Assembly (NCBI RefSeq): GCF_010550695.1 | Contig: NZ_JAAGOB010000008.1 | Span: 186,001 to 250,000 of the forward strand | Source of the DNA: Phytoactinopolyspora alkaliphila | Lineage (GTDB): Bacteria > Actinomycetota > Actinomycetes > Jiangellales > Jiangellaceae | Length of the DNA: 64,000 bases | Direction of reading: 5' to 3' | Shown: piece by piece, positions 1 through 64,000 of the stretch | Numbering within the stretch: position 1 is the stretch's first letter | Layout: the number at the start of each line of letters is the position of its first letter | Notes under the pieces: model-generated | Told to the model about the DNA's origin: nothing | The model's input: only the letters and a program-made list of their open reading frames with translations | Databases searched by the model: none | Made by a program: the position numbers and the translations under genes

Positions 1-1
1 C

Positions 2-100
2 GCGGCTGCGGCCTTCGACCACCAGCTCGGGGGCGAGGCGTCCGCCGTCCTCCGCGCCTATGTTGCCCAGCGGGCACGCCGGCAAGGTGACCAGGTGTGA
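2..100 (+). CDS. C-terminal end of an upstream gene, cut by the window
   Basis: An open frame runs from the window edge to a TGA at 98-100 and ends in QRARRQGDQV. Only about 32 residues are visible, so no domain can be named. The stop codon overlaps the GTG start of the HNH nuclease gene (GTGA, 97-100), so the two are translationally coupled. Inference: in Septu-type and related defence pairs, an ATPase gene precedes a PtuB-like HNH gene in exactly this arrangement, so the missing part may be an AAA/SMC-like ATPase. Confidence 0.55.
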   Translation, partial: AAAAFDHQLGGEASAVLRAYVAQRARRQGDQV

Positions 101-933
101 GGTACCTCGACGTTCCTGACGACGACGCGGTGGACGTCTACGAACTCTCGATCTCGAAGATCCAGGTACCACACACAAAGGACCGTTTCGCCAAAGCTAC
201 GGTTCAGCTCTGCGAAGACTCCGACCGCTACCTGAGAGCCGTGGCGGCGGGCGGCCTTGCCGCGGAGCCGGACTTCACGTTGACGGACGTGACTCAGGAA
301 GAGATGTCGAGGCACTACAAGAACAGGTTCGCCCGAAAGGAAAGCCCCGGCCGCCGAGTGTACGACCAGATCAAGATCCGGGCTCGAGGCATGTGTCCGC
401 TCTGCGGCCCGCGGACCGTGGGCACGCTCGACCACTACTGGCCCAAGAGCCCGCATACCAGCCTGGCTGTCCATCCCGCTAACCTCGTTCCCTGTTGCTG
501 GGAGTGCAACAACAGGAAAGCTGACTTTCAGCCCTCGGACCGTGCTGGAGAACTGCTCCACCCGTATTTCGATAACCTCGGCAACGACCTTTGGCTCGAA
601 TGCGAGATCATAGACGTCAGCGGAAGTCCCGCATTCCTTTTCGCGCCCACGCGTCCTGCCTCATGGTCCGACGAGACCTTCTGGCGCGTGTGCCATCACT
701 TCGAGTTCTTCGACCTGGGAGAGCTCTACGCCTCGCAGGCCGCCAACGAGTTCGAGAGCATCCGACACGAGTTGGCCGAGGTTCTCACCGAGGACGACGC
801 GGCCGGCGTGCGGAAGCACCTCGAGCGAGCCACCCGTTCGCGAACCAATAGCGAGCCGAACGGATGGCAGGCCGCCATGTATCGCGCGATGGCTGCTTCA
901 ACCAAGTTTCACGCGGGTCCGTTTACGAAGTGA
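97..933 (+). CDS. HNH endonuclease, PtuB-like
   Basis: This 278-residue protein carries a zinc-supported HNH nuclease fold. A CxxC pair lies at C100/C103, followed by the LDHYWPKS motif with the catalytic His at about 113, the Asn of PANL at about 129, and a second zinc pair in CCWECN (about 133-138). An HPYFD motif at about 155-159 is common in PtuB/RloC-type HNH proteins. The N-terminal 80 residues are unassigned. The GTG start overlaps the stop of the preceding gene, so the protein is probably co-expressed in fixed ratio with that partner. It likely cuts nucleic acid when licensed by the partner, as in Septu. The partner lies outside the window, so the system assignment is inference; the HNH call itself is firm. 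Confidence 0.8.
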   Translation: MRYLDVPDDDAVDVYELSISKIQVPHTKDRFAKATVQLCEDSDRYLRAVAAGGLAAEPDFTLTDVTQEEMSRHYKNRFARKESPGRRVYDQIKIRARGMCPLCGPRTVGTLDHYWPKSPHTSLAVHPANLVPCCWECNNRKADFQPSDRAGELLHPYFDNLGNDLWLECEIIDVSGSPAFLFAPTRPASWSDETFWRVCHHFEFFDLGELYASQAANEFESIRHELAEVLTEDDAAGVRKHLERATRSRTNSEPNGWQAAMYRAMAASTKFHAGPFTK

Positions 934-1214
934 CGTTCGCGGGCACCCGAGCCTGCGCCCTCTGGTTCGCGTAGCCACGAGACGGAAACCAGTCCGAGCA
1001 GACCGCAAGCGAGGCGTAGAACCGAGCCTCCCCCAGATTCGTCACGCCAACGCCGCAAGGGTTGATCATCTTCAGGGCCCATACCGGTTCTTCACAGTTA
1101 AGGGGGTAGGGAGGGCTGGCGCGTCGTTGCCGGGTAGGCGTCGAGGTCTTCCGACGATGAGAGTTCTCACACAGCCCATCTGGAAAACCTCGACGTGCCT
1201 GACGCTACCTTCAC

Positions 1215-1802
1215 ACGCCCTGACTTGACCATGTTCTCCATCCCGACGAACTCGGCCTTGAAGCCGTCGGGCAGCGACTCGAACCCGACCGCCCCGTGTT
1301 GGCCTGCCGGTTGTCGAGTCTGACGAGTGGTGCCGCCGCTGCGGCTGCGAAGGCATGCTGCGTGACACCGTGGTCCGTCGGTTGGCGCACGAGCCGCTGG
1401 GGTGGCGCCCGACGACGCTGGAGGTGGCCGTGCGTCGCTATCGATGTGCTGGCTGCGGGCATGTGTGGCGCCAGGACACCACCAAACCAAGGGAGCAGAG
1501 CCGCGGGCGAAGCTGTCACGCCGGGGTCTGCGTTGGACACTCGAGGCGATCGTGGTCCAGCACCTCACCGTCGCCCGTGCCGCTGAAGAGTTTGGGTCGC
1601 CTGGAACAGGCGCCAACGACGCCGTCCTCGCCGGGGGCCAGCGGGTCCTGATCAACGATCCCACCCGGTTCGACGGCGTCAAGGTCGTCGGTGTCGACGA
1701 ACATGTGTGGCGTAACCCCGACGCGGCGACAAGTACGTCACCGTGTCCTCGATCTGACCGGCATCCGTGAGGGCACCGGCCCCGCGCGGCTGCTGGACAT
1801 TC
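1215..1802 (+). pseudogene. ISL3-family transposase remnant, frameshifted
   Basis: Pieces of one transposase can be followed through at least three frames. A degraded N-terminus (DELGLEAVG-like) starts near 1230. A zinc-finger section (EWCRRCGCEG, then RRYRCAGCGHVWRQDTT) lies in one frame around 1325-1485. A second frame carries EPRAKLSRRGLRW and FDGVKVVGVDEHVWR around 1496-1710. A last piece in a third frame reads LDLTGIREGTGPARLLDI and stops near 1800. The DDE catalytic half is missing, so the element is dead. It separates the HNH gene from the conjugation genes. No terminal inverted repeats or target duplication could be fixed. The 934-1214 stretch before it and 1803-1967 after it show no gene. 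Confidence 0.75.
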
Positions 1803-1967
1803 GATCATTCCTCAAACAAAAACTACCGGCAAGGTAAGACACATGACCAGCTTTCCAAAGCCGGACACGCCGACCGTGTGCGCAGAACGCCTACTCCCTG
1901 CCGAGCGACAGGGAACCCAGGCGAACTCGCGTGCCTGGGCGTCGGCGCGCAGGGAAGGGCAGCCATC

Positions 1968-2321
1968 TTGCACCTCATCCATCAGTTGATCACCGAGCTA
2001 CCACAACGAGCCGACTCCGAACTGGTCGCGTTCAATCCGAATATCCGGCCCAACGACGACGCCATCCCCGGTATCCCGGCACTGCGAGATCTGCTCGGTG
2101 GCGTCCTGTCGTTCTGTCTCTTCGCCTCGATGGGTGCACTGATCGTCTCGTTGCTGATCTGGGGCTGGGGTCGAATGTCGAGTTCGCCGCAACGCATCGA
2201 TTCTGGCAAATCAGCCACCGCGTGGTCTCTTGGCGCGTTCATCGGCTTCGGGATGATCAACACCATCACGTCGTGGGCATGGGGAGTCGGGCAGGGTATC
2301 CCGTTGCCAGGCGCGGGATGA
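1968..2321 (+). CDS. Small two-helix membrane protein of the transfer apparatus
   Basis: I chose the TTG at 1968, preceded by an AGGGAAGGG Shine-Dalgarno stretch, giving 117 residues. Two hydrophobic segments are visible, around residues 48-68 (LGGVLSFCLFASMGALIVSLL) and 87-103, separated by a short polar loop (SSPQRIDSGKSATA). This size and layout resemble VirB2/TrbC-like pilin or channel proteins, but sequence alone does not prove it. Its stop overlaps the start of the next membrane protein (ATGA), so it is the first gene of the conjugation operon. A longer upstream reading frame exists but runs back into the transposase debris and has no signal of its own. Confidence 0.6.
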   Translation: MHLIHQLITELPQRADSELVAFNPNIRPNDDAIPGIPALRDLLGGVLSFCLFASMGALIVSLLIWGWGRMSSSPQRIDSGKSATAWSLGAFIGFGMINTITSWAWGVGQGIPLPGAG

Positions 2322-3421
2322 TCGCCGTGGACACAGACCCGGTCACTACGAGGTCGGCTTGCGACGGTCTCGTCGACCCGTTCTCTCGCTTCGTTTGTGG
2401 CCTGACAACCGGCGGCCTCGATCCTGAAGGCTGGTTGCAGGATCAGACCATGGGCAGACTTGCCCGTTCAATGGCCGAGGCCGCCGAAACGATGGTCCTC
2501 GCCATGTGGTCGCTGATCATGGAGACCACCGCGGTGGATCTCACGGCCGACTGGGTGCGGGGCAACATCTCGGTCGTCATGCTCGTCGCGCTACCCATCG
2601 TGATCGCCCTGTACATGATTCAACTGACAGCCGCAGCGATACGGCGAGAGCCCGGAGGACTGGTCCGGGCAGTGGTCGGCGTCGTGGGCAGCCTTGCGGC
2701 CAGCGCCATCGCTCTGTCCGTCACGCAGTCGGTGCTGATGCTCACCGACTGGGCATGCGATCTGATCATGCGTTGGCGCGTTGGTGTTGACGTTGGTGAG
2801 GCGATCGAGACTCTCACGCCGGCCATGCTCGTAGCTTCAGCGACAGGTCAGGGTGCCGCTTTGCCGTCGCTTCTGATCGTGATTTTCGCGTTCCTCTACA
2901 TCGTGGGTTCCTTCTGTGTCTGGTTCGCGCTGATGGCGAGGAAGGTGCTGATCATCGTCGCCGCGGTATTCGCGCCGCTGGCATTCGCTGGCCTGACGAG
3001 TAGGTACACGGCGGGTTGGGCGTCGAAGTGGTTGAGCATCATGTTCGCGCTCGCGCTCTCGAAGCTGACCGTGGTGATGGTGTTCGCGATCTCGGCCAGT
3101 GCGATTCGCTCCGGCCTATCCGGCACGGCCGGATCAACCTTGCGGGCCATCGGGGAGTTGTCGATGGGCCTGATGCTGTTGGCTGTCGCGGCGATCGCTC
3201 CTTGGCTGACGTACAAGTTTCTCGACTTCGTCACCCCCAACGGACGCGACTGGGACGGCACTGTCGGTCGTAGTACAGCAGCGGCGCAGGTGGGAGCACA
3301 CAGCGCCCGGACAGTGATGTTCCGCGGGCGGGCAGCGCTCGGCATGCCGAACAGTGCGCGCCCGGCTGCGTACAGCCCAGCACAGGCGCTCCGCCGAGGC
3401 AGTCCACAGGGCACACCGTAG
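2318..3421 (+). CDS. Polytopic membrane protein, TrbL/VirB6-like (SCO6881-type)
   Basis: The 367-residue protein starts at ATG 2318, overlapping the previous stop. It has a soluble N-terminal part of about 75 residues followed by several strongly hydrophobic segments, including VVMLVALPIVIALYMIQL, LLIVIFAFLYIVGSFCVWFALM, VLIIVAAVFAPLAFAGL and LSMGLMLLAVAAIAPWLTY. The tail is short and polar. This layout fits the VirB6/TrbL inner-membrane channel component of a type IV secretion system, and in actinobacterial elements a protein of this type regularly stands before the SCO6880-like and VirB4-like genes, as here. Annotating the frame from 1931 would add a spurious N-terminus overlapping the small membrane gene. 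Confidence 0.7.
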   Translation: MIAVDTDPVTTRSACDGLVDPFSRFVCGLTTGGLDPEGWLQDQTMGRLARSMAEAAETMVLAMWSLIMETTAVDLTADWVRGNISVVMLVALPIVIALYMIQLTAAAIRREPGGLVRAVVGVVGSLAASAIALSVTQSVLMLTDWACDLIMRWRVGVDVGEAIETLTPAMLVASATGQGAALPSLLIVIFAFLYIVGSFCVWFALMARKVLIIVAAVFAPLAFAGLTSRYTAGWASKWLSIMFALALSKLTVVMVFAISASAIRSGLSGTAGSTLRAIGELSMGLMLLAVAAIAPWLTYKFLDFVTPNGRDWDGTVGRSTAAAQVGAHSARTVMFRGRAALGMPNSARPAAYSPAQALRRGSPQGTP

Positions 3422-3430
3422 GAGGCATGC

Positions 3431-4894
3431 GTGACATCGAATGATCGACCGACAACAGCCAAGCCCATAACGGCGCGTCTCGGCCGACGCTCGGAACGAG
3501 GTGCCATGTGGGGACTCTCCGGCGGCCAGCTTCTCGCGATCGGCGTCGCCGCGTCGGTATTCGGCCCATCGGCGATGACCGCCGGGACCCGCGGCCTGGT
3601 CGCGACCGCCCCGGTCTGGGGCACCGCGCTCCTGTTCGCGTTCTTGCGGCCGCATGGGAGGACGCTCGTGGCCTGGACGCCTATCGTCGCGAACTGGATA
3701 CTGCGCAGAACCCGCGGCCAGAACGCGGCGCTGAGGCGTCCCGACCGTCCGAGGCCAGCCGGAACCCTGGCGCTGCCTGGCGAGGTTGGCGCCCTCAGGC
3801 TCTACCGGCACGGCCCGACGACGACGGCGATGATCCATGATCCGCACAGACGCACCCTCACAGCGGTGATGAGACTCCGTTATCCCGCCTTCTTGCTGCT
3901 CGGTCAGGACGACAGGAACCGCCGCGTCCAGGGTTGGGGGCAGGCATTGAGTGGAGCCTGTCGCACTGGACGCATCAGCCGCGTGCAAGTCCTCGAGCGC
4001 ACAACAGCCGACGGCGGGGAGGCCGTGCATGCGTATTGGCGCGACGCCGGCAACAGTGACACCGGCTCCGCCTCGGCGTCGTACGAAGACCTCATCACGA
4101 CGGCAGGTCCCGCCTCCGCGCGCCACGAAACCCTGCTGGCCCTAACGATGTCCATCAAGCATTCCGCGCGAGCGATCCGCACGGCGGGAGGCGGCCTCGC
4201 GGGCGCTGCAACCGTTCTGATCAAAGAGTTGTCGGCAGTGACCGCCAATCTGCGGTCAGCCGAGATCGGCGTCGATTCCTGGTTAGATGAGGCCGAGCTC
4301 GCGTTGTTGATCAACACCGCGTTCAATCCCGGACGGGGACCCGTCTGGGACCGTACCGGTCATGGCCGGGGACTTGCGGTTGCGGGACCGATGGCCGTGA
4401 CAGCCGCGTGGGATCACCTCCGCTGCGATGAGACCTGGCATGCCGTGTTCTGGGTCCGGGAGTGGCCTCGTGAGGATGTCGACGCGACGTTCCTCTCACC
4501 GTTGATGCTCACCAACAGCGTGCAACGAAGCGTAAGCGTGATCTATCGTCCCCGGACCACCCGCGAGGCCATGAAGGATGTGCGGGTCGAGCAGACGGAG
4601 CAAGAGTCCGAACAGCGACGACGCGACAAGCACGACATCCGCACCACGGCGGCGCAACAGCGCGAGCGAGATGACGTCGACCGGCGCGAAAGAGAATTGG
4701 TTGCCGGGCACGCCGATCTGGCATTCACCGGACTGATCTCGGTGTCCGCTGGCACCAAGGAAGACCTCGACGCCGCCATCGAAGAGACCGAAGGCGCCTG
4801 TCACCAGTCGGGACTCGACACCGTCCTCCTATACGGCCAGCAGGACGCCGCGTTCTACGCTGCCGCGCTGCCACTCGGACGAGTCCTGATATGA
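3431..4894 (+). CDS. SCO6880-like conjugation-associated protein
   Basis: This 487-residue protein begins at a GTG with GGAGG 8 bases upstream. Near the N-terminus a RRSERGAMWGLSGGQLLAIG segment leads into two closely spaced hydrophobic stretches (about residues 30-75), typical of actinobacterial SCO6880-family proteins, whose genes sit between the TrbL-like and VirB4-like genes of mobile elements. The rest is soluble, with a charged, probably helical region (about 375-425, rich in Glu/Arg/Gln) near the C-terminus. It probably anchors the VirB4 ATPase to the membrane channel, like the VirB3/PrgI-type partner; that role is inference. It overlaps the VirB4 gene by 4 bp, implying a shared transcript. 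Confidence 0.65.
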   Translation: MTSNDRPTTAKPITARLGRRSERGAMWGLSGGQLLAIGVAASVFGPSAMTAGTRGLVATAPVWGTALLFAFLRPHGRTLVAWTPIVANWILRRTRGQNAALRRPDRPRPAGTLALPGEVGALRLYRHGPTTTAMIHDPHRRTLTAVMRLRYPAFLLLGQDDRNRRVQGWGQALSGACRTGRISRVQVLERTTADGGEAVHAYWRDAGNSDTGSASASYEDLITTAGPASARHETLLALTMSIKHSARAIRTAGGGLAGAATVLIKELSAVTANLRSAEIGVDSWLDEAELALLINTAFNPGRGPVWDRTGHGRGLAVAGPMAVTAAWDHLRCDETWHAVFWVREWPREDVDATFLSPLMLTNSVQRSVSVIYRPRTTREAMKDVRVEQTEQESEQRRRDKHDIRTTAAQQRERDDVDRRERELVAGHADLAFTGLISVSAGTKEDLDAAIEETEGACHQSGLDTVLLYGQQDAAFYAAALPLGRVLI

Positions 4895-6375
4895 GGCTGC
4901 ATACTGCCCCCGTACTCACACCGGCGGGTGCGAGAAGACGGGAACGGCGCCAGGTGCGTAGAGCGGCACACGCCATGGCCCGTGAACGCCACGCGGCCGA
5001 GCGGGCCGAACGCCAAGCCGTCAGGGACATCGATCGCGCACTCTGGGACATCGAGCAGCTGCCACGATCTGGCGAGGCGGGTCCGGCCGCGGGTCGATCC
5101 TGGCTGCCGCTGCGGTTACAGCCGCATCGAGGGACCAGCGCGACGTTGAGCGTCGTCTATCCGTTCATCGCTGAGGGTGGGCTCGGGTCGCGTGGCATGT
5201 ATATCGGGCAGGACCTGATGTCCGGCAGTGCGTTCTGCTATGACCCGTGGGAGCTCTACCGCGCCCGAGTGATCACCAACCCCAACGTTCTGCTGGCGGG
5301 GGTCATCGGCCAGGGGAAATCCACCCTCGCCAAGGCATTGGCCTGGCGGTCGCTCCCATTCGGTCGGCGCGTGTACATACCAGGAGACGTCAAGGGTGAA
5401 TGGACACCGGTGGTCGAAGCAGCCGGCGGCACCGCGATCCGCCTCGGTCCCGGTATGCCCGCCAGGCTCAATCCGCTCGACGTGGGCGTGCGCCCCACCG
5501 GAATGAACGACGGCGAGTGGCGCTCGCTCGTCCAGTCACGCCGACGTCAGCTCCTCCGCGCGATCTCCGAGACCGTCGTCGGCGATCAGCTCGTGCCCAC
5601 GGAGCACACCGCCCTTGCCACTGCCCTGAGCGTCACCGAGCGATCGACCATCACTCCCACTCTGCCGGCCGTCGTGAACCACCTGTTGCGTCCTTCCCCG
5701 TTGACTACCGATCTGCCTGCCGATGAGGTCGAAGTTCTACGCAACGACGGGCGACGCGTCGGCCATGCACTCCAGCGGATGATCAGCGGCGACCTTGGCG
5801 GTCTGTTCGACGGCGATTCCACGGTCCAGTTCGACCCTCACTTGCCGATGGTAAGCCTCGACATGTCCGCTCTTGGCGAGGACAACGAGAACCTTCCCAT
5901 CATCATGACCTGCGCATCTTCCTGGCTCGAAGGCGCGCTCCAGGACCCAAGTGGGGGCAAGCGCTGGATCATCTACGACGAAGCCTGGCGGCTCATGTCG
6001 GTTCTCCCCCTGCTGCGCCGCATGCAGTCCCAATGGAAGCTGGCCCGCGCCTTCGGCATCGCGAACATGGCCGTCATCCACCGGCTCTCCGACCTCGACG
6101 CGATCGGAGACCAGGGTTCCGAGGCCCGCGCGCTGGCAGCCGGTCTGCTCGCGGACTGCTCGACACGAATCATGTATCGCCAGGAGTCGGATCAGCTCGT
6201 TCACTCGGCCGAGTTGCTCGGCCTGACCTCGACTCAACGAGATGTCCTGCCCGACCTCAACACCGGCGAGGGGCTGTGGCGCATCGGGGAACGTGCCTGG
6301 ATCGTCGCTCACACCCGCAGTGACATCGAAGCCAGGTTGTTCGATACCGACACCCGAATGCTTGAGGTTATCTGA
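4891..6375 (+). CDS. VirB4/TraC-type conjugation ATPase
   Basis: The 494-residue protein has a Walker A motif GVIGQGKST at about residues 137-145 and a Walker B WIIYDEAW at about 357-364, the DE(A/S)W form typical of VirB4/TraC ATPases. The segment AIGDQGSEARALAAGLLADC near residues 405-425 matches the post-Walker-B region of the family. The N-terminal 70 residues are basic and helical. At 494 residues it is much shorter than proteobacterial VirB4 (about 800), the normal situation in actinobacterial systems where the N-terminal part is supplied by the SCO6880-type protein. It should energise assembly of the mating channel at the inner face of the membrane. Confidence 0.85.
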   Translation: MRLHTAPVLTPAGARRRERRQVRRAAHAMARERHAAERAERQAVRDIDRALWDIEQLPRSGEAGPAAGRSWLPLRLQPHRGTSATLSVVYPFIAEGGLGSRGMYIGQDLMSGSAFCYDPWELYRARVITNPNVLLAGVIGQGKSTLAKALAWRSLPFGRRVYIPGDVKGEWTPVVEAAGGTAIRLGPGMPARLNPLDVGVRPTGMNDGEWRSLVQSRRRQLLRAISETVVGDQLVPTEHTALATALSVTERSTITPTLPAVVNHLLRPSPLTTDLPADEVEVLRNDGRRVGHALQRMISGDLGGLFDGDSTVQFDPHLPMVSLDMSALGEDNENLPIIMTCASSWLEGALQDPSGGKRWIIYDEAWRLMSVLPLLRRMQSQWKLARAFGIANMAVIHRLSDLDAIGDQGSEARALAAGLLADCSTRIMYRQESDQLVHSAELLGLTSTQRDVLPDLNTGEGLWRIGERAWIVAHTRSDIEARLFDTDTRMLEVI

Positions 6376-6376
6376 C

Positions 6377-8140
6377 ATGGCCGCGCCACAACGCTCCAAG
6401 AGCAGCGACAGCAACACCGCACTCATCATCATGCTCGCCGCCATCGCTGCGGCAGCAGCTGTCTGGGCAGGCGCCGCAATAGCGGCCGTGGTCAACGGCT
6501 ACTCACCGCCGCGGTTCGGCGTCGAATCGATCCTCAGAATCGTGAGCAAGCCTGCCGACCCGGAGGCCGCGTGGGGCCAGGAGATGCCACCCGCTGCACT
6601 GTCATGGTCATCCACCGCCCTCGTCCTCGCCGCGACGGCCGGAGTCGGATACCTCGGATGGCGACTTCTCGGCCAACGCCAACGAGACGACGTGCGCCAT
6701 CTACCGGGTACAGCCACCGCTGCACAGATTCGCCACGCGGCATCGGCGCGTGCGCTACTCAAGCGTGGACGTCATCTGCGGCCTTCGATTACTCATCCCC
6801 AGGCCGACGACGTCGGTCACAAGCTCGGACATGCCCGGGGTATCGCTGTGTACACATCGTGCGAAGACTCAACGGTCGTGCTCGGGCCTCCTCGCTCAGG
6901 CAAAGGACTGCACATCGTCGTCGGCAAGATCCTCGATGCAACAGGCGCGGTGATCACCACGTCGACCCGCCCGGACAACCTCACCATCACCCTGAAGGCC
7001 CGCGCACGCACGGGTCCGGTTGCGGTCTTCGACCCTCAGCAGCTCGCCGCCGGTGTGGAACGCGGGCTGAAGTGGTCACCTGTCCGTGGGTGCCAGCACG
7101 CTCAGACAGCGATGATTCGGGCCCGTGGCCTGGCGTCAAGCATGGGGATGAACAGCAACGGCGGTGTGGACGACGCCAATTACTGGCAAGGACAGACCGA
7201 AGCAGTTCTTCGCGGCCTGCTGCATGCGGCTGCCCTCGATGGACGCAATGCTCATGATCTTTATCGGTGGTCTCTTGACCCCGTGCGTGCGTCTGAGGCG
7301 GTCCGAGTCATGCACAACTCCAGCCGAGCCGCCCCGGGATGGGCAGACGCCCTGGACGCGATCGTGGCCATGGACGATCGCACGCGTAGCAACATTTGGA
7401 GCGGCGTCCGCCAGTCCCTCGCAGCGCTGGCCGACCCCAGAGTTCTCGACGCCGTCACACCACATGAGCGTGACCAGTTCGACCCTGAATCTTTCGTTAA
7501 CGAACGCGGTAGCCTCTATCTGCTCGGCACCTCCACCGGGGCCGGCGCGGCCGCAAGCCTGGTCAATGCCTTCATCGAGGACATGCTCGAGACCGTCCGG
7601 CGAGTAGCCGCACGAAGCCCAGGTGCGCGGCTCGACCCGCCTCTCTCCCTCGTCCTTGATGAGATCGGCAACCTGTCGCCCCTGCCGAGTCTGCCTTCGC
7701 TCATGAGCGAAGGCGGCGGCAGCGGAATCAACACCACCGCCGTCCTACAGTCGCTCGCCCAAGCTCGCGGAGCATGGGGCGACCAACAAGCCGGCACCAT
7801 CTGGGATGCGGCCATCGTGAAACTCGTCCTTGGTGGCGGCTCCAACGCGCGCGACCTTCAAGACCTCTCCGCCCTCATCGGAGAACGCGACGAGGAGACC
7901 ATCTCGACCTCCCGTGGAAATGATGGCAGCCGATCCAGCTCCACCAACCTGCGCCGCATTCCCATCATGGACGGCGGACGCCTACGCACCCTGCCGTTCG
8001 GGACCGCAGTGCTCCTGCTGAGGTCCGCGCCACCGATCATCCTCGACATGCAGCAGTGGACGAGACGTCTCGACGCGGAACAGCTTCGCCGCGACCGGGC
8101 CGAACTAGAAGCAGCGATCGGAGCCTACGCGCGGCGGTAA
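6377..8140 (+). CDS. VirD4/TraG-type coupling protein
   Basis: I chose ATG 6377, directly after the VirB4 stop, giving 587 residues. Two N-terminal membrane segments (about 14-38 and 78-97) precede a P-loop GPPRSGKG at about 170-177. Walker B is SLVLDEIGNL at about 423-432, followed by the Ser/Gly-rich loop and the VLQSLAQAR segment typical of TraG/VirD4 ATPases. The protein would dock the relaxase-DNA complex at the type IV channel and pump DNA. Upstream extension into the VirB4 gene is a frame artefact. Together with VirB4 and the MobF relaxase it defines a self-transmissible rather than merely mobilisable element. Confidence 0.88.
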   Translation: MAAPQRSKSSDSNTALIIMLAAIAAAAAVWAGAAIAAVVNGYSPPRFGVESILRIVSKPADPEAAWGQEMPPAALSWSSTALVLAATAGVGYLGWRLLGQRQRDDVRHLPGTATAAQIRHAASARALLKRGRHLRPSITHPQADDVGHKLGHARGIAVYTSCEDSTVVLGPPRSGKGLHIVVGKILDATGAVITTSTRPDNLTITLKARARTGPVAVFDPQQLAAGVERGLKWSPVRGCQHAQTAMIRARGLASSMGMNSNGGVDDANYWQGQTEAVLRGLLHAAALDGRNAHDLYRWSLDPVRASEAVRVMHNSSRAAPGWADALDAIVAMDDRTRSNIWSGVRQSLAALADPRVLDAVTPHERDQFDPESFVNERGSLYLLGTSTGAGAAASLVNAFIEDMLETVRRVAARSPGARLDPPLSLVLDEIGNLSPLPSLPSLMSEGGGSGINTTAVLQSLAQARGAWGDQQAGTIWDAAIVKLVLGGGSNARDLQDLSALIGERDEETISTSRGNDGSRSSSTNLRRIPIMDGGRLRTLPFGTAVLLLRSAPPIILDMQQWTRRLDAEQLRRDRAELEAAIGAYARR

Positions 8141-8225
8141 GCCGAACCAGGCGCGACGTGCGCATCGACAGCCTCCCCTCCGGCAGAGCCAGCGCCTGCT
8201 GGCCGCGAACGCTGCTGGAGGTTCC

Positions 8226-8750
8226 ATGACCAACTCGTTCCCCGTAGCACTCACGGGCCGTGTGGGTACAGACCCGAATTTCACCATCGCCGCAGACACC
8301 GAGCGAGTCACGTTCCGCCTGGCCGTTGATACCCGTCGCCCCACAGACACGGGGGCGTGGGAGACCGTCGACACCGTGTGGCACGACGTCGTCGCCTTCA
8401 GCCACATGGCCGAGCAGATTAACCGGCAAGTCCGAAAAGGCGACGCAGTACTGGTGCTCGGTGACCTCCGTTTCCACACGTACGAGACACGCGAAGGGCA
8501 GCGCCGAACGAGATCCGAGGTCGTCGCTCGAGCCGTCGGACCTGATCTACGACTGGAGACGGTCGCAGTGGACCGGCAAGGCCGGACCAGAAACCCCACC
8601 ACGGCCATCACGGCACCGGTTCAGGCACCCCGGCAAGGTCCGATGCTGCCAACACCTCCGATACCTGACCGACGCGCGTCCGTGCGCCCCGCAGCCTCGG
8701 CCGTCCCAATAGCAAACCACAGCAACACACCGCCGAACCCCTCGATCTGA
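8226..8750 (+). CDS. ssb: Single-stranded DNA-binding protein, element-encoded
   Basis: The 174-residue protein has an OB-fold N-terminus of about 115 residues: NSFPVALTGRVGTDPNF opens it, with VTFRLAV, VWHDVVAF and the GDAVLVLGDLRFHTYE strands following in SSB order. The C-terminal third is low in structure and rich in Pro/Ala/Thr, but lacks the usual acidic tip (DDDIPF type); it ends NHSNTPPNPSI. Element SSBs protect the incoming strand in the recipient. It follows the coupling protein gene by 85 bp with GGAGG 5 bp before the ATG, and is probably transcribed with the transfer genes. Confidence 0.85.
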   Translation: MTNSFPVALTGRVGTDPNFTIAADTERVTFRLAVDTRRPTDTGAWETVDTVWHDVVAFSHMAEQINRQVRKGDAVLVLGDLRFHTYETREGQRRTRSEVVARAVGPDLRLETVAVDRQGRTRNPTTAITAPVQAPRQGPMLPTPPIPDRRASVRPAASAVPIANHSNTPPNPSI

Positions 8751-8764
8751 CAGGTGGGCATGCC

Positions 8765-9286
8765 ATGACAAACGACTTCGGTCTCGACAGCGACGTGGGC
8801 CTTGCCCCTGAACAAGTCGACGCCTTCGTCGAGGAACTCCTCGGCGAGGCCATCCCCCGGCCGATCGTGTGGTCCTCCCTCAGCTCCGAACAGGCTCAAA
8901 CGATTCTCGAAGACCTCGCTGAGTGGGTGTGCTGGCTGACCAGCCGCTACCAGCTTGACGGCCGAGAGCTCCCGCCATGTTGGTGGCGACACGGCTCATT
9001 CGTTGAGGAACTCAGTGCGCTGCGCGGAGCCTGGTTGGTCTCCTACGACGAGAACCAGACCGCTGCGGCCATGGCGGACTGGCATCGCATCTTTCACGAC
9101 ACAAGACATCGTCTCCGCGAGTGGCTCTCCCGCGCCGGGTGCTCTACGTACGAACATCGCCGCGGTGATCAGCAACCCTGGGCGGGCGACCAGCTCGATG
9201 CCTGGTGGTCGGAGTTCCGCCGCGACGTCGAAGTCAAGATCCGGGACGTCGTGGACGGCACGCCTGGGGCAGCTGGACATGATTGA
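8765..9286 (+). CDS. Unknown, DUF4913-like Trp-rich protein
   Basis: I do not recognise this 173-residue protein with certainty. Its middle, roughly WVCWLTSRYQLDGRELPPCW (about residues 58-77), then HGSFVEELSALRGAW and WHRIF..REWLSRAGC, has the spacing of aromatic and His residues seen in DUF4913-like proteins of actinobacterial plasmids and phages. There is no catalytic motif, signal peptide or membrane segment. It lies 14 bp after ssb and overlaps the primase-polymerase gene by 8 bp, so it belongs to the same replication/transfer operon. A role in DNA processing is only suggested by the neighbours. Confidence 0.55.
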   Translation: MTNDFGLDSDVGLAPEQVDAFVEELLGEAIPRPIVWSSLSSEQAQTILEDLAEWVCWLTSRYQLDGRELPPCWWRHGSFVEELSALRGAWLVSYDENQTAAAMADWHRIFHDTRHRLREWLSRAGCSTYEHRRGDQQPWAGDQLDAWWSEFRRDVEVKIRDVVDGTPGAAGHD

Positions 9287-10130
9287 CGGCAAGCTCGAGG
9301 CCGCCCTGGACTATGCGGCTGAGTCTGTTCCTGTCTTCCCGTGCATACCTGACGGGAAGCGGCCGCTCGTCCCGCACGGTTTCCACGATGCCACAACCGA
9401 TCCCGGCGTGATTCGGTCTTGGTGGCAGCGTTGGCCCGAAGCGAATCTGGCGACGCCCACGGGGCACCCCGGATACGACGTCATAGACATCGACGTGCAC
9501 CCGGACGGCGACGGCTACCTACACATGGCCGTGTTGCACAGCCGCGGCCTCCTCGACGGATGGATCCACACCGTGAAAACTCCCAGCGGAGGCCTCCATC
9601 TCTACTTCCCTGGCACTACCCAACGCTGCGGCAAGATCCCCACTGCTCACATCGACTTTCGCGCCGCAGGCGGCTATGTGCTCATGCCACCGTCAACCAT
9701 CGCGCGCGCCGACGGACCTGGACGCTACGAGACGGTGCAGTCCAACACCGAGGTGGCCAAGCCCGTCGACTGGGCGAAGATACGTGCCCATCTGACACCA
9801 CGACGCCCACCAGCCCGGAGATCGACGCAGCACGCCGCCACTCCGCCAGACGTCCTCATGCGGCGGCTCAGCGCGCGGGTCGCAGAAGCCAGAGAAGGCA
9901 ACCGCAACGATCTGCTGTACTGGGCCACCTGCCGAATTGCCGAGCGCGGCATCACCGATCCGCTGCCTCTGCTCAACGCCGCGCAACAAGCGGGCCTCCC
10001 CAGGCGTGAAGCAGAGCTGACCATCGCCTCCGCGTACCGGAATGTCGCTGCGCTGGCCAGCCCGACCCGTGAACCGCTCAACGAGCGCGGCTTACCTCGA
10101 ACCTCCGCCCAAAGGGCACCGCGGCCATGA
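9279..10130 (+). CDS. Bifunctional DNA primase/polymerase (AEP, prim-pol)
   Basis: The 283-residue protein starts at ATG 9279 inside the end of the preceding gene. Its N-terminus has the prim-pol signature in order: ALDYAAESVPVFPCIPDGKRPLV, then ATTDPGVIRSWWQRWPEANLATPTG, then the metal-binding VIDIDVHPDGDG (D-x-D at about residues 71-73), then the TPSGGLHLYF strand and DFRAAGGYVLMPPS. This is the archaeo-eukaryotic primase fold used by plasmids and integrative elements. The C-terminal 80 residues are helical and no helicase domain is attached. It likely primes complementary-strand synthesis after transfer or supports plasmid-like replication of the excised form. Confidence 0.85.
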   Translation: MIDGKLEAALDYAAESVPVFPCIPDGKRPLVPHGFHDATTDPGVIRSWWQRWPEANLATPTGHPGYDVIDIDVHPDGDGYLHMAVLHSRGLLDGWIHTVKTPSGGLHLYFPGTTQRCGKIPTAHIDFRAAGGYVLMPPSTIARADGPGRYETVQSNTEVAKPVDWAKIRAHLTPRRPPARRSTQHAATPPDVLMRRLSARVAEAREGNRNDLLYWATCRIAERGITDPLPLLNAAQQAGLPRREAELTIASAYRNVAALASPTREPLNERGLPRTSAQRAPRP

Positions 10131-10203
10131 CTGATCGCTCTGCTTATCCACAAGTTTCCGTCGCGATCGTGAAATCGGCGCGGGGCCAGGAAAGAGTCAT
10201 CGC

Positions 10204-10548
10204 ATGAACGACATCCACATCTATGAGCAGCCCATTCCGCCGTACGTAGCTGAAGCATGCGAGTGGCTTTCGGCCGCAGAGCGCCACGCCGGCGACCCGA
10301 CGAACGAGGATGACATCCGTGCGGGCCTCGCTGCTGGTGAAGCCCTGGACATTCTGACGGACGTCACACCGCCATATCCGGTGCCCCGCGAGATCCACCA
10401 GCCATGCCCGCTGGCCGACGCCACACAAGCGACGCTGACGGCACTCGAGAGAGCACTCGGCGATTCCACAGCCGGCGCCGGTGAACTGCTCCGCATCGCG
10501 AAGGCGGTCCGGGTTCTCAAACGGCACCGGCAGTGCACGGGCATGTGA
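10204..10548 (+). CDS. Hypothetical protein, 114 aa
   Basis: A small, acidic, soluble protein with predicted helices and no recognised motif. It begins MNDIHIYEQPIPPYVAEACEW at an ATG 73 bp after the prim-pol stop. The spacing to the next gene is 4 bp (stop at 10546-10548, next GTG at 10553), so both are probably co-translated. Its place inside the transfer region suggests an accessory role, but nothing in the sequence says which. Confidence 0.55.
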   Translation: MNDIHIYEQPIPPYVAEACEWLSAAERHAGDPTNEDDIRAGLAAGEALDILTDVTPPYPVPREIHQPCPLADATQATLTALERALGDSTAGAGELLRIAKAVRVLKRHRQCTGM

Positions 10549-10552
10549 TGAC

Positions 10553-11875
10553 GTGAGGTACGAGAACGACGTCTCCAGGCTCGCCAGGCGGCTTGCAGTC
10601 CTCTTGGCGGACCCGGCACCCGTAAGCCGTGACGAGGTGATCATCGTGGATGCCGCACGCCTGGCTGTCCGACGCTTGTGCCGGCACGTGCTTTCCACGC
10701 TTACACCACTTCCGCCAGCGCCAGGGCCGCCAACGGGCGATTTCGCGGTGAACCCAGTCGCAGATTTGCAACGCCTTCTCGCCCAGGACCCTGTTCCCTT
10801 CGGCCATGCGCAATCGGACTCAGGCTGGGTCGACTACCAGACGACGACAGCAGCGGGCCGCCGTTGGGATGAGGTGCGCCGAGACGCGACGCTTGCCGCG
10901 CTCGAATGGAGCATGATCCGGCCAGACGCCCTGCCAAAAGAACGACCAGCATGGCCAATCATCGCCGACATCGCGGCCATCGCCGAGGCTTCGGCATTGA
11001 TAGACCACGACCTGACAGAAACCTGGGCGGCGGCGCCTGAGGGCGGCCGTGGATGGGACCGCGAGCTGGATGGTTGGATCAGACTGGCCGGCGAACACGC
11101 CCGTCGTCAGATGGCGATGGGCGGTGAGCCCACCACCAGACCGCTTTCCTCACTTCGAGACGACCGCCCTCGGCGGGTCAGGAGTCCTGGCGACATCCCC
11201 GAAGCCACGATTCGCATGAGCCACCTGCTTCGCCGCGCAACCCACCTTCGCCCCGAGGCGGTAAGAGCCGTTGCTCGCGCCCATTCGTCGAGCCTTCTGA
11301 CTATCGCCACACACATGGAACACAGCAGCAGGGGCGAGCTCGCTGGCGTCGTGTCCGGCCTACGGGAAACAGCCGGCGCCCTCGAGCGAGTGGCGGCGCA
11401 TGCACGGTCTCTCCGGTCCATCCACGCCAATGACATGCGGCCTCTGCACCAGGGCGGGCAGTTACGAGCGGTTTGGCGACGGTTGGAGACCCCTACATCA
11501 GCAGACATCTCCCAGAACGACAAGCGCGCCATGGCGAGGAGCGTCCGTCCCTCGATCACAGTCATCTTCGCGCTGGAGAAGCTCATCGAGAGACAGGTCC
11601 ACAACGGACATTGGCTCCAGAGCGGCGTGGCCGAACGATCAATCTGGCGACCCACGAGTCCTTCGGTTTCGTTACGGGTGGTGGCGTCCGCCCGCGAGGC
11701 CGTCGAGCGGGCGAGTCAGTTGATGACCGGCTTGCCGCCGTCCGCCAACCAGTCCCAAGCGCGAACCCAGACCCCTCACCAGATCCTCGCTCCGCAGCTC
11801 TCACGCTCGAGCACTCCATGCCAGTCACTCAGCGCTCCGGGGCACGACCTGCGGTCGCGACCTGGGCGTTCGTGA
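10553..11875 (+). CDS. Hypothetical protein, 440 aa, Arg-rich and helical
   Basis: I do not recognise this protein. The GTG at 10553 is the first plausible start after the preceding gene; an earlier in-frame start would overlap it. The sequence is Arg/Ala-rich with long amphipathic helices (for example around residues 220-300, with SHLLRRATHLRPEAVRAVAR and ETAGALERVAAHARSL) and a polar C-terminus. No enzyme motif or membrane segment is visible. Its 3' end overlaps the 3' end of the relaxase gene on the other strand by 47 bp, so the two convergent transcripts overlap. A DNA-binding or relaxosome role is possible because of the location only. Confidence 0.5.
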   Translation: MRYENDVSRLARRLAVLLADPAPVSRDEVIIVDAARLAVRRLCRHVLSTLTPLPPAPGPPTGDFAVNPVADLQRLLAQDPVPFGHAQSDSGWVDYQTTTAAGRRWDEVRRDATLAALEWSMIRPDALPKERPAWPIIADIAAIAEASALIDHDLTETWAAAPEGGRGWDRELDGWIRLAGEHARRQMAMGGEPTTRPLSSLRDDRPRRVRSPGDIPEATIRMSHLLRRATHLRPEAVRAVARAHSSSLLTIATHMEHSSRGELAGVVSGLRETAGALERVAAHARSLRSIHANDMRPLHQGGQLRAVWRRLETPTSADISQNDKRAMARSVRPSITVIFALEKLIERQVHNGHWLQSGVAERSIWRPTSPSVSLRVVASAREAVERASQLMTGLPPSANQSQARTQTPHQILAPQLSRSSTPCQSLSAPGHDLRSRPGRS

Positions 11876-14800
11876 CAGCCTCCAGCTGCAGAGGTGCATT
11901 CGTCGTGCCCTTCATCCCGCTTGAGTACAACGCGTCGTTCAACGCCCTCTCCGCACGCCGCCGATGGACGCGATGTGTCCAGTCCAGGCCGATGTCTGGC
12001 GCTAACGCTCGCGCACCCGTGATGCCGTGATACTCCCGGTAGGCCGCGATCGTCATTGCGCAGCGCTCCCATGTCAGCCGCGTATCCGGTGTGCTTCGTA
12101 GCTGGCCAAGTTCAGAAAGCCACGACGCGTTCTTCGAGATCGCCGCATGGACGAGCATACGTGCCCGGATCTCGATCAAAGCCGCCCGCTCGTCCAGAGC
12201 CGTCCGCATGCCCGGGTCGGACACGTGCCGAGATCTGGCGAACAGCCCCACGATCAATGTAGACGCGCCCCCTGATCGGGTCTCCGCAGCGTGGTCGATG
12301 ATCTGATCCAGTCGGTCACGCAACACCACAAGGGGATCTTCAGCCTTGAGCAATTCATCCGCGGCGGCGATCCGTGGCAAGAGGTCTCCAGGCTGTAGAC
12401 CGCGCGCCTCCGCCGCGCGCATGGCCGCGACGAGCCCTGCGTAGGACGGCGACGCCGTAACGTCGTCACCCGAGGGAAGCTGACAGGTCGAGAGGATTCC
12501 TTCCCAGTGGTGGGCCTCGGCCTCGCGGGCGATGGTCTCGTACTCCGCTGCAAGCCGCGCGATGTTCGTCGCCCTGCTCCGCTCGTCGACGATTGTCTCC
12601 CGTGCGGATAGCTCCGCCCCGCTGCGCCGCATGATGTTGGTCAACGCTTCGCGGGCACCCAGGGACTCGTCGCTGGGGAACTCGTCGTCGCTGTCGGTCA
12701 CGACGTAGGCGGTGTTCCTTGCCTTCCCGCGGGTCATCGACACGTACAACGCTTCGCGCGTGGCGCTGGCCTCGACGACAATCGCGTGGGCGGTGTCGAC
12801 CGTGGAGCCTTGCGCGCGATGCGCCGTTGTCGCGTACGCGAGTTCAACGTCCTCTGCCACGTATGCGGTCGGCAGGGTGATAGCTGCTCCGCGTCCGTCT
12901 GCGCGGGCGACGGTGAGCGAACCGTCCTGGTGCCGAAGCCGGACGGTCCAGTGGTCGCCGTTCTTGACCCAGGACCGTGGACCAGCGGCCAAGTAGCGAT
13001 CGTTTCGGCGGGTGACGATGCGATCCCCTACACCGGCGCTGGTCCCGTCATGCAGACCGGTTCCACCACGCTCGACGTCGCCGCTGGTGACAAGATCGGC
13101 GCGGGCACGCTCGTTGAGTTCGCGAACGGTAAGTCGATCCGCCGCGATCAGTACTGACCGAAGGCCTGCTCCTTCGTCAGCTCGCCACGCCTGGTAGGCA
13201 GCGTCGACCATGTCTTCGCTGGAACCGTCGTGAACCCGCCCTTGCTCAAGGTAGGTGTCGATGACGTCGACATCGCCGATCCGCAGGCGGACGCTCGCAG
13301 CACGTTCCCACTCTGCGGTGAACCGGCGTACGCCGGTGAGCTCCGGGGGCAGGTCGCGGTCTCGGACCAGCATCCCGAAGGCGCCTCCAGCGTCCACCGC
13401 GGACAGCTGCGCCCAGTCCCCCACAAGCAACAGCTTCGCCCCTGCTCGTTCCGCCTGTTCTCGCAGCGTGTCCAGAGCGAGCGTGCCGGCGAGCGACGCC
13501 TCGTCGACGATGATCAGCTGACCTGGCTTGAACAGCCACCGCGCATTCTCAGTACGTTGTCGGCTGGATTCGTAGAGCCATTTGGCTGTGTTCTCCGTGG
13601 TGATGCCCAAGCTTTCGCCGAGGATCTCAGCTGCGGCTGCGGACGGTGCCAGGCCGACGACGCTTCCAGATCCATGCTGTTCTTCCCACGCCGCGCGCAG
13701 TGCCGCGAGCGCAGTGGTCTTACCTGTACCTGCCGGGCCCACGAGCACGTCAATGCACCGCCCGCTGGTGGCGACTTGGGTGATAGCCGTCGCCTGGTCC
13801 TCGGCCAGCACGAATCCCTGCTCCGTCGGCTCCGAGACGAGCCGTTCAATCACATTCAGCTTGAGGCCAGGAGCCGTGCACTTGGCGGAGGCCGCCTGCA
13901 GGCGATCCTCTGCTGCGAGCACTGCTTCCGACGTGTACACGTCACCATGCGTGCGGCTGAACGCCGATGTCCCGTCAGAGCGGAGAAACGTCCGCGGCGT
14001 AGATGCCAGCGGTGGTGGCGTGATCCGTATCGACATGGCGGTCACCCGTCGGGTGATGGCTGCGATCAAGGCGTCCCGGTCGGCCGGCGACTTCATGCGG
14101 TATGGCATCGACGCTCGCGCCGCGGCGGCGCGGATGTTCCAGGTCCGCCAGGTTGATCTCTCCTCGCTCAGTTCGGTGAAGGCTGCGGCAGCCATCTCGT
14201 CAAGTTCCGGCGCGACGTCGTCCATGCGCAGTGAGCGCCTGCGTACGCGAGCCTTTCCCCACCGGGCCAGGGACGCCGCCCATCGCGGCGCTTCGACTTT
14301 CAAGATGTTCGCAGCACGAGTCCGCCACTCATGGGTCATCTCGGCCAGGGAGCGAAGCTCCTTCGCCGGGCGGGTCATGTAGGTGGCTTGCTGCCGCAGC
14401 CGGAGCACAGTGACGTCGTCGGGTTCGCGGCCGTGTGCGCGCCGCCATTCGGAGATGAGCTCGTCTTTGACTGGCTGGATATTGGCGCTGCGCTGAGAGA
14501 ACATCCCGATCAATTCCGCGCTGACGCCGTCGATCTCCCACGACTGGTTCTTCGTCTTCCTAGGTTCTCCGCGTCGTTCCCACCCGACACCGATCCTCAC
14601 GGTAAGTCGGTCGGCAATCAGCGTGTCGTACAGCTCGCTCATTGCGACCACACTCGGGAACAGCGACCCTCGCGAATCCAGCGTCCGCCAGCGCCCATCA
14701 GGTCCCTGGACGCGATTAGCGACGACGACATGAGTGTGAAGCTGAGGATCACCCGTCCGGGAGTCGTAATGGTCGAACGCGGCAGCGATCAGCCCACGCG

Positions 14801-15395
14801 TGTCTACCTGAGCGACTCCGTTCGTGCCGATACGGGTACGCGCAACATCGCGTTCCATCACCCGCAGGACCTCGTCGACCGCGTCATAGTGCGCCTGCGA
14901 GATCTGTTCCCGTAGTCCTTGATCCGCCAGCGCCCACAACACGGAAACGCTCTTCGGTGGCGAGAAGACGCAGTCGAAACCCGAGACCGGCCTATGCGTG
15001 GGACGGCCATGTTCCTCGACCTCTATCGCGGCTGCACGCGCCGCACGGGCAGCATCCGGCAACGACGACGGGAGCGCCTGGACCCTGGCGGCGACCCGTT
15101 CGCGCCAACCCTTCGGGCGGTTGAAACGACGTCCTAGAAGCTCACCCGATGCCGGGTCGGTCCCGTGTTTGAACAGCCTCTCCATCTGCTCCTCCGACAC
15201 CTGCGAACCCGGCGTCAGACCGTCGCCTCCAGCAAGGCCGGCAAGCCCGGAGCCCATCCACCGCCCCGGCGGATGCCCAGACTCCGCGTAGTAGCGGGTC
15301 ATCGGCGAGATAGCCCCCGTCATGCCCTCGCCGTCGACGATTCCGCGCAGCAAGTACGTGTAGCCGTCGCCGGCATGCAGTGCCTTGACTGACAT
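11829..15395 (-). CDS. MobF-family relaxase-helicase (TrwC/TraA type)
   Basis: The 1188-residue protein starts at ATG 15395 (MSVKALHAGDGYTYLLRG). The N-terminal relaxase has the family segment YYAESGHPPGRWMGSG, the FSPPKSVSVLWA strand and the His motif QLHTHVVVANRV that holds the catalytic metal. The second half is a RecD-like superfamily 1 helicase: Walker A VGPAGTGKTTAL, Walker B LIIVDEASLAGT, and AYATTAHRAQGSTVD further on. It should nick one strand at oriT, stay bound to the 5' end and unwind the DNA for transfer. The gene is opposite to the rest of the transfer operon. The longer frame up to 15584 has no supporting start signal. Confidence 0.92.
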   Translation of the reverse strand: MSVKALHAGDGYTYLLRGIVDGEGMTGAISPMTRYYAESGHPPGRWMGSGLAGLAGGDGLTPGSQVSEEQMERLFKHGTDPASGELLGRRFNRPKGWRERVAARVQALPSSLPDAARAARAAAIEVEEHGRPTHRPVSGFDCVFSPPKSVSVLWALADQGLREQISQAHYDAVDEVLRVMERDVARTRIGTNGVAQVDTRGLIAAAFDHYDSRTGDPQLHTHVVVANRVQGPDGRWRTLDSRGSLFPSVVAMSELYDTLIADRLTVRIGVGWERRGEPRKTKNQSWEIDGVSAELIGMFSQRSANIQPVKDELISEWRRAHGREPDDVTVLRLRQQATYMTRPAKELRSLAEMTHEWRTRAANILKVEAPRWAASLARWGKARVRRRSLRMDDVAPELDEMAAAAFTELSEERSTWRTWNIRAAAARASMPYRMKSPADRDALIAAITRRVTAMSIRITPPPLASTPRTFLRSDGTSAFSRTHGDVYTSEAVLAAEDRLQAASAKCTAPGLKLNVIERLVSEPTEQGFVLAEDQATAITQVATSGRCIDVLVGPAGTGKTTALAALRAAWEEQHGSGSVVGLAPSAAAAEILGESLGITTENTAKWLYESSRQRTENARWLFKPGQLIIVDEASLAGTLALDTLREQAERAGAKLLLVGDWAQLSAVDAGGAFGMLVRDRDLPPELTGVRRFTAEWERAASVRLRIGDVDVIDTYLEQGRVHDGSSEDMVDAAYQAWRADEGAGLRSVLIAADRLTVRELNERARADLVTSGDVERGGTGLHDGTSAGVGDRIVTRRNDRYLAAGPRSWVKNGDHWTVRLRHQDGSLTVARADGRGAAITLPTAYVAEDVELAYATTAHRAQGSTVDTAHAIVVEASATREALYVSMTRGKARNTAYVVTDSDDEFPSDESLGAREALTNIMRRSGAELSARETIVDERSRATNIARLAAEYETIAREAEAHHWEGILSTCQLPSGDDVTASPSYAGLVAAMRAAEARGLQPGDLLPRIAAADELLKAEDPLVVLRDRLDQIIDHAAETRSGGASTLIVGLFARSRHVSDPGMRTALDERAALIEIRARMLVHAAISKNASWLSELGQLRSTPDTRLTWERCAMTIAAYREYHGITGARALAPDIGLDWTHRVHRRRAERALNDALYSSGMKGTTNAPLQLEAVTNAQVATAGRAPER

Positions 15396-15811
15396 CACGA
15401 TTGGATTGGCTGCCTCGGTCGGACAGGGACGGCGCGAGAAGCGAGCGCACTGAATCGCACCGTTGGGCCCTCGCTTTCCACCGTGGTCAACGTCCTGTGA
15501 CGCTTGATGGGAGCAGGCAACCGCGCACGTGACAGGCTCGAATGCAGCACCCGCTGAGTTGACGAGGTCCACGCGACACTTCAACGGAGCAGGACGGGCT
15601 CAGGGTGGCTGGACACAAGAACGAGGCGGCCGATTTGGAATAGTCCTCTGCGTCTGGCCCCCTGGTCTCAACGCCAGATGCCGGGCGCGCGTGGTCCAGA
15701 TGATGCCTCGACCATCACCGAAAGTTAGATACTTCGTTGCAGAGTCTTGCTGTCCGTTATGACCTGTGGCAGCATGATCGTCACGTTTTGGGCGGCGGAG
15801 GGGATGACGTG
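15396..15811. other. Intergenic region between relaxase and RHS gene; candidate oriT location
   Basis: About 415 bp separate the divergent relaxase and RHS genes. I see no gene. MobF origins of transfer usually lie next to the relaxase start, so this is the most likely place for oriT, but I could not identify a convincing inverted repeat with an adjacent nick site. The right end carries GGAGGGG at 15798-15804, the ribosome binding site of the RHS gene. The oriT suggestion is positional inference only. Confidence 0.3.
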
Positions 15812-18800
15812 GTGGGATCCAAGTTTGTCATGCGTGGAATATCGGCATTGGCGGCCGCTGGCATGCTCGTGGCGGGAATGTCGGTAGGACCTGCTGCTGA
15901 GGCGGGGATGGTCGATGCCGTCAACAAAGGTCAAGCTTCGAGCGCCGATCCAGCTCGGTCGATCGCTAGCATCGCCCAGCGGCCTTCGCCGCCTGATCTG
16001 GTTCCTGCCGGAGAACGCATTCCTGCGAACGGCTCTACGCCGGAGCTGGGCTATGAGACCGCGCCAGAAGGCGGTCGGAAGGAAGAATCGTTGTGGAATG
16101 AAACAGCGACAACGGCGGAACAGGTACCCACTCCTGTCATGGGCGAGTATGAATCTGCGCCGGTGTCTGGGTGCATCACCTGGGGTTGGCAACGATGGTC
16201 TTACGAACCGGGCCCTTCCATTGATAGCCAGGTCTTTCGACTTCATCGCGCAAGCGATGACGCGCAAATCTGGGAGGATTATGATCCTTACTCATCGCCG
16301 TTGTTAACGGCCGCAAGGCGGTACTTCACTAACTATACGTCTACTGATACCTGTTCGCCCGCTGGCAACGATGAGGGGCTCGTGCTAGAGGCTGGAGAAT
16401 TGTACTACTTCGGTGTAGCGGCAATTATCGATGGCGTTGTTGGAGAATTCGCTTATGGCGAGCCTCATGAAGCGATCCTAATGCCCGTTCCCCACTTACC
16501 TATGGAGTCTACCCGTGGAAATTGCTACTGCGTGACGTCGACGGGTCGTACTGTGACGTTCAATATGTTGCGTGGGGATCCGGTGAACACGGCGACGGGG
16601 GCGTTGACGGAGTCTGCTGTTGATGCGCAGATCGCTGGCGTGGGTCAGGGGTTTTCGGCGAGTCGGACGTATAACTCGAACAACGAGACTGTCGGTGTGA
16701 TGGGGAAGGGGTGGACGTTCCCGTATCTTGCGCATTTGGAAGCTGACAGCTCGTCGGTGACGTATGTGGCCGAGGACGGGCAGGAGGTCACCTATGAGCA
16801 GGACGGTGGCGGGTTCGAGGTCCCGGCCGGGCACACGAGTCGTCTTGCTGCGACCTCCAGTGGTTTCGAGTTGAGCACGAAGGAACACGAGAAGCTGAGC
16901 TTCGATGCCGATGGGCGGCTGGTGACTGCGGAGGATTCGTCCGGCCAAGGCGTCAGTCTGTCCTACTCCGGCGCACAGGTGGACACGGTCACTGATGCGA
17001 CGGGCCGCGAGTTCGATATCGAGTTCAACAACGACGGGTTCATATCCTCGATTGAGCTTCCCGATGGGGATTCGGTGCAGTACACGTATGACGGTGATCT
17101 GCTCACCTCGGTGACGGATCTGCGTGGCGGCGTCACCGAGTACGAGTACAACTCCTCAGACCAGTTGATTTCGATCACCGACGCGCTCGGCAACACGATC
17201 ATGCAATCCACCTACGACTCCGAAGGCCGCGTCGTGGAACAGATCGACGCCTCCGGTGGGGTGACAGAGTTCGACTACGCTAAATGGGGGCAGCGGCAGT
17301 TGACGATGATGACTGACCCGCTGGGTGGGGTGACCCGAGATGAGTACTTTAGGAATGTCCTCGTGGAGACGGAGACCCCACTTGGTGCGGTCACCACGTA
17401 TGCCTACGACGAACGCTTGCGGATGGTGCGCGAGACCGACCCGCACGGGCGGGTGACGGAGCACTCGTACGACGACGATGACAACCGGACCCGGACCGAG
17501 TACGCGAACGGTGATGTCGAGGAGTTCACCTACTCGCCTGATGGTGAGCTGCTGACGCAGACATCGGCGGAGGGGCGTGTCACGGAGTACACCTACGACT
17601 CGAACCATCGGGTGGTCACGGAGACCGACGACGAGGGTGGCGTCACCACCTACACGTACAACTCGGATGGTCAGGTCGCGACCGTCACCTCTCCGGAGGG
17701 TCGCACCACCGAGTACGACTATGACGCTGACGGCAACCGGATCGAGGAGGCCAGCCCGGAAGGTCGCACGTCGACATTCGAGTATGACTCCCTTGGTCGC
17801 CCCGTCAGCGAGACGACGCCTCGGGGGAACGAGTCCGGTGCCGACCCGGCCGATTTCACCGGCACGTTCACCTATGACGACAGCGGCAATCTGGTCTCGT
17901 CGACGGATCCGGAAGGGCATGCGACTGAGTTCGACTATGACCTGGTCGGGCAGCAGACACACGTGACCGATCCGTTGCAGCGAGAGACGGTGAACACCTA
18001 CGACGCGGCCGGGAATCTGGTGTCGGTGACCGAGCCTGGTGGTGCGGTCACGACCCACGAGTACGACCTGCTCGGCAACCGGACGTCGACGACGGATCCG
18101 GAGGGCGGTGAGACGACGTGGACGTATGACGCCGACGGCCGGATGGTTTCCATGACGACCCCGCGTGGCAACGAGGCCGGCGCTGACCCGGATGACCACA
18201 CGTGGACGTATGAGTACGACGGTGTCGGGAATCTGGTGTCCGAGACCGACCCGCAGGGCCGCGAAACCACGTACGGGTATGACGAGCGCTACCGACAGAT
18301 CAGCGTGACCGACCCGCTCGGGAACACCACCCTCACCGAGTACGACGGTGACAGCAACGTCGTCTCCACCACGGACCCGCTGGGCAACACCACCGAAACC
18401 GTGTACAACGGGTTGAACCTGCCGGTCGAGGTCACCGACCCGGCCGGTGAAACCACCACGATGAGCTACGACGACGACGGTCTGCTCATCTCCGAGACGA
18501 CCCCGCTCGGGCACACCACCACGTACGGGTACGACGACGACGGCCTGAGAGTGTCCCGGACCACCCCGCGGGGCAACGAGTCCGGCGCGGACCCGGCGGA
18601 TCACACCTGGCACTACGCCCATGACGCGGACGGCAACCTCGTCTCCACCACCGACCCGCTCGGGAACGAAACCACCACCACGTTCGATGCCCGCGGTCTG
18701 CCGGTGACGACAACGAACGGTGCAGGGGAGACCACCACCCTCACCTACGACGCGGCCGGACAGACCACCAGCGTGACCGGTCCCGACGGGAACGACACCA

Positions 18801-21112
18801 CCTACACCTACACCCCGGCCGGTGATCTGGAAACCGTCACCGACCCCAACGACGGGGTCGAGGCGTACGGCTACGACGATGCGCGCCGGCCGGTCTCGGT
18901 GACCGACCCGCTCGGGCGCACCCGCTCCTACGGCTACGACCCGGACGGCAACCAGACCACCGAGATCACCGCCCGCGGCCCCGCCACCGGCGACACCGAA
19001 CGGTGGACCATCACCACCAGCCACGACGAACGCGGCCTGCCCACCCAGGTCACCACCGGCTCGGCGGCGTCGTCGAAGAGCTTCACCTACGACGACAACG
19101 GCCAACTCACCAGCTTCACCGACGCTGCCGGCACCACCACCCTCACCTACAACGACGTCGGCCAAACGACCTCGGTGACCCGCGGAAGCGACGCCTACGC
19201 CTACACCTACGACACCCGCGGCCTCATCGACACCGTCACCTACCCCGACGGCTCGTCGTTCGAATACACCTACGACGCCAGCGGACGTCGGACCCAGGTC
19301 ACTCTGCCGGGAGGACAGCGCGAGAACTACACCTACGACGCGAACGGCAACCTCACACGTACCAGCCACGACCCGATACCGGGGACGATCGGTTTGGGAA
19401 GCCACTACCAAACCAGGAGCTACGACCCCGTCGACAACATCGGCTCCATCGGTCAGGGACGCGGAAACCAGATCATGGCACCGATCCGGTACGAGCGAGA
19501 CGAGCTCGGAAGGCCACTGACTAAAGCCACCGGTCTCAGCACGCCGTACAAAGCCGAGACGTACGCCTACGATGACGCGGGACAGCTCGAGCGAGTCTGC
19601 TACTTCACCGGCACCGCACCGCAGGCCTGCACCGACCAGTCCGATGCCTTCATCGCATACACGTATGACGACGTCGGCAACCGACTCGGCGAGGAACGTG
19701 TCGGCGTCGACAACCCCGGTACCACCACAAGCACCTACGACGCCGCCAATCAACTCGCCACGACAGGCGGGATGACCTTCACCCACGACGCTGACGGCAA
19801 CCTCACCAGCGACGGCACGACCACCTGGATCTACGACGAGTTCAACCAGCTCATCGGCATCGACGACGGCACCAACGACATCGAGCTGACCTACGACGCG
19901 CTCGGCAACCGCGCCACCGTCACCGACGGCAGCAACACCCGGGCACTGAGCTGGGACATCAACAACCCGCTCCCGATGCTCACCAGCGTCGACGACGGCA
20001 CTGACCAGGCCACGTATCGTTACGACCCCACCGGCGCACCTGTCTGGGCCAACTTCGGCGGCGACGACGCCGCCGTCTTCACCGACGACCTCGGCAGCGT
20101 CATGTCCGTCTACAACAGAATCACCACGTCACGCTGGTGGGCCAGCGACTACGAACCATTTGGAGCCCTTCGCAGCACAAGCGAAAACACCCTCACCACC
20201 GACCAAGTCGGCCTCGGCTTCACCGGCGAATACCTCGACCCCACCACCGACCTACTCCACCTACGCCTGCGCGACTACAACCCCACCACCGGCAGATTCA
20301 CCGCCACCGACCCCGTCACCACACCCATCGGAACACCATGGGTGTCCCCGTACGCCTACGCCAGCAACCAACCCACCCACCTCACCGACCCCTCCGGCGC
20401 ATGCCCCTGGGACTGGTGCGTCGACCTAATCGGCGGACTCTGGGGAACCTACCAAGACGAAGGCTTCCCCACCAGAGAAGAGATCAACACCGGCTTGGGA
20501 CGAGGCATCCTCCAGGGCGGCGAAAACACCGCTCACGGCCTCGCCTCACGCGGTAACCCCAACTTCACCGAAGCCACCGGCTGGGACGGCAACTACCTCG
20601 CCGACCAAATCCCCAATGACGGCTGGTACCAATGGTCATCCATTGCCGGAGAGATCTTCTTCTACGGCGGTACCGCAGCCATCGGTGGCGGGGCCTTCGG
20701 CGCACGAAACTTCCTCGGCAACTGCCCACCCGGTCTGATTACCGGAAGAGGCCCCTCATCGTTCGCCAAACCGCCCGCCGTAAACACCGGATCGCGCCTC
20801 TCCGAGGCGTCATCGGCAGCCTTTCGTGCTGCGAACGACCCGGCGTCGATATTTATCAAGAACAAGCACCTCTCATCAGCGGGCGGCAACCAAGCCAAGT
20901 TCGTGTCCGACGACATCAGCCAGATTCAGGGATGGGTGGCACAGGGTCTACGATCAAGCGGCATCCAGTTCCTTCCAAATAGGCTAGACGACACATTCCG
21001 GGTGATCGTTCCTGCTGGTCGGGTTATCGGAACGAAAGGACAAACCAACATTCGCGTTATCGTTACTAACGACGGCCGCGTGATCAACGCATTCCCCGTA
21101 GTAGCGAGGTGA
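15812..21112 (+). CDS. Secreted RHS/YD-repeat polymorphic toxin
   Basis: I chose GTG 15812, 7 bases after GGAGGGG, giving 1766 residues with a signal peptide (hydrophobic core SALAAAGMLVAGMSVGPAAEA). A DUF6531-like entry region begins at about residue 265 (GDPVNTATGALTE). Some 1200 residues of YD repeats follow (YDADGR, YDDDGL, TDPLGN units), then the RHS-associated core (GEYLDPTTDLLHLRLRDYNP, TGRFTATDP) ending at DPSGA near residue 1530. Behind it is a variable 240-residue tip; its last 90 residues (KNKHL, KFVSDD, IGTKGQTNIRVIV, INAFPV) have the His-Lys...G-Thr...strand pattern of BECR-fold RNase toxins. The shell should cage the toxin until delivery to a neighbouring cell. The BECR call is inference. 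The immunity gene overlaps the stop. Confidence 0.88.
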   Translation: MGSKFVMRGISALAAAGMLVAGMSVGPAAEAGMVDAVNKGQASSADPARSIASIAQRPSPPDLVPAGERIPANGSTPELGYETAPEGGRKEESLWNETATTAEQVPTPVMGEYESAPVSGCITWGWQRWSYEPGPSIDSQVFRLHRASDDAQIWEDYDPYSSPLLTAARRYFTNYTSTDTCSPAGNDEGLVLEAGELYYFGVAAIIDGVVGEFAYGEPHEAILMPVPHLPMESTRGNCYCVTSTGRTVTFNMLRGDPVNTATGALTESAVDAQIAGVGQGFSASRTYNSNNETVGVMGKGWTFPYLAHLEADSSSVTYVAEDGQEVTYEQDGGGFEVPAGHTSRLAATSSGFELSTKEHEKLSFDADGRLVTAEDSSGQGVSLSYSGAQVDTVTDATGREFDIEFNNDGFISSIELPDGDSVQYTYDGDLLTSVTDLRGGVTEYEYNSSDQLISITDALGNTIMQSTYDSEGRVVEQIDASGGVTEFDYAKWGQRQLTMMTDPLGGVTRDEYFRNVLVETETPLGAVTTYAYDERLRMVRETDPHGRVTEHSYDDDDNRTRTEYANGDVEEFTYSPDGELLTQTSAEGRVTEYTYDSNHRVVTETDDEGGVTTYTYNSDGQVATVTSPEGRTTEYDYDADGNRIEEASPEGRTSTFEYDSLGRPVSETTPRGNESGADPADFTGTFTYDDSGNLVSSTDPEGHATEFDYDLVGQQTHVTDPLQRETVNTYDAAGNLVSVTEPGGAVTTHEYDLLGNRTSTTDPEGGETTWTYDADGRMVSMTTPRGNEAGADPDDHTWTYEYDGVGNLVSETDPQGRETTYGYDERYRQISVTDPLGNTTLTEYDGDSNVVSTTDPLGNTTETVYNGLNLPVEVTDPAGETTTMSYDDDGLLISETTPLGHTTTYGYDDDGLRVSRTTPRGNESGADPADHTWHYAHDADGNLVSTTDPLGNETTTTFDARGLPVTTTNGAGETTTLTYDAAGQTTSVTGPDGNDTTYTYTPAGDLETVTDPNDGVEAYGYDDARRPVSVTDPLGRTRSYGYDPDGNQTTEITARGPATGDTERWTITTSHDERGLPTQVTTGSAASSKSFTYDDNGQLTSFTDAAGTTTLTYNDVGQTTSVTRGSDAYAYTYDTRGLIDTVTYPDGSSFEYTYDASGRRTQVTLPGGQRENYTYDANGNLTRTSHDPIPGTIGLGSHYQTRSYDPVDNIGSIGQGRGNQIMAPIRYERDELGRPLTKATGLSTPYKAETYAYDDAGQLERVCYFTGTAPQACTDQSDAFIAYTYDDVGNRLGEERVGVDNPGTTTSTYDAANQLATTGGMTFTHDADGNLTSDGTTTWIYDEFNQLIGIDDGTNDIELTYDALGNRATVTDGSNTRALSWDINNPLPMLTSVDDGTDQATYRYDPTGAPVWANFGGDDAAVFTDDLGSVMSVYNRITTSRWWASDYEPFGALRSTSENTLTTDQVGLGFTGEYLDPTTDLLHLRLRDYNPTTGRFTATDPVTTPIGTPWVSPYAYASNQPTHLTDPSGACPWDWCVDLIGGLWGTYQDEGFPTREEINTGLGRGILQGGENTAHGLASRGNPNFTEATGWDGNYLADQIPNDGWYQWSSIAGEIFFYGGTAAIGGGAFGARNFLGNCPPGLITGRGPSSFAKPPAVNTGSRLSEASSAAFRAANDPASIFIKNKHLSSAGGNQAKFVSDDISQIQGWVAQGLRSSGIQFLPNRLDDTFRVIVPAGRVIGTKGQTNIRVIVTNDGRVINAFPVVAR

Positions 21113-21525
21113 CCACAATGCTGATGACCTACGATCACTTCAACACGGACGAGCTTCGAGGCACCTCCCAAGCCGACTATTTGATCTCTATTGACGCCGA
21201 CTTTCGAATCCAAGACGGTGACACGTTGGTCTACAAGGAACCTTCCTTCCCAATCGTCGAGCTTGCCCGGAGCTTACTAATCTGGATGAACAATCCTGAC
21301 CGAGGCGACTTCGCGTTCGACTCGATGGCGTTTGAGGAGGTTGGTTCTGTGCAGGTGCGACAGGCACTCGCGGGCTGGACGTTTAGTTCGGTCTTCGCAC
21401 CCCGCTCGCCCAGTGCTCCCGTCGAGTGGTCCGAGGTTGAGCGCTGTGTCCGTGACTTCGTGGCACAAGTCGAGCGAGATCTCGCGGCATTCGGCCTCGA
21501 TCCCGACGAGGTGATCCGACGGTGA
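21109..21525 (+). CDS. Putative immunity protein for the RHS toxin
   Basis: The 138-residue acidic protein overlaps the toxin stop by 4 bp (GTGA), the classical toxin-immunity arrangement; an ATG at 21118 is an alternative start. It has no signal peptide, as expected for a cytoplasmic immunity protein. The sequence has alternating strands and a central helix (IVELARSLLIWMNN), then a region with DFAFDSMAFEEVG and W-rich turns, and a C-terminal helix (VRDFVAQVERDLAAFGLD). I do not know the family name. It should bind and block the C-terminal RNase-like tip; that is inferred from position and size. Confidence 0.65.
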   Translation: MTTMLMTYDHFNTDELRGTSQADYLISIDADFRIQDGDTLVYKEPSFPIVELARSLLIWMNNPDRGDFAFDSMAFEEVGSVQVRQALAGWTFSSVFAPRSPSAPVEWSEVERCVRDFVAQVERDLAAFGLDPDEVIRR

Positions 21526-21859
21526 ATCGTCCCCGCGTTGCCTACGAAATGAACGACAACAACGCAGCCGTCATCGGAGGAGTGCTCGCAGCGATCGAGG
21601 GTTTGAGTCGGGGGACGCTCATGCTTGATGAAATACACAGAGTCCTACAAAGCGCGTATCCGCGCCTTGACAATGACGGCTCGGGCATCGCTGACGCGGT
21701 CCGACTTGCGGAGGCCGACTTGAGGAGATCCAATTCACCGCCCTGCTCGACGAGCAACGCACGGCGGCGATCATGTCGCCTAGCCGAGTTGCGAACCGTC
21801 GTTGGGGGTCTATGTGGCGCGTAGCAGGTATCGGACGTCGAGCGGGCCCTGAAGCGTGA
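21522..21859 (+). pseudogene. Second small immunity-region gene, broken by a 1-bp deletion
   Basis: A GTG at 21522 overlaps the stop of the immunity gene. The frame reads sensibly (VIGGVLAAIEGLSRGTLMLDEIHRVL) to AEADL at about 21722, then turns into Arg/Ser/Cys-rich text to a stop at 21822-21824. Shifting frame by one base at 21722 restores a natural continuation, EEIQFTALLDEQRTAAI, that runs to a TGA at 21857-21859. The simplest explanation is loss of one G in GAC TTG GAG GAG. The intact protein would be about 112 residues. It may be an accessory or orphan immunity gene; its role is unknown. Confidence 0.5.
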
Positions 21860-22269
21860 CATTTCCGGCGTTCGGTAGGTCGCAGGCTGTGTCCTGTGAG
21901 GGTGACGGTCGCCGCGCGAGTATGTCGTGCGGACCGAATGCCAGACGTGTACCGGATTGGATCGATTCTTGCGATCAGTACGATGCTTAAGGCGCGGGGC
22001 GATTTGGTCGGTCCGCCGACGTGGGCCTCCACGTTTGTCCGTTGACGACTCAAGAGTCATATAGACGCCACCGGGGGCAGCACTTCAACAGCTTTGTTCC
22101 ACGCATCGTGCCCCACCAATCAAAGACGATGCGCGCAATGTGTGCTCGATCGCCGTCGTCAGCGCACTGCTCGTCCGCAGTTGCTCGCCGCTCGCAGATA
22201 TAGCGTCGTGCGCGCCACCGGGCTCCCCTTCAGATGCCAACCAGTTATCTGAGGGAAGGGCGATGCACC
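21860..22269. other. Gene-poor intergenic region with a hairpin over the Spd ribosome binding site
   Basis: About 400 bp show no gene on either strand. At its right end CCTTCAGAT (22227-22235) can pair with ATCTGAGGG (22247-22255) across an 11-base loop, one G-U pair included. The right arm runs into GGGAAGGG (22253-22260), the Shine-Dalgarno sequence of the DUF2637 gene starting at 22270. The hairpin could therefore limit translation of that gene; this is inference. Confidence 0.4.
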
Positions 22270-23133
22270 ATGAACGACGTTGAGCGCGATCACGAGGAAT
22301 CGGCGCACAGGCACAGTCTGGCGATCCCCAGGCGCGTGCTCGTGTCGCTCGCGATTGCTGTCGCCCTGCTCGCCATCGCTGCGTTCACGCTCAGCTTCGA
22401 CGCGTTGCGCGATCTGGCGCTCATCGCGGGCCTCAACCGGCGCTTGGTTTGGTTGTGGCCGATCGTCGTCGACGGGTTCATCGTCATCGCCACGATCGCG
22501 GCCGTCTTACTGCGGCCGCGGGGGTGGAAGGTCGCCTGGTATCCCTGGTTCACGCTCATGCTCGCGGCAGCCGTGAGCGTCTGGGGAAACGCTCTGCACG
22601 CTGCGACACACGCGGATCTCAACCGGGTGACGCTCGTGGTCGCCGCGCTTGTATCCGCCGTTCCTGCGCTCTCTCTATTGCTCGCGTCCCATCTGCTTGT
22701 TGTCCTCTTGGCGCCCCCTGAGAGTGTGCGAGCCGTTCGAGTTGTGCGCAACGCGCACACGACCGAGGCGACCCTGAACAGCGCGCACTCCGACGATCAC
22801 GGTGCGAGCCATTCCAACACGCATGCGCGCGCCACGACTCGTCGTTCAAGCGACCACGGCCGTCAACATGCGCGGCGGGCGATTAGTACGCGCAAGCCGA
22901 CCAACGAAGAACTGCGCGCATGGGTGAACGAAGAGCTGCGTGGAGGACGCGCGGTCACCGGCGTCACGGTAGGTGAACGCTTCCGTGTCTCCGGCGCCAC
23001 CGGTCGCCGGTGGCTGAAATCTCTCCGGGCGACGGCTCAGGATCGAAGTCAATCCAGCCCGACCCCCAACGAAGTCGCGGGCGCTCCGCGCGGAGGCTCA
23101 GGATCTGGATCGAACGGACTCGGCGCGGAGTGA
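22270..23133 (+). CDS. DUF2637 membrane protein with C-terminal HTH (Spd-like)
   Basis: The 287-residue protein starts at ATG 22270 behind GGGAAGGG. Four hydrophobic segments occupy about residues 22-45, 56-78, 88-112 and 118-144, with the FDALRDLA and LWPIVVDGFIVIAT motifs typical of DUF2637. After a His/Arg-rich linker the C-terminus (about 215-265) has a helix-turn-helix, VTVGERFRVSGATGRRWLKSLR. DUF2637 proteins are common on actinobacterial plasmids and integrative elements and overlap the SpdB spread proteins linked to intramycelial transfer. The HTH tail suggests it also contacts DNA. An upstream start at 22234 is possible but lacks a ribosome site. Confidence 0.8.
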   Translation: MNDVERDHEESAHRHSLAIPRRVLVSLAIAVALLAIAAFTLSFDALRDLALIAGLNRRLVWLWPIVVDGFIVIATIAAVLLRPRGWKVAWYPWFTLMLAAAVSVWGNALHAATHADLNRVTLVVAALVSAVPALSLLLASHLLVVLLAPPESVRAVRVVRNAHTTEATLNSAHSDDHGASHSNTHARATTRRSSDHGRQHARRAISTRKPTNEELRAWVNEELRGGRAVTGVTVGERFRVSGATGRRWLKSLRATAQDRSQSSPTPNEVAGAPRGGSGSGSNGLGAE

Positions 23134-23441
23134 AGCCGAGGCATCAAGCACAGAATGCGCAAGTTCTTAGCCAGTTTGCGACAGGCACGAAGCCACCGGC
23201 TGACCAGCAGCGGCGCAGGCCGAGATTACTGTCAACTGGCCCCTTGCATTCTCAAAGATCGCCCGCAAAGATCGCTTACAGCTTCATGATCGAAAGTAAC
23301 GAGGAACGCGATCTCAGGTCATCGATTGACGGGATGTGGTGTCAGATTGGCTGTCAGCCGGAGCAGTGAGCGAGACGAGAACCAGTCAGAGGATTCCTCG
23401 AGGAAAAGCCGTCTTGGAGTCTTTGACCGCCGGAGCTACAG
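23134..23441. promoter_or_regulatory. Leader region of the Tad operon with a 12-bp palindrome
   Basis: These 308 bp hold no gene. A perfect palindrome TTCCTCGAGGAA sits at 23394-23405, about 37 bp before the ATG of the first Tad gene, and GGAG lies 7 bases before that ATG. Short direct repeats (AAAGATCGC) occur near 23260-23280. The promoter could not be fixed. The palindrome is a candidate operator for the whole Tad operon. Confidence 0.35.
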
Positions 23442-24158
23442 ATGAGCAGGGCGGTCGAGGATCGTGTTGGCCGTAAGCAACCAGCGCCCCAGGTGCACCT
23501 CCGCGATGGCAACTCGCACGAGGCACAGCGCGACGTCACAGTCACTCGTGTTCGACACACGCGGCGCAAAGGTCTCATGGGTCTGGGTGTCGCCTTGTTG
23601 GCTTTAGGCGGTGGCGTGGCATACGTCCTAGCCGAGCAATCGAGTGATGCCGTCGACGTCATTGCCGTGGCCAACGACGTCCCCCGTGGCCACGTCATTA
23701 GCGAAGGCGATCTGACGATCGCGTCAACGGGACCTGATCCGGCGCTGACACCGGTACCGGCTTCCCGGATCGATGAGATCGTCGGGATGCGCGCCGTGGC
23801 GGACCTGACGCGCGGCACGCTCCTCAGCGACATCGCGGTCACTGATCAGCTGATACCCGGTGCTGGCGAGACCGTCGTCGGGCTCGCTGTGGCTCCGGGG
23901 CAACTCCCCGATGGCCTCGTCACACCGGGCGCATCGGTACGCGTATTCGATACGCCCAGCCCTGGCGATGAGCCGCCCAAAGCCACTCCGGCCTCGATTG
24001 GGGCGACGGTGGTCAGCATCGTCTACGACGACGTCACGGGCCAGAACCTCGTCAACGTGCTCGTGGACCGCAGCGTCGCCGGTGATCTCGTCGCCCGCAA
24101 CGCAACCGGCCGGATCGGTGTGGCGCTCGACTCGTCGGAGGACGGTGGTACCTCGTGA
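23442..24158 (+). CDS. SAF-domain protein, CpaB/RcpC-like
   Basis: The 238-residue protein has a basic N-terminus, one membrane segment at about residues 46-66 (GLGVALLALGGGVAYVLAEQ) and a SAF domain from about residue 72 (VIAVANDVPRGHVISEGDL, then GMRAVADLTRGTLLSDIAV). CpaB/RcpC proteins of Tad/Flp pili have this order and act in the periplasm or cell wall at the pilus base. The gene opens the Tad operon and overlaps the next gene by 4 bp. A start further downstream is possible because the first 30 residues are not conserved-looking. Confidence 0.75.
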   Translation: MSRAVEDRVGRKQPAPQVHLRDGNSHEAQRDVTVTRVRHTRRKGLMGLGVALLALGGGVAYVLAEQSSDAVDVIAVANDVPRGHVISEGDLTIASTGPDPALTPVPASRIDEIVGMRAVADLTRGTLLSDIAVTDQLIPGAGETVVGLAVAPGQLPDGLVTPGASVRVFDTPSPGDEPPKATPASIGATVVSIVYDDVTGQNLVNVLVDRSVAGDLVARNATGRIGVALDSSEDGGTS

Positions 24159-24949
24159 CCGTCATCGCACTCACCTCCACGCGCGGAGCGCCCGGCGTTA
24201 CGACGGCCGCTCTGGCGCTGACGTTCGCGTGGCCTCGAGCTGCACTCTTCGTGGAAGCGGACGTCTCCGGGAGCTCCAGCGTCAATGCGGGACATCTGCG
24301 TGGGCAAGCCGATCCAGAGCCGAACATCGTCGACCTGGCCGTCGCGTATCGCAACAACGCGCTGACCTTCGACGCTCTCCATCGCGCTGCCCAGGAGCTC
24401 CCCCTGGACTCCAGCCGGATCTTCCTTGCTGGCCTGGCCAACTCGTCACAACGATCGGCGTTCACACCCGCCTTTTGGGAAGCACTGTCGGCACTGCTGA
24501 CAACAATGCCGAATCACGGCATCGACGTGATCATCGATGCCGGTCGCCACGGAATGCGCGCCGCACCTGAACCCTTGCTCCAGGGCGCGGATTTGGTGTG
24601 CGTGGTCACCCGGACCCGGCTCGACCCCATTGTCTCTGTCACGGCCAATGCAGCCGAGATCCGCGGTGCGGCCGACGTCGCTACCGACCGTGTGGGGGTA
24701 ATCGTCGTCGGCGATGGTCAGCCCTACTCGGCCCGGGACGTCGCGCGAACGTCGGGCTTACCGGTCTGGGCGACCATGTCGTGGGACCCGGTAAACGCCG
24801 ACCGGCTCAGTGGTGGCAAGGACATTGCTAGCCGGGCACGTTTCGACAAGTCTCCGTTGATGCGCAGCGCACGATCTGCGGTCAACGAACTCACAAACGT
24901 CGCAAACCGCCGAGAGCGCGTACTTGGCACAGAGATGGGCCGACCGTGA
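24155..24949 (+). CDS. tadZ: TadZ/CpaE-like ParA-superfamily protein, degenerate P-loop
   Basis: The 264-residue protein has the MinD/ParA fold order: a first strand and loop TVIALTSTRGAPGVTTAALAL (residues 2-22), EADVSG after the second strand, and a third strand IDVIIDAGRHG near 126-136. The deviant Walker A (KGGxGKTT in the family) reads RGAPGVTT here and lacks the Lys that contacts ATP, so ATP hydrolysis is doubtful. TadZ/CpaE proteins mark the pole or site of pilus assembly. It overlaps the genes on both sides by 4 bp. The protein lacks the receiver-like N-terminal domain of many TadZ proteins. Confidence 0.75.
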   Translation: MTVIALTSTRGAPGVTTAALALTFAWPRAALFVEADVSGSSSVNAGHLRGQADPEPNIVDLAVAYRNNALTFDALHRAAQELPLDSSRIFLAGLANSSQRSAFTPAFWEALSALLTTMPNHGIDVIIDAGRHGMRAAPEPLLQGADLVCVVTRTRLDPIVSVTANAAEIRGAADVATDRVGVIVVGDGQPYSARDVARTSGLPVWATMSWDPVNADRLSGGKDIASRARFDKSPLMRSARSAVNELTNVANRRERVLGTEMGRP

Positions 24950-26466
24950 CGGAGCCCGACACCGACCTCAGCACGCTGCCTATCCTCCGCGGCAGTAACG
25001 GGCGGGACCGTCGTCCCACGCGGCCAACGCCGCGGCGGCCCGGCGCCATCGGTCTTGCCGCCTCCCCTGTCGCCTCCCCCAGGGTGACCAACGGCGCCAC
25101 GTTGACGGTGAACGGCGTTCTCGATGCCCCAACTGACACGAGCGCCGATGTACTGGATTGGGCACAGGTTCGTAGCTTCAGGCGGATCGCAGCTGACCGG
25201 CTGGCTGACGAGCTTCGGGGCAGCGAAGGTGTCACAGAGCAACGCCGGCGCGAGGTCGGCCGGCGGATCATCCAGCAGATTCTTGACGAACACGTCCGCG
25301 CCGCCTATCAATCCGGCGATCGGAGTTTGACGCCGAACATCCAGGCCGCGTTGGCGAAGGCGATCTTCGACGCGCTGCTCGGCTTGGGAAGGCTCCAGCC
25401 GCTCGTCGACAACGACCGCCTGGAGAACGTCGAAGTATTCGGTTGCGAGAAGGTCGTCACCATTGACTACCACGGCCATACGGAAGAGCTTCCTCCCGTA
25501 GCCGACACCGAGGAAGAACTCCGAGAGATGCTGGCCAACCTTGCCAGCAGAGCCGGAGCAGAGCGCACATTCACCGAGAGCAACCCCGTACTTCACCTCG
25601 CCCTGCCGGGCGGGGCCCGCCTGGCAGCGATCGGGAACCCCGTCGCCGCCGAGACAGCAGTTAACATTCGTGTTCACCGGCTCGTAAACGTCACCCTCGA
25701 AGACCTGACAGTAGAACACGAGACGCTCACACCAGAGCTGGCGGCGTTCCTCCGTGCGGCAGTGCAAGCCCGGCGCAGCATTCTGGTCGCTGGAGTACCA
25801 AACTCCGGGAAAACGACGTTGGTGCGAGCACTGGCCCAGGCCATCGATCCGGCAGACAAGATCGCCACGTTCGAGACCGAATACGAGCTTCGCCTCAACG
25901 AGCTCCTCGCCGCGCGGGTTCGTAAGCCGATTGCACTTGCCGCCCGCCCTGGCGGCGGCGAACGGGGACCCGACGGCCGCCCGATTGGCGAGATCACGCT
26001 CAACGATCTTCTGGAGTCGGCACTGCGGCTGAACCTGAACCGGATGATCGTCGGCGAGGTTCGCGGTTCAGAGGCGCTCACCATGCTGAAGGTCGCCCAG
26101 ACCGCGCCCGGCTCGTTGTCCACCATTCACTCACGCAACGCCCGTGACGCCATTGAGCGGCTGGCGACCTGCGTCTTGGAGGCCGGCGCCCACATCACCG
26201 ATCACCTCGCGTACCGCCTCATCGCCCATCACATCGACCTCATCGTGCATGTCAAGCTACGAACCATCCGCCATGCCGACGGCCGGACCGACCAGAAACG
26301 GTTCGTGGACGAGGTCATAGCCCTCGAACCCGGCGAGCGCGGCGCGCCCGCCATCACGGACGTGTTCCAGCCCGGCCCGCAGGGTGTCGCGGTTCCGGGT
26401 ACGCCGCCCCCGTGGATGGACGACCTTGTCGACGTCGGCTACGCCCCGGCGGAAGGATGGGCATGA
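24946..26466 (+). CDS. tadA: Tad secretion ATPase (TadA/CpaF)
   Basis: The 506-residue protein is a type II/IV secretion ATPase of the CpaF group. It has a Walker A motif LVAGVPNSGKTTLVRAL at about residues 280-296, an Asp box/Walker B in NRMIVGEVRGSEAL at about 364-377, and the STIHSRNARDAIERL His box at about 390-404. The N-terminal 60 residues are disordered. It would drive assembly of the Flp pilus from the cytoplasmic face. It overlaps tadZ and tadB by 4 bp each, so the whole block is one transcript. Confidence 0.9.
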   Translation: MTEPDTDLSTLPILRGSNGRDRRPTRPTPRRPGAIGLAASPVASPRVTNGATLTVNGVLDAPTDTSADVLDWAQVRSFRRIAADRLADELRGSEGVTEQRRREVGRRIIQQILDEHVRAAYQSGDRSLTPNIQAALAKAIFDALLGLGRLQPLVDNDRLENVEVFGCEKVVTIDYHGHTEELPPVADTEEELREMLANLASRAGAERTFTESNPVLHLALPGGARLAAIGNPVAAETAVNIRVHRLVNVTLEDLTVEHETLTPELAAFLRAAVQARRSILVAGVPNSGKTTLVRALAQAIDPADKIATFETEYELRLNELLAARVRKPIALAARPGGGERGPDGRPIGEITLNDLLESALRLNLNRMIVGEVRGSEALTMLKVAQTAPGSLSTIHSRNARDAIERLATCVLEAGAHITDHLAYRLIAHHIDLIVHVKLRTIRHADGRTDQKRFVDEVIALEPGERGAPAITDVFQPGPQGVAVPGTPPPWMDDLVDVGYAPAEGWA

Positions 26467-27353
26467 ACCCACTCCTGGCCGCCGTCGCCGCCGTCACCGC
26501 CTTATCGGGGTTGTGGCTGTTCGCCGCCGGCCTACGACCGGTCCCCGAAGACCAGGTCAGGCGTTCAGCCGACCGCTTGCGCCACCAACTTCACGGACTA
26601 CGTGGCACCACACCGGCCCAACGCCGCAAGCGTGCCGTTCTCGCGGCGGCCATGGGCGCCGGAGCACTCGTCTGGCTCTTCACCGGTTGGATACTCGCCG
26701 TGGTCGCGCTTCCGGCGGCCGCTGCTGGTCTGCCGATCCTGCTGCAGACATCCAGCGAACGGTCCGGGATCGCGCGGCTGGAAGCGATGAGCGACTGGAC
26801 CCGCGACCTGTCCGGCGTCATCGGCGCGGGTATCGGCATCGAGCAGGCGATCCGGGCAAGTCTGACCACCGCCCCGCAACCCATCCGTACGGAGGTCGGC
26901 AGGCTCGTCGCGCGCCTGCAAGCTCGATGGAACACGGAGGACGCGCTACGAGCGTTCGCCGACGACATCGACGACAGCACCGGTGACCTCATCGCTGCCG
27001 CCCTGATCCTTGGTGCCCAGCGTCGCGGCGCTCAATTGGCGAGCGTGCTCACTGGGCTCGCCGACACGGTCGCCGACGACATCCGCATGCGCCGCAATGT
27101 CATCGCCGAGCAGGCCAAGCCTCGCGCCAACGCTCGTATGATCACCGCGATCACCAGTGGCGGCCTGCTGCTCCTCTTCCTGACGCCGTACTCGGAGCCC
27201 TATAGGAATCCCTGGGGGCAGGCGATCCTGACCGTGTATCTCGGGCTCTACGTTGTCTGCCTCATCTGGTTGCGCAACATCACCCGATCGCCGCGCCAGG
27301 CACGCCTCCTCGGGCTGACCCCACGCCATACGACGCAGGGTGCGGCTCGATGA
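26463..27353 (+). CDS. tadB: TadB-like inner-membrane pilus assembly protein
   Basis: I chose ATG 26463 with GGAAGG 6 bases upstream, giving 296 residues. Membrane segments occur near residues 4-22, 60-95, about 235-253 and 255-275. The cytoplasmic domain between them contains MSDWTRDLSGVIGAGIGIEQAI and the later LILGAQRRGAQLASVL..LADTVADDIRMR pattern of the T2SSF/TadB family. TadB and TadC form the platform on which TadA acts. The gene overlaps both neighbours. Confidence 0.85.
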   Translation: MNPLLAAVAAVTALSGLWLFAAGLRPVPEDQVRRSADRLRHQLHGLRGTTPAQRRKRAVLAAAMGAGALVWLFTGWILAVVALPAAAAGLPILLQTSSERSGIARLEAMSDWTRDLSGVIGAGIGIEQAIRASLTTAPQPIRTEVGRLVARLQARWNTEDALRAFADDIDDSTGDLIAAALILGAQRRGAQLASVLTGLADTVADDIRMRRNVIAEQAKPRANARMITAITSGGLLLLFLTPYSEPYRNPWGQAILTVYLGLYVVCLIWLRNITRSPRQARLLGLTPRHTTQGAAR

Positions 27354-28237
27354 CAACCCAGCTGACGATCCTTGCCGGCATGATCGCCGGCTTGGGCGCA
27401 CTCTTGGTCATCCGGGAGTTCGTTCCCCGGCACCCGCATCCGATCGAGGCCGCGAGAAGGCTGACGACCATCACCCGAACCGTGCCAACGACTACAGATG
27501 ACGGCGGAGGACTATCTGTCGGCCTCGGCCGACTGATCCTTCGACGTGGCGGCTCATGGTCCATCTTGCGCATACCCCACAGGGACTTGGCCTTGCTGGG
27601 AATGAGTGTCAGCCGATTCCTCGGCGAGCGTGGTCTCCTCGCGCTGGCCGGACTCGCGTCGCCTACTGCGTCTGCCGTTGGCGCGTCGCTCGCGGGTTGG
27701 ACACCACCGATCGCTGTGCCGGTGGCCGTGAGTCTCCTTGCCGCCACGACCCTATCTTTCCTGCCGTACTACACGGTCGCGCAACAGGCCAGCCGAGCAA
27801 GGGCGGAGTTCGCTCGGGCCATGACCTGTTACGTCGACCTCGTGGCGCTTGAGCGGGCCGGAGGCGCCGGGCCGGTCCAGTCCCTGGAGCACGCCGCGAC
27901 AGTCGGGGACTCCTGGGTCTTCGCTCGGCTACGTGACGAACTCGCGCGTGCGCGCTATCGCGGCACCCCCGCCTGGGACGCGCTGCGCAACGTCGGAGAG
28001 GAGTTGCGGCTCCCGCAACTGGTGAAGACAGGCGACGTGATGAGACTCGCCGGACTCGAAGGAGCGACGGTCTATGACAACTTGAGAGCTCGCGCCATGG
28101 ACATGCGCAACGAACTACTTACCCATGACAAGGCCGAGTCGGGTGTCCGCACGGAGCGCGCGACAGCCCCGGTTGCAGTCACCTCAATCGTCTTCTTACT
28201 GATCCTGGCCACGCCGATGGCACTCGCCATCGGATAG
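27350..28237 (+). CDS. tadC: TadC-like inner-membrane pilus assembly protein
   Basis: The 295-residue protein has the T2SSF fold: an N-terminal membrane helix (about residues 3-23), a pair of helices around 87-140, a cytoplasmic domain with RAEFARAMTCYVDLVALERAGG and LRNVGEELRLPQLVKTGDVMRLAG, and a C-terminal membrane helix (VTSIVFLLILATPMALAIG). It is the usual partner of TadB. It overlaps tadB by 4 bp; 79 bp follow before the pilin gene, with GGAG 8 bp before that gene's ATG. Confidence 0.85.
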   Translation: MTTQLTILAGMIAGLGALLVIREFVPRHPHPIEAARRLTTITRTVPTTTDDGGGLSVGLGRLILRRGGSWSILRIPHRDLALLGMSVSRFLGERGLLALAGLASPTASAVGASLAGWTPPIAVPVAVSLLAATTLSFLPYYTVAQQASRARAEFARAMTCYVDLVALERAGGAGPVQSLEHAATVGDSWVFARLRDELARARYRGTPAWDALRNVGEELRLPQLVKTGDVMRLAGLEGATVYDNLRARAMDMRNELLTHDKAESGVRTERATAPVAVTSIVFLLILATPMALAIG

Positions 28238-28316
28238 CTGCCAGCAATCCGCAGCATCCTGCACCTGGCATGAAGGGCAGAACACGGACCACCCGCACCG
28301 CCCATAGGAGAACCAC

Positions 28317-28538
28317 ATGGACAAGGACCGCATCATCGCAGCGTCGGCATGGCTCGCTGCTGGTGGACAGTGCCTACGCACTCGAATCGCCGCCCGGCTC
28401 GTCCCGGCAGGCCGTGAGAAGGGGGCGTCGGCGCTCGAATACGTCGTGATCGCGGCCATCCTCTTCCCCATCATCGTCGCCGCCGCGATCTGGCTCGGGA
28501 ACGTCATCACGAGCCGGTCGCAAGAGATCACCCCCTGA
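28317..28538 (+). CDS. Flp-type major prepilin
   Basis: The 73-residue protein has a basic leader of about 36 residues ending in EKG, then the class III pilin motif ASALEYVV with the Glu at +5, and a hydrophobic helix (IAAILFPIIVAAAIWLGNVI). Cleavage is expected after the Gly. It is the only very short pilin in the operon and so the likely major subunit. No prepilin peptidase gene is visible in the window, so processing must rely on a host enzyme. Confidence 0.75.
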   Translation: MDKDRIIAASAWLAAGGQCLRTRIAARLVPAGREKGASALEYVVIAAILFPIIVAAAIWLGNVITSRSQEITP

Positions 28539-28545
28539 TTCCGCG

Positions 28546-28926
28546 ATGACTCCCCGGCCGCGTGAACGTGGTTCCATCGCCCTGGAGCAGGTGATCATCT
28601 GGCCAGTCGTGATCGCGACGATCGTTGCGATCATCCAGGGCGCTCTGTGGTTCCACGCCCGCAATGTGGCGTTGTCGGCCGCGCAGGAGGGCGCACGAGC
28701 AGCGTCCGTGGAGACACGCGGCGACGGCGCTGCGCACGCAAAGGCGTTCATCGCCGCCGCCGGTGGAACCAAGGTCATGACCGGGGCAAATGTCTCGCAG
28801 CACGATACTGGGACAACGGTCACGGTCACGGTGTCCGGCTCCGCGCCGTCCCTGGTCCCAGGGATGGCGGGTCCCTCATTCAGCCAGAGCTCCACGGCCC
28901 CCCTCAAGCGATGGACCACGCGGTGA
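28546..28926 (+). CDS. TadE-like minor pseudopilin
   Basis: This 126-residue protein has a short basic start, the RG|SIALEQ processing motif and a hydrophobic helix (VIIWPVVIATIVAIIQGALWF), followed by a small soluble domain (SAAQEGARAASVETRGDG onward). That is the TadE pattern: a pseudopilin built into the base or tip of the Flp pilus. It begins 7 bp after the pilin gene and overlaps the next gene by 4 bp if the GTG start at 28923 is used. Confidence 0.8.
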   Translation: MTPRPRERGSIALEQVIIWPVVIATIVAIIQGALWFHARNVALSAAQEGARAASVETRGDGAAHAKAFIAAAGGTKVMTGANVSQHDTGTTVTVTVSGSAPSLVPGMAGPSFSQSSTAPLKRWTTR

Positions 28927-29369
28927 CTGGGCGGCTGGTGCGGGCCCTCCCACGCTTGCGGGACGACCGTGGTTCGGCAGCGCTGGAGTGGGCAATCTGT
29001 GTGCCAGTCGCCATCCTGCTCATTTCCGCCCTGGCACTCGCCGGCTACGTCGCCTTGGCCGCTGGATCCGTTGAACAAGCGGCCAACGACGCCGCCCGCG
29101 CCGCGTCTTTGGCACGCACACCCACGGCGGCAGTTTCCGACGCCAAGGCCGCCGCCGCGATGTCGCTGGCTGATCAAGGAATCGAGTGCCTGTCCACCAC
29201 AGTGGACGTGGACACGTCGGGATTCCACTCCCCACCAGGGCAGCACGCGACAGTGGAGGTCACCATCGCCTGCCCAATCCGGGTGGCTCACCTGGGCATC
29301 CCCGGTATCACCAGTCGCACCGCTACGTTCACCGGCGTCAGCCCCGTCGATACTTACAGGCAGCGGTGA
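28923..29369 (+). CDS. Second TadE-like pseudopilin
   Basis: I chose GTG 28923, overlapping the previous stop, for a 148-residue protein; ATG 28911 would add four residues. The motif DRG|SAALEWAICVPVAILL has the pilin cleavage Gly, a Glu at +5 and a hydrophobic helix, followed by SVEQAANDAARAASLARTP as in TadE/TadF proteins. Two Cys (in IECLST and TIACPIR) could form a disulfide in the exported domain. It works with the neighbouring TadE- and TadG-like proteins in pilus assembly. Confidence 0.75.
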   Translation: MTGRLVRALPRLRDDRGSAALEWAICVPVAILLISALALAGYVALAAGSVEQAANDAARAASLARTPTAAVSDAKAAAAMSLADQGIECLSTTVDVDTSGFHSPPGQHATVEVTIACPIRVAHLGIPGITSRTATFTGVSPVDTYRQR

Positions 29370-29373
29370 TCGC

Positions 29374-29784
29374 ATGATCCAGCCACTGCGGTCACGAGCG
29401 CCTGAGCGCGGAGCCATTGGCGTGGCGTTCAGCGTCATCGTGCTCATCGGGCTGGCGTTCATCGGGCTCGTGTTCGACGGCGGTTCCAGGCTCCAGGCGA
29501 TGCAGCGTGCCGACAATGCAGCCGCGGAGGCCGCCCGCGCCGCGGGACAGCACATCTCCGGCGCCGACCTCACAGGAGAGACCGGAATCGACCGCGCCGC
29601 CGCCGTAGCCGCCGCACGCAACTACCTCGCGGCGGCAGATGTCGATGGTGACGTCTCCATCCACGGCGACATCATCAGGGTCACCACCGCGACAAGCGAA
29701 CCGACAGTCTTTCTCTCGATCCTCGGGATCACGACAATGAGCGCCACCGGCGAAGCTAGCGTGCGGATCACCACCGGACTATGA
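29374..29784 (+). CDS. TadG-like pilus-associated protein
   Basis: The 136-residue protein starts at ATG 29374, 4 bp after the preceding stop. An ERGAIGVAFSVIVLIGLAFIGLVFDGG segment (about residues 11-37) is the anchored helix of TadG/pilus-assembly TadE-like proteins, followed by RLQAMQRADNAAAEAARAAGQ and a small domain. The VWA domain of full-length TadG is absent, so this is the short form often seen in actinobacteria. It overlaps the lipoprotein gene by 4 bp. Confidence 0.75.
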   Translation: MIQPLRSRAPERGAIGVAFSVIVLIGLAFIGLVFDGGSRLQAMQRADNAAAEAARAAGQHISGADLTGETGIDRAAAVAAARNYLAAADVDGDVSIHGDIIRVTTATSEPTVFLSILGITTMSATGEASVRITTGL

Positions 29785-30410
29785 CGAAGAACGGAACGAA
29801 CAACATGAGCAAATTGCGGTATGCCACGGCGGGCTTGGTCATCTCGCTGGCCCTTCTCACCGCATGCAACAGCGACGACGACTCAGCCATCACCGACCCG
29901 ACACCCGAGGCCGAGACACCGTCGAGGCCGACGCTGACCGCACCGCCCACGTCCAGCCCGGAGGAACAAGCCGCAGAAGAACTTGAGGCGACTTTTCGGG
30001 AGATCATCGCCGCGTGGGACGAATCGAAGATCAACACGTCCGATTATGTCTCATCCGACGATCCTGGCTGGGCCAACGATCTGGTCTCATCGTGGCCGGT
30101 TCACCTTGACGCACAGATCGAGTTGGAGAACTGGACCGCAGCCTGGGGTGCATCAGCCTCCGAACAGGTCGGCGAGACCATCATCGCCACCCATGACATC
30201 ACTGACATCGAGTTCAGCGACGACATGCCGGTCACCGCCGAATCGCGCGCCTGCCTCGACCTGACAGAGATCGAGATCGTGGATTATGACGGCGAGCCAG
30301 CGGAGTTCTCCTACGAACCGACACAGTACCAAACGTGGGACATGACCTGGGACTATGTCGACGAATGGCGGCTGGCGACGATCGGTCTCACAGTGGATGA
30401 ACCGTGTTGA
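29781..30410 (+). CDS. Lipoprotein of the Tad operon
   Basis: The 209-residue protein carries a lipoprotein signal: hydrophobic stretch LVISLALLTAC with the lipobox LTAC, then a Ser/Thr/Pro-rich linker (about residues 35-60). The remaining 150 residues form a small soluble domain of alternating strands that I cannot assign. Two starts are possible, ATG 29781 (overlap with the previous stop) or ATG 29805; the first fits the coupling pattern of the operon. It should sit on the outer face of the membrane and may help secrete or anchor the pilus. Confidence 0.7.
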   Translation: MTKNGTNNMSKLRYATAGLVISLALLTACNSDDDSAITDPTPEAETPSRPTLTAPPTSSPEEQAAEELEATFREIIAAWDESKINTSDYVSSDDPGWANDLVSSWPVHLDAQIELENWTAAWGASASEQVGETIIATHDITDIEFSDDMPVTAESRACLDLTEIEIVDYDGEPAEFSYEPTQYQTWDMTWDYVDEWRLATIGLTVDEPC

Positions 30411-31387
30411 AGATCGTGACGACCATCGTAATATTTCTCACCAGTTCGGCGTTCCTGTTGGCCGGTGTTGCGCTCCCCGCGGCGGCGTCGAACCAGCCAC
30501 CAGACTTCGAATGCCCGGACGGCCACCGGTGGACGGGTTTCGGCTGTGAACCGGAGGACGACGACACCGATCGGGAACGGACGGGATGTGATCAAGCTGA
30601 TCCCACGGTGATGAACATCCCCTGCCGTTTCGGCCCCTTCGTCTGGCATCAGCCGCACGACAGCTACCTCCGGGCACTCACGCAGCAGGAAGCGGCCGAG
30701 TTCCGTGACGACGGCATCTACGGCTGCAGTGGCTGCCTGTACGACGGGCTGTGGCAGGACTACCCGTTGGGTTGGATCTACGAATGGCGCAAGATATCCG
30801 GCATCATTCCACCGTCTGATCCGGTGTGGGGCCAGGTCGGCTTCATCTGGCTCGCGGATGACCCACTCGGCCCGCCACCCGTCGACCCGGCCGCACTCGC
30901 ACAGCAGATCCTGGACGACATGGACCTGCAACCGATCGAGATCGGCATGGCACCGGCACCGATCGACCAACGGCCCGATTCACTCGGACTCGTCGGTGCA
31001 CCCGTGTGGCTCTGGGCCGTCGACCCGTCACCACAGACCTGGGGACCCGTAGAAGACTCCATGTCCGAAGGCGGTATCACTGTCACCGTCACCGCTGCGG
31101 TCGAGGAAGCGTCGTGGGACACCGGCGACGGAAGCATCCGCACCTGCACCGACCCCGGCACGGCGTACCGCGAATCACTCGGCGTGCGTGAATCGCCCAA
31201 CTGCGGCCACACCTACCAGCAGACAAGCCGCCAACATCCGGACCAGGCCTTCACGGTTACTGCTACTACCCACTGGGCCGCCAGCTGGGAGGCATCCACC
31301 GGCGAATCAGGCACGCTCGACGTCGACCCGCTCACCTCGACGGCACGGGTCCGGATCGGAGAGCGCCAGCTGATCGAACAGGAGTAA
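30404..31387 (+). CDS. Secreted Cys-rich protein with PKD-like end
   Basis: The 327-residue protein begins at GTG 30404 (TTG 30407 is an alternative) and has a signal peptide (VIFLTSSAFLLAGVALPAAAS). The mature part has Cys pairs (FECPDG, GFGCEPE, GCSGCLYDG). The C-terminal 120 residues show a PKD-like pattern, ASWDTGDGS, PNCGHTYQ and FTVTATTHWAASWE. Proteins of this kind recur behind Tad genes in actinobacteria; a role in the cell wall part of the pilus machinery is likely but unproven. It overlaps the lipoprotein gene by 7 bp. Confidence 0.65.
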   Translation: MLKIVTTIVIFLTSSAFLLAGVALPAAASNQPPDFECPDGHRWTGFGCEPEDDDTDRERTGCDQADPTVMNIPCRFGPFVWHQPHDSYLRALTQQEAAEFRDDGIYGCSGCLYDGLWQDYPLGWIYEWRKISGIIPPSDPVWGQVGFIWLADDPLGPPPVDPAALAQQILDDMDLQPIEIGMAPAPIDQRPDSLGLVGAPVWLWAVDPSPQTWGPVEDSMSEGGITVTVTAAVEEASWDTGDGSIRTCTDPGTAYRESLGVRESPNCGHTYQQTSRQHPDQAFTVTATTHWAASWEASTGESGTLDVDPLTSTARVRIGERQLIEQE

Positions 31388-31437
31388 GACGCCGCGCAAC
31401 ACGGCAGGACAACAGGCGAACAGGAACGAGGCACGGG

Positions 31438-34400
31438 ATGAGCGTCGGAGCACCGCGAGGCCGATTGTGGATCGTCGACGCGCTACGTGCTCTTGTCGCC
31501 TTCGCTACCCTGACGCTACTCGTCGCAGGCGTCCCCTACGGCCTGTGGTGGGCAGGCGGATGGCCGTGGCCATTCCGCATCCCGAGCCTGGATGACATCA
31601 CGACCGCCTTGACTGCTCCGGATGACGGCTCGCTGTTCATCGGAGCCTTGCTCGTGGCTGGCTGGGTCGGCTGGGCGACCTTCGCCGTCGCCGTCCTCGT
31701 CGAGATCCCGGCCGCGCTGCGCGGGGTCCGGGCACCTCGGCTTCCCGCCCTGGGCACGCAACAGCGGCTCGCCGCCGTCCTCGTCTCCGCCGTCGCGGGC
31801 ATGCTGACCATCGGCCCGGTCGCCACCGCCGAACCAGCCCCATCTCATTCCTTCACTACCGCCGTTCCGCCGGACGACTGGCGACCTGTACCAACCGTCC
31901 CGCCCGAAATGCTCACCGGAGAGCAACCACAGAACCACCAAGAGGAACCCACGAAACCCGACCACGAAGCAGAACCCGACGAGGAAGAGACATCGGAGCA
32001 CGTCGTCCAGCGAGGCGACACTCTCTGGGACATCGCCGCTGCCCTGCTTGGTGATCCGTGGCGATGGGCCGAAATCTTCGAAGCCTCGAAGGACACCATC
32101 CAGCCCGACGGGCGACGCCTCACCCATCCAGATCTGATCTATCCCGGCTGGCACCTGACGATTCCAGCTGTCACGCCTGGACCCGACCAGGCCTCGACGG
32201 TGCCAGACACCGGCGACAACCTCGCCGCCGATCCAACTGCGTCCAGTTCCAATCACGACGGGCTGGTGTCCAACTCGAGCGGCGACGCTCGCGACGCCGA
32301 CACGGAGTCAGCTGCCGATACCAGCCCTGCGGCGGCGGACGAGCGGCAACCCATCCCCACAGGCCTGATCATCAGCGGCCACAACGTAGCGCCCGCGCCG
32401 ACGCCGTCCGGTGAGGACGCCGCGGAATGCGACGTACCTGGCTCCGACTCCTTCGCGGGTCCCGCAACCGATGAGCAGGATCCAGACGACGACTCAGATG
32501 TGGCCGAGCTTGTCCGCACGGCTACCGGTGTCGGTGCGTTGCTCGCGGCAGGAGTCATTGGCCTGCTCACCACACGCCGCGCACTTCAACAACGTCGACG
32601 ACGTGCAGGGCAACGACTCCCCCAGCCCACCGACCTCGCTGCCGCGACAGAGCTCGAACTGCGCGATGTCGCCGACGCTACGCAAGTCGATTTCGTCGAT
32701 CGTGCCCTGCGGACACTCGCCGTGCGGCTCAGCCAACGTGGCCAAGCACCTCCACCGCTACGCCTCGCACGTCTCATCGACGACCAGCTCGAGCTCTATT
32801 TCGAAGAACCGGCCGACCTTCCGCCACCGTTCATCGCCGACGACGAGCGCACGACGTGGATGACTACCGCCGACGCCGACGGCATGCTTGACATCGACGC
32901 CGACGACGTCCCGGCACCGTGGCCAAGCCTCGTCACCATCGGCCACGACACAGACAACGCCCACATCATGCTGGACCTGGAGCACGTCGGAACGCTGAAC
33001 GTCTTTGGTGACGTCGAGTCTTGCCACGCCTTCGTCTCCGCGCTCGCCACTGAGCTATGCACCAGTCGGTGGGCCGACGACATCCAGGTGACCTTCGTGG
33101 GCAGCCACGTCGACCTCGAAGCCCTGCAGACCGGGCGCGTTCGCCACACGACCGACGTCGACCGCCTCATGCGCGAACTCACAGCACGGGCTAATGCTGA
33201 TCGCGAACTACTCCGGCAGTGCCAAACCGACAGCGTCGCCGAAGCTCGCACGAAGCAGACCGCCGCCGGGGCATGGACTCCGGAGATCGTCGTCGTCACC
33301 GAACCATTGCCGCTCTCCCAGCAGCAACAACTCAGTGCCCTGATCAGTCAAGAGCTCCGGCTCGCGATCGCTGCGGTCGTCCTCGGCCCTGGTAGCGCAG
33401 GCGGGACGGCCATCCGAATCGCCAATCCGAGCACAGCGGTGCTTGAACCCCACGACTTGGTGCTGCGTCCGCAGCAAGTCAGGTCGCCCGTGCGGGATCG
33501 GATCATCGACCTGGTGACGACCGCCGACGGCGAACTTGTCGGCCAACCCCTCATGGAGATACCCCTGGACCAGATCCCGCAAAGCGCTGTCGCTGCAGCC
33601 TTGGAGAGCGTCTCCCCGACCGCTGCTGACGATCAAGACCTGAATCGCCCTCCCTCAGGCCCCAGTGAGGTACACGGTTCACGCCGCGCCAACGGCGAAA
33701 CGGCACCGGAAAGTACACCAACACGCCATCCGCGCGTCCTCCTCCTCGGAGAGCCCGACGTCGTCGGCGCCCAAGGGCCGCTGGAGAAGACCAAACGCAA
33801 CCAGGCCGTCCAGCTCGCCTGCTACCTATCGCTGCGGCCCGGCCGTCACGGATCGGCGATGGACGAAGCGATATGGCCCAACGGACGCCCAGGGACGAAT
33901 ACCCGCGGCACAGCAGTGTCAAGGCTGCGCCGATGGCTCGGCCCCCACCCGGACGACGACACGTACCTTCCGCACGCCACCGACGACATCTACCAGTTTC
34001 ACCGTGACGTGCAATCTGACTGGCAAGACTGGTGCGACATCCTCCCCGACGGACTCGTCCAGGCCAGTAGCGACGATCTGTGGCGAGCTCTCGACCTTGT
34101 TCGGGCACGACCGCTATCCGGGCGCGGTGCCTCATACACCTGGGCCGACATGCACGCCCACGAGATGACCTCCGCCATCATTGACGCCTGCCATGAACTC
34201 GCCGAACGAGCACTCAAGGCCGGTGATCTGCGCGCCACGCAGACCGCCGCGCTACGCGGCCTCGACATCGAACCGGCCTGCGAACTCCTCTGGAGAGACC
34301 GTCTCAAAGCCGAGGCCCGACTCGGCAACCGCACCCGTACGCTCGAACTCATCGGCCGACTCCGCGTTCTCGCGGACGAGCTCGGGAGCGACCTCGAAGA

Positions 34401-34452
34401 CGAAACCATCGCCCTCATCGACCAGATTGTGCAACGCAGCCGCTCGAGCTGA
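31438..34452 (+). CDS. LysM and BTAD-domain membrane protein
   Basis: The 1004-residue protein combines parts not usually joined outside actinobacterial Tad loci. Two N-terminal membrane helices (about 15-37 and 60-85) and a third near 120 precede an acidic linker and a LysM domain (HVVQRGDTLWDIAAALLGDPWRW, about 187-243). Another membrane helix lies at about 362-377. The middle part (about 400-740) is unassigned. The C-terminus has a winged-helix-like segment (VLLLGEPDVVGAQGPL at about 762) and a BTAD helical repeat ending near 1000 (RALDLVRARPLSG, AERALKAGDL). It may sense cell wall status outside and signal inside. It ends the operon. Confidence 0.8.
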   Translation: MSVGAPRGRLWIVDALRALVAFATLTLLVAGVPYGLWWAGGWPWPFRIPSLDDITTALTAPDDGSLFIGALLVAGWVGWATFAVAVLVEIPAALRGVRAPRLPALGTQQRLAAVLVSAVAGMLTIGPVATAEPAPSHSFTTAVPPDDWRPVPTVPPEMLTGEQPQNHQEEPTKPDHEAEPDEEETSEHVVQRGDTLWDIAAALLGDPWRWAEIFEASKDTIQPDGRRLTHPDLIYPGWHLTIPAVTPGPDQASTVPDTGDNLAADPTASSSNHDGLVSNSSGDARDADTESAADTSPAAADERQPIPTGLIISGHNVAPAPTPSGEDAAECDVPGSDSFAGPATDEQDPDDDSDVAELVRTATGVGALLAAGVIGLLTTRRALQQRRRRAGQRLPQPTDLAAATELELRDVADATQVDFVDRALRTLAVRLSQRGQAPPPLRLARLIDDQLELYFEEPADLPPPFIADDERTTWMTTADADGMLDIDADDVPAPWPSLVTIGHDTDNAHIMLDLEHVGTLNVFGDVESCHAFVSALATELCTSRWADDIQVTFVGSHVDLEALQTGRVRHTTDVDRLMRELTARANADRELLRQCQTDSVAEARTKQTAAGAWTPEIVVVTEPLPLSQQQQLSALISQELRLAIAAVVLGPGSAGGTAIRIANPSTAVLEPHDLVLRPQQVRSPVRDRIIDLVTTADGELVGQPLMEIPLDQIPQSAVAAALESVSPTAADDQDLNRPPSGPSEVHGSRRANGETAPESTPTRHPRVLLLGEPDVVGAQGPLEKTKRNQAVQLACYLSLRPGRHGSAMDEAIWPNGRPGTNTRGTAVSRLRRWLGPHPDDDTYLPHATDDIYQFHRDVQSDWQDWCDILPDGLVQASSDDLWRALDLVRARPLSGRGASYTWADMHAHEMTSAIIDACHELAERALKAGDLRATQTAALRGLDIEPACELLWRDRLKAEARLGNRTRTLELIGRLRVLADELGSDLEDETIALIDQIVQRSRSS

Positions 34453-34736
34453 CACGGAACCGCACCGAGCGACACGATCGGACGTTGGCTGGCCCGGCTA
34501 CTATCGCCCGGACCGCCGGCTGCCGGCGCGGGTCGCAGCGAAATCCAGGCCGACATCTCAGGTGGGTCGGGCAGCCTGGTCTCATTTCTCATGTGGGCCG
34601 GTCCACACCATGGCCCCACGTGCAAGGTGGTGTGCCGAGGAGTTCGTCTTCTGCTCTTGCCGGCAGCGCATCGGCGAGCATGACCACGACCGTCGAGACC
34701 GGCGCGGGCGCGGTCCGCTCGGAACCGCTCACTGGC

Positions 34737-34889
34737 TCAGGGATCAACAGGCGGGACGATCGCCCATGTGTACACGCCGCGGCGTGGGTCGTGACTGCAC
34801 TCGTACCAGATGTCGGCTTCCTCATCGTGCTCAAGACGGCCGAGATCGTCTGGTCCTTGGCAATCTCGGGGATCCGGAACGGGCGTCAT
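34737..34889 (-). CDS. 50-residue microprotein downstream of dCTP deaminase
   Basis: A short frame on the minus strand starts with ATG at 34889, 6 bp after the stop of the dCTP deaminase gene, and ends at TGA 34737-34739. GGGGTAGGGA overlaps the deaminase stop and makes a good ribosome site about 5 bases from the ATG. The protein is acidic and reads naturally: DLGRLEHDEEADIWYECSHDP in two parts around residues 15-35, then YTWAIVPPVDP at the end. It has no recognised family. Coupling to the deaminase suggests a regulator or partner; this is inference. Confidence 0.55.
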   Translation of the reverse strand: MTPVPDPRDCQGPDDLGRLEHDEEADIWYECSHDPRRGVYTWAIVPPVDP

Positions 34890-34895
34890 TTGTCC

Positions 34896-36110
34896 CTACC
34901 CCTCGCCACCGAGCTCCAATTGCTGCGGATCATAAGCCACCTCGGAAGGAGTGGGAGCCATCTCAGTCTCCCCGTCGATTTTGAAGTGCTTGCCCAAGGT
35001 TTCGGTTTGGCTCTGGTAGTTGGACCCGAAAGCGGTGTCACCATACAGCATGGTTGGCTGTTCTAGCATCCGTTCGAACGTCAGTTTGCAGACGTGCTGG
35101 CGGTGCTCGATCATGAACGCCACGTCGTGAGCGCGCACCTCCAGTGCAGCGGTCGAGCCAGATTGCCGCGAACTTGAAGAGTAGCCGAATCCGGGGTCAA
35201 AGAAGCCGGCATAGTGGGTGCGAAGCTCGCCGCTTGTCGGATCGTACGCGGCCATCTCTGCTGCCAGATGCGGCGGAATCGTCACGGCCTCGTAGGACAT
35301 CAGGAGGTAGAAGCTGTTGGGTTGTAACACGATGCGATCACCCGGCCCCCGCTGCACCTTGTCCCAGAACAGGGCAGGCTCGGATGAGCGAATTCCACGC
35401 ATGTCCAGCAGCGGTGCGCTGCCGCGCGCCCGCCAGCCAACACCCTTTGCTTTCGAGCCGCGCAGGTTCAGGCCGAGGAACAGTCCGGAGGAAAGCTGCA
35501 GGTCCTTCGGCTGGAGTGCCTTCCCGTTGGCGGACAGCAGGGGGCCGTTTGAATGCTCAGCGCGGATGTCCGCATCGGACAGTGCGGTGTCTCCAACTGA
35601 TAGGCGCAGTTGGTTGAGGGTCAGTCCCTGATACACCCGAATGGGAAAGGACAGTGGAACGACCTCGAGATAGAGCGGTCCAACATACCCAGGCTTGATG
35701 TCATCGAAGCGCGCGCCGAAATCCGTGATCACTCTAGTGAAGACATCCGCTCGACCCGTTGAGCTCTTCGGATTCGCTCGTGCGCGCATCTTTTGTGGCA
35801 GTCGGAGTCTCTCCATGAGGGGGATGACATACGGCAGGCCAACCTCAAGTACCGCCCCCCCGGCGCCTGTGAGGTCCACCTCGTACTCACTCAGCTCCCG
35901 CAGCCGATCGGCGACCCGGTTGGGCCCCGGGAGGAAACTGCACTGGATGCGATGGGCCACCTCCCCGAGCCGCAGGTCAAGACTCGCGGGCTGGATGTTG
36001 CCAACCGGGATGTCGGCACCGACGCCGCTGACGACATCAGACGCTATCGCCTTCTCGATGTAGTGGTTGGGGAGCACACCTTCAACGCCGTCGGGCAGAT
36101 CCAGCATCAA
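34896..36110 (-). CDS. dcd: dCTP deaminase, double-domain DCD type
   Basis: The 404-residue protein resembles the long 2'-deoxycytidine 5'-triphosphate deaminase family. The first half has IQPASLDLRLGEVAHRI and the catalytic-region segment NPKSSTGRADVFTRVITDF (about 112-131), then GYVGPLYLEV with the Glu at about 150. The second half repeats the dUTPase-like fold (RIVLQPNSFYLLMS, PPHLAAEMAAYDPTSGELRTHYAGFFDPGFG, about 258-310). Such enzymes convert dCTP to dUTP. The long form is familiar from proteobacteria and odd here on a mobile element. Nucleotide-depleting dCTP deaminases are known anti-phage genes, so it may be defence cargo. ATG 36110 follows GAAGGGAAGG; ATG 36107 is equally possible. 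Confidence 0.8.
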   Translation of the reverse strand: MMLDLPDGVEGVLPNHYIEKAIASDVVSGVGADIPVGNIQPASLDLRLGEVAHRIQCSFLPGPNRVADRLRELSEYEVDLTGAGGAVLEVGLPYVIPLMERLRLPQKMRARANPKSSTGRADVFTRVITDFGARFDDIKPGYVGPLYLEVVPLSFPIRVYQGLTLNQLRLSVGDTALSDADIRAEHSNGPLLSANGKALQPKDLQLSSGLFLGLNLRGSKAKGVGWRARGSAPLLDMRGIRSSEPALFWDKVQRGPGDRIVLQPNSFYLLMSYEAVTIPPHLAAEMAAYDPTSGELRTHYAGFFDPGFGYSSSSRQSGSTAALEVRAHDVAFMIEHRQHVCKLTFERMLEQPTMLYGDTAFGSNYQSQTETLGKHFKIDGETEMAPTPSEVAYDPQQLELGGEG

Positions 36111-36667
36111 CTTCGGCCTTCCCTTCGTAGCTTCGCAAGAGTCTACGACTCGCGCTCAGCAACGGCGCGCCGCCAAGCGCGTTTCCCGACCGAGCCTTCA
36201 CGGTCCGCTTTGAATCCGACAGGGAGCGCTGCCGAACTCGAACACGGGGTCTTCTAGGGGACCGCTAGGCCAAAGAGCCTTACGACTCCCTGAACTTGCC
36301 ACTTGCCGATCCCGTAGAAGACGCAGTCGACAACGTCAACCACTCTGCGGCTGCGATCGGGAGCGAACTCGCAGACGTCAATCCGGATGTGACGCTCGCT
36401 GGCGAGGTACTCTCCACGCACTCAGGTGCCGAGTCCAGGCAACGAAGAACAGGGCCACTCTCGCTGCCGCGTCGTTCCCTGCGAACACTTCGAAATTAGA
36501 CCAAAGGGTGGATCCCGTGGGGAGACTGAGATCCCCGTTCGGCGCTGACACAGTGGCTTCACGGCGGCCTCGCAGGGTCTACAAGCGAGATCGGAGGCCA
36601 TGGGAGCTGACTGTGATGGACTCGCCGGGGGTCGGATAGTGCGTGCGGTTGGGACGCCTGAACCGTT
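36111..36667. other. Gene-poor region
   Basis: About 560 bp between the dCTP deaminase start and a recombinase fragment. No frame on either strand has convincing start signals or recognisable protein. The left end must contain the promoter of the deaminase gene; I cannot place it. The stretch is probably decayed sequence left by earlier insertions. Confidence 0.4.
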
Positions 36668-36847
36668 CTGAGCCCGGCTCAGGTGGACGATCTGATAGCC
36701 CGGTATCGGGAGGGCGCCACCCCGCGGTGAGTTGGGCGAACGGTTCAATGTTCACCGCCGCACCGTAGCGGCACGGTCCGGCACGCCCTGGCGGCGAAGG
36801 GCGTGAAGATCCGCCAAGGAGGTCGCCGTGCTCGGGTCACGACGTGA
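36668..36847 (+). pseudogene. Recombinase C-terminal HTH fragment, frameshifted
   Basis: From CTG 36668 the plus strand reads LSPAQVDDLIARYREGATPR and then hits a stop. One base of shift restores ELGERFNVHRRTVAAHL, and a further shift gives LAAKGVKIRQ before a TGA near 36847. This is the helix-turn-helix tail typical of actinobacterial resolvase/recombinase-family proteins. The catalytic part is missing. It marks the left side of the CBASS-PIN cargo block as a former recombinase site. Confidence 0.6.
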
Positions 36848-37149
36848 GCAAGGTCCCGACGGCGCGTCTCCTCTAAGATTGAGGCCGCTCATGCTGCAAT
36901 GTAAGGTGCGGGCGCGACCGTGTCGCAGACCACTGGCGAACGTTCCCTACGCCAACTGGCCGTTGGGAGTCGGCTTGTGGACACGGTCGGAGACTTGTCT
37001 CCGGTGCGGTAGCCGCCACGCTAGAGGCGGTACGCGCCGGTGCTCGGTAGACACGCCGTGCTGCAAGAGTCCTACGCGGTCGATGCGCCGCACGGATTTC
37101 GTCGGTAGCGGTGGCTACCGTGAGCACGTCCCGACGGGAGGCGAAGCAC
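36848..37149. promoter_or_regulatory. Upstream region of the CBASS operon with inverted repeats
   Basis: No gene is seen in these 300 bp. Two perfect inverted repeats are present: CGGAGAC-tt-GTCTCCG at 36988-37003 and CGGTAGC-ggtg-GCTACCG at 37103-37120. The second ends 30 bp before the ATG of the patatin gene, where it could act as an operator or an mRNA hairpin. A GGGAGGCGAAG ribosome site lies just before the ATG. The promoter itself could not be fixed. Confidence 0.4.
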
Positions 37150-38172
37150 ATGACCGACCGGTACTCGTCCACGGGCCCGACGCCCGAGCCCTTCACCGGC
37201 GACCGGTTCCAGATCCTCTCGCTCGACGGCGGCGGCGCAAAAGCACTGTTCAGCGCGAGCGTCCTCGCCCGCTTCGAGGAAGACCACGGCGTCCGAGTTG
37301 TTGACCGCTTCGACCTCATCGCCGGTACTTCTGCCGGCGGCATCGTGGCACTGGGCCTGGGTGCGGGCCTGTCGCCAGCCGAGATTGCCGACCGTTACCT
37401 CGAACTGATCGCCAAGGTCTTTCCCCGCAGCAGGCAACGCAAATGGCGCCCCAGCCGCCTGGTGCGGCCCAGCTACTCGGGCGAGGCTCTCCGTGAAGTG
37501 CTTGTCGAGGTGTTCGGCGATCGACTGCTCGGCGAAAGCAGCAAGCGACTCCTTGTGCCTTCCTGGGATGTTCAGAGCGGCGAGGTCCACCTCTTCAAGA
37601 CACCTCACAGTGATCGGCTCGTCCGTGACTGGAACGTCAAGATGGTTGATGTCGCTCTCGCCACATCGGCCGCGCCCACGTACTTCCCGGCAGCGACGGT
37701 TGACTCGGCGCGGCTCATTGACGGTGGAGTTTTCGCCAATAATCCGTCGGTGTTCGCCATCGGCGAGGCCAAGAGCATGCTCGGGGTGCAGCTGGACTCG
37801 ATGCGGGTTCTCAGCATTGGGACGATGTCGCCCTTCACCGATCACTCCGACCGACTCGACAACGCGGGAATCGGCCGATGGGCCTCGGCCGCCGTAGACA
37901 CGATCCTTACTGCGAGCAGTGACAGCAGCACCGGACTCGCCCGACACCTAATTGGTTTCGGCAACTTCGTCCGCTTGAACGCCACCGTGCAACCAGGTCT
38001 GTTCGCCCTCGACCGCATCGACGCGGCCAAGGTAGCCGGCTACGCCGCCACTGTGAGTCGCAACCTCAGTCCGGAGTATGCCGCCAAGTTCATCGACCAC
38101 ACCGCAGCACCATACTCGCCCCCGCCGGGACGAGGCGGGGCGGTCACGCCACGTGCTGAGGAGCAGAGCTGA
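37150..38172 (+). CDS. capV: CBASS effector: patatin-like phospholipase
   Basis: I chose ATG 37150 with GGAGG upstream, giving 340 residues. The patatin hallmarks are in order: oxyanion loop DGGGAKALF at about 26-34, nucleophile elbow GTSAG with Ser61, and DGG with the catalytic Asp191. CapV-type phospholipases are switched on by a cyclic dinucleotide and degrade the cell membrane, killing the infected cell. The next gene is a CD-NTase whose ATG overlaps this stop codon, which places the protein as the effector of a CBASS operon. The C-terminus is a flexible Pro/Gly tail. Confidence 0.9.
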   Translation: MTDRYSSTGPTPEPFTGDRFQILSLDGGGAKALFSASVLARFEEDHGVRVVDRFDLIAGTSAGGIVALGLGAGLSPAEIADRYLELIAKVFPRSRQRKWRPSRLVRPSYSGEALREVLVEVFGDRLLGESSKRLLVPSWDVQSGEVHLFKTPHSDRLVRDWNVKMVDVALATSAAPTYFPAATVDSARLIDGGVFANNPSVFAIGEAKSMLGVQLDSMRVLSIGTMSPFTDHSDRLDNAGIGRWASAAVDTILTASSDSSTGLARHLIGFGNFVRLNATVQPGLFALDRIDAAKVAGYAATVSRNLSPEYAAKFIDHTAAPYSPPPGRGGAVTPRAEEQS

Positions 38173-39185
38173 TGGAACAGGTCACCTACTTCACCACCTT
38201 TCTCACGGACCATGTCAACCTGCCCGACTACAAACTGGCGTTTCTCGACGAGCGCGTCGAGAGAATTTTCAGTGCGCTCAAGAAGGCTGACCTCGGTACC
38301 CGCGTGCTGGGCATGAAGAAGCAGGGTTCGTGGGCGCAGCGCACGATCATCAACCCGAAGGAGGACGAGGAGTTCGACGCTGACTTCATGGTCGAACTTG
38401 AAGAACAGGAAGGCTGGAGCCCGTCGGACTACCAGGCCCCCGTCTTTGAAGCGCTCAGCGACTACTGCGAAGCGCAGCAGATGAGCACAGCGCCCGAAGC
38501 GAAGAACCGCTGCGTCCGCGTTGCCTACGCCAACTACATGCATGTCGATGTCGTCCCCTACGTCGACCGAGCCAACGGGGGCGAGTCCATCGTCAACACC
38601 GACACCAACGAGTGGGAAGATACCGATCCCAGCGGCTTAACACAGTGGATGCGTGGCAAGGACGAGATCACCAACGGAAACATGCGCCGGGTCCTACGTA
38701 TCCTCAAGTACCTGCGTGACCACCGGGACTACTACGACGATACCAGGTCCATTATCCTGACCACCATCGTTGGGGGCGTCATCAGCCTCGACAAGACACG
38801 GACCCACCCCGGCTGTTACGGCAATGTCCCGAAGACGCTTCACCGGATCACCACTGACCTGGCTGACTGGGTTCGCAACATGCCGGAGCGACCTGAAGTC
38901 GCGGACCCCTCTCGGGCGGACTCCACGTTCACACATCGCTGGCCGCAGTGGGAGTACGACGACTTCCGGCGAGACATTCAGACCGTTGCCAGCCTCATCG
39001 ATAACGCCATCAACTGCTCCACCTCCTGGTCTGACAGCGCCAACAAGTGGCGCGATCTCCTCGGCGACGACTTCGGACCTGCTGATGTCGGTAACGACAG
39101 CAAGTTCCCAGCCACAGGCGCAGGCACTGGCGCTGGAGCGGCAGGGGTGGAAACCACGACGGGACGCAGCGGCCGAGCCGGGTGA
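38172..39185 (+). CDS. CBASS cyclic-nucleotide synthase (CD-NTase)
   Basis: The 337-residue nucleotidyltransferase has the G-S pair in KKQGSWAQRT (Gly52-Ser53), the metal-binding FDADFMVEL (Asp69, Asp71) and the third Asp in HVDVVPYVD (Asp126). These are the hallmarks of the DncV/SMODS-type enzymes that make cyclic di- or trinucleotides on phage infection. The ligand cannot be told from the motifs; CapV partners often use cGAMP. The last 25 residues are Gly/Ala/Thr-rich and end in Arg-Ala-Gly, so a free C-terminal Gly is exposed, which is what the E1-E2 protein encoded next would need to conjugate it. It overlaps capV by one base. Confidence 0.9.
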   Translation: MEQVTYFTTFLTDHVNLPDYKLAFLDERVERIFSALKKADLGTRVLGMKKQGSWAQRTIINPKEDEEFDADFMVELEEQEGWSPSDYQAPVFEALSDYCEAQQMSTAPEAKNRCVRVAYANYMHVDVVPYVDRANGGESIVNTDTNEWEDTDPSGLTQWMRGKDEITNGNMRRVLRILKYLRDHRDYYDDTRSIILTTIVGGVISLDKTRTHPGCYGNVPKTLHRITTDLADWVRNMPERPEVADPSRADSTFTHRWPQWEYDDFRRDIQTVASLIDNAINCSTSWSDSANKWRDLLGDDFGPADVGNDSKFPATGAGTGAGAAGVETTTGRSGRAG

Positions 39186-39189
39186 CTAC

Positions 39190-41097
39190 ATGGGCAAGGT
39201 GAAGAGCAGACTCACCGACTGGCAGCAGCAGTGCCTGGCCCACCTCAGGGCATCGGCGAAACAACTACCTGACACGCTCACCGGGGTCGGTACAGGCGAG
39301 TTCGACACGGAAACTCGGACGCTCCACGTCCCCTTCTCCCTAAACACCAGCGAAATCGACTCGGTCCCGCACGGTCTACTCCTCGAGGACCAAGAGTCGT
39401 TCATCCTCGCCATCGGCCCAGACAACGAACACCCACCCGCCGTGTACGTCGACCACTTCCGGTTCCTGGGACACCCGCACGTGCTATCCGGATTCCAGTT
39501 CTGTCTCTACCTGGACGAAACCCGAGAATGGGACCCACACCACGGAATCAACGGCGTCCCCAACGGCGTCCTCAATCGGCTCTGGCGATGGCTCATCAAA
39601 GCAGCAAAGGCGGAGTTCAACGCAGACGAAGCTCTCTACCATGCGGTAGGCGGAATCCCACACCTCAGCCACACCGGTGTGCCTGTGCCTCCCATCGTTG
39701 TGAGCGAACTACCCCAACAACGCGGCCGGGCTGCCTCGGCCTGGCTCACCCGCCGTGCAGACTGGTGCCTGCAACTGCACGCCTCACGCCCATCTGGCGA
39801 GGAAGCAGAACACATGCCGGTGTTCTTCGCCGATCACGACCTTCCCTTCGGAGCAGGAAGCGACTACCTCTACCACCTCACCAGCCGCTTAGACCTCCAC
39901 CAGCAGCAAGAACTCCAGATCGCCGCCGCGCTCCAGAACTCGCCCTTCTACAGCGCGCAGCAGACACCCAATCCGGAGTGCGAGATCGGGAGAAGACCCT
40001 TCTGGGTACAGAATGGCGTGCGCGCAGTTGCGCAGGAGTTCGATCGCAGCCAATCGATCGCCATGCTTACGACGCTCGCCGCGAGTGCGGCACGCAAGCC
40101 CGAAGGAACTCCGCAGACCCTTCTGCTCGCCGTGCCTCACCCCCAAGGGGGGCCGCGACACCTCATCGCGGTCTACTTCGACGCTGAACTCGCGGACCAC
40201 CTCCGACGGCTCATGCGGGACAAGACAGGGCCACTACTGACGTTCGACAAGGCGCGACTCGACCGAAGCACTCCTCTGAAGTGGTGCTACGTCTCGGACG
40301 AAAGAGACGATGTGAACCACCGACGCGATATCGCCAGACCTGTTGCCACGTACCATGACACAGAAATCCTCGTCCTTGGTGTTGGCGGACTTGGCTCCTG
40401 GATCGCTGAGTTCATCACGCGCGCCGGAGCAGCCAAAATCACCGTTTGCGACACGGGGATCATCACCGGAGGACTTCTCGTCCGACAGAACTACACGGAC
40501 CACGACATCGGGGCAGCGAAGGCAGACCGACTTGCGGAACGGCTACGTGCCATCGCGCCTGGCATCGATATCCAAAGCCGCCACAGGATTGAAGATGATG
40601 AACTATGGACCATCGCGACCTCGGCGAACCTGATCGTGGACGCAACGATCAATCGCGCAGTTGCCCGACGCCTCGACATCATGGCGCTTGACCCGACTCG
40701 AACGGCCGTCATCGCCCAGGTCGCAACAGACGCGGGGACCGGGAGTCTTGGCCTCGCGATGGTGCATGGGACCAAACACAGCATCAGCGCGCTCAAAACA
40801 GACGTACAAACTGGTCACATTGTCAATCACGAACCAGATCTCGAACCCTATCGAGCCTTCTGGAAGGACCCCGAACCCGGAGATGAGTTCATTCCAACCC
40901 GCGGTTGCTCCCTGCCGACCTTCCACGGTTCGGCCGCCGACCTTGCCGGCGTCGCCGCCAGCCTGACGACGCTCATCGCGCCCCACCTGGCCGATGGCGA
41001 AAGCGGCGCCCACCTCATCGCCCTGCCACACTCGGGCATCACACCCGCGTATCGATACATCCCGACGAGTTCCTTAGCCCATGGCAGCGCTGCGTGA
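39190..41097 (+). CDS. cap2: CBASS E2-E1 fusion, Cap2-like
   Basis: The 635-residue protein has an N-terminal E2-like domain: HPHVLSGFQFCLYLDETREW with candidate catalytic Cys105, followed by LNRLWRWLIKAA and HAVGG. A linking region (about 170-380) is followed by a ThiF/E1 domain with the nucleotide motif LVLGVGGLGSW at about 394-404, Asp421 in the next strand, the RQNY and K444 positions, and the E1 Cys573 in TRGCSLPTFHGS. In type II CBASS, Cap2 attaches the CD-NTase C-terminus to target lysines and primes it. ATG 39190 lies 4 bp after the CD-NTase stop; the ribosome site is weak. No Cap3 (JAB protease) gene follows. Confidence 0.87.
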   Translation: MGKVKSRLTDWQQQCLAHLRASAKQLPDTLTGVGTGEFDTETRTLHVPFSLNTSEIDSVPHGLLLEDQESFILAIGPDNEHPPAVYVDHFRFLGHPHVLSGFQFCLYLDETREWDPHHGINGVPNGVLNRLWRWLIKAAKAEFNADEALYHAVGGIPHLSHTGVPVPPIVVSELPQQRGRAASAWLTRRADWCLQLHASRPSGEEAEHMPVFFADHDLPFGAGSDYLYHLTSRLDLHQQQELQIAAALQNSPFYSAQQTPNPECEIGRRPFWVQNGVRAVAQEFDRSQSIAMLTTLAASAARKPEGTPQTLLLAVPHPQGGPRHLIAVYFDAELADHLRRLMRDKTGPLLTFDKARLDRSTPLKWCYVSDERDDVNHRRDIARPVATYHDTEILVLGVGGLGSWIAEFITRAGAAKITVCDTGIITGGLLVRQNYTDHDIGAAKADRLAERLRAIAPGIDIQSRHRIEDDELWTIATSANLIVDATINRAVARRLDIMALDPTRTAVIAQVATDAGTGSLGLAMVHGTKHSISALKTDVQTGHIVNHEPDLEPYRAFWKDPEPGDEFIPTRGCSLPTFHGSAADLAGVAASLTTLIAPHLADGESGAHLIALPHSGITPAYRYIPTSSLAHGSAA

Positions 41098-41287
41098 CAC
41101 GGGCGTTCTGGTGAGTCGTGCGCCGTAGGAACGTACCCAGGGGTTTAGATTGACGGTTGATCCTGCTATGGCATCGACTAATGCTCCGCACAGAATTAAT
41201 TTCGGATCCAGTTCGTCACACGCGGCGGCGGTGATAATACGAGCAATGCGACGGCGGCACGCCGGTGAACACCCGAGAGCGCACATA

Positions 41288-42253
41288 TTAGGCAATGTCT
41301 TCGAGAAGCGAAAGTAAAAACGTAAGCGATTCCACGCCAGCCGGTGATCTACGCACCTCGGCAAGCGGCACAGGGCAGTGTGGCCGCATCGCATCGACAA
41401 GTTCGACGAACACCTTGTCCGTGCTAACGAACATGTCAACATCAATTAGATAGGTCGCCAGCTGATTATCTCCTGGTGTCCCGGGCGACGTGCTTCGTGT
41501 CGCCTGCGCCTCCGCCATCGCCCATCGGACCCATTCGCGTGGCAGCGCATGAGTCTCGACCTCGCGGGTCCAGAGCTGCGCCCAGGATGCTGGGTCGGCT
41601 CCAATCGCACGCAAGTCGAGCCATGGACCGAGCCAGTCAACGGCTGGCCCTGACCGACCATGCACAAGTTTGTCCCACCACCAGGCGACTGACGCTGCGC
41701 GCCACGCTTCAAACGCATTCCCGTCCCATCCCGGGGTTGGTTCCGCAAAGGTTGCCGTCGCGTTGTTCCACTTGAACTTATGGAGTGTGTGTCCCAGGGA
41801 CTCCGCCTCTTTGCGTGCGAACTTCGCCTCTACTCGGGCTTGTTGCAGATCAGAGTCCCCTAGGGATCCGATCACACGGGCCATTTCTCTAGAACTGTGC
41901 CGCACGCGCCACCAGAAGCCACTCTGCCAGTCTGCTCGATGACGGTACCATTGTCGTAAGTCCGGAGCTTCGAGAAACCATGCTTGTCGAAGGCGACCGA
42001 GTTCAAAGCGTAGGTCCTCTGCCCCGGAGAACGCCTCTGGCATCACGCGCAGCCAGTCCTCACGTGTGAGTGCCTTGGCCCGACGCCTGCGCTTGTCGGG
42101 ATCGGGGACGCGCAGGCACTCGAAGACCACGGCGGGGCAGGCGACGACTTGGATTCCACTCGCCTTGGCCATCTTGCGCAGTGGCTCAACACCATTCTCA
42201 TCGATGATGTAGTTCCATACGTTGGTATCGAGCAGGACTGTTGGTGCAGACAT
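41288..42253 (-). CDS. PIN-domain protein with large insertion
   Basis: The 321-residue protein begins VLLDTNVWNYII with the first PIN Asp at residue 9, has a Glu in VVFECLRV near 44, and closes with GDNQLATYLIDVDMFVSTDKVFVELV (in two parts, about 255-285), carrying the last acidic residues. A Trp- and Arg-rich insertion of about 200 residues separates the halves, far more than in VapC toxins (about 130 residues in all). No antitoxin gene lies beside it. It converges on the CBASS operon with 190 bp between them that show no gene. A standalone RNase role in defence is possible; that is inference. Confidence 0.7.
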   Translation of the reverse strand: MSAPTVLLDTNVWNYIIDENGVEPLRKMAKASGIQVVACPAVVFECLRVPDPDKRRRRAKALTREDWLRVMPEAFSGAEDLRFELGRLRQAWFLEAPDLRQWYRHRADWQSGFWWRVRHSSREMARVIGSLGDSDLQQARVEAKFARKEAESLGHTLHKFKWNNATATFAEPTPGWDGNAFEAWRAASVAWWWDKLVHGRSGPAVDWLGPWLDLRAIGADPASWAQLWTREVETHALPREWVRWAMAEAQATRSTSPGTPGDNQLATYLIDVDMFVSTDKVFVELVDAMRPHCPVPLAEVRRSPAGVESLTFLLSLLEDIA

Positions 42254-42287
42254 ACGTCAGAGTCTGGCGGACCGGACGGCCGGAAGG

Positions 42288-42935
42288 AAGGTTGGATCCA
42301 TCAAAGGCAACGTCCACTGCCGCCTGTGCAGCCCGCGCCTGATCATGTCGAACGCGAAGCACCAGCACGGCAGCGTCTACTGCCGATTCATCTGCACCGG
42401 CTGATACGCCCGGCGCACCAACTGCGACCGCAGCGCGATCCCCATCGCGGATGCCGAGAGGCTGATCGCGGACTACTACCAGCGCATCTAGATCATCCCG
42501 CCCGCCGTGAATCACCCCCTGGGGTGCTACGAGTTCGACCAACTGCTCTCCGCCGAAGTCGAGGAACTGGCCCAGCTCACCGCGCACCGCCGCGACAGTC
42601 TCCGCCACAGCAGGAATGGCTCTTGCAAGCCCACTACGCCATCACGATCCCACTCACCCTCCTCAAGAGAGAGCAAGAACCGCATCCTCGCCGAGCGGGA
42701 CAGCGTGAAACGGCGCATCGATGGCCACCACGGCGAGTACGCCGAGGCCCGCGCCCACGTCAACGACGCGCTGAACCTGCCGACCAACTGCGCCGAAATC
42801 TACAACCTGTGGGTACACCAACCGGCGCCTTGCAACTAAGCATTCCTCACCAAGGTCTACATCGACAAAACGACGGACTCCGCGTCGAGAACAACCGTCC
42901 CTCCAGATTGCTGCTGCACCGAGATCAACGCCAAT
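42288..42935 (+). pseudogene. Large serine recombinase, C-terminal remnant
   Basis: Starting near 42288 the plus strand encodes the zinc-ribbon of a large serine recombinase: KGNVHCRLCSPRLIMSNAK, then after an in-frame TGA TNCDRSAIPIADAERLIADYY, another stop, then EVEELAQLTAHRRDSL. After a frameshift the coiled-coil part follows (RILAERDSVKRRIDGHHGEY, RAHVNDALNLPTNCAEIY) and FLTKVYIDK near 42850. The catalytic domain is absent. This is the right-hand counterpart of the HTH fragment at 36.7 kb, so the CBASS-PIN block sits between recombinase debris. The frame carries no expressed product. Confidence 0.72.
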
Positions 42936-43158
42936 GCCCTCAACTGGCTCAAGACAGCCAAAGCCCAGTCTCAGCCAACAATCCGTTCGGTCGCCGCGGG
43001 GAGGCATTTAACCACTCGTTGACAACTTTCGAAGCGTCCGCCGGTCGGAGGGAGCGTCCGAGAGATTCGCCCGAGCGGCTTTGGCGTATGACTGCATTGG
43101 AAGTATCCACCCTCTGCTCGGCAGTGTCCGGCAGTTTGTCGGTATCGTTCACCACGTG

Positions 43159-44454
43159 ATGATCACCTGGTCTAGCCTGCACCGGCTGCTTGGGCTCACT
43201 CCGCAGCCACTCACCCGCGCACATATCGATCAGGCTGTCCACGAGTCAGTCGCTGAAACCAGCGACCTTGATTGGAAGCCACTCCCCGGACGGACCGACC
43301 AGGAGCGACACGAGTTCGCCAAGGATGTCGCTGCCATGGCGAACAGCGGTGGTGGCCTGCTCGTGTTTGGGGTCGGCGAAGACGGTGGTGGCCGAGCCAG
43401 TTCCGTCCCCGGTGTGGAGATCGGAGAGGACGTGGAGAGGCGACTACGCGCACTCGCCGCCGGACGCATCCAACCGCCAGTCGCTGGGCTACAGTTCGCC
43501 AGCCTGTCTAATGACGGCGACCAAGCGCGAGGAGTGCTCGTGCTCGCTGTCCCCGCCAGCGCCGACGCCCCTCACATGCTGGAACGTGACGGTGGCATCC
43601 TTCTGGCCCCGTACCGAGACGGACCCGAGACGCCGTGGATGCGTGAGCGGCAGTTGGAACGGGCATACCGCGACCGGTTCGCTCAACGCGCAAATGAGCT
43701 TGGCGAGCTCGGACGGCTTGCCGCAGAGGTGAGCGACCAGCTTGAACTTGACGTTGGCGCGTGGCTCGTTGGCGTAGCACGGCCACGGATACCACGAGCT
43801 GGGATCCTGCCGGACATTGTGCAGACCGAAGTGCGCGAGATCGTCATCGAGGGCAAGAGCAGAAGCGTTGACATCGCACCAGCAAGGCCGGGGACCGGCC
43901 GGTTTCTCATACTCGACGAGCTCTACGACGAGGCACTGAACCCCCGTCGTGGTCTCCGTCGGTGGGTCGTTCGAAGCGCCTCGGATACAAGCCCTAGGGG
44001 TCAGAGTGACGGTTCCTACCTCGAAATTCACCACGACGGCACCATCGCATTCGCCACACGGCTCGATTGGGGAACTGCAGCCGTAGAAGGTCACTATGTC
44101 GTCCCTGCCGAACTGGCAGAGAGCTATGTCTCCGATCTGATCGGCCTGGCCCATGTCTCAGCCCAGCGCCGTTCGGTGGACGGGCCGATGGCCGTCCACC
44201 TGGACATCGTTAAGCCAGATCCTGCGACTCCGCTTGCGATCGTGACCCGCTACAGCACGGGCAGTCGTCCAGGCCAAGTCGAGCAGGAAGCACCATGGGC
44301 ACGCCCAGTGCGCAAATTTACGCCGCTCACTTCAGAGATCTCGCCAGGCGTCGACACCGAAGCACTTCGTGACACAGCCCGCAACCTCGCGCAGGACGTC
44401 GTCCACCAGTTCGGACATGACCCCTTGCGGATCATCCCTCCAGCGTCGTCCTAA
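43159..44454 (+). CDS. AlbA_2/Schlafen-type putative nucleic-acid protein
   Basis: I chose ATG 43159 (GTG 43156 is adjacent), giving 431 residues. The AlbA_2 domain occupies about 30-145: SDLDWKPLP, then EFAKDVAAMANSGGGLLVFGVGED, the characteristic Asn-Ser-Gly-Gly loop, and later ARGVLVLAVPAS. The rest of the protein is unassigned, with no ATPase motif. Schlafen/AlbA_2 proteins act on RNA or as regulators and are frequent in defence islands. There is no clear ribosome site, so the mRNA may be leaderless. It is the last large gene before the tRNA-Met repeat that ends the element. Confidence 0.7.
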   Translation: MITWSSLHRLLGLTPQPLTRAHIDQAVHESVAETSDLDWKPLPGRTDQERHEFAKDVAAMANSGGGLLVFGVGEDGGGRASSVPGVEIGEDVERRLRALAAGRIQPPVAGLQFASLSNDGDQARGVLVLAVPASADAPHMLERDGGILLAPYRDGPETPWMRERQLERAYRDRFAQRANELGELGRLAAEVSDQLELDVGAWLVGVARPRIPRAGILPDIVQTEVREIVIEGKSRSVDIAPARPGTGRFLILDELYDEALNPRRGLRRWVVRSASDTSPRGQSDGSYLEIHHDGTIAFATRLDWGTAAVEGHYVVPAELAESYVSDLIGLAHVSAQRRSVDGPMAVHLDIVKPDPATPLAIVTRYSTGSRPGQVEQEAPWARPVRKFTPLTSEISPGVDTEALRDTARNLAQDVVHQFGHDPLRIIPPASS

Positions 44455-44718
44455 GCCCCGTAGGTTGGGATCAAATAGCCCTCTACACGACTACGGCCCG
44501 GGATGTGCCCGGAGGGCCATCGGCAGAGACGGGCCGCACAGGATCCATCCGCGCCGCTCCTGGCGGGCAATCCCCAATCTGGTCTGTGATCTTCAGCACG
44601 ATGTTCGTGGCATGAAACGTGGCATGAAACGGCGGGAACTACGGTGGACAACGACGACTACAGAGGTCGCGGCGTAAGCGAAGGTGCAGGTAGATGCCGT
44701 AGTCAACGTTGTGGAGGA
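44455..44718. other. Short intergenic stretch before the att-like repeat
   Basis: Between the AlbA_2 gene and the repeat I see no gene and no complete tRNA; in particular the 5' half of a tRNA-Met is absent directly before the repeat. Confidence 0.4.
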
Positions 44719-44763
44719 CACTCATAATCCCTTGGCCGTGGGTTCGAGTCCCACCCGCCCCAC
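44719..44763 (+). repeat. tRNA-Met 3'-end fragment, att-like repeat copy 1
   Basis: These 45 bases are identical to 46231-46275. They encode the 3' half of a tRNA-Met: the anticodon loop CTCATAA (anticodon CAT), the 3' anticodon stem, the variable loop, the T arm GTGGGTTCGAGTCCCAC and the acceptor strand CCGCCCCA. There is no 5' half, so no functional tRNA. Tyrosine-integrase elements that insert at a tRNA 3' end leave exactly such a fragment at their far end. The intact tRNA would lie to the left of the window if this is the right att of the conjugative element. Confidence 0.75.
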
Positions 44764-44943
44764 TAGCAGGTAAAACGCAGACGCATGCAGTCCGCACAGC
44801 ACCTTGAGACGCAAGGGGTTGTTTGTGCCATGACAGGCACGTCGATCGCCAGCCAGCCCAATAGGCGTGTAGCGTTGCGCACCTGTCACCGGGTCGGTCT
44901 ACGGCTGCTGTAGCCACCAAGAGCCGCGCCGGAGGAGGCCAAC

Positions 44944-45018
44944 ATGACCGTAGAGGTCATTTCCAGGGCTGACGCCGGGGCGCGCCGCCGTGCCGCGTCA
45001 GAACTGATCGAAAACTGA
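44944..45018 (+). CDS. Possible 24-residue ORF with strong ribosome site
   Basis: ATG 44944 is preceded by GGAGGAGG with 5 bases between, the strongest Shine-Dalgarno sequence in this area. The frame encodes MTVEVISRADAGARRRAAS and ends at TGA 45016-45018. It may be the start of a gene cut off by recombination, a leader peptide, or chance. It lies between the two tRNA-Met fragments. Confidence 0.3.
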   Translation: MTVEVISRADAGARRRAASELIEN

Positions 45019-45137
45019 GCGCGAAGCACAATGATGAACCCAACAAGATGGTCGGCCAGGCGGGCAATGAACGCACCGCACGCAGGGGTAACCCATGCTC
45101 GCCGGGCACCTACGCGGGTCTGGACCTTCCACTCCAT

Positions 45138-45154
45138 GTGTACACGAGGTACAC
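45138..45154. promoter_or_regulatory. Operator of the toxin-antitoxin pair
   Basis: GTGTAC and GTACAC face each other across ACGAG. The right arm overlaps TACACT (45150-45155), a good -10 box that lies 6 bases before the antitoxin ATG. The antitoxin mRNA is thus probably leaderless, and the antitoxin-toxin complex bound here would cover the promoter, the usual autoregulation of Phd/YefM modules. Confidence 0.55.
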
Positions 45155-45161
45155 TTGCGGC

Positions 45162-45440
45162 ATGACGGCTGCAAGCAACGCCTCGGTGTCGTCGGTACGC
45201 GAGCTACGCGACAGCCTCGCCGACGTGATCGACCGCGCCCTACGCGACGAGATCACCGTCGTGCAACGCCGCGGCAAGGAGGTCGCCGCCGTGGTGCCCA
45301 TCGAGTACCTGCGCGAGTACCAGCGCCTGGAAGAGGAGCGGGTCGCGGCGATCCTCGACGAGCGCATGGCCGCCGTCCGGGAAGGCGAGGGTGTGCCGCT
45401 GGAAGACGTAATGGCTGAGACGCTGGCGCGCACCGAGTGA
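45162..45440 (+). CDS. Phd/YefM-type antitoxin
   Basis: The 92-residue protein has the Phd/YefM N-terminus: SSVRELRDSLADVIDRAL, then ITVVQRRGKEVAAVVPIEYLREYQRL, the strand-loop-strand that binds DNA as a dimer. The C-terminal helix (about 60-92, Glu-rich) would wrap the toxin. The start is ATG 45162; the longer frame from 45048 runs through the promoter and operator. It overlaps the toxin gene by 4 bp (GTGA), giving coupled translation. Confidence 0.88.
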   Translation: MTAASNASVSSVRELRDSLADVIDRALRDEITVVQRRGKEVAAVVPIEYLREYQRLEEERVAAILDERMAAVREGEGVPLEDVMAETLARTE

Positions 45441-45721
45441 CTGACGAGCCCGACGAGCCGGTCAAGTACCGCACGGTCTTTACGCCGGCCGCCCGCGACG
45501 ACCTGCGCAAGATCGACCGTGCCACCGCGCTGACGATCCTGCACAAGCTCACCGAACTGGAGACAGACCCGTACGGATTCGCCACCACCGAACTAGTCAG
45601 CCGCCCCGGCGTGCGCCGGCTGCGAATTGGGAACTACCGCGTGTTCTACACAGTGGAAAACGGCAAACTCACCATCTGGATACTCGCCATTGGCCATCGC
45701 TCCACCGTCTATGACAGCTGA
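45437..45721 (+). CDS. RelE/ParE-family toxin
   Basis: The 94-residue protein has the RelE/ParE fold order: YRTVFTPAARDDLRKID, a helix ATALTILHKLTEL, GVRRLRIGNYRVFYTVENGKLTIWILAIGHRSTVY. The Arg in RLRIGNYRVFY and the terminal His-Arg with Tyr are typical of RelE-like mRNA interferases. It likely cuts mRNA on the ribosome unless bound by the overlapping antitoxin. The pair lies between the two tRNA-Met fragments and may stabilise the inserted DNA. Confidence 0.88.
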   Translation: MTDEPDEPVKYRTVFTPAARDDLRKIDRATALTILHKLTELETDPYGFATTELVSRPGVRRLRIGNYRVFYTVENGKLTIWILAIGHRSTVYDS

Positions 45722-46230
45722 CGCGAGAGATTCCGATCTGCCCCCTCATCTGAGGGCAACCGCAGCGCGCTTGAAGGCCTCAGCTTCTCCGTTGAGCGTG
45801 GCGACGACGCCGAAGAACCGGACAATAACCTGGAGCGCCTGCGCCGCCATAAGCCCGCAGTCTCAGGTGTCACCGGATCCCCCCGTGGAGATCACCTACG
45901 CACGCGGCGACTCAACTCGCGGCCAGGGTGCCCATCGTGGGCTGCCTGCAAAGGTGTTGGCACGCGAGTAGGTCCTTGGAACGACACACCACTGCTCACA
46001 TGTGGCCGAGCCCAATCACGGCGCGCCGGCAAGGATATCGATATCGTCGCGTACCGCATGGAATCTCTTCTTGACCGTCGCACAGTGAGTCGGAGAGGCC
46101 GTGTCCGACCCACGGCGTCCTGCTGTAATCGCGGCTCCTGGTAAGACGCGACGAGATGCAAGGGATTCGGGCACTTACGCTCGCAGCCAAGCTGCGTTTT
46201 CATTGGTTAGCACTGCGTTCGCTGTATACG
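45722..46230. other. Gene-free stretch after the toxin gene
   Basis: About 500 bp between the toxin stop and the second tRNA-Met fragment. I find no gene and no tRNA 5' half. Frames that cross it turn into the T-arm sequence and are artefacts. Confidence 0.45.
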
Positions 46231-46275
46231 CACTCATAATCCCTTGGCCGTGGGTTCGAGTCCCACCCGCCCCAC
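46231..46275 (+). repeat. tRNA-Met 3'-end fragment, att-like repeat copy 2
   Basis: Identical over 45 bases to 44719-44763; here the next bases complete an encoded CCA end (CCCCACCA). Again only the 3' half of the tRNA is present. An integrase N-terminus remnant follows about 110 bp downstream. The two copies bracket 1.5 kb with the toxin-antitoxin pair, so this is either a small satellite insertion or two elements that entered one tRNA gene in succession. Confidence 0.75.
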
Positions 46276-46384
46276 CACCCGTGAGCTGCACATATGGACG
46301 AGCAGATCCACAAGAGGCCCGTCGTCGCATGGTCCATGGCATGAGCTGCGCGCTGTTGTTCGCCCGCACGAACGGATGGCCGCA

Positions 46385-46497
46385 CTCGCAACGACATCGA
46401 GGAGCTGCCGAGCGGCGGCTATCGCGTGCGGGTCTATGCCGGCTTGGGCCCCTTTAATCAAGCAGCCGGCACCATCTCCGCAAGACAGTGCCGACTG
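46385..46497 (+). pseudogene. Tyrosine integrase N-terminal remnant
   Basis: The plus strand reads DIEELPSGGYRVRVYAGLGP from about 46393. ELPSG(S/G)xRVRVYAG is the opening of many actinobacterial tRNA-targeting tyrosine integrases. After about 20 residues the similarity stops at the edge of the IS256 remnant, so the integrase was cut by that insertion or by deletion. Its place right after an att-like repeat supports the reading of this area as an element boundary. Confidence 0.5.
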
Positions 46498-46962
46498 GCC
46501 CCCGGGTCAAGTCCCCGGTAGTGGTGTAGCGCGGTGTCCTTCGGTTTGGTGTTAGGCGCTGAGTTCGAGGGGGGTTTCGGTGCTCACCTCCGCCTCGGTG
46601 TTGGGGACGAGGGTGAGGCGGCTTTTGGTGAGGATGTCGAGGCCGAGGTAGCGGCGTCCTTCGGCCCACTCGCCGGTCTGTTCGGCGAGGACAGCGCCGA
46701 CGAGCCGGACGATCGCGTCGCGGTTGGGGACGATGCCGACGCTGTCGGTGCGGCGACGGATCTCCCGGTTGAGGCGCTCGTTGGGGTGGTTCGAACAGAT
46801 CTGTGACCACAGCCCGTCGGGGAAGGCGGTGAACGCGAGGATGTCGGCGCGGGCGGTATCGAGGTGCTCGAATGGGTCGGGCAGCTTGTCCTGGACGTAG
46901 TCGAGGAGCCGGTCGAACTGGGTGTGCGGCAGCGCTGCCAGCTTGCACGGAGGGCTTGTCAC
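46498..46962 (-). mobile_element. IS256-family element, right-end remnant with transposase C-terminus
   Basis: On the minus strand 46552-46962 encodes the last 136 residues of an IS256-type transposase: ARADILAFTAFPDGLW, QICSNHPNERLNREIRRRTD, then VRLVGAVLAEQTGEWAEGRRYLGLD. The region 46498-46530 (GGGTCAAGTCCCCGGTAG, GGTGTAGC) looks like the terminal repeat of this family. The N-terminal two thirds, including most DDE residues, are gone. It abuts the promoter of the ROK regulator and was probably the last insertion at this junction. Confidence 0.75.
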
Positions 46963-46987
46963 CTTACTTTGTTTGGCGTACGATCAA

Positions 46988-47010
46988 CTTCGTTCTCGTA
47001 CCGAACGAAG
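46988..47010. promoter_or_regulatory. Inverted repeat upstream of the ROK regulator
   Basis: CTTCGTTC and GAACGAAG form a perfect 8-bp inverted repeat with 7 bases between, ending 8 bases before the ATG of the regulator gene. Its size and place fit the operator of the ROK protein, which would repress its own operon until the sugar ligand binds. Repeats of this kind are expected for ROK regulators. Confidence 0.5.
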
Positions 47011-47018
47011 GTAGTCAG

Positions 47019-48248
47019 ATGACCAAGCCCATGGCCTCGAACGCAGACTCGTTCAAGTCCGACAGCGGCGCGATCGCCAGCGCGGCCGCTGTTGTCGCCG
47101 CTATCCGGCCGCTGCCTGACGGCGCATCTCGCGCGGAGGTCGGTTCGACAACTGGCTTGAGCAAGGCCGTGATTTCGGAACGGGTACGCGCCCTCGTCGA
47201 TGCTGGTCTGCTTCAGGAGGCTGGTGAGTTCGGCAGTAGCGGTGGCCGACGGGCAACCCGCATTCGCCTCCGGCCTGACCGGGTGGTCTTCGCCGCGGAG
47301 ATCGCCATGACTCACGTGCGGGCCGCGGTTGTCAACCTCGGTGGGGAGATCCTGGCTGACGGCAAATTGTCTATATCCATGCGCGAAGGCCCTGACATCG
47401 TCCTTCACGAGCTCGAACAGCTGATGGACCGAGAGCTCGCCCGGGCTCGAGAGAGGTTCGGCGACGGCTTAGTGCTGTGTGGCACCGGTGTCGGCATCGC
47501 GGGACCGGTGGAGTTCACCACCGGACGGACCGTCCACCCGCCAGTTCATCCCGATTGGCATGACCAGCCCGTCCGTGATCGCCTCGCGATCCGTTTCGGC
47601 GTTCCCGCCTGGGCCGACAATGAGGTCAATCTCATGGCGCTCGCCGAGCAGAGTCTCGGCGCAGGCATCGGAGTCGCGGACTCGCTCGTCGTTAAGATCG
47701 GCTCGTGGGTCGGAGCTGGCCTAATCTCGAACGGACGGCTGCATCGCGGCGCCCAAGGAAGCGCCGGTAGCCTCGCCACCACGGCCGGCGGCGACGACAT
47801 CGCCGCGCGCGCCGAGCTCATCGCGCTGAGCGGCCAGAGTCAGGCCTTAGCCCGCGCCGCCCGAGATCGCCCTATCACCGCACAAGTGGTAGCCGAACTG
47901 GCGCAACTCGGGGACCGGGACTGCCGCACGATCATCGACGACGCGGCCCTGGACATCGGCTCGCTCGTCTCCGTCATCGTCGACTTCTTCAATCCCGCGT
48001 TGTTGGTCGTAACAGGCGGCGTCACGAGCGGCGGTGGCGAGTTTCTGGCCCGGATCCGGGAGACGATCTACCGCAAGTCACTGGCCCTGGCTACCCGCGA
48101 TCTACGTATTGTGCCTTCGGAGCTGGGCGCTGACGCCGCTGTCCGCGGCGCCGCCGTGATGGCCGTGGACGAACTCACCACTCCGGCCATGTTGGCTGAC
48201 ACGCTGGGACGCCTCGCTAGGGCCGTCGCCCCGGGGCGGGTCAAATGA
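47019..48248 (+). CDS. ROK-family transcriptional regulator
   Basis: I chose ATG 47019; the longer frame from 46872 runs through the IS remnant. The 409-residue protein has an N-terminal winged helix (about 30-80, SRAEVGSTTGLSKAVISERVRALVDAGLL) and a ROK domain with VVNLGGEI, CGTGVGIAGPV and the later LLVVTGGVTSGGGEF. The zinc motif CxCGxxGC and the sugar-contacting GE.GH segment of typical ROK proteins are replaced by HRGAQGSAGSLATTAGG, so ligand binding must differ. It overlaps the next gene by 4 bp and heads the sugar operon 47.0-55.9 kb. Confidence 0.85.
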   Translation: MTKPMASNADSFKSDSGAIASAAAVVAAIRPLPDGASRAEVGSTTGLSKAVISERVRALVDAGLLQEAGEFGSSGGRRATRIRLRPDRVVFAAEIAMTHVRAAVVNLGGEILADGKLSISMREGPDIVLHELEQLMDRELARARERFGDGLVLCGTGVGIAGPVEFTTGRTVHPPVHPDWHDQPVRDRLAIRFGVPAWADNEVNLMALAEQSLGAGIGVADSLVVKIGSWVGAGLISNGRLHRGAQGSAGSLATTAGGDDIAARAELIALSGQSQALARAARDRPITAQVVAELAQLGDRDCRTIIDDAALDIGSLVSVIVDFFNPALLVVTGGVTSGGGEFLARIRETIYRKSLALATRDLRIVPSELGADAAVRGAAVMAVDELTTPAMLADTLGRLARAVAPGRVK

Positions 48249-49312
48249 TCCGGGTCGGCGTCGTCGGCGGCAGCGGCGTGGGCGCCGCCCATGTCGCCGC
48301 CCTGCGGATGGTTGATGGCGTTCGTGTCGAGGCGGTGACAGGCTCGACGCAACAGTCCGCCGAACGTGCCGCACGATCCCTCGACGTCCCGGCGTCCTTC
48401 GTCGACGCAAGACACATGATTGAGTCAGGGCTCGTCGACGCCGTCCACATCTGTACCCCGAACCACCTGCACGGCGAGGCAGTTCGAGGCGCGCTCTCCA
48501 ACAGTCTTCATGTCGTCTGTGAGAAGCCCCTTACCAGCGCAGCGGCACAGGCCGTAGAGCTCGAAGCGGTTGCGAAGGTTTCGACGGCGTCGTCGACTGT
48601 GTGCTACCAGTACCGCTACTCACCGCTGATCGCGGAGTTCACTGACTTCGTGGCAACCGGGAAGCTGGGATCTGTCCACTCCATCCGTGCCGCCTACCTA
48701 CAGAACTGGCAGCTCGGCGGTGCCGCCTCCTGGCGAGACGATGCTGCCAGAGCGGGAGCGTCCCGAGTCCTGGCGGATATCGGCACGCACCTTATGGACC
48801 TGGTGGAGACCGTTAGCGGCGAGCCGATGGCCAGCCTGAACGCCGACTTCCTCACCGACCGAGATGGACGTCCTCGCGGCCGGGACGACGCCGCAGTGGC
48901 CATGGCCCGCCTGGATAGTGGCGCACTCGTGGCGATAACGGCGTCCCAGGTCTCACCGGGACACATGAACACGATCATCATCGAGGTGGACGGCGATGAC
49001 GGCACCATCCGATGGGAGCTGAGCGACCGCGAGACCCTCGAACTCGTCCACGCTGCCGACGCCCGCCCGCTCCGCCTCAACCGACACGCGAACCCCCATG
49101 TCGTCAGCCGTGTCTGGCGGGCACGCCTGGACCCAGATGAAAGACTCGGCGCGCTTTTCCGAGCGTTCTATGAACCACTGCTCGGGCGTGCCGAGCACAG
49201 GTCCGTCCCGCTACCCGGTTTCCACGAAGCGGCCCGGCATGTCCGGCTCATCGAGTCGGCAGCCGCCGGCCTGACATCCCTTTCCACTCCCGAGGAACTC
49301 GCCGCCGGGTGA
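48245..49312 (+). CDS. Gfo/Idh/MocA-family dehydrogenase
   Basis: The 355-residue protein has the Rossmann start MIRVGVVGGSGVGAAHVAAL, CTPNHLHGEAV and the CEKPL motif (Lys94) of the family, then the C-terminal open sheet (GGAASWRDDAARAGASRVLADIGTHLMDL with the Asp/His active-site region). It should oxidise or reduce a sugar, inositol or sugar acid with NAD(P). It sits between the regulator and the sugar-binding protein, so its substrate is probably the imported compound or its product. Overlaps the regulator gene by 4 bp. Confidence 0.88.
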   Translation: MIRVGVVGGSGVGAAHVAALRMVDGVRVEAVTGSTQQSAERAARSLDVPASFVDARHMIESGLVDAVHICTPNHLHGEAVRGALSNSLHVVCEKPLTSAAAQAVELEAVAKVSTASSTVCYQYRYSPLIAEFTDFVATGKLGSVHSIRAAYLQNWQLGGAASWRDDAARAGASRVLADIGTHLMDLVETVSGEPMASLNADFLTDRDGRPRGRDDAAVAMARLDSGALVAITASQVSPGHMNTIIIEVDGDDGTIRWELSDRETLELVHAADARPLRLNRHANPHVVSRVWRARLDPDERLGALFRAFYEPLLGRAEHRSVPLPGFHEAARHVRLIESAAAGLTSLSTPEELAAG

Positions 49313-49357
49313 CACCGGTCGTCCACACGCATCCACAAACTCACCCAGGAGGTAATG

Positions 49358-50716
49358 ATGCACCTCAGGCCCACCTTGCTTGCGGGAAGGCCCCGCCGCG
49401 GGATCCTCGCGCTCGCCGGTCCAGCCGCGGTCCTCGGGGCGGTCTCCCTCACCGCGTGTGTCGGCGGTGTGGAGCCGTCAGGCGACACGAGCGTCCCTCT
49501 CGGCGAGGACGCGACGCTGACCGTCGTCAGCCAGTTCGGCGACAACGCCGCCCTCCAGCCGGTACTGCAGGAGATCAGCGGCCTTTGGGAGCAGGGCCAC
49601 CCCGAGGTCAACGTCGACATCCAGTTCTTGTCGGCGGAGGACCAGCAGAAGACGCTGCCGACGTCGCTGTCCTCAGGGTCCGGCCCAGACGTCTTCGACT
49701 ATGACGCGGCCGAAGGTGCCCTGGGCGTGCTAGCCGCGAACGGACTCGTCCGCCCACTCGACGAGTACGCGGGCGAATATGGCTGGCTCGACCGGCTGCC
49801 CGAGTCGATGATCGAGCGCATCACATACGACGGTGCCTTCTACGCGGTACCCCGATCCAGTGAGGCCGTCGGCCTCTTCTACAACGCGGATATCCTCACC
49901 GACCACGGCATTGCCGAACCGGACGACTACGCCAGCTTCATCGCCGCGGCCGATGCCCTCAGGGACGCGGATATCACGCCGGTCGCCTTCGGCAACAAAG
50001 ACCAGTGGCCGTCCTCGCATCTAGTCGGTGCGGCGATCCACGCGCTCGTCCCGGTCGACGAGATCAACGCTTTCGAGTCCCTCGACGCCGAGGGCCACTG
50101 GTCGGCGACGCAGGTGCGCGAGGCATTCGAAATCACCTACGGGTGGGTGGAGAGCGGTTATCTCACGCCCAACTTCAATGGGGTCAGCTTCGACGACGCC
50201 TTTAAAAGCTTCATGAACGGCGAGGCCGGCATGTTCATCGAGGGGACCGGTGTGACGCCGGACCTCATCGCCAACACGCCGGCCGGAGAGATCCGCTTCA
50301 TCTCGTTCCCGATGATCGACGAGAAGCTCGAGCAGCAGGCCCAGGGCGGCGTCGGCGGATCCTGGGCGATCTCGTCCTCCTCGCCGGTCGCCGACATCGC
50401 CGCCGACTGGATCGACTTCGTCCACTTCTCCGAAGAGGCCGAGCGGATCTGGCTCGAAGCGGGGGTCCTGCCAACCACCGACTATTCCACAGACGGTGTG
50501 GAATTGGCGCCGCTGCTGCGGGAGAGCGTCGAGGTCGTGCAGGATGCACTCGACGGCGGCGGGCTGGGTCAGTGGACGGGGTACACGTCCAGCCCGCTGG
50601 TCACAGACGCTTGGAACGGCGGCGGCCAGCGCTTCCTAGCGGGCGAGATCGACGCGGACGCCTTCACTGCCTCCCTCGACGAGGCATTGGACGAGGCGAG
50701 GAACTCGACGTCGTGA
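49358..50716 (+). CDS. ABC transporter sugar-binding lipoprotein
   Basis: AGGAGG at 49347-49352 best fits the second ATG at 49358; the 452-residue protein has a lipoprotein signal (VLGAVSLTAC) and a family 1 solute-binding fold: ATLTVVSQFGDN, SLSSGSGPDVFDYD, AVPRSSEAVGLFYNADIL, FKSFMNGEAGMFIEGT. It is anchored outside the membrane and delivers a carbohydrate to the two permeases encoded next. No ATPase gene is present, so a shared MsiK-like ATPase elsewhere must power import, normal for actinobacterial sugar ABC systems. Confidence 0.9.
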   Translation: MHLRPTLLAGRPRRGILALAGPAAVLGAVSLTACVGGVEPSGDTSVPLGEDATLTVVSQFGDNAALQPVLQEISGLWEQGHPEVNVDIQFLSAEDQQKTLPTSLSSGSGPDVFDYDAAEGALGVLAANGLVRPLDEYAGEYGWLDRLPESMIERITYDGAFYAVPRSSEAVGLFYNADILTDHGIAEPDDYASFIAAADALRDADITPVAFGNKDQWPSSHLVGAAIHALVPVDEINAFESLDAEGHWSATQVREAFEITYGWVESGYLTPNFNGVSFDDAFKSFMNGEAGMFIEGTGVTPDLIANTPAGEIRFISFPMIDEKLEQQAQGGVGGSWAISSSSPVADIAADWIDFVHFSEEAERIWLEAGVLPTTDYSTDGVELAPLLRESVEVVQDALDGGGLGQWTGYTSSPLVTDAWNGGGQRFLAGEIDADAFTASLDEALDEARNSTS

Positions 50717-51651
50717 CCACCACCGCGACCAGGCCGCGTACCCCCGGCGCAGGCACGCCAACGAGAATGTCATCGCGCCGCGGCGGCGCCCGAGGCGGGC
50801 GGCGAGGCTACTGGCTCGTTGTCCCCGCACTCACGCTCTACACCGCGTTCCTGTTGTGGCCGATCGGGCAGACGGCATGGCTGAGCCTCACCGACTGGAA
50901 TGGGTTGACCGCCTCGCCCACCTGGGTCGGCATGGAGAATTACCGGCGCCTGGCCGGCGACGCGCGCTTCTTCGCCTCGCTCGGTAACAACCTTCTCTGG
51001 GTGGTAGGGAGCTGGCTCGCGCAGGGCCTCGGGCTGCTACTGGCGGCGATGCTGTCAGTCTCGTGGATCCGCGGGCGCACCCTGTTCCGAACACTTTTCT
51101 TCATTCCGGCGACGATGGCCCTGGTCATCGTCGGCATCGCGTGGGACCAGATCTACCAGCCGAACACCGGCCTGCTCAACGCGGCCCTCGACGCGATCGG
51201 CCTCGAGATCCTCACTCGCGGCTGGCTCTCGGACTCCGGCACTGCGATGGGCGCCGTCATCGCGACCGCAAACTGGACGTACTACGGCTTCGCCATGGTG
51301 ATTCTGCTCGGTGGCATGCAGGCCATCGACCCGCATCTCTATGAGGCGGCGTCGCTGGACGGCGCGAGCGCGTGGCAGCGCTTCCGGCACGTCACCGTCC
51401 CCGGTATCCGCAACCAGATCACCCTGCTCGTGGTCGTGTCCTTCATCAACACGCTCAAGACGTTCGATCTTGTGTACGTAATGACCAGCGGCGGACCCGG
51501 CCACGCCACCGAGGTGGTCGCCTACTACATCTACGCCCTCGCGTTCGTCACCGGCCGGCCCGGCTACGCCGCGGCGGCGGCCGTCGTGCTCACCGTAATC
51601 ATCCTCATCATCACCGCGATCTTCCTCCGAGTCCGCGAACGGGAGCGCTGA
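50713..51651 (+). CDS. ABC sugar permease, MalF-like
   Basis: GTG 50713 overlaps the binding-protein stop; the 312-residue protein has a basic, Arg/Gly-rich start, six membrane helices and the EAA loop YEAASLDGASAWQRFRHVTVPGI at about 214-236. The GGPGHATEVVAYYIY segment near the end is typical of MalF/UgpA-type permeases. It pairs with the next gene. Confidence 0.9.
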   Translation: MTTTATRPRTPGAGTPTRMSSRRGGARGGRRGYWLVVPALTLYTAFLLWPIGQTAWLSLTDWNGLTASPTWVGMENYRRLAGDARFFASLGNNLLWVVGSWLAQGLGLLLAAMLSVSWIRGRTLFRTLFFIPATMALVIVGIAWDQIYQPNTGLLNAALDAIGLEILTRGWLSDSGTAMGAVIATANWTYYGFAMVILLGGMQAIDPHLYEAASLDGASAWQRFRHVTVPGIRNQITLLVVVSFINTLKTFDLVYVMTSGGPGHATEVVAYYIYALAFVTGRPGYAAAAAVVLTVIILIITAIFLRVRERER

Positions 51652-52472
51652 TGACTCGCGCGCTGGAACGGATGAGTGCCTACACAGCGCTCATCGTCAT
51701 GGCAATGATCTCTGTGATACCGCTGTTGTGGATCTGGGTGCAGTCGCTACGCACATCCGCGGCAACGGCGGCCAATCCGTTCGGACTCGAATGGCCGCTG
51801 CAGGTCGGCAACTACGCGACCGCGTGGAACGCCGGGCGGTTCGCCGACTATCTAATGAACAGCACCATCGTCGCCGTCGGCACCGTAACCCTGGTGGTGG
51901 CGGTGGCATTCCCAGCCGCCTATGCCCTCGGCACGCTCGATCTGCGCTGGGCCAACGGCATGTTCATGCTGTTCCTGCTCGGACTCATGATCCCTATCTG
52001 GTCGATCGTGATTCCGCTCTTCTATCAGATGCGATCTCTCGGACTGATCAACACCCTGATCGGTGCGATCCTCATCGAAGCCGCGCTCGGGCTTCCATTC
52101 GCGATCTTCCTGCTCCGCGCCAACCTCCGCGGGTTGCCCCGTGAACTCCTGGAGGCAGGGCGGATCGACGGCGGCGGCGACCTGCGCCTCATGTGGTCGG
52201 TGGTACGGCCCCTCGCCGCGCCGGCGCTTGGGGCGATCGTCGTCTTCCAGTTCATGATGTCGTGGAACGAGCTCATTGTCCCGCTGTTCTTCCTCCAGAC
52301 CGACGACGTGCGCACACTTCCCATCGGCCTGACGTTCTTTCAAGGTCGATTCACAACTGACACGGCCGTCCTCGCGGCGGGCACCACCCTGGCGTCCCTC
52401 CCGGTCGTCGTCGTCTACATGATCTTCAACCGGCAGTTCGTCGCCGGACTCACCGCAGGAGCTACGAAATGA
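51651..52472 (+). CDS. ABC sugar permease, MalG-like
   Basis: ATG 51651 overlaps the previous stop by one base. The 273-residue protein has six membrane helices and the EAA loop (LLEAGRIDGGGDLRLMWSVVRPLAAPAL, about 165-192), the SWNELIVPLFFLQ segment and the GLTFFQGRF loop of MalG/UgpE permeases. It forms the heteromeric channel with the preceding gene product. Confidence 0.9.
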   Translation: MTRALERMSAYTALIVMAMISVIPLLWIWVQSLRTSAATAANPFGLEWPLQVGNYATAWNAGRFADYLMNSTIVAVGTVTLVVAVAFPAAYALGTLDLRWANGMFMLFLLGLMIPIWSIVIPLFYQMRSLGLINTLIGAILIEAALGLPFAIFLLRANLRGLPRELLEAGRIDGGGDLRLMWSVVRPLAAPALGAIVVFQFMMSWNELIVPLFFLQTDDVRTLPIGLTFFQGRFTTDTAVLAAGTTLASLPVVVVYMIFNRQFVAGLTAGATK

Positions 52473-53428
52473 AGGCACGCAGCTACCACATCACCGCGCC
52501 GAGCCGGGGACAGCTCATCGAACACGAGATCAGGGATCCTGGCCCCGGACAGCTGCTCCTGCGGGTGCTGAGCAACGGCGTCTGCGCGAGCGACCTGCCA
52601 ACCTGGACCCAGGCGTCCCGCACCACTCCCCTCCTACTCGGCCACGAACCCGTCGGCGAGGTCATCGCCACCGGCCCCGGTGTCCAGGTCCCGCTCGGCA
52701 CCCTTGTGGGCGGACGGATCTTTCCGTCATATGCCGAGGTCGCCGTCGCCGACTTCGAGGATGTCGTCGTCATCCCACCCGGGATCGACCCGGCGGCGGT
52801 CCTTCCGGAGCCGCTTGGCTGCGTCGCCGAAGGCCTGCGGCGCACCCCAGTGCCGCTCGGGGCCCACGTGGCGGTGATCGGCCTCGGTTTCATGGGTCTC
52901 GTCATGCTTCAACTTCTCCGCAACGCCGGGGTCGCGTCCCTGATGGCGATCGATCCCCGTGCCGACGCCCGGGACGCCGCGATCGCCAGTGGGGCGGACG
53001 ATGCCCGCCCCGCGGATCAGCTGTCAGTCACCTCTTTCGTAGACGAGGACTCTCCGCCCGACCATGGGTTCGACGTGGTGGTGGAGGCGTCGGGCTCACA
53101 GCCCGGACTCGACCTGGCCACCCGTCTCGTCCGGCCACACGGTGCGCTGTCGATCCTCGGCTTCCACCAAACCAACCGGCAGATCGACCTGCGCACCTGG
53201 AACTGGAAGGCGTTGGATGTCGTCAACGCGCACGTCCGCGACCGGGCGTTGCTCAAGGCGAGCACCGTCGCCGCTCTCGAGCTGCAGGCGGCCGGACGCA
53301 TCGACCCGGGGCGGCTCATCACCCATCGGTTTCCGATGGAGAGCGTCGACGAGGCATTCGCCGCGCTCGCGTCCAAGCCGGCGGGCTTCATCAAGGCAGT
53401 CATCGACATCGGGTCGCCGTCGGCATGA
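52469..53428 (+). CDS. Zinc-type medium-chain dehydrogenase, short form
   Basis: The 319-residue protein has the MDR fold with catalytic-zinc candidates Cys39 in NGVCASDLP and His59-Glu60 in LLLGHEPVGEV, a Rossmann VAVIGLGFMGLVMLQLL, and LGCVAEGLRR. The four-Cys structural zinc lobe is missing, making it about 30 residues shorter than standard sorbitol/threonine dehydrogenases. It would oxidise a sugar or polyol hydroxyl. It overlaps both neighbours by 4 bp. Confidence 0.85.
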   Translation: MKARSYHITAPSRGQLIEHEIRDPGPGQLLLRVLSNGVCASDLPTWTQASRTTPLLLGHEPVGEVIATGPGVQVPLGTLVGGRIFPSYAEVAVADFEDVVVIPPGIDPAAVLPEPLGCVAEGLRRTPVPLGAHVAVIGLGFMGLVMLQLLRNAGVASLMAIDPRADARDAAIASGADDARPADQLSVTSFVDEDSPPDHGFDVVVEASGSQPGLDLATRLVRPHGALSILGFHQTNRQIDLRTWNWKALDVVNAHVRDRALLKASTVAALELQAAGRIDPGRLITHRFPMESVDEAFAALASKPAGFIKAVIDIGSPSA

Positions 53429-55911
53429 TCGACCGCAGTCGGTTTCCCGTCGATCCCTGGCGGCTGATCGAGACGTGCCCCCGGCCTGGCGACGACGGGG
53501 TAACCGAGACGTTGTTCGCCGTCGGCAACGGCTACCTCGGCCTGCGGGGCAACCATCCCGAAGGCGACCATGCCCACGAGCACGGCACTTTCATCAACGG
53601 CCTGCACGAGACGTGGCCGATCCGTCACGCCGAGCGGGCATACGGCTTTGCCGAGGTGGGCCAGACGATCGTCAACGTACCGGATGCAAAGGGCATCCGC
53701 GTGCACGTCGACGACGAGGCATTCTCGCTGGCTGACGGCGATATACGCGAGTACCAACGCACACTAGATCTGCGCGAGGGTGTGCTGAGCCGACGCCTGC
53801 TGTGGGTGACGTCGTCCGGCAAGGAAGTGTTGGTCGAGGACGACCGTCTGGTCTCGTTCACCGACCGGAACCTTGCGATCATGCGACTGGAGGTCACCGT
53901 CCTCAACGCCGACGCGGCCGTCATCATCGACTCCCTGCTGGTCGACCGGTGTGGCGGCCGGGAAGACGGCTCCGCCGCGAACGGTCGGGCGTCCGAGGAG
54001 CGGCTAGACCCGCGCCGGGCCGAACGACTTACCGAGCACACGCTGCGGCCCGCCGGGCACCGGCAAGACGACGCCCGCTCCGTGCTGTGCCATCAGGTGG
54101 CCACCTCGCGGATGAGGCTAGCGGTCGCCGCCCACCATGTGGTTGAGACCGAAAACGACCACGCTACGCAACGATCGATTGAGCCGAGCGGCGCACGGCA
54201 CACGTTCGTCGTCCGGGCCAGCGCCGGCGTACCCACTCGAGTCACGAAACTCGTCAGCTACCACACCGCCGCCCGGCAGATCCCGCCGGATGAAACGGCA
54301 CGACTATGCGAGCGCACACTCGACCGCACCCTCGCTGAGGGCATAAATACCCAGTACGTCCGACAACAAGACTGGCTCCGAGACTTTTGGGAGCGATCGG
54401 ACGTGCAGATCCCCGATCATGACGATCTCCAGCAGGCGATCCGGTGGTGCCTCTTCCATCTCGCGCAGGCGGGTGCACGCGCGGACGGCCTCGGTGTCTC
54501 CGCTAAAGGCGTCACCGGCTCCGGCTACGGTGGCCATTACTTCTGGGACACCGAGATCTACGTTTTGCCCTTCTTCACCTACACAACGCCGGTCTGGTCA
54601 CGGAATGCGTTACGAACGCGAATCCTTATGCTGCCGGCGGCCCGCTGCCGGGCCAAGCAGCTCAACGAGGAAGGCGCTCTCTTCCCGTGGCGGACTATCA
54701 ACGGCGAAGAGGCTTCCGCCTACTACGCCGCAGGCACCGCGCAGTACCACATCAACGCGGACATCACCTATGCACTCGCGCAATATGTGCGGGCGACCGG
54801 GGATGCGCAGTTCCTATACCAGGAGGGTGTTGACATCCTCGTCGAGACCGCCAGGCTGTGGGTCACACTAGGGTTCTGGCGGCGGCAGAAGAACGGCGAG
54901 ACGTTTCACATTCACGGCGTAACCGGTCCCGACGAGTACACCACCGTCGTCGACGACAATCTGTTCACCAATGTCATGGCACGCTTCAACCTGAGGTATG
55001 CGGCACGGACCATCCGCGAGATGGCAACGGCCGTTCCGGATGTTCACCAACGCATGGCCGATAGGCTCCACCTCGATCCGGCCGAGCCGGCCGAGTGGGA
55101 GCGAGCAGCTGAGGCGATGCACATCCCATTCAATTCGGCGTTCGGGATCCACCCGCAAGATTCGCGCTTTCTCGAACGCGAAGTCTGGGATCTCGAACAC
55201 ACCGATGCCAGCCAACGGCCACTGCTGCTCCATTTCCATCCACTGGTCATCTATCGCTTCCAGGTGCTCAAGCAAGCCGACGTGGTGCTCGCGCTGTTCC
55301 TTCACGGGGACCAGTTCGCGAGTGAGGAAAAGTTGGCCGACTTCGAGTACTACGATCCACTCACCACCGGCGACTCAACCCTCTCTGCCGTCGTCCAATC
55401 CGTGCTGGCCGCCGAAGTGGGTTATCGAGATCTGGCGCTGGAGTACTTCACCAGAGCGCTTTACGTCGACTTGGCCGACCTGCATCACAACACTGCCGAC
55501 GGCGTGCACGTCGCCTCCGCGGGTGGTGTCTGGACAGCCCTGGTGTGCGGTTTCGGCGGCATGCGAGACCACGGGGGACAGCTGACGTTCGATCCGCGGC
55601 TGCCGGCAGCATGGCCGAAGCTCTCTTACCCCCTGTGCTGGCGTGGCACCAGGCTCACCGTCTCGATCACCCGTGATGAGCTGCGGGTGCGAGTGTTGGG
55701 CGGTGGTTCCGTCTCGTTCGGGGTGCGTGGCGTGCGCTACACCGCGACGCCTGGAGACGACGCGATCGTGCCCCTCGCCGATCAAGGGCCAGTCCGATCC
55801 GGTAGACCCCTGTTGAAGAGAGTCACCGGCATGCGGCGCCAAGAGGATATCGGTTCCGGACCCGACAACAGCTCCGTCGGCGACACAGTCGCCATTACGG
55901 TGAACTCTTAG
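53425..55911 (+). CDS. Glycoside hydrolase family 65 phosphorylase
   Basis: The 828-residue protein has the GH65 layout: N-terminal beta-sandwich (ETLFAVGNGYLGLRGNHPEGD), the helical barrel with SAKGVTGSGYGGHYFWDTEIY, and the catalytic acid Glu504 in HGVTGPDEYTTVVDDN; the phosphate-site region HHNTADGVHVASAGGVW (about 692-708) is intact. Such enzymes split alpha-glucosides (trehalose, maltose, kojibiose, nigerose, glucosylglycerol) with phosphate to give beta-glucose 1-phosphate. The exact bond is not readable. No beta-phosphoglucomutase is encoded in the operon. It ends the operon. Confidence 0.9.
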   Translation: MIDRSRFPVDPWRLIETCPRPGDDGVTETLFAVGNGYLGLRGNHPEGDHAHEHGTFINGLHETWPIRHAERAYGFAEVGQTIVNVPDAKGIRVHVDDEAFSLADGDIREYQRTLDLREGVLSRRLLWVTSSGKEVLVEDDRLVSFTDRNLAIMRLEVTVLNADAAVIIDSLLVDRCGGREDGSAANGRASEERLDPRRAERLTEHTLRPAGHRQDDARSVLCHQVATSRMRLAVAAHHVVETENDHATQRSIEPSGARHTFVVRASAGVPTRVTKLVSYHTAARQIPPDETARLCERTLDRTLAEGINTQYVRQQDWLRDFWERSDVQIPDHDDLQQAIRWCLFHLAQAGARADGLGVSAKGVTGSGYGGHYFWDTEIYVLPFFTYTTPVWSRNALRTRILMLPAARCRAKQLNEEGALFPWRTINGEEASAYYAAGTAQYHINADITYALAQYVRATGDAQFLYQEGVDILVETARLWVTLGFWRRQKNGETFHIHGVTGPDEYTTVVDDNLFTNVMARFNLRYAARTIREMATAVPDVHQRMADRLHLDPAEPAEWERAAEAMHIPFNSAFGIHPQDSRFLEREVWDLEHTDASQRPLLLHFHPLVIYRFQVLKQADVVLALFLHGDQFASEEKLADFEYYDPLTTGDSTLSAVVQSVLAAEVGYRDLALEYFTRALYVDLADLHHNTADGVHVASAGGVWTALVCGFGGMRDHGGQLTFDPRLPAAWPKLSYPLCWRGTRLTVSITRDELRVRVLGGGSVSFGVRGVRYTATPGDDAIVPLADQGPVRSGRPLLKRVTGMRRQEDIGSGPDNSSVGDTVAITVNS

Positions 55912-56176
55912 GAGACGTAAACGAGAGGTCCATCGCCCCTCCTTCACTCCGAACCGACGCCCACCGACCGGAGCTGAAACGTGCCATTGGACCGAGGCTC
56001 CGGGCCAGTGAAAATCTGTTGCCACACCACAGCTTTGTCGTAGCTCGTGCCGACCGTGGCGGGCTCCAACCATGATCGTCGATGTTTTGACTCAGCCATC
56101 AAGGGTACTGCGCCGTCTAGCCGATACCGGCGGAGGAAGAAGGCCATGGTGGGCATCGGAATGATGGGCCGACATC
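55912..56176. other. Gene-free gap
   Basis: A 265-bp stretch between the GH65 gene and the next gene; no gene and no clear terminator hairpin seen. Confidence 0.4.
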
Positions 56177-56884
56177 GTGATTAGGCGAGCACCGGGCACG
56201 CAAGACTTTGCCGTCCAGGCGGCCAAGGCGGCCGGCTCACTACTTGGAGCCACGTTCGGCGCTGCCGGGGCCTTACGGCGTAACAAGCCGCTGCACCCGA
56301 AGGGCCTCGTCTACGATGCCCTCATTCGGCGCGTCGGCTCGCCGATCATGTGGGGATGTCCCTGGCTGGACGACGAGGGGACTGATGCCGGGGCTGCGCG
56401 GCTGTCGCGGGCAATCGGGCTTCCCGCGCCGGTGCCGGATATTCATGGCTTAGCGATCACATTCACTGGCGACGACGGCGAACGCAACGACCTTCTGCTC
56501 GCGACGACGGGGCTGGGGCGATGGGGCAGGTTCCTACTCATCCCCAGGTCTGATCCCCACACGTGCTCTTATGGCTCGCTGTTCCCATACCGTTCCTCTC
56601 GCGATCTCGTCCTTCTCGCGGCGGTGCCGCTCCCGGCCTTTAGACCTCAAGAGCCACCGGCGGTGAGGTTTCGCCTGCAGGCGGCCGGTGTGGCTGGACA
56701 CTGGCACGCCTTCGGCACCCTCGAGCTGAGTACCCCTGAGGGTGGGCTGACGGACCGTCCGCTGCGGTTCAATCCGGTCGCGTATCCGCTGCCGGGCCTG
56801 CGCACGCCAAGAGCGCTGCAACGGCTTCGCGAGCCTGCTTATATCGCGGCGCGCCGCACACCGGCGAGAGTCGGGCCACGGTGA
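56177..56884 (+). CDS. Conserved hypothetical, catalase-fold-like, 235 aa
   Basis: The protein starts at GTG 56177. Its middle matches, from memory, a family of actinobacterial proteins sometimes labelled phosphodiesterase: RRNKPLHPKGLVYDALI, PWLDDEGTDAGAARLSRAIGLP, PDIHGLAITF, NDLLLATTGLGRWGRFLL and YGSLFPYRSS. The HPKG..G and RLSR(G/A)xGLPxPxPDxxGLA pattern recalls the catalase/SrpA core, but the heme-ligand Tyr region is absent. No signal peptide or strong membrane helix. Function unknown; it stands alone between the sugar operon and a cluster of pseudogenes. Confidence 0.6.
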   Translation: MIRRAPGTQDFAVQAAKAAGSLLGATFGAAGALRRNKPLHPKGLVYDALIRRVGSPIMWGCPWLDDEGTDAGAARLSRAIGLPAPVPDIHGLAITFTGDDGERNDLLLATTGLGRWGRFLLIPRSDPHTCSYGSLFPYRSSRDLVLLAAVPLPAFRPQEPPAVRFRLQAAGVAGHWHAFGTLELSTPEGGLTDRPLRFNPVAYPLPGLRTPRALQRLREPAYIAARRTPARVGPR

Positions 56885-56956
56885 CCTCTAGGTCACCAGA
56901 GGTCACAATTGCCCGGCGACTCTGGTCGGGAACGGTCACCGCCGGTACGGTGCGGT

Positions 56957-57400
56957 GGTGGTCGACGCCGTTCACCTGCGCTACGTGCTGGAGCAGCCCT
57001 AACGCGGGGCTTCGCCGTCGTTCTCCTACAAGGTCAGCGAGTTGCTCCATCGGGCACGAATTCGCGAAGAGTCGGATGACTCAGACCCGAGGTTTCGGAT
57101 CACGCTGTCGAAGCTCGGCGCGTACGCGTTCCTCGACCGGCTAGGCATCCCGCACACGACCGTGCGGGCCGTTGTTCCGCTCGCGGACCTCACGCCGGCG
57201 ATGCTGACCGCGGAGCGGTCGTCAAGCCGCTCCACAGGCGGTCGTACGTCGGCGTTGCGATGCTTGAGCAGGACGGCGAGCACTGGATCCACACCCTGCG
57301 AAACGGACGATGGACGTTCGATGAACTCATGGGATGGCTCGGCAGCCAGCGCCGCCGCGATCCGTTTCGCCGGGCGTGTGTGCCAGCCGGATGCCGATCG
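56957..57400 (+). pseudogene. ATP-grasp-type protein remnant
   Basis: A frame after a TAA at 57000 reads FSYKVSELLHRARIREESDDSDPRFRITLSKLG in part, continues RLGIPHTTVRAVVPLADLTPAMLTAER, then shifts frame at about 57215 into VVKPLHRRSYVGVAMLEQDGEHW and TFDELMGWLG. VVKP followed by GVAM fits the nucleotide-binding part of ATP-grasp ligases used in polysaccharide synthesis. Both ends are missing and the stop before it shows decay. Confidence 0.5.
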
Positions 57401-57491
57401 CGTTTGGATGCTCTGCCTATCGTCGTGTTCCGATAAAGCGACATTGCCCCCGTCAGGAACCGCATGACCCGGGATGTGGTGTCCTCTGGGC

Positions 57492-57831
57492 TCACACGTC
57501 GCCGACGAGCTCGTGGGCGAGATCGTCGAGGGCCCGGATCGCGGCGGTCTCATGCTCGGTGACCCAGACGAGCATGCTCTGACCGGCGCGAATCCGTCAA
57601 GGGGAAGCTCAATGACCTCGGAGTGGCGGTAGTAGGTGCTGAACGAGGCGACGGTGGGGCGCACGATCTCGCCGCGGCGACGAGCTGGAGCACGTCGCTG
57701 GTGGTCCTGATCGCCGGCCCGCGGGGAATGGGACGGCCGGAGGGGGTGCTGGCGCGCCAGAACTCGTCGTACATCAGGCGCGGGATGCCGCTCTGCTGGA
57801 TGACGCCGCGGTAGTCGGCCAGGTCCTCCAC
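57492..57831 (-). pseudogene. LysR-family regulator, C-terminal remnant
   Basis: Read on the minus strand the region gives DEFWRASTPSGRPIPRGPAI, TTSDVLQLVAAAR, then in a second frame RPTVASFSTYYRHSEVIELPLDGFAPVR, then in a third MLVWVTEHETAAIRALDDLAHELVGDV to a stop at 57492-57494. That is the last part of a LysR ligand-binding domain with two frameshifts. The DNA-binding domain is missing; the break falls at about 57831, next to the start of the following pseudogene. Confidence 0.65.
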
Positions 57832-57844
57832 GTCGACCCGATCC

Positions 57845-58455
57845 TTCGAGGCCAGCGAGCAGTTACGCGAGGCACGGGAATCTGGCCAGATCATCTTCGT
57901 CCAGTTCCACCACGCGCCGTTCAGCAGTGGCGAGCACGGCCTGCCGATGAACCATGCTCTCACCTCGGGGCAGAGCGGCACGCCGATGCGGGTCTACCAC
58001 CCCTCTTCGGGCGATATGGGGTCGCCGCGGTGGTCTCCGGTCACAGCGAGATGTTCGAACGGAGCTTCGTCGATTCGAACGGCGACGGCGCCGGTGTCCA
58101 CTACTACGACGTCGGGGTGTCCGGGGACGGCCTTCGTGGTGCGCGCCGCGACGGCCCGTCGCTGAACAGCCCGCTACTCGACTACAACCCCTTCAGCCAG
58201 TGGACAGCCGATCAAAGTGAGCCCGAACTCTGGCAGGTCGTCGATGGCACGCCGCGCTTGGTGTCCGGCGGCAAGCACTATGGCCATCTTGAGATCAACG
58301 TCAAGCGCGTAGACAGGCCAGCGCGGATCACGTTCACTCCCGTTCACGTGTTCCCCGTGCTCGACGAGAACCTCGACGTGGTTCGAACCGAGCGCCGGAC
58401 CTACTCGGACGAGATCGTCATCGACGTCGGCCGCGACGGCGCACCGTTGGGCTGA
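57845..58455 (+). pseudogene. Metallophosphoesterase, 5'-truncated and frameshifted
   Basis: The frame opens without a start in EQLREARESGQIIFVQFHHAPFSSGEHG (in part), with the His-His of calcineurin-like enzymes, continues to MRVYHP and loses one C near 58010. In the next frame YGVAAVVSGHSEMFERSFV follows (GHSE in place of the usual GHxH), then a C-terminal beta domain ending at TGA 58453-58455. The N-terminal metal-binding half is absent. An ORF call from 58030 would describe only this C-terminal piece. Confidence 0.65.
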
Positions 58456-58503
58456 GCCGAGGCCGTTGGTCAGCGGTGAAAGGTCTTGTCAACAGCGGTA
58501 GAG

Positions 58504-58531
58504 GGTTTCGCGTCCCCTGATACGCGAAACC
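58504..58531. terminator. Hairpin between converging genes
   Basis: GGTTTCGCGT (58504-58513) pairs perfectly with ACGCGAAACC (58522-58531) across 8 bases. It lies between the phosphoesterase remnant and the 3' end of the TetR gene, 30 bp from its stop, so it probably ends transcription from both sides. No T-run follows. Confidence 0.5.
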
Positions 58532-58560
58532 TTCCACGCTGATCACGAACCCTCCCAGCG

Positions 58561-59193
58561 TCACTCGCTCGCTACTGCGACGACGTCATCACCGAAGGCG
58601 GCAGCGAGCGCCTTCGCGATCAGATCGGGCAGCTCGCTCCGCCCGTCGTCCTCGGCCCAGCGCACCAGTGCCGTGTGCATGGCGGCCAGGCAGGCGCTGG
58701 CGGCCGCATGGGCGTGGAACGCGGCGTCGGTATCGCTGCCCTCGTCGATGATCGCGCCGACGATGGCCTGCTGAAGTGCGTAGTGGTTGTCCAGGTGTTT
58801 TGCCCGTAAGGCCGGTGTCGAGATCATGAGACGGAGGCGGGCCAGCAGGAACTGCTCGTTCGCCGTCAGGTCGCCTCCGTGGCGATCCCCTGTCAACGTC
58901 GTGACTGCCTCGATGAGCGCGCTGCCGATGCGGCGGACCAGGGGCTGTGCGGCGGGTGTGGCAGCGATCTGCTCAGCGACGAGCATGCCGTGCTGATCGA
59001 TCAGCACGAGGTCTTCCTTCGTGGGGAAGTGCCGATACACCGTCATGGGCGACACCCCTGCGGCTTCAGCGACGTCGGTCACCGTGGTCGCGTCGTATCC
59101 ACGCTCGGTGAACAGCCGTATCGCGCGGGTCTGAATCATGCGCTGCGTCTCGGCTCGTCGCTGAGCTCGCAAGGTTGCTTGCTGCTCGGGCAT
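58561..59193 (-). CDS. TetR-family repressor
   Basis: I chose ATG 59193 for a 210-residue protein; the longer frame runs through the operator into the divergent gene. The N-terminal helix-turn-helix (about 19-60) reads IRLFTERGYDATTVTDVAEAAGVSPMTVYRHFPTKEDL. The C-terminal ligand domain is all-helical and not assignable. It is divergent from the SDR gene with 68 bp between the starts, most of it occupied by a nested palindrome, so it most likely represses both genes. Confidence 0.9.
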   Translation of the reverse strand: MPEQQATLRAQRRAETQRMIQTRAIRLFTERGYDATTVTDVAEAAGVSPMTVYRHFPTKEDLVLIDQHGMLVAEQIAATPAAQPLVRRIGSALIEAVTTLTGDRHGGDLTANEQFLLARLRLMISTPALRAKHLDNHYALQQAIVGAIIDEGSDTDAAFHAHAAASACLAAMHTALVRWAEDDGRSELPDLIAKALAAAFGDDVVAVASE

Positions 59194-59203
59194 GTGATAG
59201 ACC

Positions 59204-59236
59204 CTACCGCAATGGTAGTGACTACCAAGTCGGTAG
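59204..59236. promoter_or_regulatory. Nested palindromic operator of the TetR protein
   Basis: The core GGTAGT-g-ACTACC (59214-59226) is a perfect palindrome. It is framed at equal distance (4 bases each side) by CTACCG (59204-59209) and CGGTAG (59231-59236), which are reverse complements of each other. GGTAG thus occurs four times in alternating orientation over 33 bp. This suggests two TetR dimers bound side by side between the divergent TetR and SDR genes. Confidence 0.7.
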
Positions 59237-59261
59237 TGTCTAACAGATTGAGGTGGCTGAC

Positions 59262-60026
59262 ATGAGTGATCTGACCGGCAGGACAGCCCTGGTGACCGGA
59301 GCATCGCGCGGAATCGGGCAGGCCATCGCGGCTCGATTGGCGACGAACGGAGCGGAGGTCATCGTTCACTTCGGCACAGACAAGACGGGCGCGATGGCAA
59401 CGGTCGACGAGATCGAACGCACCGGTGGAACGGCGCTTGCCGTCCGGGCCGAGCTGGGCGTGGATGACGACGTCGAGACGCTCTTCGCGGAGGTCGACGC
59501 CGCTTTGGGCGGGCGGCCACTCGACATCCTCGTCAACAATGCGGCCGCCACGCCCGCCGGTCGCCTCGGAACCACGACGCGGGCGGAGTTCGACCACCTC
59601 TTCGCGGTCAACGTGCGGGCGCCGTACTTCATCATCCAGCGAGCATTGCCCCTGTTCCGCCACGGAGGCCGCATCGTCACGATCTCCTCCGTGGCGACCC
59701 GGATGGCCAACCCCGCGCAGACGTCCTTCGCCATGACGAAAGGCGCGGTGGAGACGATGAGCATGACCTTGGCCAATGAGCTCGGAGGCCGAGAAATCAC
59801 GGTGAACGCCGTTGCCCCCGGTGCCACCCGCACGGCGACCAACGGATCGTTCTTCGAGGCGCCCGGCCTGGCCGAACAGATCACTGGGATGACGGCGCTG
59901 GGTCGGCTGGGCGGGCCTGACGACGTGGCCGGCGTCGTCGCATTCCTCGCCTCCGACGCCGGGCGCTGGATCACCGGCCAGGTCATCGACGCCAGTGGCG
60001 GCTTGTTCCTCGGCCCACGAGCCTGA
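59262..60026 (+). CDS. SDR-family oxidoreductase lacking the catalytic Tyr
   Basis: ATG 59262 follows AGGTGG by 5 bases; 254 residues. The NAD(P) motif TGASRGIGQAIA, LVNNAA and the catalytic Ser in VTISSVA are intact, as is the C-terminal ITGQVIDASGG. At the YxxxK site the sequence is FAMTK: Phe156 and Lys160, so the catalytic Tyr is replaced. It otherwise resembles 3-oxoacyl-ACP reductase-like SDRs. Either activity is altered or another Tyr serves. Its regulator is the divergent TetR protein. Confidence 0.85.
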   Translation: MSDLTGRTALVTGASRGIGQAIAARLATNGAEVIVHFGTDKTGAMATVDEIERTGGTALAVRAELGVDDDVETLFAEVDAALGGRPLDILVNNAAATPAGRLGTTTRAEFDHLFAVNVRAPYFIIQRALPLFRHGGRIVTISSVATRMANPAQTSFAMTKGAVETMSMTLANELGGREITVNAVAPGATRTATNGSFFEAPGLAEQITGMTALGRLGGPDDVAGVVAFLASDAGRWITGQVIDASGGLFLGPRA

Positions 60027-60618
60027 TCACATGACACGACCTCTACACCGTTGCGTCCGTTGGCACCGAAACGGCTCGCGCGGGCACCTCATGCCAAGCA
60101 CAATGCCGTGCGGTCGACTGATCGCTACATCTGCACCGCGACGCGGTCCGGTCGTCGGCCGGCTGACGTCACACACAGAGAGTCGCCCTGCCAACCTGGG
60201 GGGCAAGAGGCAGGACGACTCTCTGTGTGTCACAAACACTAACGCACCGTGACGGATGACGCATCCCGAAAATAGACCGGCATGCCTCGAGCTGCACCGA
60301 GTTCAACGCTCCCCATGCCGCACACCCGCTGTGACGATCGATGCTCCTATTGATGTCAAGTGGTTGTGATGGGGGTTGTGTGGGTTTGGGCCGGACTACG
60401 GGGGGACGGGCCAGGCGTGTGAAAGGTCGTGTTGGGAATCGCCGTCCAAAGCGGGCGAAATTCACTCGACGTGTCCCACGTCGACTGTGGTGATTGCCGT
60501 GGGATTCCGCCGCGGTGTTTGTGCTGGTCCACGACCGTCGTGATGATCGCCGTGGGAGTTTCGCCCGGTCCACGACCGTCGTGAAGATCGCCGCGGAAAG
60601 AATGGCAGGCACAAAGGG
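60027..60618. repeat. Intergenic region with long hairpin and three degenerate repeats
   Basis: This 590-bp region between the SDR gene and the converging racemase gene has no gene. ACACACAGAGAGTCG (60171-60185) pairs perfectly with CGACTCTCTGTGTGT (60216-60230), with a further near-match of CCCTGCC and GGCAGG inside. Further right, three related copies of about 30 bp lie at 60474-60503, 60527-60556 and 60568-60597; the best two share GTCCACGACCGTCGTGA and GATCGCCG, with CACGAC-c-GTCGTG self-complementary inside. The hairpin may be a bidirectional terminator; the repeats look like a family of intergenic repeats. Confidence 0.55.
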
Positions 60619-61680
60619 CTAGCTGCGCTCTACCTTGGCGATGAAGGGCGACGTCATCGCCCGGACCAGAGCGCTGTAGTCGAGCTGGAACGCGAGTTCG
60701 TCGCCCACCGATACGTCATGGTCGCCGACATCCACCACGAGGTGGTCGCTGCTCATGCCCAGCGCCACGATTCCCGGCGGCGGAGTAATCCCGTCGGGGT
60801 CCACGTCCTGGCGGCCCACGGCCAGGATCGCCTGACGCACGGTTCCGGCGCCTTCTCGAGGTGGCTGGTCACCGAACGCCGCCTGAGCGATGTCACCCCA
60901 CGGCTGGGCCGGTTTGAGCTTCGCCTCGATCACCTCGGCCACCAGGGTGAACGCGTCCGTACGCAGTCCGTCGATCACCCGCCGGTGCAACGGTTCGGTA
61001 CCGAGCAGGATCGACTCGCCGAGGCGTAGCTCGTCGACCCGGCCGACATCACCGGTGGACATCGCCCAGTCGAGATTGGCCGAGTTGCCGCCCGACACGA
61101 CCGACAGCACCACTCCGCAGGCCGCTTCCACCTCCCCGGCGAGCCGGGAGAGTTCGTCCATCTTTCGCTGATCGGGAACGACACCGCACTGGCAGGCCAG
61201 GTTCGTGCCCAGCCCGGTGAGCAGCAGACCCGGCCGCTTGCCCATGGTCCGGGCCAGGTCGACGACGTCGACGGCGGCCACCCCCTCGCGCAGGTCGCCC
61301 AGTTCCACCATCAGCACCACGGAGTGCGTGACGCCTGTGCGCACGGCTGCTGCCGACAGCGCGTCGAGCACGGCCGCCTCGGTGTTGAGGCTTACCTCGG
61401 CGTCGCGCACGACGAGATCCACCTGACTGAGCATCGGCGACCGGATCAGCGTCAGCGGGACGGCCACCCCGGCAGTGCGGAGACGGCCCAGATTCTCGAC
61501 GCGCGAGTCACCCAGCCCAGTGACGCCGCCCTGCACCATCGCCGCCGCGACTCCGGACGAGCCGAGGGCGGCCTTGCAGATGCCGGTGACACGGATGCCC
61601 TTGAGCGCCAGCCGGTCAACCAGGAGACGGGAGTTGTGCGCAATCGCGGCGAGGTCGATGTCCAAGCGGGGTGGGGTCAC
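60619..61680 (-). CDS. PLP-dependent racemase, alanine-racemase N-domain type
   Basis: The 353-residue protein starts at GTG 61680, overlapping the DUF1611 stop by 4 bp. It has the fold-III PLP start LDIDLAAIAHNSRLL and VTGICKAALG with the PLP Lys at about 36, LIRSPMLSQVD, VVSGGNSANL and LRLGESILLG. The C-terminus DYSALVRAMTSPF is like that of the alanine/ornithine racemase group rather than classical Alr. It probably racemises an amino acid other than alanine. Translational coupling with the DUF1611 gene indicates a shared pathway. Confidence 0.85.
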   Translation of the reverse strand: MTPPRLDIDLAAIAHNSRLLVDRLALKGIRVTGICKAALGSSGVAAAMVQGGVTGLGDSRVENLGRLRTAGVAVPLTLIRSPMLSQVDLVVRDAEVSLNTEAAVLDALSAAAVRTGVTHSVVLMVELGDLREGVAAVDVVDLARTMGKRPGLLLTGLGTNLACQCGVVPDQRKMDELSRLAGEVEAACGVVLSVVSGGNSANLDWAMSTGDVGRVDELRLGESILLGTEPLHRRVIDGLRTDAFTLVAEVIEAKLKPAQPWGDIAQAAFGDQPPREGAGTVRQAILAVGRQDVDPDGITPPPGIVALGMSSDHLVVDVGDHDVSVGDELAFQLDYSALVRAMTSPFIAKVERS

Positions 61681-62858
61681 CGCCTGCTCGAGACGAGCGT
61701 CTCCTTGATCGCGGGGAACGCGTCCAGCACCATGTCGGCGAGGCGGTCCAGCGGGCGAGTCAGCGGGTCGGTGGCGGGCACGCCGATCTCCAGCTCGTGC
61801 TCGTCGATGGCGGCGTCGATCTCCTCGTCGGACATGAACTCGTGGTTGATGGTGATCCCGATGACCTTGGTGTCGGCGAACGCCTCGATCAGCGCTACCT
61901 CGCTGGCGGCGGTGGGCATGGGCACCATCGGGAAGTCGCCCAGCATCGTGCGCTTGGGCGCGTGCTGCACGATGACGCCTTCGGGCCGGCTGCCCCGGAG
62001 GATGTGCGCGGAGGTCAGGTAGGCGGGATGGCTGAGCGCGCCTTGGCCCTCCACCACGATCACGTCCGGGTCCTCCCCCTCGAAGGCCGCGACCACCTGG
62101 TCCTCGACCTCGCCAGAGCAGAACTGCGGGACCAGCGCGTCGAGCGCCACCCCGTACTTGCCGCCCTGGATGAGCGTCGTCTGCCCGGTGCCCACCATGA
62201 CCGCGTTCACCCCGCGGGCGTTGAGCGCTTGGACCAGGAGAGTCGCGGTCGTGCGCTTGCCGATGGAGCCGTCGGTCCCCAGCACCGCGATCCGCGGGCA
62301 GGTCACGTCGAAGATCCGCCCGGAGAACAGGTGCAGGTCCTTCTTCTCTTTGGGACGGCGGACGTCGGTGATCGTCACACCAGCCAGGATCCTGGCTGCC
62401 ACGAACTCGGCGTCATCGTTGAGGAACTCGTGCAGGCCGTTGACGATGTGCATGCCACGAGCGATGCCGTCGAGCAGGACCACCCGCTGTGCCGCGGACA
62501 GCAGCCCGTCCGCTGGGGCTACGCCACAAATCAGGTAGTCCGGAACGTGGCCGGCGTGGGCGATCGCCTCGTTCAGACTCACCAGCACCGGAACGCCGTT
62601 GGCGACGCCGTCGAGGAACTCGCCCGCGTCGGTGCCGGCCTGACGGCTATCGATGACGCTGAGGATCTCGAACTTCTCAGAATGGCGGACCAACCCGTTT
62701 GCCGTCTTGCCGTCCTGCTCGCCGAACTGGCCCTCGCAGTAGATGACAGCAGAGCAACCGTGCGGAAGCGCGGCGGCAGCGTCCAGCATCGGTGCGTCGT
62801 CGTCAATCATCGCCGCGGGACTCGGCTCGACGAAGGCAGGCTCGTGAAACAGCGACAT
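61677..62858 (-). CDS. DUF1611 protein, DgcN-like acyltransferase
   Basis: I chose ATG 62858 behind AGAGGAG; 393 residues. The N-terminal part (about 1-170) has AVIYCEGQFGEQDGKTANGLVRH and the GMHIVNGLHEFL motif of DUF1611. The C-terminal part (about 188-390) is P-loop-like: RIAVLGTDGSIGKRTTATLL, TGQTTLIQGGKYGVALD, DVIVVEGQGALSHPAY. One DUF1611 member, DgcN, is known as a D-glutamate N-acetyltransferase in D-amino-acid catabolism. Coupled here to a PLP racemase instead of the enolase-type DgcA, it may handle another D-amino acid. That is inference. Confidence 0.8.
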   Translation of the reverse strand: MSLFHEPAFVEPSPAAMIDDDAPMLDAAAALPHGCSAVIYCEGQFGEQDGKTANGLVRHSEKFEILSVIDSRQAGTDAGEFLDGVANGVPVLVSLNEAIAHAGHVPDYLICGVAPADGLLSAAQRVVLLDGIARGMHIVNGLHEFLNDDAEFVAARILAGVTITDVRRPKEKKDLHLFSGRIFDVTCPRIAVLGTDGSIGKRTTATLLVQALNARGVNAVMVGTGQTTLIQGGKYGVALDALVPQFCSGEVEDQVVAAFEGEDPDVIVVEGQGALSHPAYLTSAHILRGSRPEGVIVQHAPKRTMLGDFPMVPMPTAASEVALIEAFADTKVIGITINHEFMSDEEIDAAIDEHELEIGVPATDPLTRPLDRLADMVLDAFPAIKETLVSSRR

Positions 62859-63097
62859 ACAGCTCCTCTGGGATGGCCCAGAGGAGGCGACGGGATCGTG
62901 GCGGGGCCGGTCACGGCCCAACGGTCAACGAGGCGTCTTCCCTGAGTACGGCAAAGTTGCCGGTACTTGAACGGTACCAGCACGAGCGGAACTACTGAAA
63001 CCGCAACGAAACCGCACGCGGGAGACCAGGATCTGCAGCGCCTTCGCCGGATTCTCCGGCTGCTTGTCCGGCCAGAGTGCCTCCACCAGCCCGGCGG

Positions 63098-64000
63098 TCA
63101 GGCCCCTGGCCTGCCGTGCCAGGACCGCCAGAGCGATGCGTACGTGCCGTCGGCGGCCAGAAGCTCGTCGTGCGTGCCGACTTCGATGAGGCGGCCGCCT
63201 TCCATCGCCGCTACCCGGTCGGCGTCCTCGGCGGTGTGCAGCCGATGCGCGATCGCGATCACGGTCCGGCCGCGGAGCACCGCCGCCAGCGCGCGTTCCG
63301 TGTGGCGAGCGGTCCCGGGGTCGAGCAGCGCCGTAGCCTCGTCAAGCACCACGGTGTGCGGGTCGGCCAGTACGACGCGAGCCAGCGCCAGCTGCTGCGC
63401 CTGGGCGCCGTCCAACCGGATCGCCTGTCCACCCACTTCCGCGTCGAGCCCGCCGGGCAATTCAAGCGCCCAATCAGCGCCGACGGCGCAGAGAGCGGCG
63501 CCGAGTGCGGCGTCGGTAGCGGACGGCGCGGCGATCGCGAGGTTGTCCCGCACCGTGCCCCGGAAGGCATGCTGCTCCTGCGTGACGAGAACGACGTGCC
63601 GGCGCAGTAACTCCGGGTCGAGGTCGGCGACCGGAATCCCGCCCACGGTCACCGTGCCGACACGAGGCCGTTCGATGCCCGCCAGCAGCCGGCCCAGCGT
63701 TGACTTCCCCGCACCGGACGGTCCGACCACGGCCAGCCGCTCCCCCGGGCGCACAGTGAGGCTGACGCCATGCAAAACGTCCGGTCCGGCATCGTAGGCG
63801 TAACGCACGTCGCGCACCGCGATCTGGTCGTCGGCGGGCACGAGGGATGACGACGGCGGCCCGGGGTTCGAGTGCTGGCCCGACGATTGGTCAGGCTCCA
63901 TGGCCTGGGCCAAGCCCTCCACTCGGGCAAATGACGCGCCGCTGTTCTGCAACTGGTCCATCCATACCAAAATGGTGTCCAGAGGCTGAGAGAGCTGCCG
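63098..64000 (-). CDS. ABC exporter, C-terminal ATPase part, cut by the window
   Basis: The frame stays open to the right edge, so only the end of the protein (about 300 residues) is visible. The membrane-domain tail QLSQPLDTILVWMDQLQNSGASFARVEGL leads to the nucleotide-binding domain: AVRDVRYAYDAG, Walker A VGPSGAGKST, Q-loop VTQEQHAFRGTV, Walker B TVVLDEATALLD and the His switch AIAHRL. The ABC signature LSGGQ reads LDGAQ (in IRLDGAQAQQLALAR), a deviation seen in some members of heterodimeric exporters. A partner gene would be expected upstream, outside the window. Confidence 0.85.
   Translation of the reverse strand, partial: RQLSQPLDTILVWMDQLQNSGASFARVEGLAQAMEPDQSSGQHSNPGPPSSSLVPADDQIAVRDVRYAYDAGPDVLHGVSLTVRPGERLAVVGPSGAGKSTLGRLLAGIERPRVGTVTVGGIPVADLDPELLRRHVVLVTQEQHAFRGTVRDNLAIAAPSATDAALGAALCAVGADWALELPGGLDAEVGGQAIRLDGAQAQQLALARVVLADPHTVVLDEATALLDPGTARHTERALAAVLRGRTVIAIAHRLHTAEDADRVAAMEGGRLIEVGTHDELLAADGTYASLWRSWHGRPGA

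Follow-up and report, generated by a model that had tools for sequence, protein, structure and literature searches.

A Tad/Flp pilus operon in the backbone of actinobacterial integrative and conjugative elements, a candidate mating pilus

Does the Tad/Flp pilus operon that lies among conjugation genes in the soil actinobacterium Phytoactinopolyspora alkaliphila (Jiangellaceae) take part in conjugation? Gram-positive conjugation systems do not encode conjugative pili, according to a 2025 review, and an earlier note on the window (the whole stretch of 64,000 nucleotides analysed here) had suggested that the Tad pilus could attach donor to recipient in their place. On balance, our analysis leans towards reading the operon as a type IVc (Tad/Flp) mating pilus within the backbone of an integrative and conjugative element (ICE) with a MobF relaxase and a type IV secretion system (T4SS).

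The Tad operon proper spans positions 23442-34452, from SAF/CpaB through LysM-BTAD, with the DUF2637 gene just 5' of it (Table 1). As the earlier note had described, a complete Tad set follows DUF2637: all the named genes were found, intact and in the order given, in overlapping or nearly overlapping frames on the + strand. The TadA match to PF00437 and the tandem TadB/TadC pair (PF00482) all scored above cut-off, providing the ATPase and platform of a Tad/Flp (type IVc) pilus, and the Flp prepilin motif G/ASALEYV (KG/ASALEYV) fits G/xxxxEY and is identical in two sister ICEs. TadE/TadF/TadG-type pseudopilins were recognized through PF07811 for TadE1, through PF13400 below cut-off for TadG, and through motif and homology for TadE2; a Pfam search gave no match for the TadZ-like protein. 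A strict Flp motif scan of all loci, with a pattern that proved too narrow, recovered only 17/100; with a looser pattern, most of 14 loci showed G/xxxxE pilin-like segments. This gene order is far from random: three congeners share every gene of it in the same sequence, and most of 80 loci in other genera retain its core. A 1791-aa Rhs protein is encoded directly 5' of DUF2637.

Table 1. Features of the Tad operon and of the element that carries it (window positions unless a contig is given)
Feature	Position	Strand	Basis or remark
attL = tRNA-Met itself	G000:C32:162580-162656		outside window, about 23.4 kb left of window base 1
TrbL/VirB6-like membrane protein	1931-3421	+	Pfam TrbL_4/TrbL weak, under cut-off; 65-70% in three other Phytoactinopolyspora ICEs
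SCO6880-family T4SS protein	3431-4894	+	NCBIfam NF042935, E=1e-108
VirB4-like ATPase	4891-6375	+	NCBIfam VirB4-type models, best E=4e-16, below cut-offs; 70-75% in sister ICEs
TraD/VirD4 coupling protein	6242-8140	+	PF02534, PF12696; longest possible frame, real start probably more internal
Single-strand DNA-binding protein	8226-8750	+	PF00436
Primase/polymerase (Prim-Pol)	8955-10130	+	PF09250
MobF (TrwC) relaxase-helicase	11829-15584	-	PF08751, E=5e-87, and AAA_30 helicase
DUF2637 (Spd-like) membrane protein	22234-23133	+	PF10935; immediately 5' of SAF in all four Phytoactinopolyspora ICEs
SAF/CpaB (RcpC) protein	23442-24158	+	PF08666
TadZ-like protein	24155-24949	+	position and deviant Walker A RGAPGVTT; homologue in 78/80 loci
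TadA/CpaF ATPase	24946-26466	+	PF00437; TIGR03819 under its cut-off
TadB	26412-27353	+	PF00482
TadC	27350-28237	+	PF00482
Flp pilin, 73 aa	28317-28538	+	sequence; prepilin motif KG/ASALEYVVIAAILF
TadE-type minor pilin 1 (TadE1), G/SIALEQ	28546-28926	+	PF07811 over cut-off
TadE-type minor pilin 2 (TadE2), G/SAALEW	about 28911-29369	+	motif/sequence; 57-69% in sister ICEs
TadG-like protein	about 29374-29784	+	PF13400, slightly under cut-off
Secreted lipoprotein-like protein	29781-30410	+	signal peptide with LTAC lipobox; 41-54% in sister ICEs
Secreted PKD-like protein, candidate pilus/cell-surface factor	30404-31387	+	PKD models match relatives; AlphaFold2 model
LysM-BTAD membrane protein	31438-34452	+	PF01476, PF03704
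Internal att-like copy, 44 nt of tRNA-Met 3' end	44720-44763	n/a	repeat search
attR, 46-nt copy of tRNA-Met 3' end	46232-46277	n/a	repeat search

The PKD-like label of the earlier note held for the family rather than for the protein in the window: PKD models matched 16/30 and 11/30 homologues, but the window protein itself matched none of them, and its alignment, used as a profile against PDB sequences, gave no match. The AlphaFold2 model has a mean pLDDT of 79.9 and a pTM of 0.61. The protein was also evaluated as a possible marker for the mobile type of Tad locus and did not qualify: a class-wide sample contained full-length homologues in genomes of Jiangella and of further lineages that have no TraD close by.

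The ICE that carries the operon is 69.7 kb long; a 46-bp direct repeat of the 3' end of tRNA-Met marks its two boundaries, so that the att-like repeat reported earlier is real. A tyrosine integrase (PF00589) adjoins the tRNA-Met gene, an arrangement of integrase and att site at a tRNA typical of T4SS-type ICEs. The relaxase (PF08751) and coupling protein (PF02534/PF12696) were identified over cut-off, and the VirB4-like ATPase through below-cut-off models and conserved position. No empty site was found: the MFS gene left of tRNA-Met has orthologues in four congeners with no tRNA-Met beside them, and the right-flank genes were not found in those stretches. Within the window, CBASS and a dCTP deaminase are cargo, found in 0/3 sister ICEs.

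The Tad operon is part of the ICE backbone. The set TrbL-SCO6880-VirB4-TraD, PrimPol, MobF relaxase, and DUF2637-Tad also occurs in three congeners, with different cargo; the bounding repeats there lie at the tRNA genes for Val, Glu, and Arg. When two congeneric ICEs, those of G001 and G004, were aligned as DNA, five blocks only were recovered, i.e., M23, TrbL-TraD, DUF4913/PrimPol, relaxase, and DUF2637-Tad-LysM, the last being both the longest (12.4 kb) and the most similar (91%). In the G002 ICE, the Tad module is more diverged than the T4SS of the same element, which indicates that modules can be exchanged. Beyond this genus, three further repeat-bounded elements combine Tad, T4SS, and MobF, two in Nocardioides (tRNA-Met) and one in Cellulomonas septica (tRNA-Pro), which makes seven elements, at five types of tRNA gene, with Tad inside the repeats. 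The proposal that Tad is built into a conjugative element is therefore supported, four tRNA genes in four species being used by the Phytoactinopolyspora ICEs alone. No repeat was found for Georgenia or at the tRNA-Arg of Micropruina, and the N. gansuensis stretch holds no tRNA; these elements are without defined ends.

Next, we evaluated how often Tad and transfer genes are linked. A single cluster contains both TrbL-SCO6880-VirB4-TraD and the Tad set in Nocardioides, Georgenia, Actinotalea, and Cellulomonas, and the pairing of pilus and transfer genes recurs across three bacterial orders. Among 68 related TadA loci from 48 genomes, 48 had a MobF relaxase or TraD within 50 kb: MobF was found in 37 (vs 3.9 by chance) and TraD in 41 (vs 2.9 by chance), a strongly positive outcome for the co-occurrence test that the earlier note had put forward. 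The MobF-TadA distance was 3.4-3.8 kb in 21 loci. For plasmid records with this TadB, 1/207 was typed as conjugative and 44 as mobilizable, by a typing that may miss actinobacterial systems, and the plasmid lists for SCO6880-type T4SS and TadB had no common record among the matches listed (60 each).

Tad and T4SS also diverge together. Within one T4SS lineage (n=20 elements), their distances were correlated at r=0.97, and the correlation persisted after a coarse control for taxonomy (partial 0.87, p=0.0002). When both T4SS lineages were pooled, again with taxonomy controlled, the correlation was gone (partial r -0.02); the second lineage, about 30% identical, is found with the same Tad clade. 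A tree of TadABC places the operons of the Phytoactinopolyspora ICEs as sisters of a chromosomal locus of Jiangella/Haloactinopolyspora, hence there has been movement of operons between chromosomes and ICEs in this family. In Jiangella and Haloactinopolyspora, two Tad loci that belong to this clade are chromosomal and have no T4SS close by. Five elements with T4SS and MobF, from Jiangella, Haloactinopolyspora, and a third Jiangellaceae genus (g2), are without Tad, and Tad is thus not required by this T4SS class.

How the pilins would be matured bears on the mechanism. A dedicated prepilin peptidase is usual, not universal, in Tad loci. Here, none (TadV/CpaA) lies within the window, in agreement with the earlier note; the single PF01478 gene of the genome is on contig C4, among chromosomal genes including shikimate dehydrogenase, and BLAST with three A24 queries against the fetched family loci matched pCPRO01 and pAL1, weakly also Micropruina, and no other locus. 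Maturation of the Tad pilins, with cleavage of Flp and the minor pilins, probably falls to the prepilin peptidase of the host. Pilus extension would then be driven by TadA together with TadB, TadC, and TadZ, which may, by analogy with CpaF, also retract the pilus. Recipients would be caught and drawn in by the pilus, possibly helped by the operon's secreted lipoprotein and PKD-like protein, after which the TrbL-SCO6880-VirB4 channel and TraD would transfer the MobF-nicked strand. Taken together, the data suggest that the pilus may help donors hold recipients, a reading limited by the elements without Tad and by the chromosomal Tad loci that have no T4SS beside them. The wider proposal is that monoderm ICEs of a broad family, spread over three or more orders of actinobacteria, use a backbone-encoded, retractable, host-peptidase-matured Tad pilus as their mating-pair organelle; we consider it evenly balanced.

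The pilus could instead be host-benefit cargo, kept for the fitness of its carrier through adhesion, biofilm formation, or colonisation, and at most an indirect help to transfer. Tad pili are adhesive in Bifidobacterium and Actinobacillus (cited in PMC5696575), and both the chromosomal Tad relatives in Jiangella and the elements with this T4SS but without Tad would fit such a role. However, real cargo differs among the sister ICEs while Tad is constant, Tad adjoins the relaxase or T4SS in several genera and orders, and the close tracking of T4SS divergence is not expected of cargo, so that we consider this explanation rather unlikely. A machine for DNA uptake or for contact-dependent toxin delivery (e.g., of the neighbouring Rhs), rather than for conjugative contact, would have parallels in Micrococcus luteus, in which transformation needs a Tad locus (cited in PMC5696575), and in Myxococcus, in which contact-dependent prey killing is reported to need a Tad-like apparatus (PMC8460266). 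Yet the Rhs gene lies outside the conserved Tad block, with no match in G004 or G002 and a weak one only, elsewhere in the element, in G001, and competence genes were not noticed in the element, leaving this explanation a slim chance.

The relationship to a chromosomal locus in the TadABC tree would also be compatible with Tad being an old chromosomal locus beside which transfer genes were inserted by chance, the scenario against which the earlier note had set its proposal. This does not fit the data, as element ends enclose Tad in every delimited case, the linkage is repeated in many genera, and the other T2SSE genes of this genome are on other contigs; we regard it as very improbable.

For the mating-pilus reading, several known systems offer points of comparison. 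The R64 and PAPI-1 pili are of the IVb class. The type IV pilus of IncI (R64) aids liquid mating and that of PAPI-1 is essential for transfer (review PMC12857230); here too, type IV pilus genes lie beside transfer genes on a conjugative element, but these are diderm type IV pili, not Tad, and the T4SS is unrelated. T4SS-type actinobacterial ICEs (Ghinet et al. 2011, PMC3218068) and the Propionibacterium freudenreichii islands (PMC5644110) share the integrase, MobF relaxase, VirB4, and VirD4-like coupling protein with the present element, and the latter, which are ICE-like, also PrimPol and a murein endopeptidase. Unlike it, no Tad locus has been described in these ICEs, the word "Tad" being absent from the text of Ghinet et al. 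2011, and the pili of P. freudenreichii are of the sortase type. The nearest precedent found is a Cutibacterium acnes linear plasmid (PMC5696575), a single mobile element on which Tad adjoins genes resembling those for VirB4, TcpC, and FtsK. There, the surface fraction contained a TadE2 protein and appendages were seen; the C. acnes system is, however, a plasmid rather than an ICE, and its authors found the link between Flp pili and conjugation unclear, a question that now becomes testable by simple knockout.

If true, the mating-pilus reading would add a pilus-based contact mechanism to Gram-positive conjugation, and a recurrent Tad-T4SS-MobF backbone would provide actinobacterial conjugation with a pilus and suggest how donors find recipients. 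Should the pilins rely on the prepilin peptidase of the host, host range could hinge on this enzyme. Under the same reading, many Tad loci on plasmids of Actinomycetota would gain a candidate function. Those of pAL1, pFiD188, pCPRO01, and pYJNG have the same operon, including SAF, TadZABC, TadE/G, LysM, and PKD-like genes, but are plasmid-borne, and none is annotated as a mating pilus; pAL1 and pCPRO01, unlike the window operon, have their own A24 peptidase. In pYJNG, as a further likeness, MobF lies directly upstream of the Tad operon.

Every member of the Tad gene set that an earlier note had read in this stretch, from SAF/CpaB to the LysM-BTAD protein, was found in the window, which spans G000:C32:186001-250000. 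The Flp protein shows G|ASALEY, the motif of its class. The 46 nt at the 3′ end of the tRNA-Met gene recur beyond the operon, with an inter-repeat distance of 69.7 kb, and a tyrosine integrase lies directly after the tRNA gene. Between these repeats are genes for an M23 peptidase, TrbL-like, SCO6880, VirB4-like and TraD proteins, SSB, Prim-Pol, a MobF relaxase and an Rhs protein, followed by the Tad operon, a dCTP deaminase, and CBASS. Judged by this gene content, the element is a T4SS-type ICE. Beyond attR, part of the integrase 5′ end is repeated; together with a shorter segment flanked by two att copies, this suggests tandem accretion at this tRNA-Met site.

Coordinates of features in the ICE and of related loci (window positions unless a genome, contig or DNA stretch is named)
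Feature	Position	Strand	Content
tRNA-Met gene, left of the window	G000:C32:162580-162656		3′ end is the left repeat
Rhs/YD-repeat protein, then DUF7878	15737-21525		1791 aa, with DUF6531
Tad operon	23442-34452	+	SAF/CpaB to LysM-BTAD
dCTP deaminase	34896-36110	-	between Tad operon and CBASS
CBASS anti-phage system	37111-41097		patatin-like effector, CD-NTase, E1-E2 fusion
Further copy of tRNA-Met 3′ end	44720-44763		44 nt
Att-flanked segment	44720-46277		1.5 kb; Phd/YefM antitoxin, RelE-like ORF
Second copy of tRNA-Met 3′ end	46232-46277		46 nt
ICE left-end cargo	L005:18496-19962		GmrSD C-terminal and RAMA domains
ICE left-end cargo	L006:13691-16422		IetA-like AAA ATPase adjoining DUF6414 protein
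Second T4SS block, window genome	G000:C33:232765-238607 (L236)		TraD, VirB4, SCO6880, TrbL; 65-74% identical
Second Tad operon, congener	G001:C10:138065-155174 (L090)		three PKD-like copies

Gene order was identical in three congeners (M23; TrbL-SCO6880-VirB4-TraD; DUF4913 and Prim-Pol; relaxase reversed; DUF2637-SAF-TadZABC-TadE/G-lipoprotein-PKD-LysM). Their sister ICEs, each with Tad inside, end in repeats of tRNA-Val (27+15 nt, one mismatch; 74 kb), tRNA-Glu (61 nt; 70 kb), and tRNA-Arg (43 nt; 92 kb). When two of these were aligned as DNA, only five shared blocks >300 bp were retrieved, each of them backbone, and the Tad block was the longest and most alike (12.4 kb, 91%). Since the Tad block is common to the sister ICEs, while counterparts of the window CBASS and dCTP deaminase genes are absent from all three, Tad is backbone in behaviour, not cargo. 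The exception is one of these congeners, P. halotolerans, whose Tad proteins are 49–65% identical to those of the window, against 64–75% for its T4SS proteins.

Tad, TrbL, SCO6880, VirB4, TraD, and MobF also occur together in stretches of Nocardioides, Georgenia, Actinotalea, and Cellulomonas. Repeats of tRNA genes also enclose Tad in N. daejeonensis (36 nt; 56.5 kb), in Cellulomonas septica (37 nt; 85 kb), and in N. phosphati, where 63 kb separate two tRNA-Met copies. With Tad enclosed in these three elements, the three sister ICEs, and the window ICE, the claim that the Tad operon belongs to the conjugative element has good support, and the observation itself is confirmed.

Nine TadA proteins used as queries yielded 80 loci in named genomes, 78 with SAF and TadZ, 58 with the PKD-like protein, and 21 with a MobF relaxase in the 10 kb of flanking DNA. 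The comparison with chance that the earlier note had proposed was run on 48 genomes searched whole, counting TadA loci at ≥275 bits: MobF lay ≤50 kb from TadA in 37 of 68 loci and TraD in 41 (3.9 and 2.9 expected under uniform placement), and either one in 48. The shortness of many contigs makes these counts conservative; they ignore shared ancestry, and at least 12 named genera contribute. Among weaker TadA loci, 2 of 12 had MobF or TraD nearby.

Co-divergence was evaluated from crude identity distances (TadABC vs VirB4-TraD) by Mantel correlation, with a three-level taxonomy control for partial r. Within one T4SS lineage (n = 20 elements), r reached 0.97 (partial 0.87, p = 0.0002), suggesting that Tad and T4SS travel together there. 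When five elements from another T4SS lineage, about 30% identical to the first, were included, r fell to 0.39 (partial ~0), because the Tad proteins of that lineage are no more distant than those of the first; we read this as the Tad module having partnered two or more T4SS lineages.

Tad and T4SS also occur apart. Five elements that combine this T4SS with MobF (three Jiangella, Haloactinopolyspora, and genus g2) showed no Tad match in the stretches read. Each Jiangella and Haloactinopolyspora genome examined carries two Tad loci of the ICE Tad clade with no T4SS nearby; the TadABC tree places one of the two as the sister of the ICE operons. The chromosomal loci in Jiangella G010, G014, G015, G017, and G018 are paired at roughly 215–280 kb and are possibly domesticated. 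The second T4SS block of the window genome, near a contig end, has no Tad beside it in 31 kb of contig end, and no T4SS was found in about 80 kb around the second Tad operon of the congener.

As previously noted, the ICE contains no prepilin peptidase. The sole PF01478 gene of the 5.5-Mb genome lies on contig C4 among chromosomal genes including shikimate dehydrogenase, and nearly all ICE loci lacked one by BLAST with three queries; pAL1 and pCPRO01 each have their own. The host enzyme would likely process the ICE pilins.

CpaF/TadA builds Tad pili and, in Caulobacter, also retracts them (PMC12019362, PMC11300603), and IncI and PAPI-1 elements mate via type IV pili (PMC12857230). By analogy, recipient cells would be caught by the Tad pilus, with DNA then passing through the T4SS; a mating pilus is the best explanation, and one we consider rather more probable than not. 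The PKD-like and lipoprotein products, secreted by sequence, may act at the pilus tip or cell surface; the PKD-like model is confident in its C-terminal half only (mean pLDDT 91–98 per ten-residue block, residues 161–320). Among searchable papers, none was found to describe Actinomycetota Tad as part of an ICE or as a pilus for mating, and priority is uncertain because most subscription papers and preprints fall outside that search. The nearest precedent is a C. acnes linear plasmid (PMC5696575), whose link of tad to conjugation is termed unclear there.

Among the remaining genes of the ICE, the DUF7878 protein may be the immunity partner of the Rhs protein. Deaminases depleting nucleotides can be anti-phage; the dCTP deaminase had no PADLOC match. 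At the left end, the GmrSD/RAMA protein and the IetA-like ATPase/DUF6414 pair are possible defence genes.

Follow-up and report, generated by a model that had tools for sequence, protein, structure and literature searches.

Evidence for a small gene under purifying selection directly behind a two-domain dCTP deaminase gene in an actinomycete

Does the short open frame behind a dCTP deaminase gene encode a protein and, if so, does that protein work with the enzyme? The locus lies in the window, by which we mean the whole 64,000-nt stretch analyzed here, part of contig C32 of a 5.5-Mb actinomycete genome. A sequence-only reading of the window had placed the frame 6 bp past the deaminase stop, with a ribosome site of its own, and had proposed an overlooked short gene coupled to an anti-phage enzyme. 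The position is confirmed: on the minus strand, the gene for the 404-residue deaminase (34896 to 36110) is followed, after a gap of 6 nt (34890 to 34895), by a frame for 50 residues with an ATG start and a TGA stop (34737 to 34889).

The deaminase reads from a TTG start, and its next codon is ATG. It scores 412 bits against NCBIfam NF005734 (cut-off, 283), carries the Pfam domains DCD_N (PF06559) and DCD_C (PF22569) above their curated cut-offs, and in a family profile search matches PDB entry 2R9Q over nearly its full length (4e-122). Residues K115, S116, G119, R120, and E149 are invariant in deaminase alignments of 10 and of 25 rows. The KSSTGR motif and the glutamate of LYLEVV, which we take to map to the active site of Escherichia coli Dcd, are both present. 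By these features, the enzyme is a two-domain dCTP deaminase of the DCD family, with dCTP deamination as its predicted activity. Two-domain DCD deaminases have the dUTPase fold and do not need zinc. A zinc-dependent deaminase domain of the cytidine or dCMP type is absent, a Pfam search up to an E value of 10 listing three DCD-type families only. As the same genome has another Dcd domain on contig C28, matched nearly end to end (and a partial Dcd match on contig C1), the window deaminase is an extra, accessory copy. Elsewhere, two two-domain deaminases were seen on separate contigs of one genome (G477; loci L130 and L132).

Evidence from the window itself leaves the small frame ambiguous. The sequence preceding its ATG (GAGGGGTAGGGACAA) contains a possible ribosome site (GAGGGG plus AGGGA, by sequence reading; 34893 to 34904, minus strand) that partly overlaps the last codons of the deaminase. 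GAGG ends 11 nt and AGGGA 3 nt upstream of the ATG, so that the claimed ribosome site is there in outline but looks modest, not strong. Of the stop triplets on the two strands of the window (n = 2,546), 5.1% have, no more than 10 nt away, an ATG that opens at least 50 codons, and 28.7% have a start of any kind within 20 nt that does so; in 4,000 simulations with a second-order Markov model of the local intergenic DNA, the ATG figure was 2.9%. By position and length alone, the small frame is no better than chance. A codon score trained on about 30 hand-listed window genes is ambiguous, lying between the distribution of spurious frames and that of real genes: 13% of the 122 spurious frames reach the score of the small frame, and 11% of 223 real 50-codon pieces score equally low. 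The ribosome-site and codon arguments are too weak to decide the matter. Comparable frames are common in the window, and among 102 deaminase rows, 5 of them duplicates, there are 39 with at least 52 open in-frame codons after the stop, which favors a chance open frame without function. Moreover, the TAG stop of the deaminase separates two frames that are in phase, a point absent from the sequence-only reading; this is what would be seen if readthrough gave the enzyme a C-terminal extension and there were no separate gene.

Both of these explanations are contradicted by a homologue in genome G888, which belongs to the same phylum as the window but to another class. There, directly after a deaminase gene (locus L139), a gene of 66 codons starts at an ATG that overlaps the deaminase TGA as ATGA, in a frame different from that of the deaminase. 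The two peptides are 62% identical over 45 codons, with 31 identical columns and the core WYE.S.DPRR.VYTWAI.PP, and their alignment scores 172, compared with at most 52 in 5,000 shuffles. Nei-Gojobori counts between the two genomes gave a pS of 0.74 and a pN of 0.26 for the small frame (45 codons), close to the pS of 0.69 and pN of 0.29 for the deaminases (399 codons); as synonymous sites are near saturation, the ratios are rough, but their direction is clear. After exclusion of stops, the three comparison frames (two forward, one antisense) had a pS of 0.28 to 0.36 and a pN of 0.36 to 0.38. None of the three shows an excess of pS over pN, so the constraint is specific to the coding frame. Over the 237 nt downstream of the small gene, the two genomes are 62% identical, the mean of 30 shuffles being 61%.

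Because the G888 homologue carries this frame-specific constraint, the small frame is almost certainly a real gene, one that has evolved under purifying selection right behind the deaminase gene in two genomes. The earlier proposal of an overlooked gene is borne out by this conservation (E = 5e-17 for the G888 copy), and the substitution ratio is not that of noncoding DNA. A frame open by chance is now very improbable. Readthrough is less probable still, given the different frame and the ATGA start in G888, and a profile search of all collected loci found none in which deaminase and peptide are fused.

To place the pair more widely, we collected 112 deaminase loci besides the window, after five repeats (L039 and L133 to L136) had been dropped. 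The sources were 9 of 392 other genomes of the class, 0 of 21 other genomes of the family, 7 of 395 other genomes sampled from the phylum (which gave 8 loci), 15 of 246 further genomes in the class to which G594 belongs, the best 80 of 585 stretches found in a contig collection with an alignment as the query, and one viral contig. A single-sequence deaminase search of the genome contig collection and of the viral contigs gave no match, and phage records yielded no deaminase relative; 16 plasmid records have one, all Alphaproteobacteria by name and 44 to 47% identical. A downstream homologue of the small gene was found in 1 of the 112 other loci, a set that includes the best 80 of the 585 stretches. 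Nothing in the first 97 loci resembled the peptide up to 700 nt past the deaminase, the best local score being 41; among 15 later ones, L139 scored 172 and the next best 38. Among the loci examined, including those best 80 of 585, the nearest relatives of the window deaminase are without the peptide. As 111 loci lack a homologue (4 of the 112 have less than 200 nt downstream, too short to tell), the deaminase family can do without the peptide. The constant position after deaminase genes, suggested earlier as a test, holds in two genomes and does not extend across the collected loci.

Searches with the peptide itself led to the same two copies. Across the whole genomes of 31 deaminase bearers, G888 stood out, and the best match elsewhere (E = 0.0037, contig C70 of genome G826) was rejected: it falls within an open reading frame for 428 residues, read as a transaldolase, that runs on the same strand in a different frame. 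Among 393 genomes of the class, the window's own gave the only credible match; best E values of 0.012 to 0.09 in 25 others were judged not credible (four full alignments were inspected). The window peptide had no credible match in plasmids, phages, or viral contigs, and a Streptomyces plasmid matched over 38 nt (E = 0.009), which was taken as chance. For the G888 peptide, the best E value against plasmids and phages was 1, and the viral contigs gave no credible match. PDB sequences gave the window peptide a best E value of 0.19, also not credible. A two-sequence profile run over all collected loci found no member beyond the window and G888 copies; L154 and L158 (E = 0.0017) were rejected, and L014 (E = 0.002) had also appeared in the peptide search of the class genomes. 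Neither peptide matches a family in Pfam, NCBIfam, or PHROGs, and the two would form a small-protein family new to these libraries.

The histories of the two deaminases differ. A tree of 50 rows places the window deaminase, on a long branch (1.12), in a group of 10 rows from its own class (support, 95/83), and L139 outside that group. An AU test rejected a single clade of the two enzymes (P = 2.7e-5), a result to be read with caution given the long branch of the window deaminase; by this rejection, the two copies do not simply reflect one recent transfer of the pair. As the deaminases are not sisters, there are two possibilities: an ancient pair with repeated loss of the peptide, or a small gene that became associated with two deaminases.

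The small protein is predicted to fold. AlphaFold2, run on the peptide alone and with no alignment, gave a three-stranded sheet (residues 19 to 22, 27 to 34, and 39 to 45) with a pLDDT of 86 and a pTM of 0.64 in the best of five models (range of pLDDT over the five, 73 to 86, with no control fold for comparison). When it was modeled as the continuation of the deaminase chain, the peptide kept the same three strands at lower confidence, and residues 380 to 412 had a pLDDT below 50; contacts in this fused model say nothing because it was given without pAE. Foldseek found no match to the peptide model at an E value of 0.001 or less in the PDB and a viral library, the best viral match being a 57-residue Microbacterium phage protein (E = 0.23), and a VIA fold comparison gave a best Z of 3.4.

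What such a protein does beside a deaminase is a question of weighing. That it is a partner of the enzyme we hold to have slightly better than even chances. The best reading, to which we lean with similar reserve, is a small folded protein that is probably translated in coupling with the deaminase and most likely binds it as an accessory or regulatory subunit. Since the small gene is placed directly after the deaminase gene, coupled translation is likely; a 6-nt gap and an ATGA overlap in another frame are both common in coupled genes. The protein would then bind the enzyme and, once bound, may adjust its activity or stability. The single homologue among the 112 other loci counts against a subunit. 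It would sit more easily with a small conserved protein that has its own function, for example, binding a nucleotide, a nucleic acid, or a thymidylate-supply enzyme, and is merely co-transcribed. Neither conservation nor fold demands that the peptide bind the deaminase, and almost every deaminase examined lacks it. This alternative is possible but doubtful, as the gene lies directly behind the deaminase gene in two otherwise different neighborhoods and two non-sister deaminase lineages. The dCTP/dTTP balance is set partly by dCTP deaminase, for which feedback by dTTP is known. If the subunit reading holds, a conserved partner of 50 to 66 residues would give a testable handle on deoxynucleotide control; the portion of the literature available to our search named no protein partner of dCTP deaminase.

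The C terminus of the enzyme has features of its own. The window deaminase has a long tail of low model confidence that ends in QQLELGGEG, and its coding stretch (34899 to 34982) includes QLELG, which resembles a putative sliding-clamp motif. Motifs of this kind bind the sliding clamp. Other long-tailed two-domain deaminases often have clamp-like motifs (QLSLW, QLSLP, QLELL, QLRML, QSSLF, and QPSLF; loci L035, L040, L044, L046, L054, L132, L148, and L151). The pattern Q[LM].[LMF], which was chosen after the tails had been seen, is present in 6 of the 17 tails that have at least 10 residues (shuffle mean, 0.2; none of 5,000 shuffles as high). In nine later tails (one of them, L141, misparsed), it occurs once (P = 0.07), and the wider Q..[LM][FLPW] occurs twice (P = 0.008). 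As far as the sources available to it went, a literature search on deaminases and the sliding clamp returned nothing plainly on clamp motifs in deaminase tails.

The surroundings of the window pair bear on a role in defense. A conjugative element lies in the left half of the window, with a matched TrwC relaxase and, by reading of the open reading frames, further transfer genes. The deaminase gene is flanked by a long BTAD/LysM gene (31438 to 34452) and by a divergent CBASS operon on the plus strand (37111 to 41097), which comprises a patatin-type phospholipase effector (37111 to 38172) and a SMODS CD-NTase (38172 to 39185), both from domain and PADLOC matches, and a fused E1-E2 protein from a PADLOC match (39190 to 41097). 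Adjoining it are a PIN-like gene, whose PIN-domain match is under the family's cut-off, and a Schlafen AlbA_2 gene (41288 to 44454), perhaps additional defense cargo. In the interval between the deaminase and CBASS genes (36640 to 36850), we noted by eye a putative frameshifted remnant that resembles the end of a resolvase-type helix-turn-helix protein.

With such neighbors on a conjugative element, an accessory deaminase could be an anti-phage enzyme that depletes nucleotides, and the peptide its inhibitor or a phage sensor. We regard this as improbable. PADLOC matched neither the window deaminase nor the window peptide, and the enzyme family differs from that of the known defensive deaminases in the available part of PMC12184417. 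Around the G888 copy lie genes for an L,D-transpeptidase, a subtilase, an Na+/H+ antiporter, and a GNAT enzyme. Of nine proteins there, the deaminase included, PADLOC matched only the subtilase, with E = 9e-39 to its subtilase model and E = 2e-13 or weaker to its IetS models; by our reading, this is a generic secreted protease in an ordinary chromosomal stretch with no clear defense context. It is also conceivable, though we think it unlikely, that the peptide is a dedicated protein inhibitor, the first for a DCD-type dCTP deaminase; the pair would then be an effector and its restraint on a mobile element, and dCTP depletion and dUTP build-up would be unleashed when the peptide was lost in infection or transfer.

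Compared with known systems, the window enzyme shares the family profile of the two-domain dCTP deaminases (NF005734) and a near full-length match with 2R9Q; it differs from them as an extra copy on a mobile element, with a long, low-confidence tail and a small candidate partner encoded downstream. Defensive dCTP deaminases were reportedly described in 2022 by Tal and by Hsueh, and dCTP deamination is common to them and the window enzyme by name. The phage-hindering enzymes covered in the available part of PMC12184417 depend on zinc and are fusions with other activities, whereas the window enzyme, which passes NF005734, shows DCD-type domains only. The link to nucleotide-depleting deaminases drawn by the sequence-only reading is not supported because the name is common to two different enzyme families, and we see little likelihood of a defense role for the pair. 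There was no Rfam match in positions 34300 to 37200, which bears on an AvcI-like RNA only if Rfam covers AvcI. In AvcI-AvcD, as the part available of PMC9455884 describes it, the deaminase works with AvcI, an RNA regulator or inhibitor, and a small neighboring element thus accompanies the enzyme, as in the window pair. AvcI, however, is an RNA encoded upstream of AvcD; the window enzyme is of the DCD type, and its predicted neighbor is a protein whose gene lies downstream.
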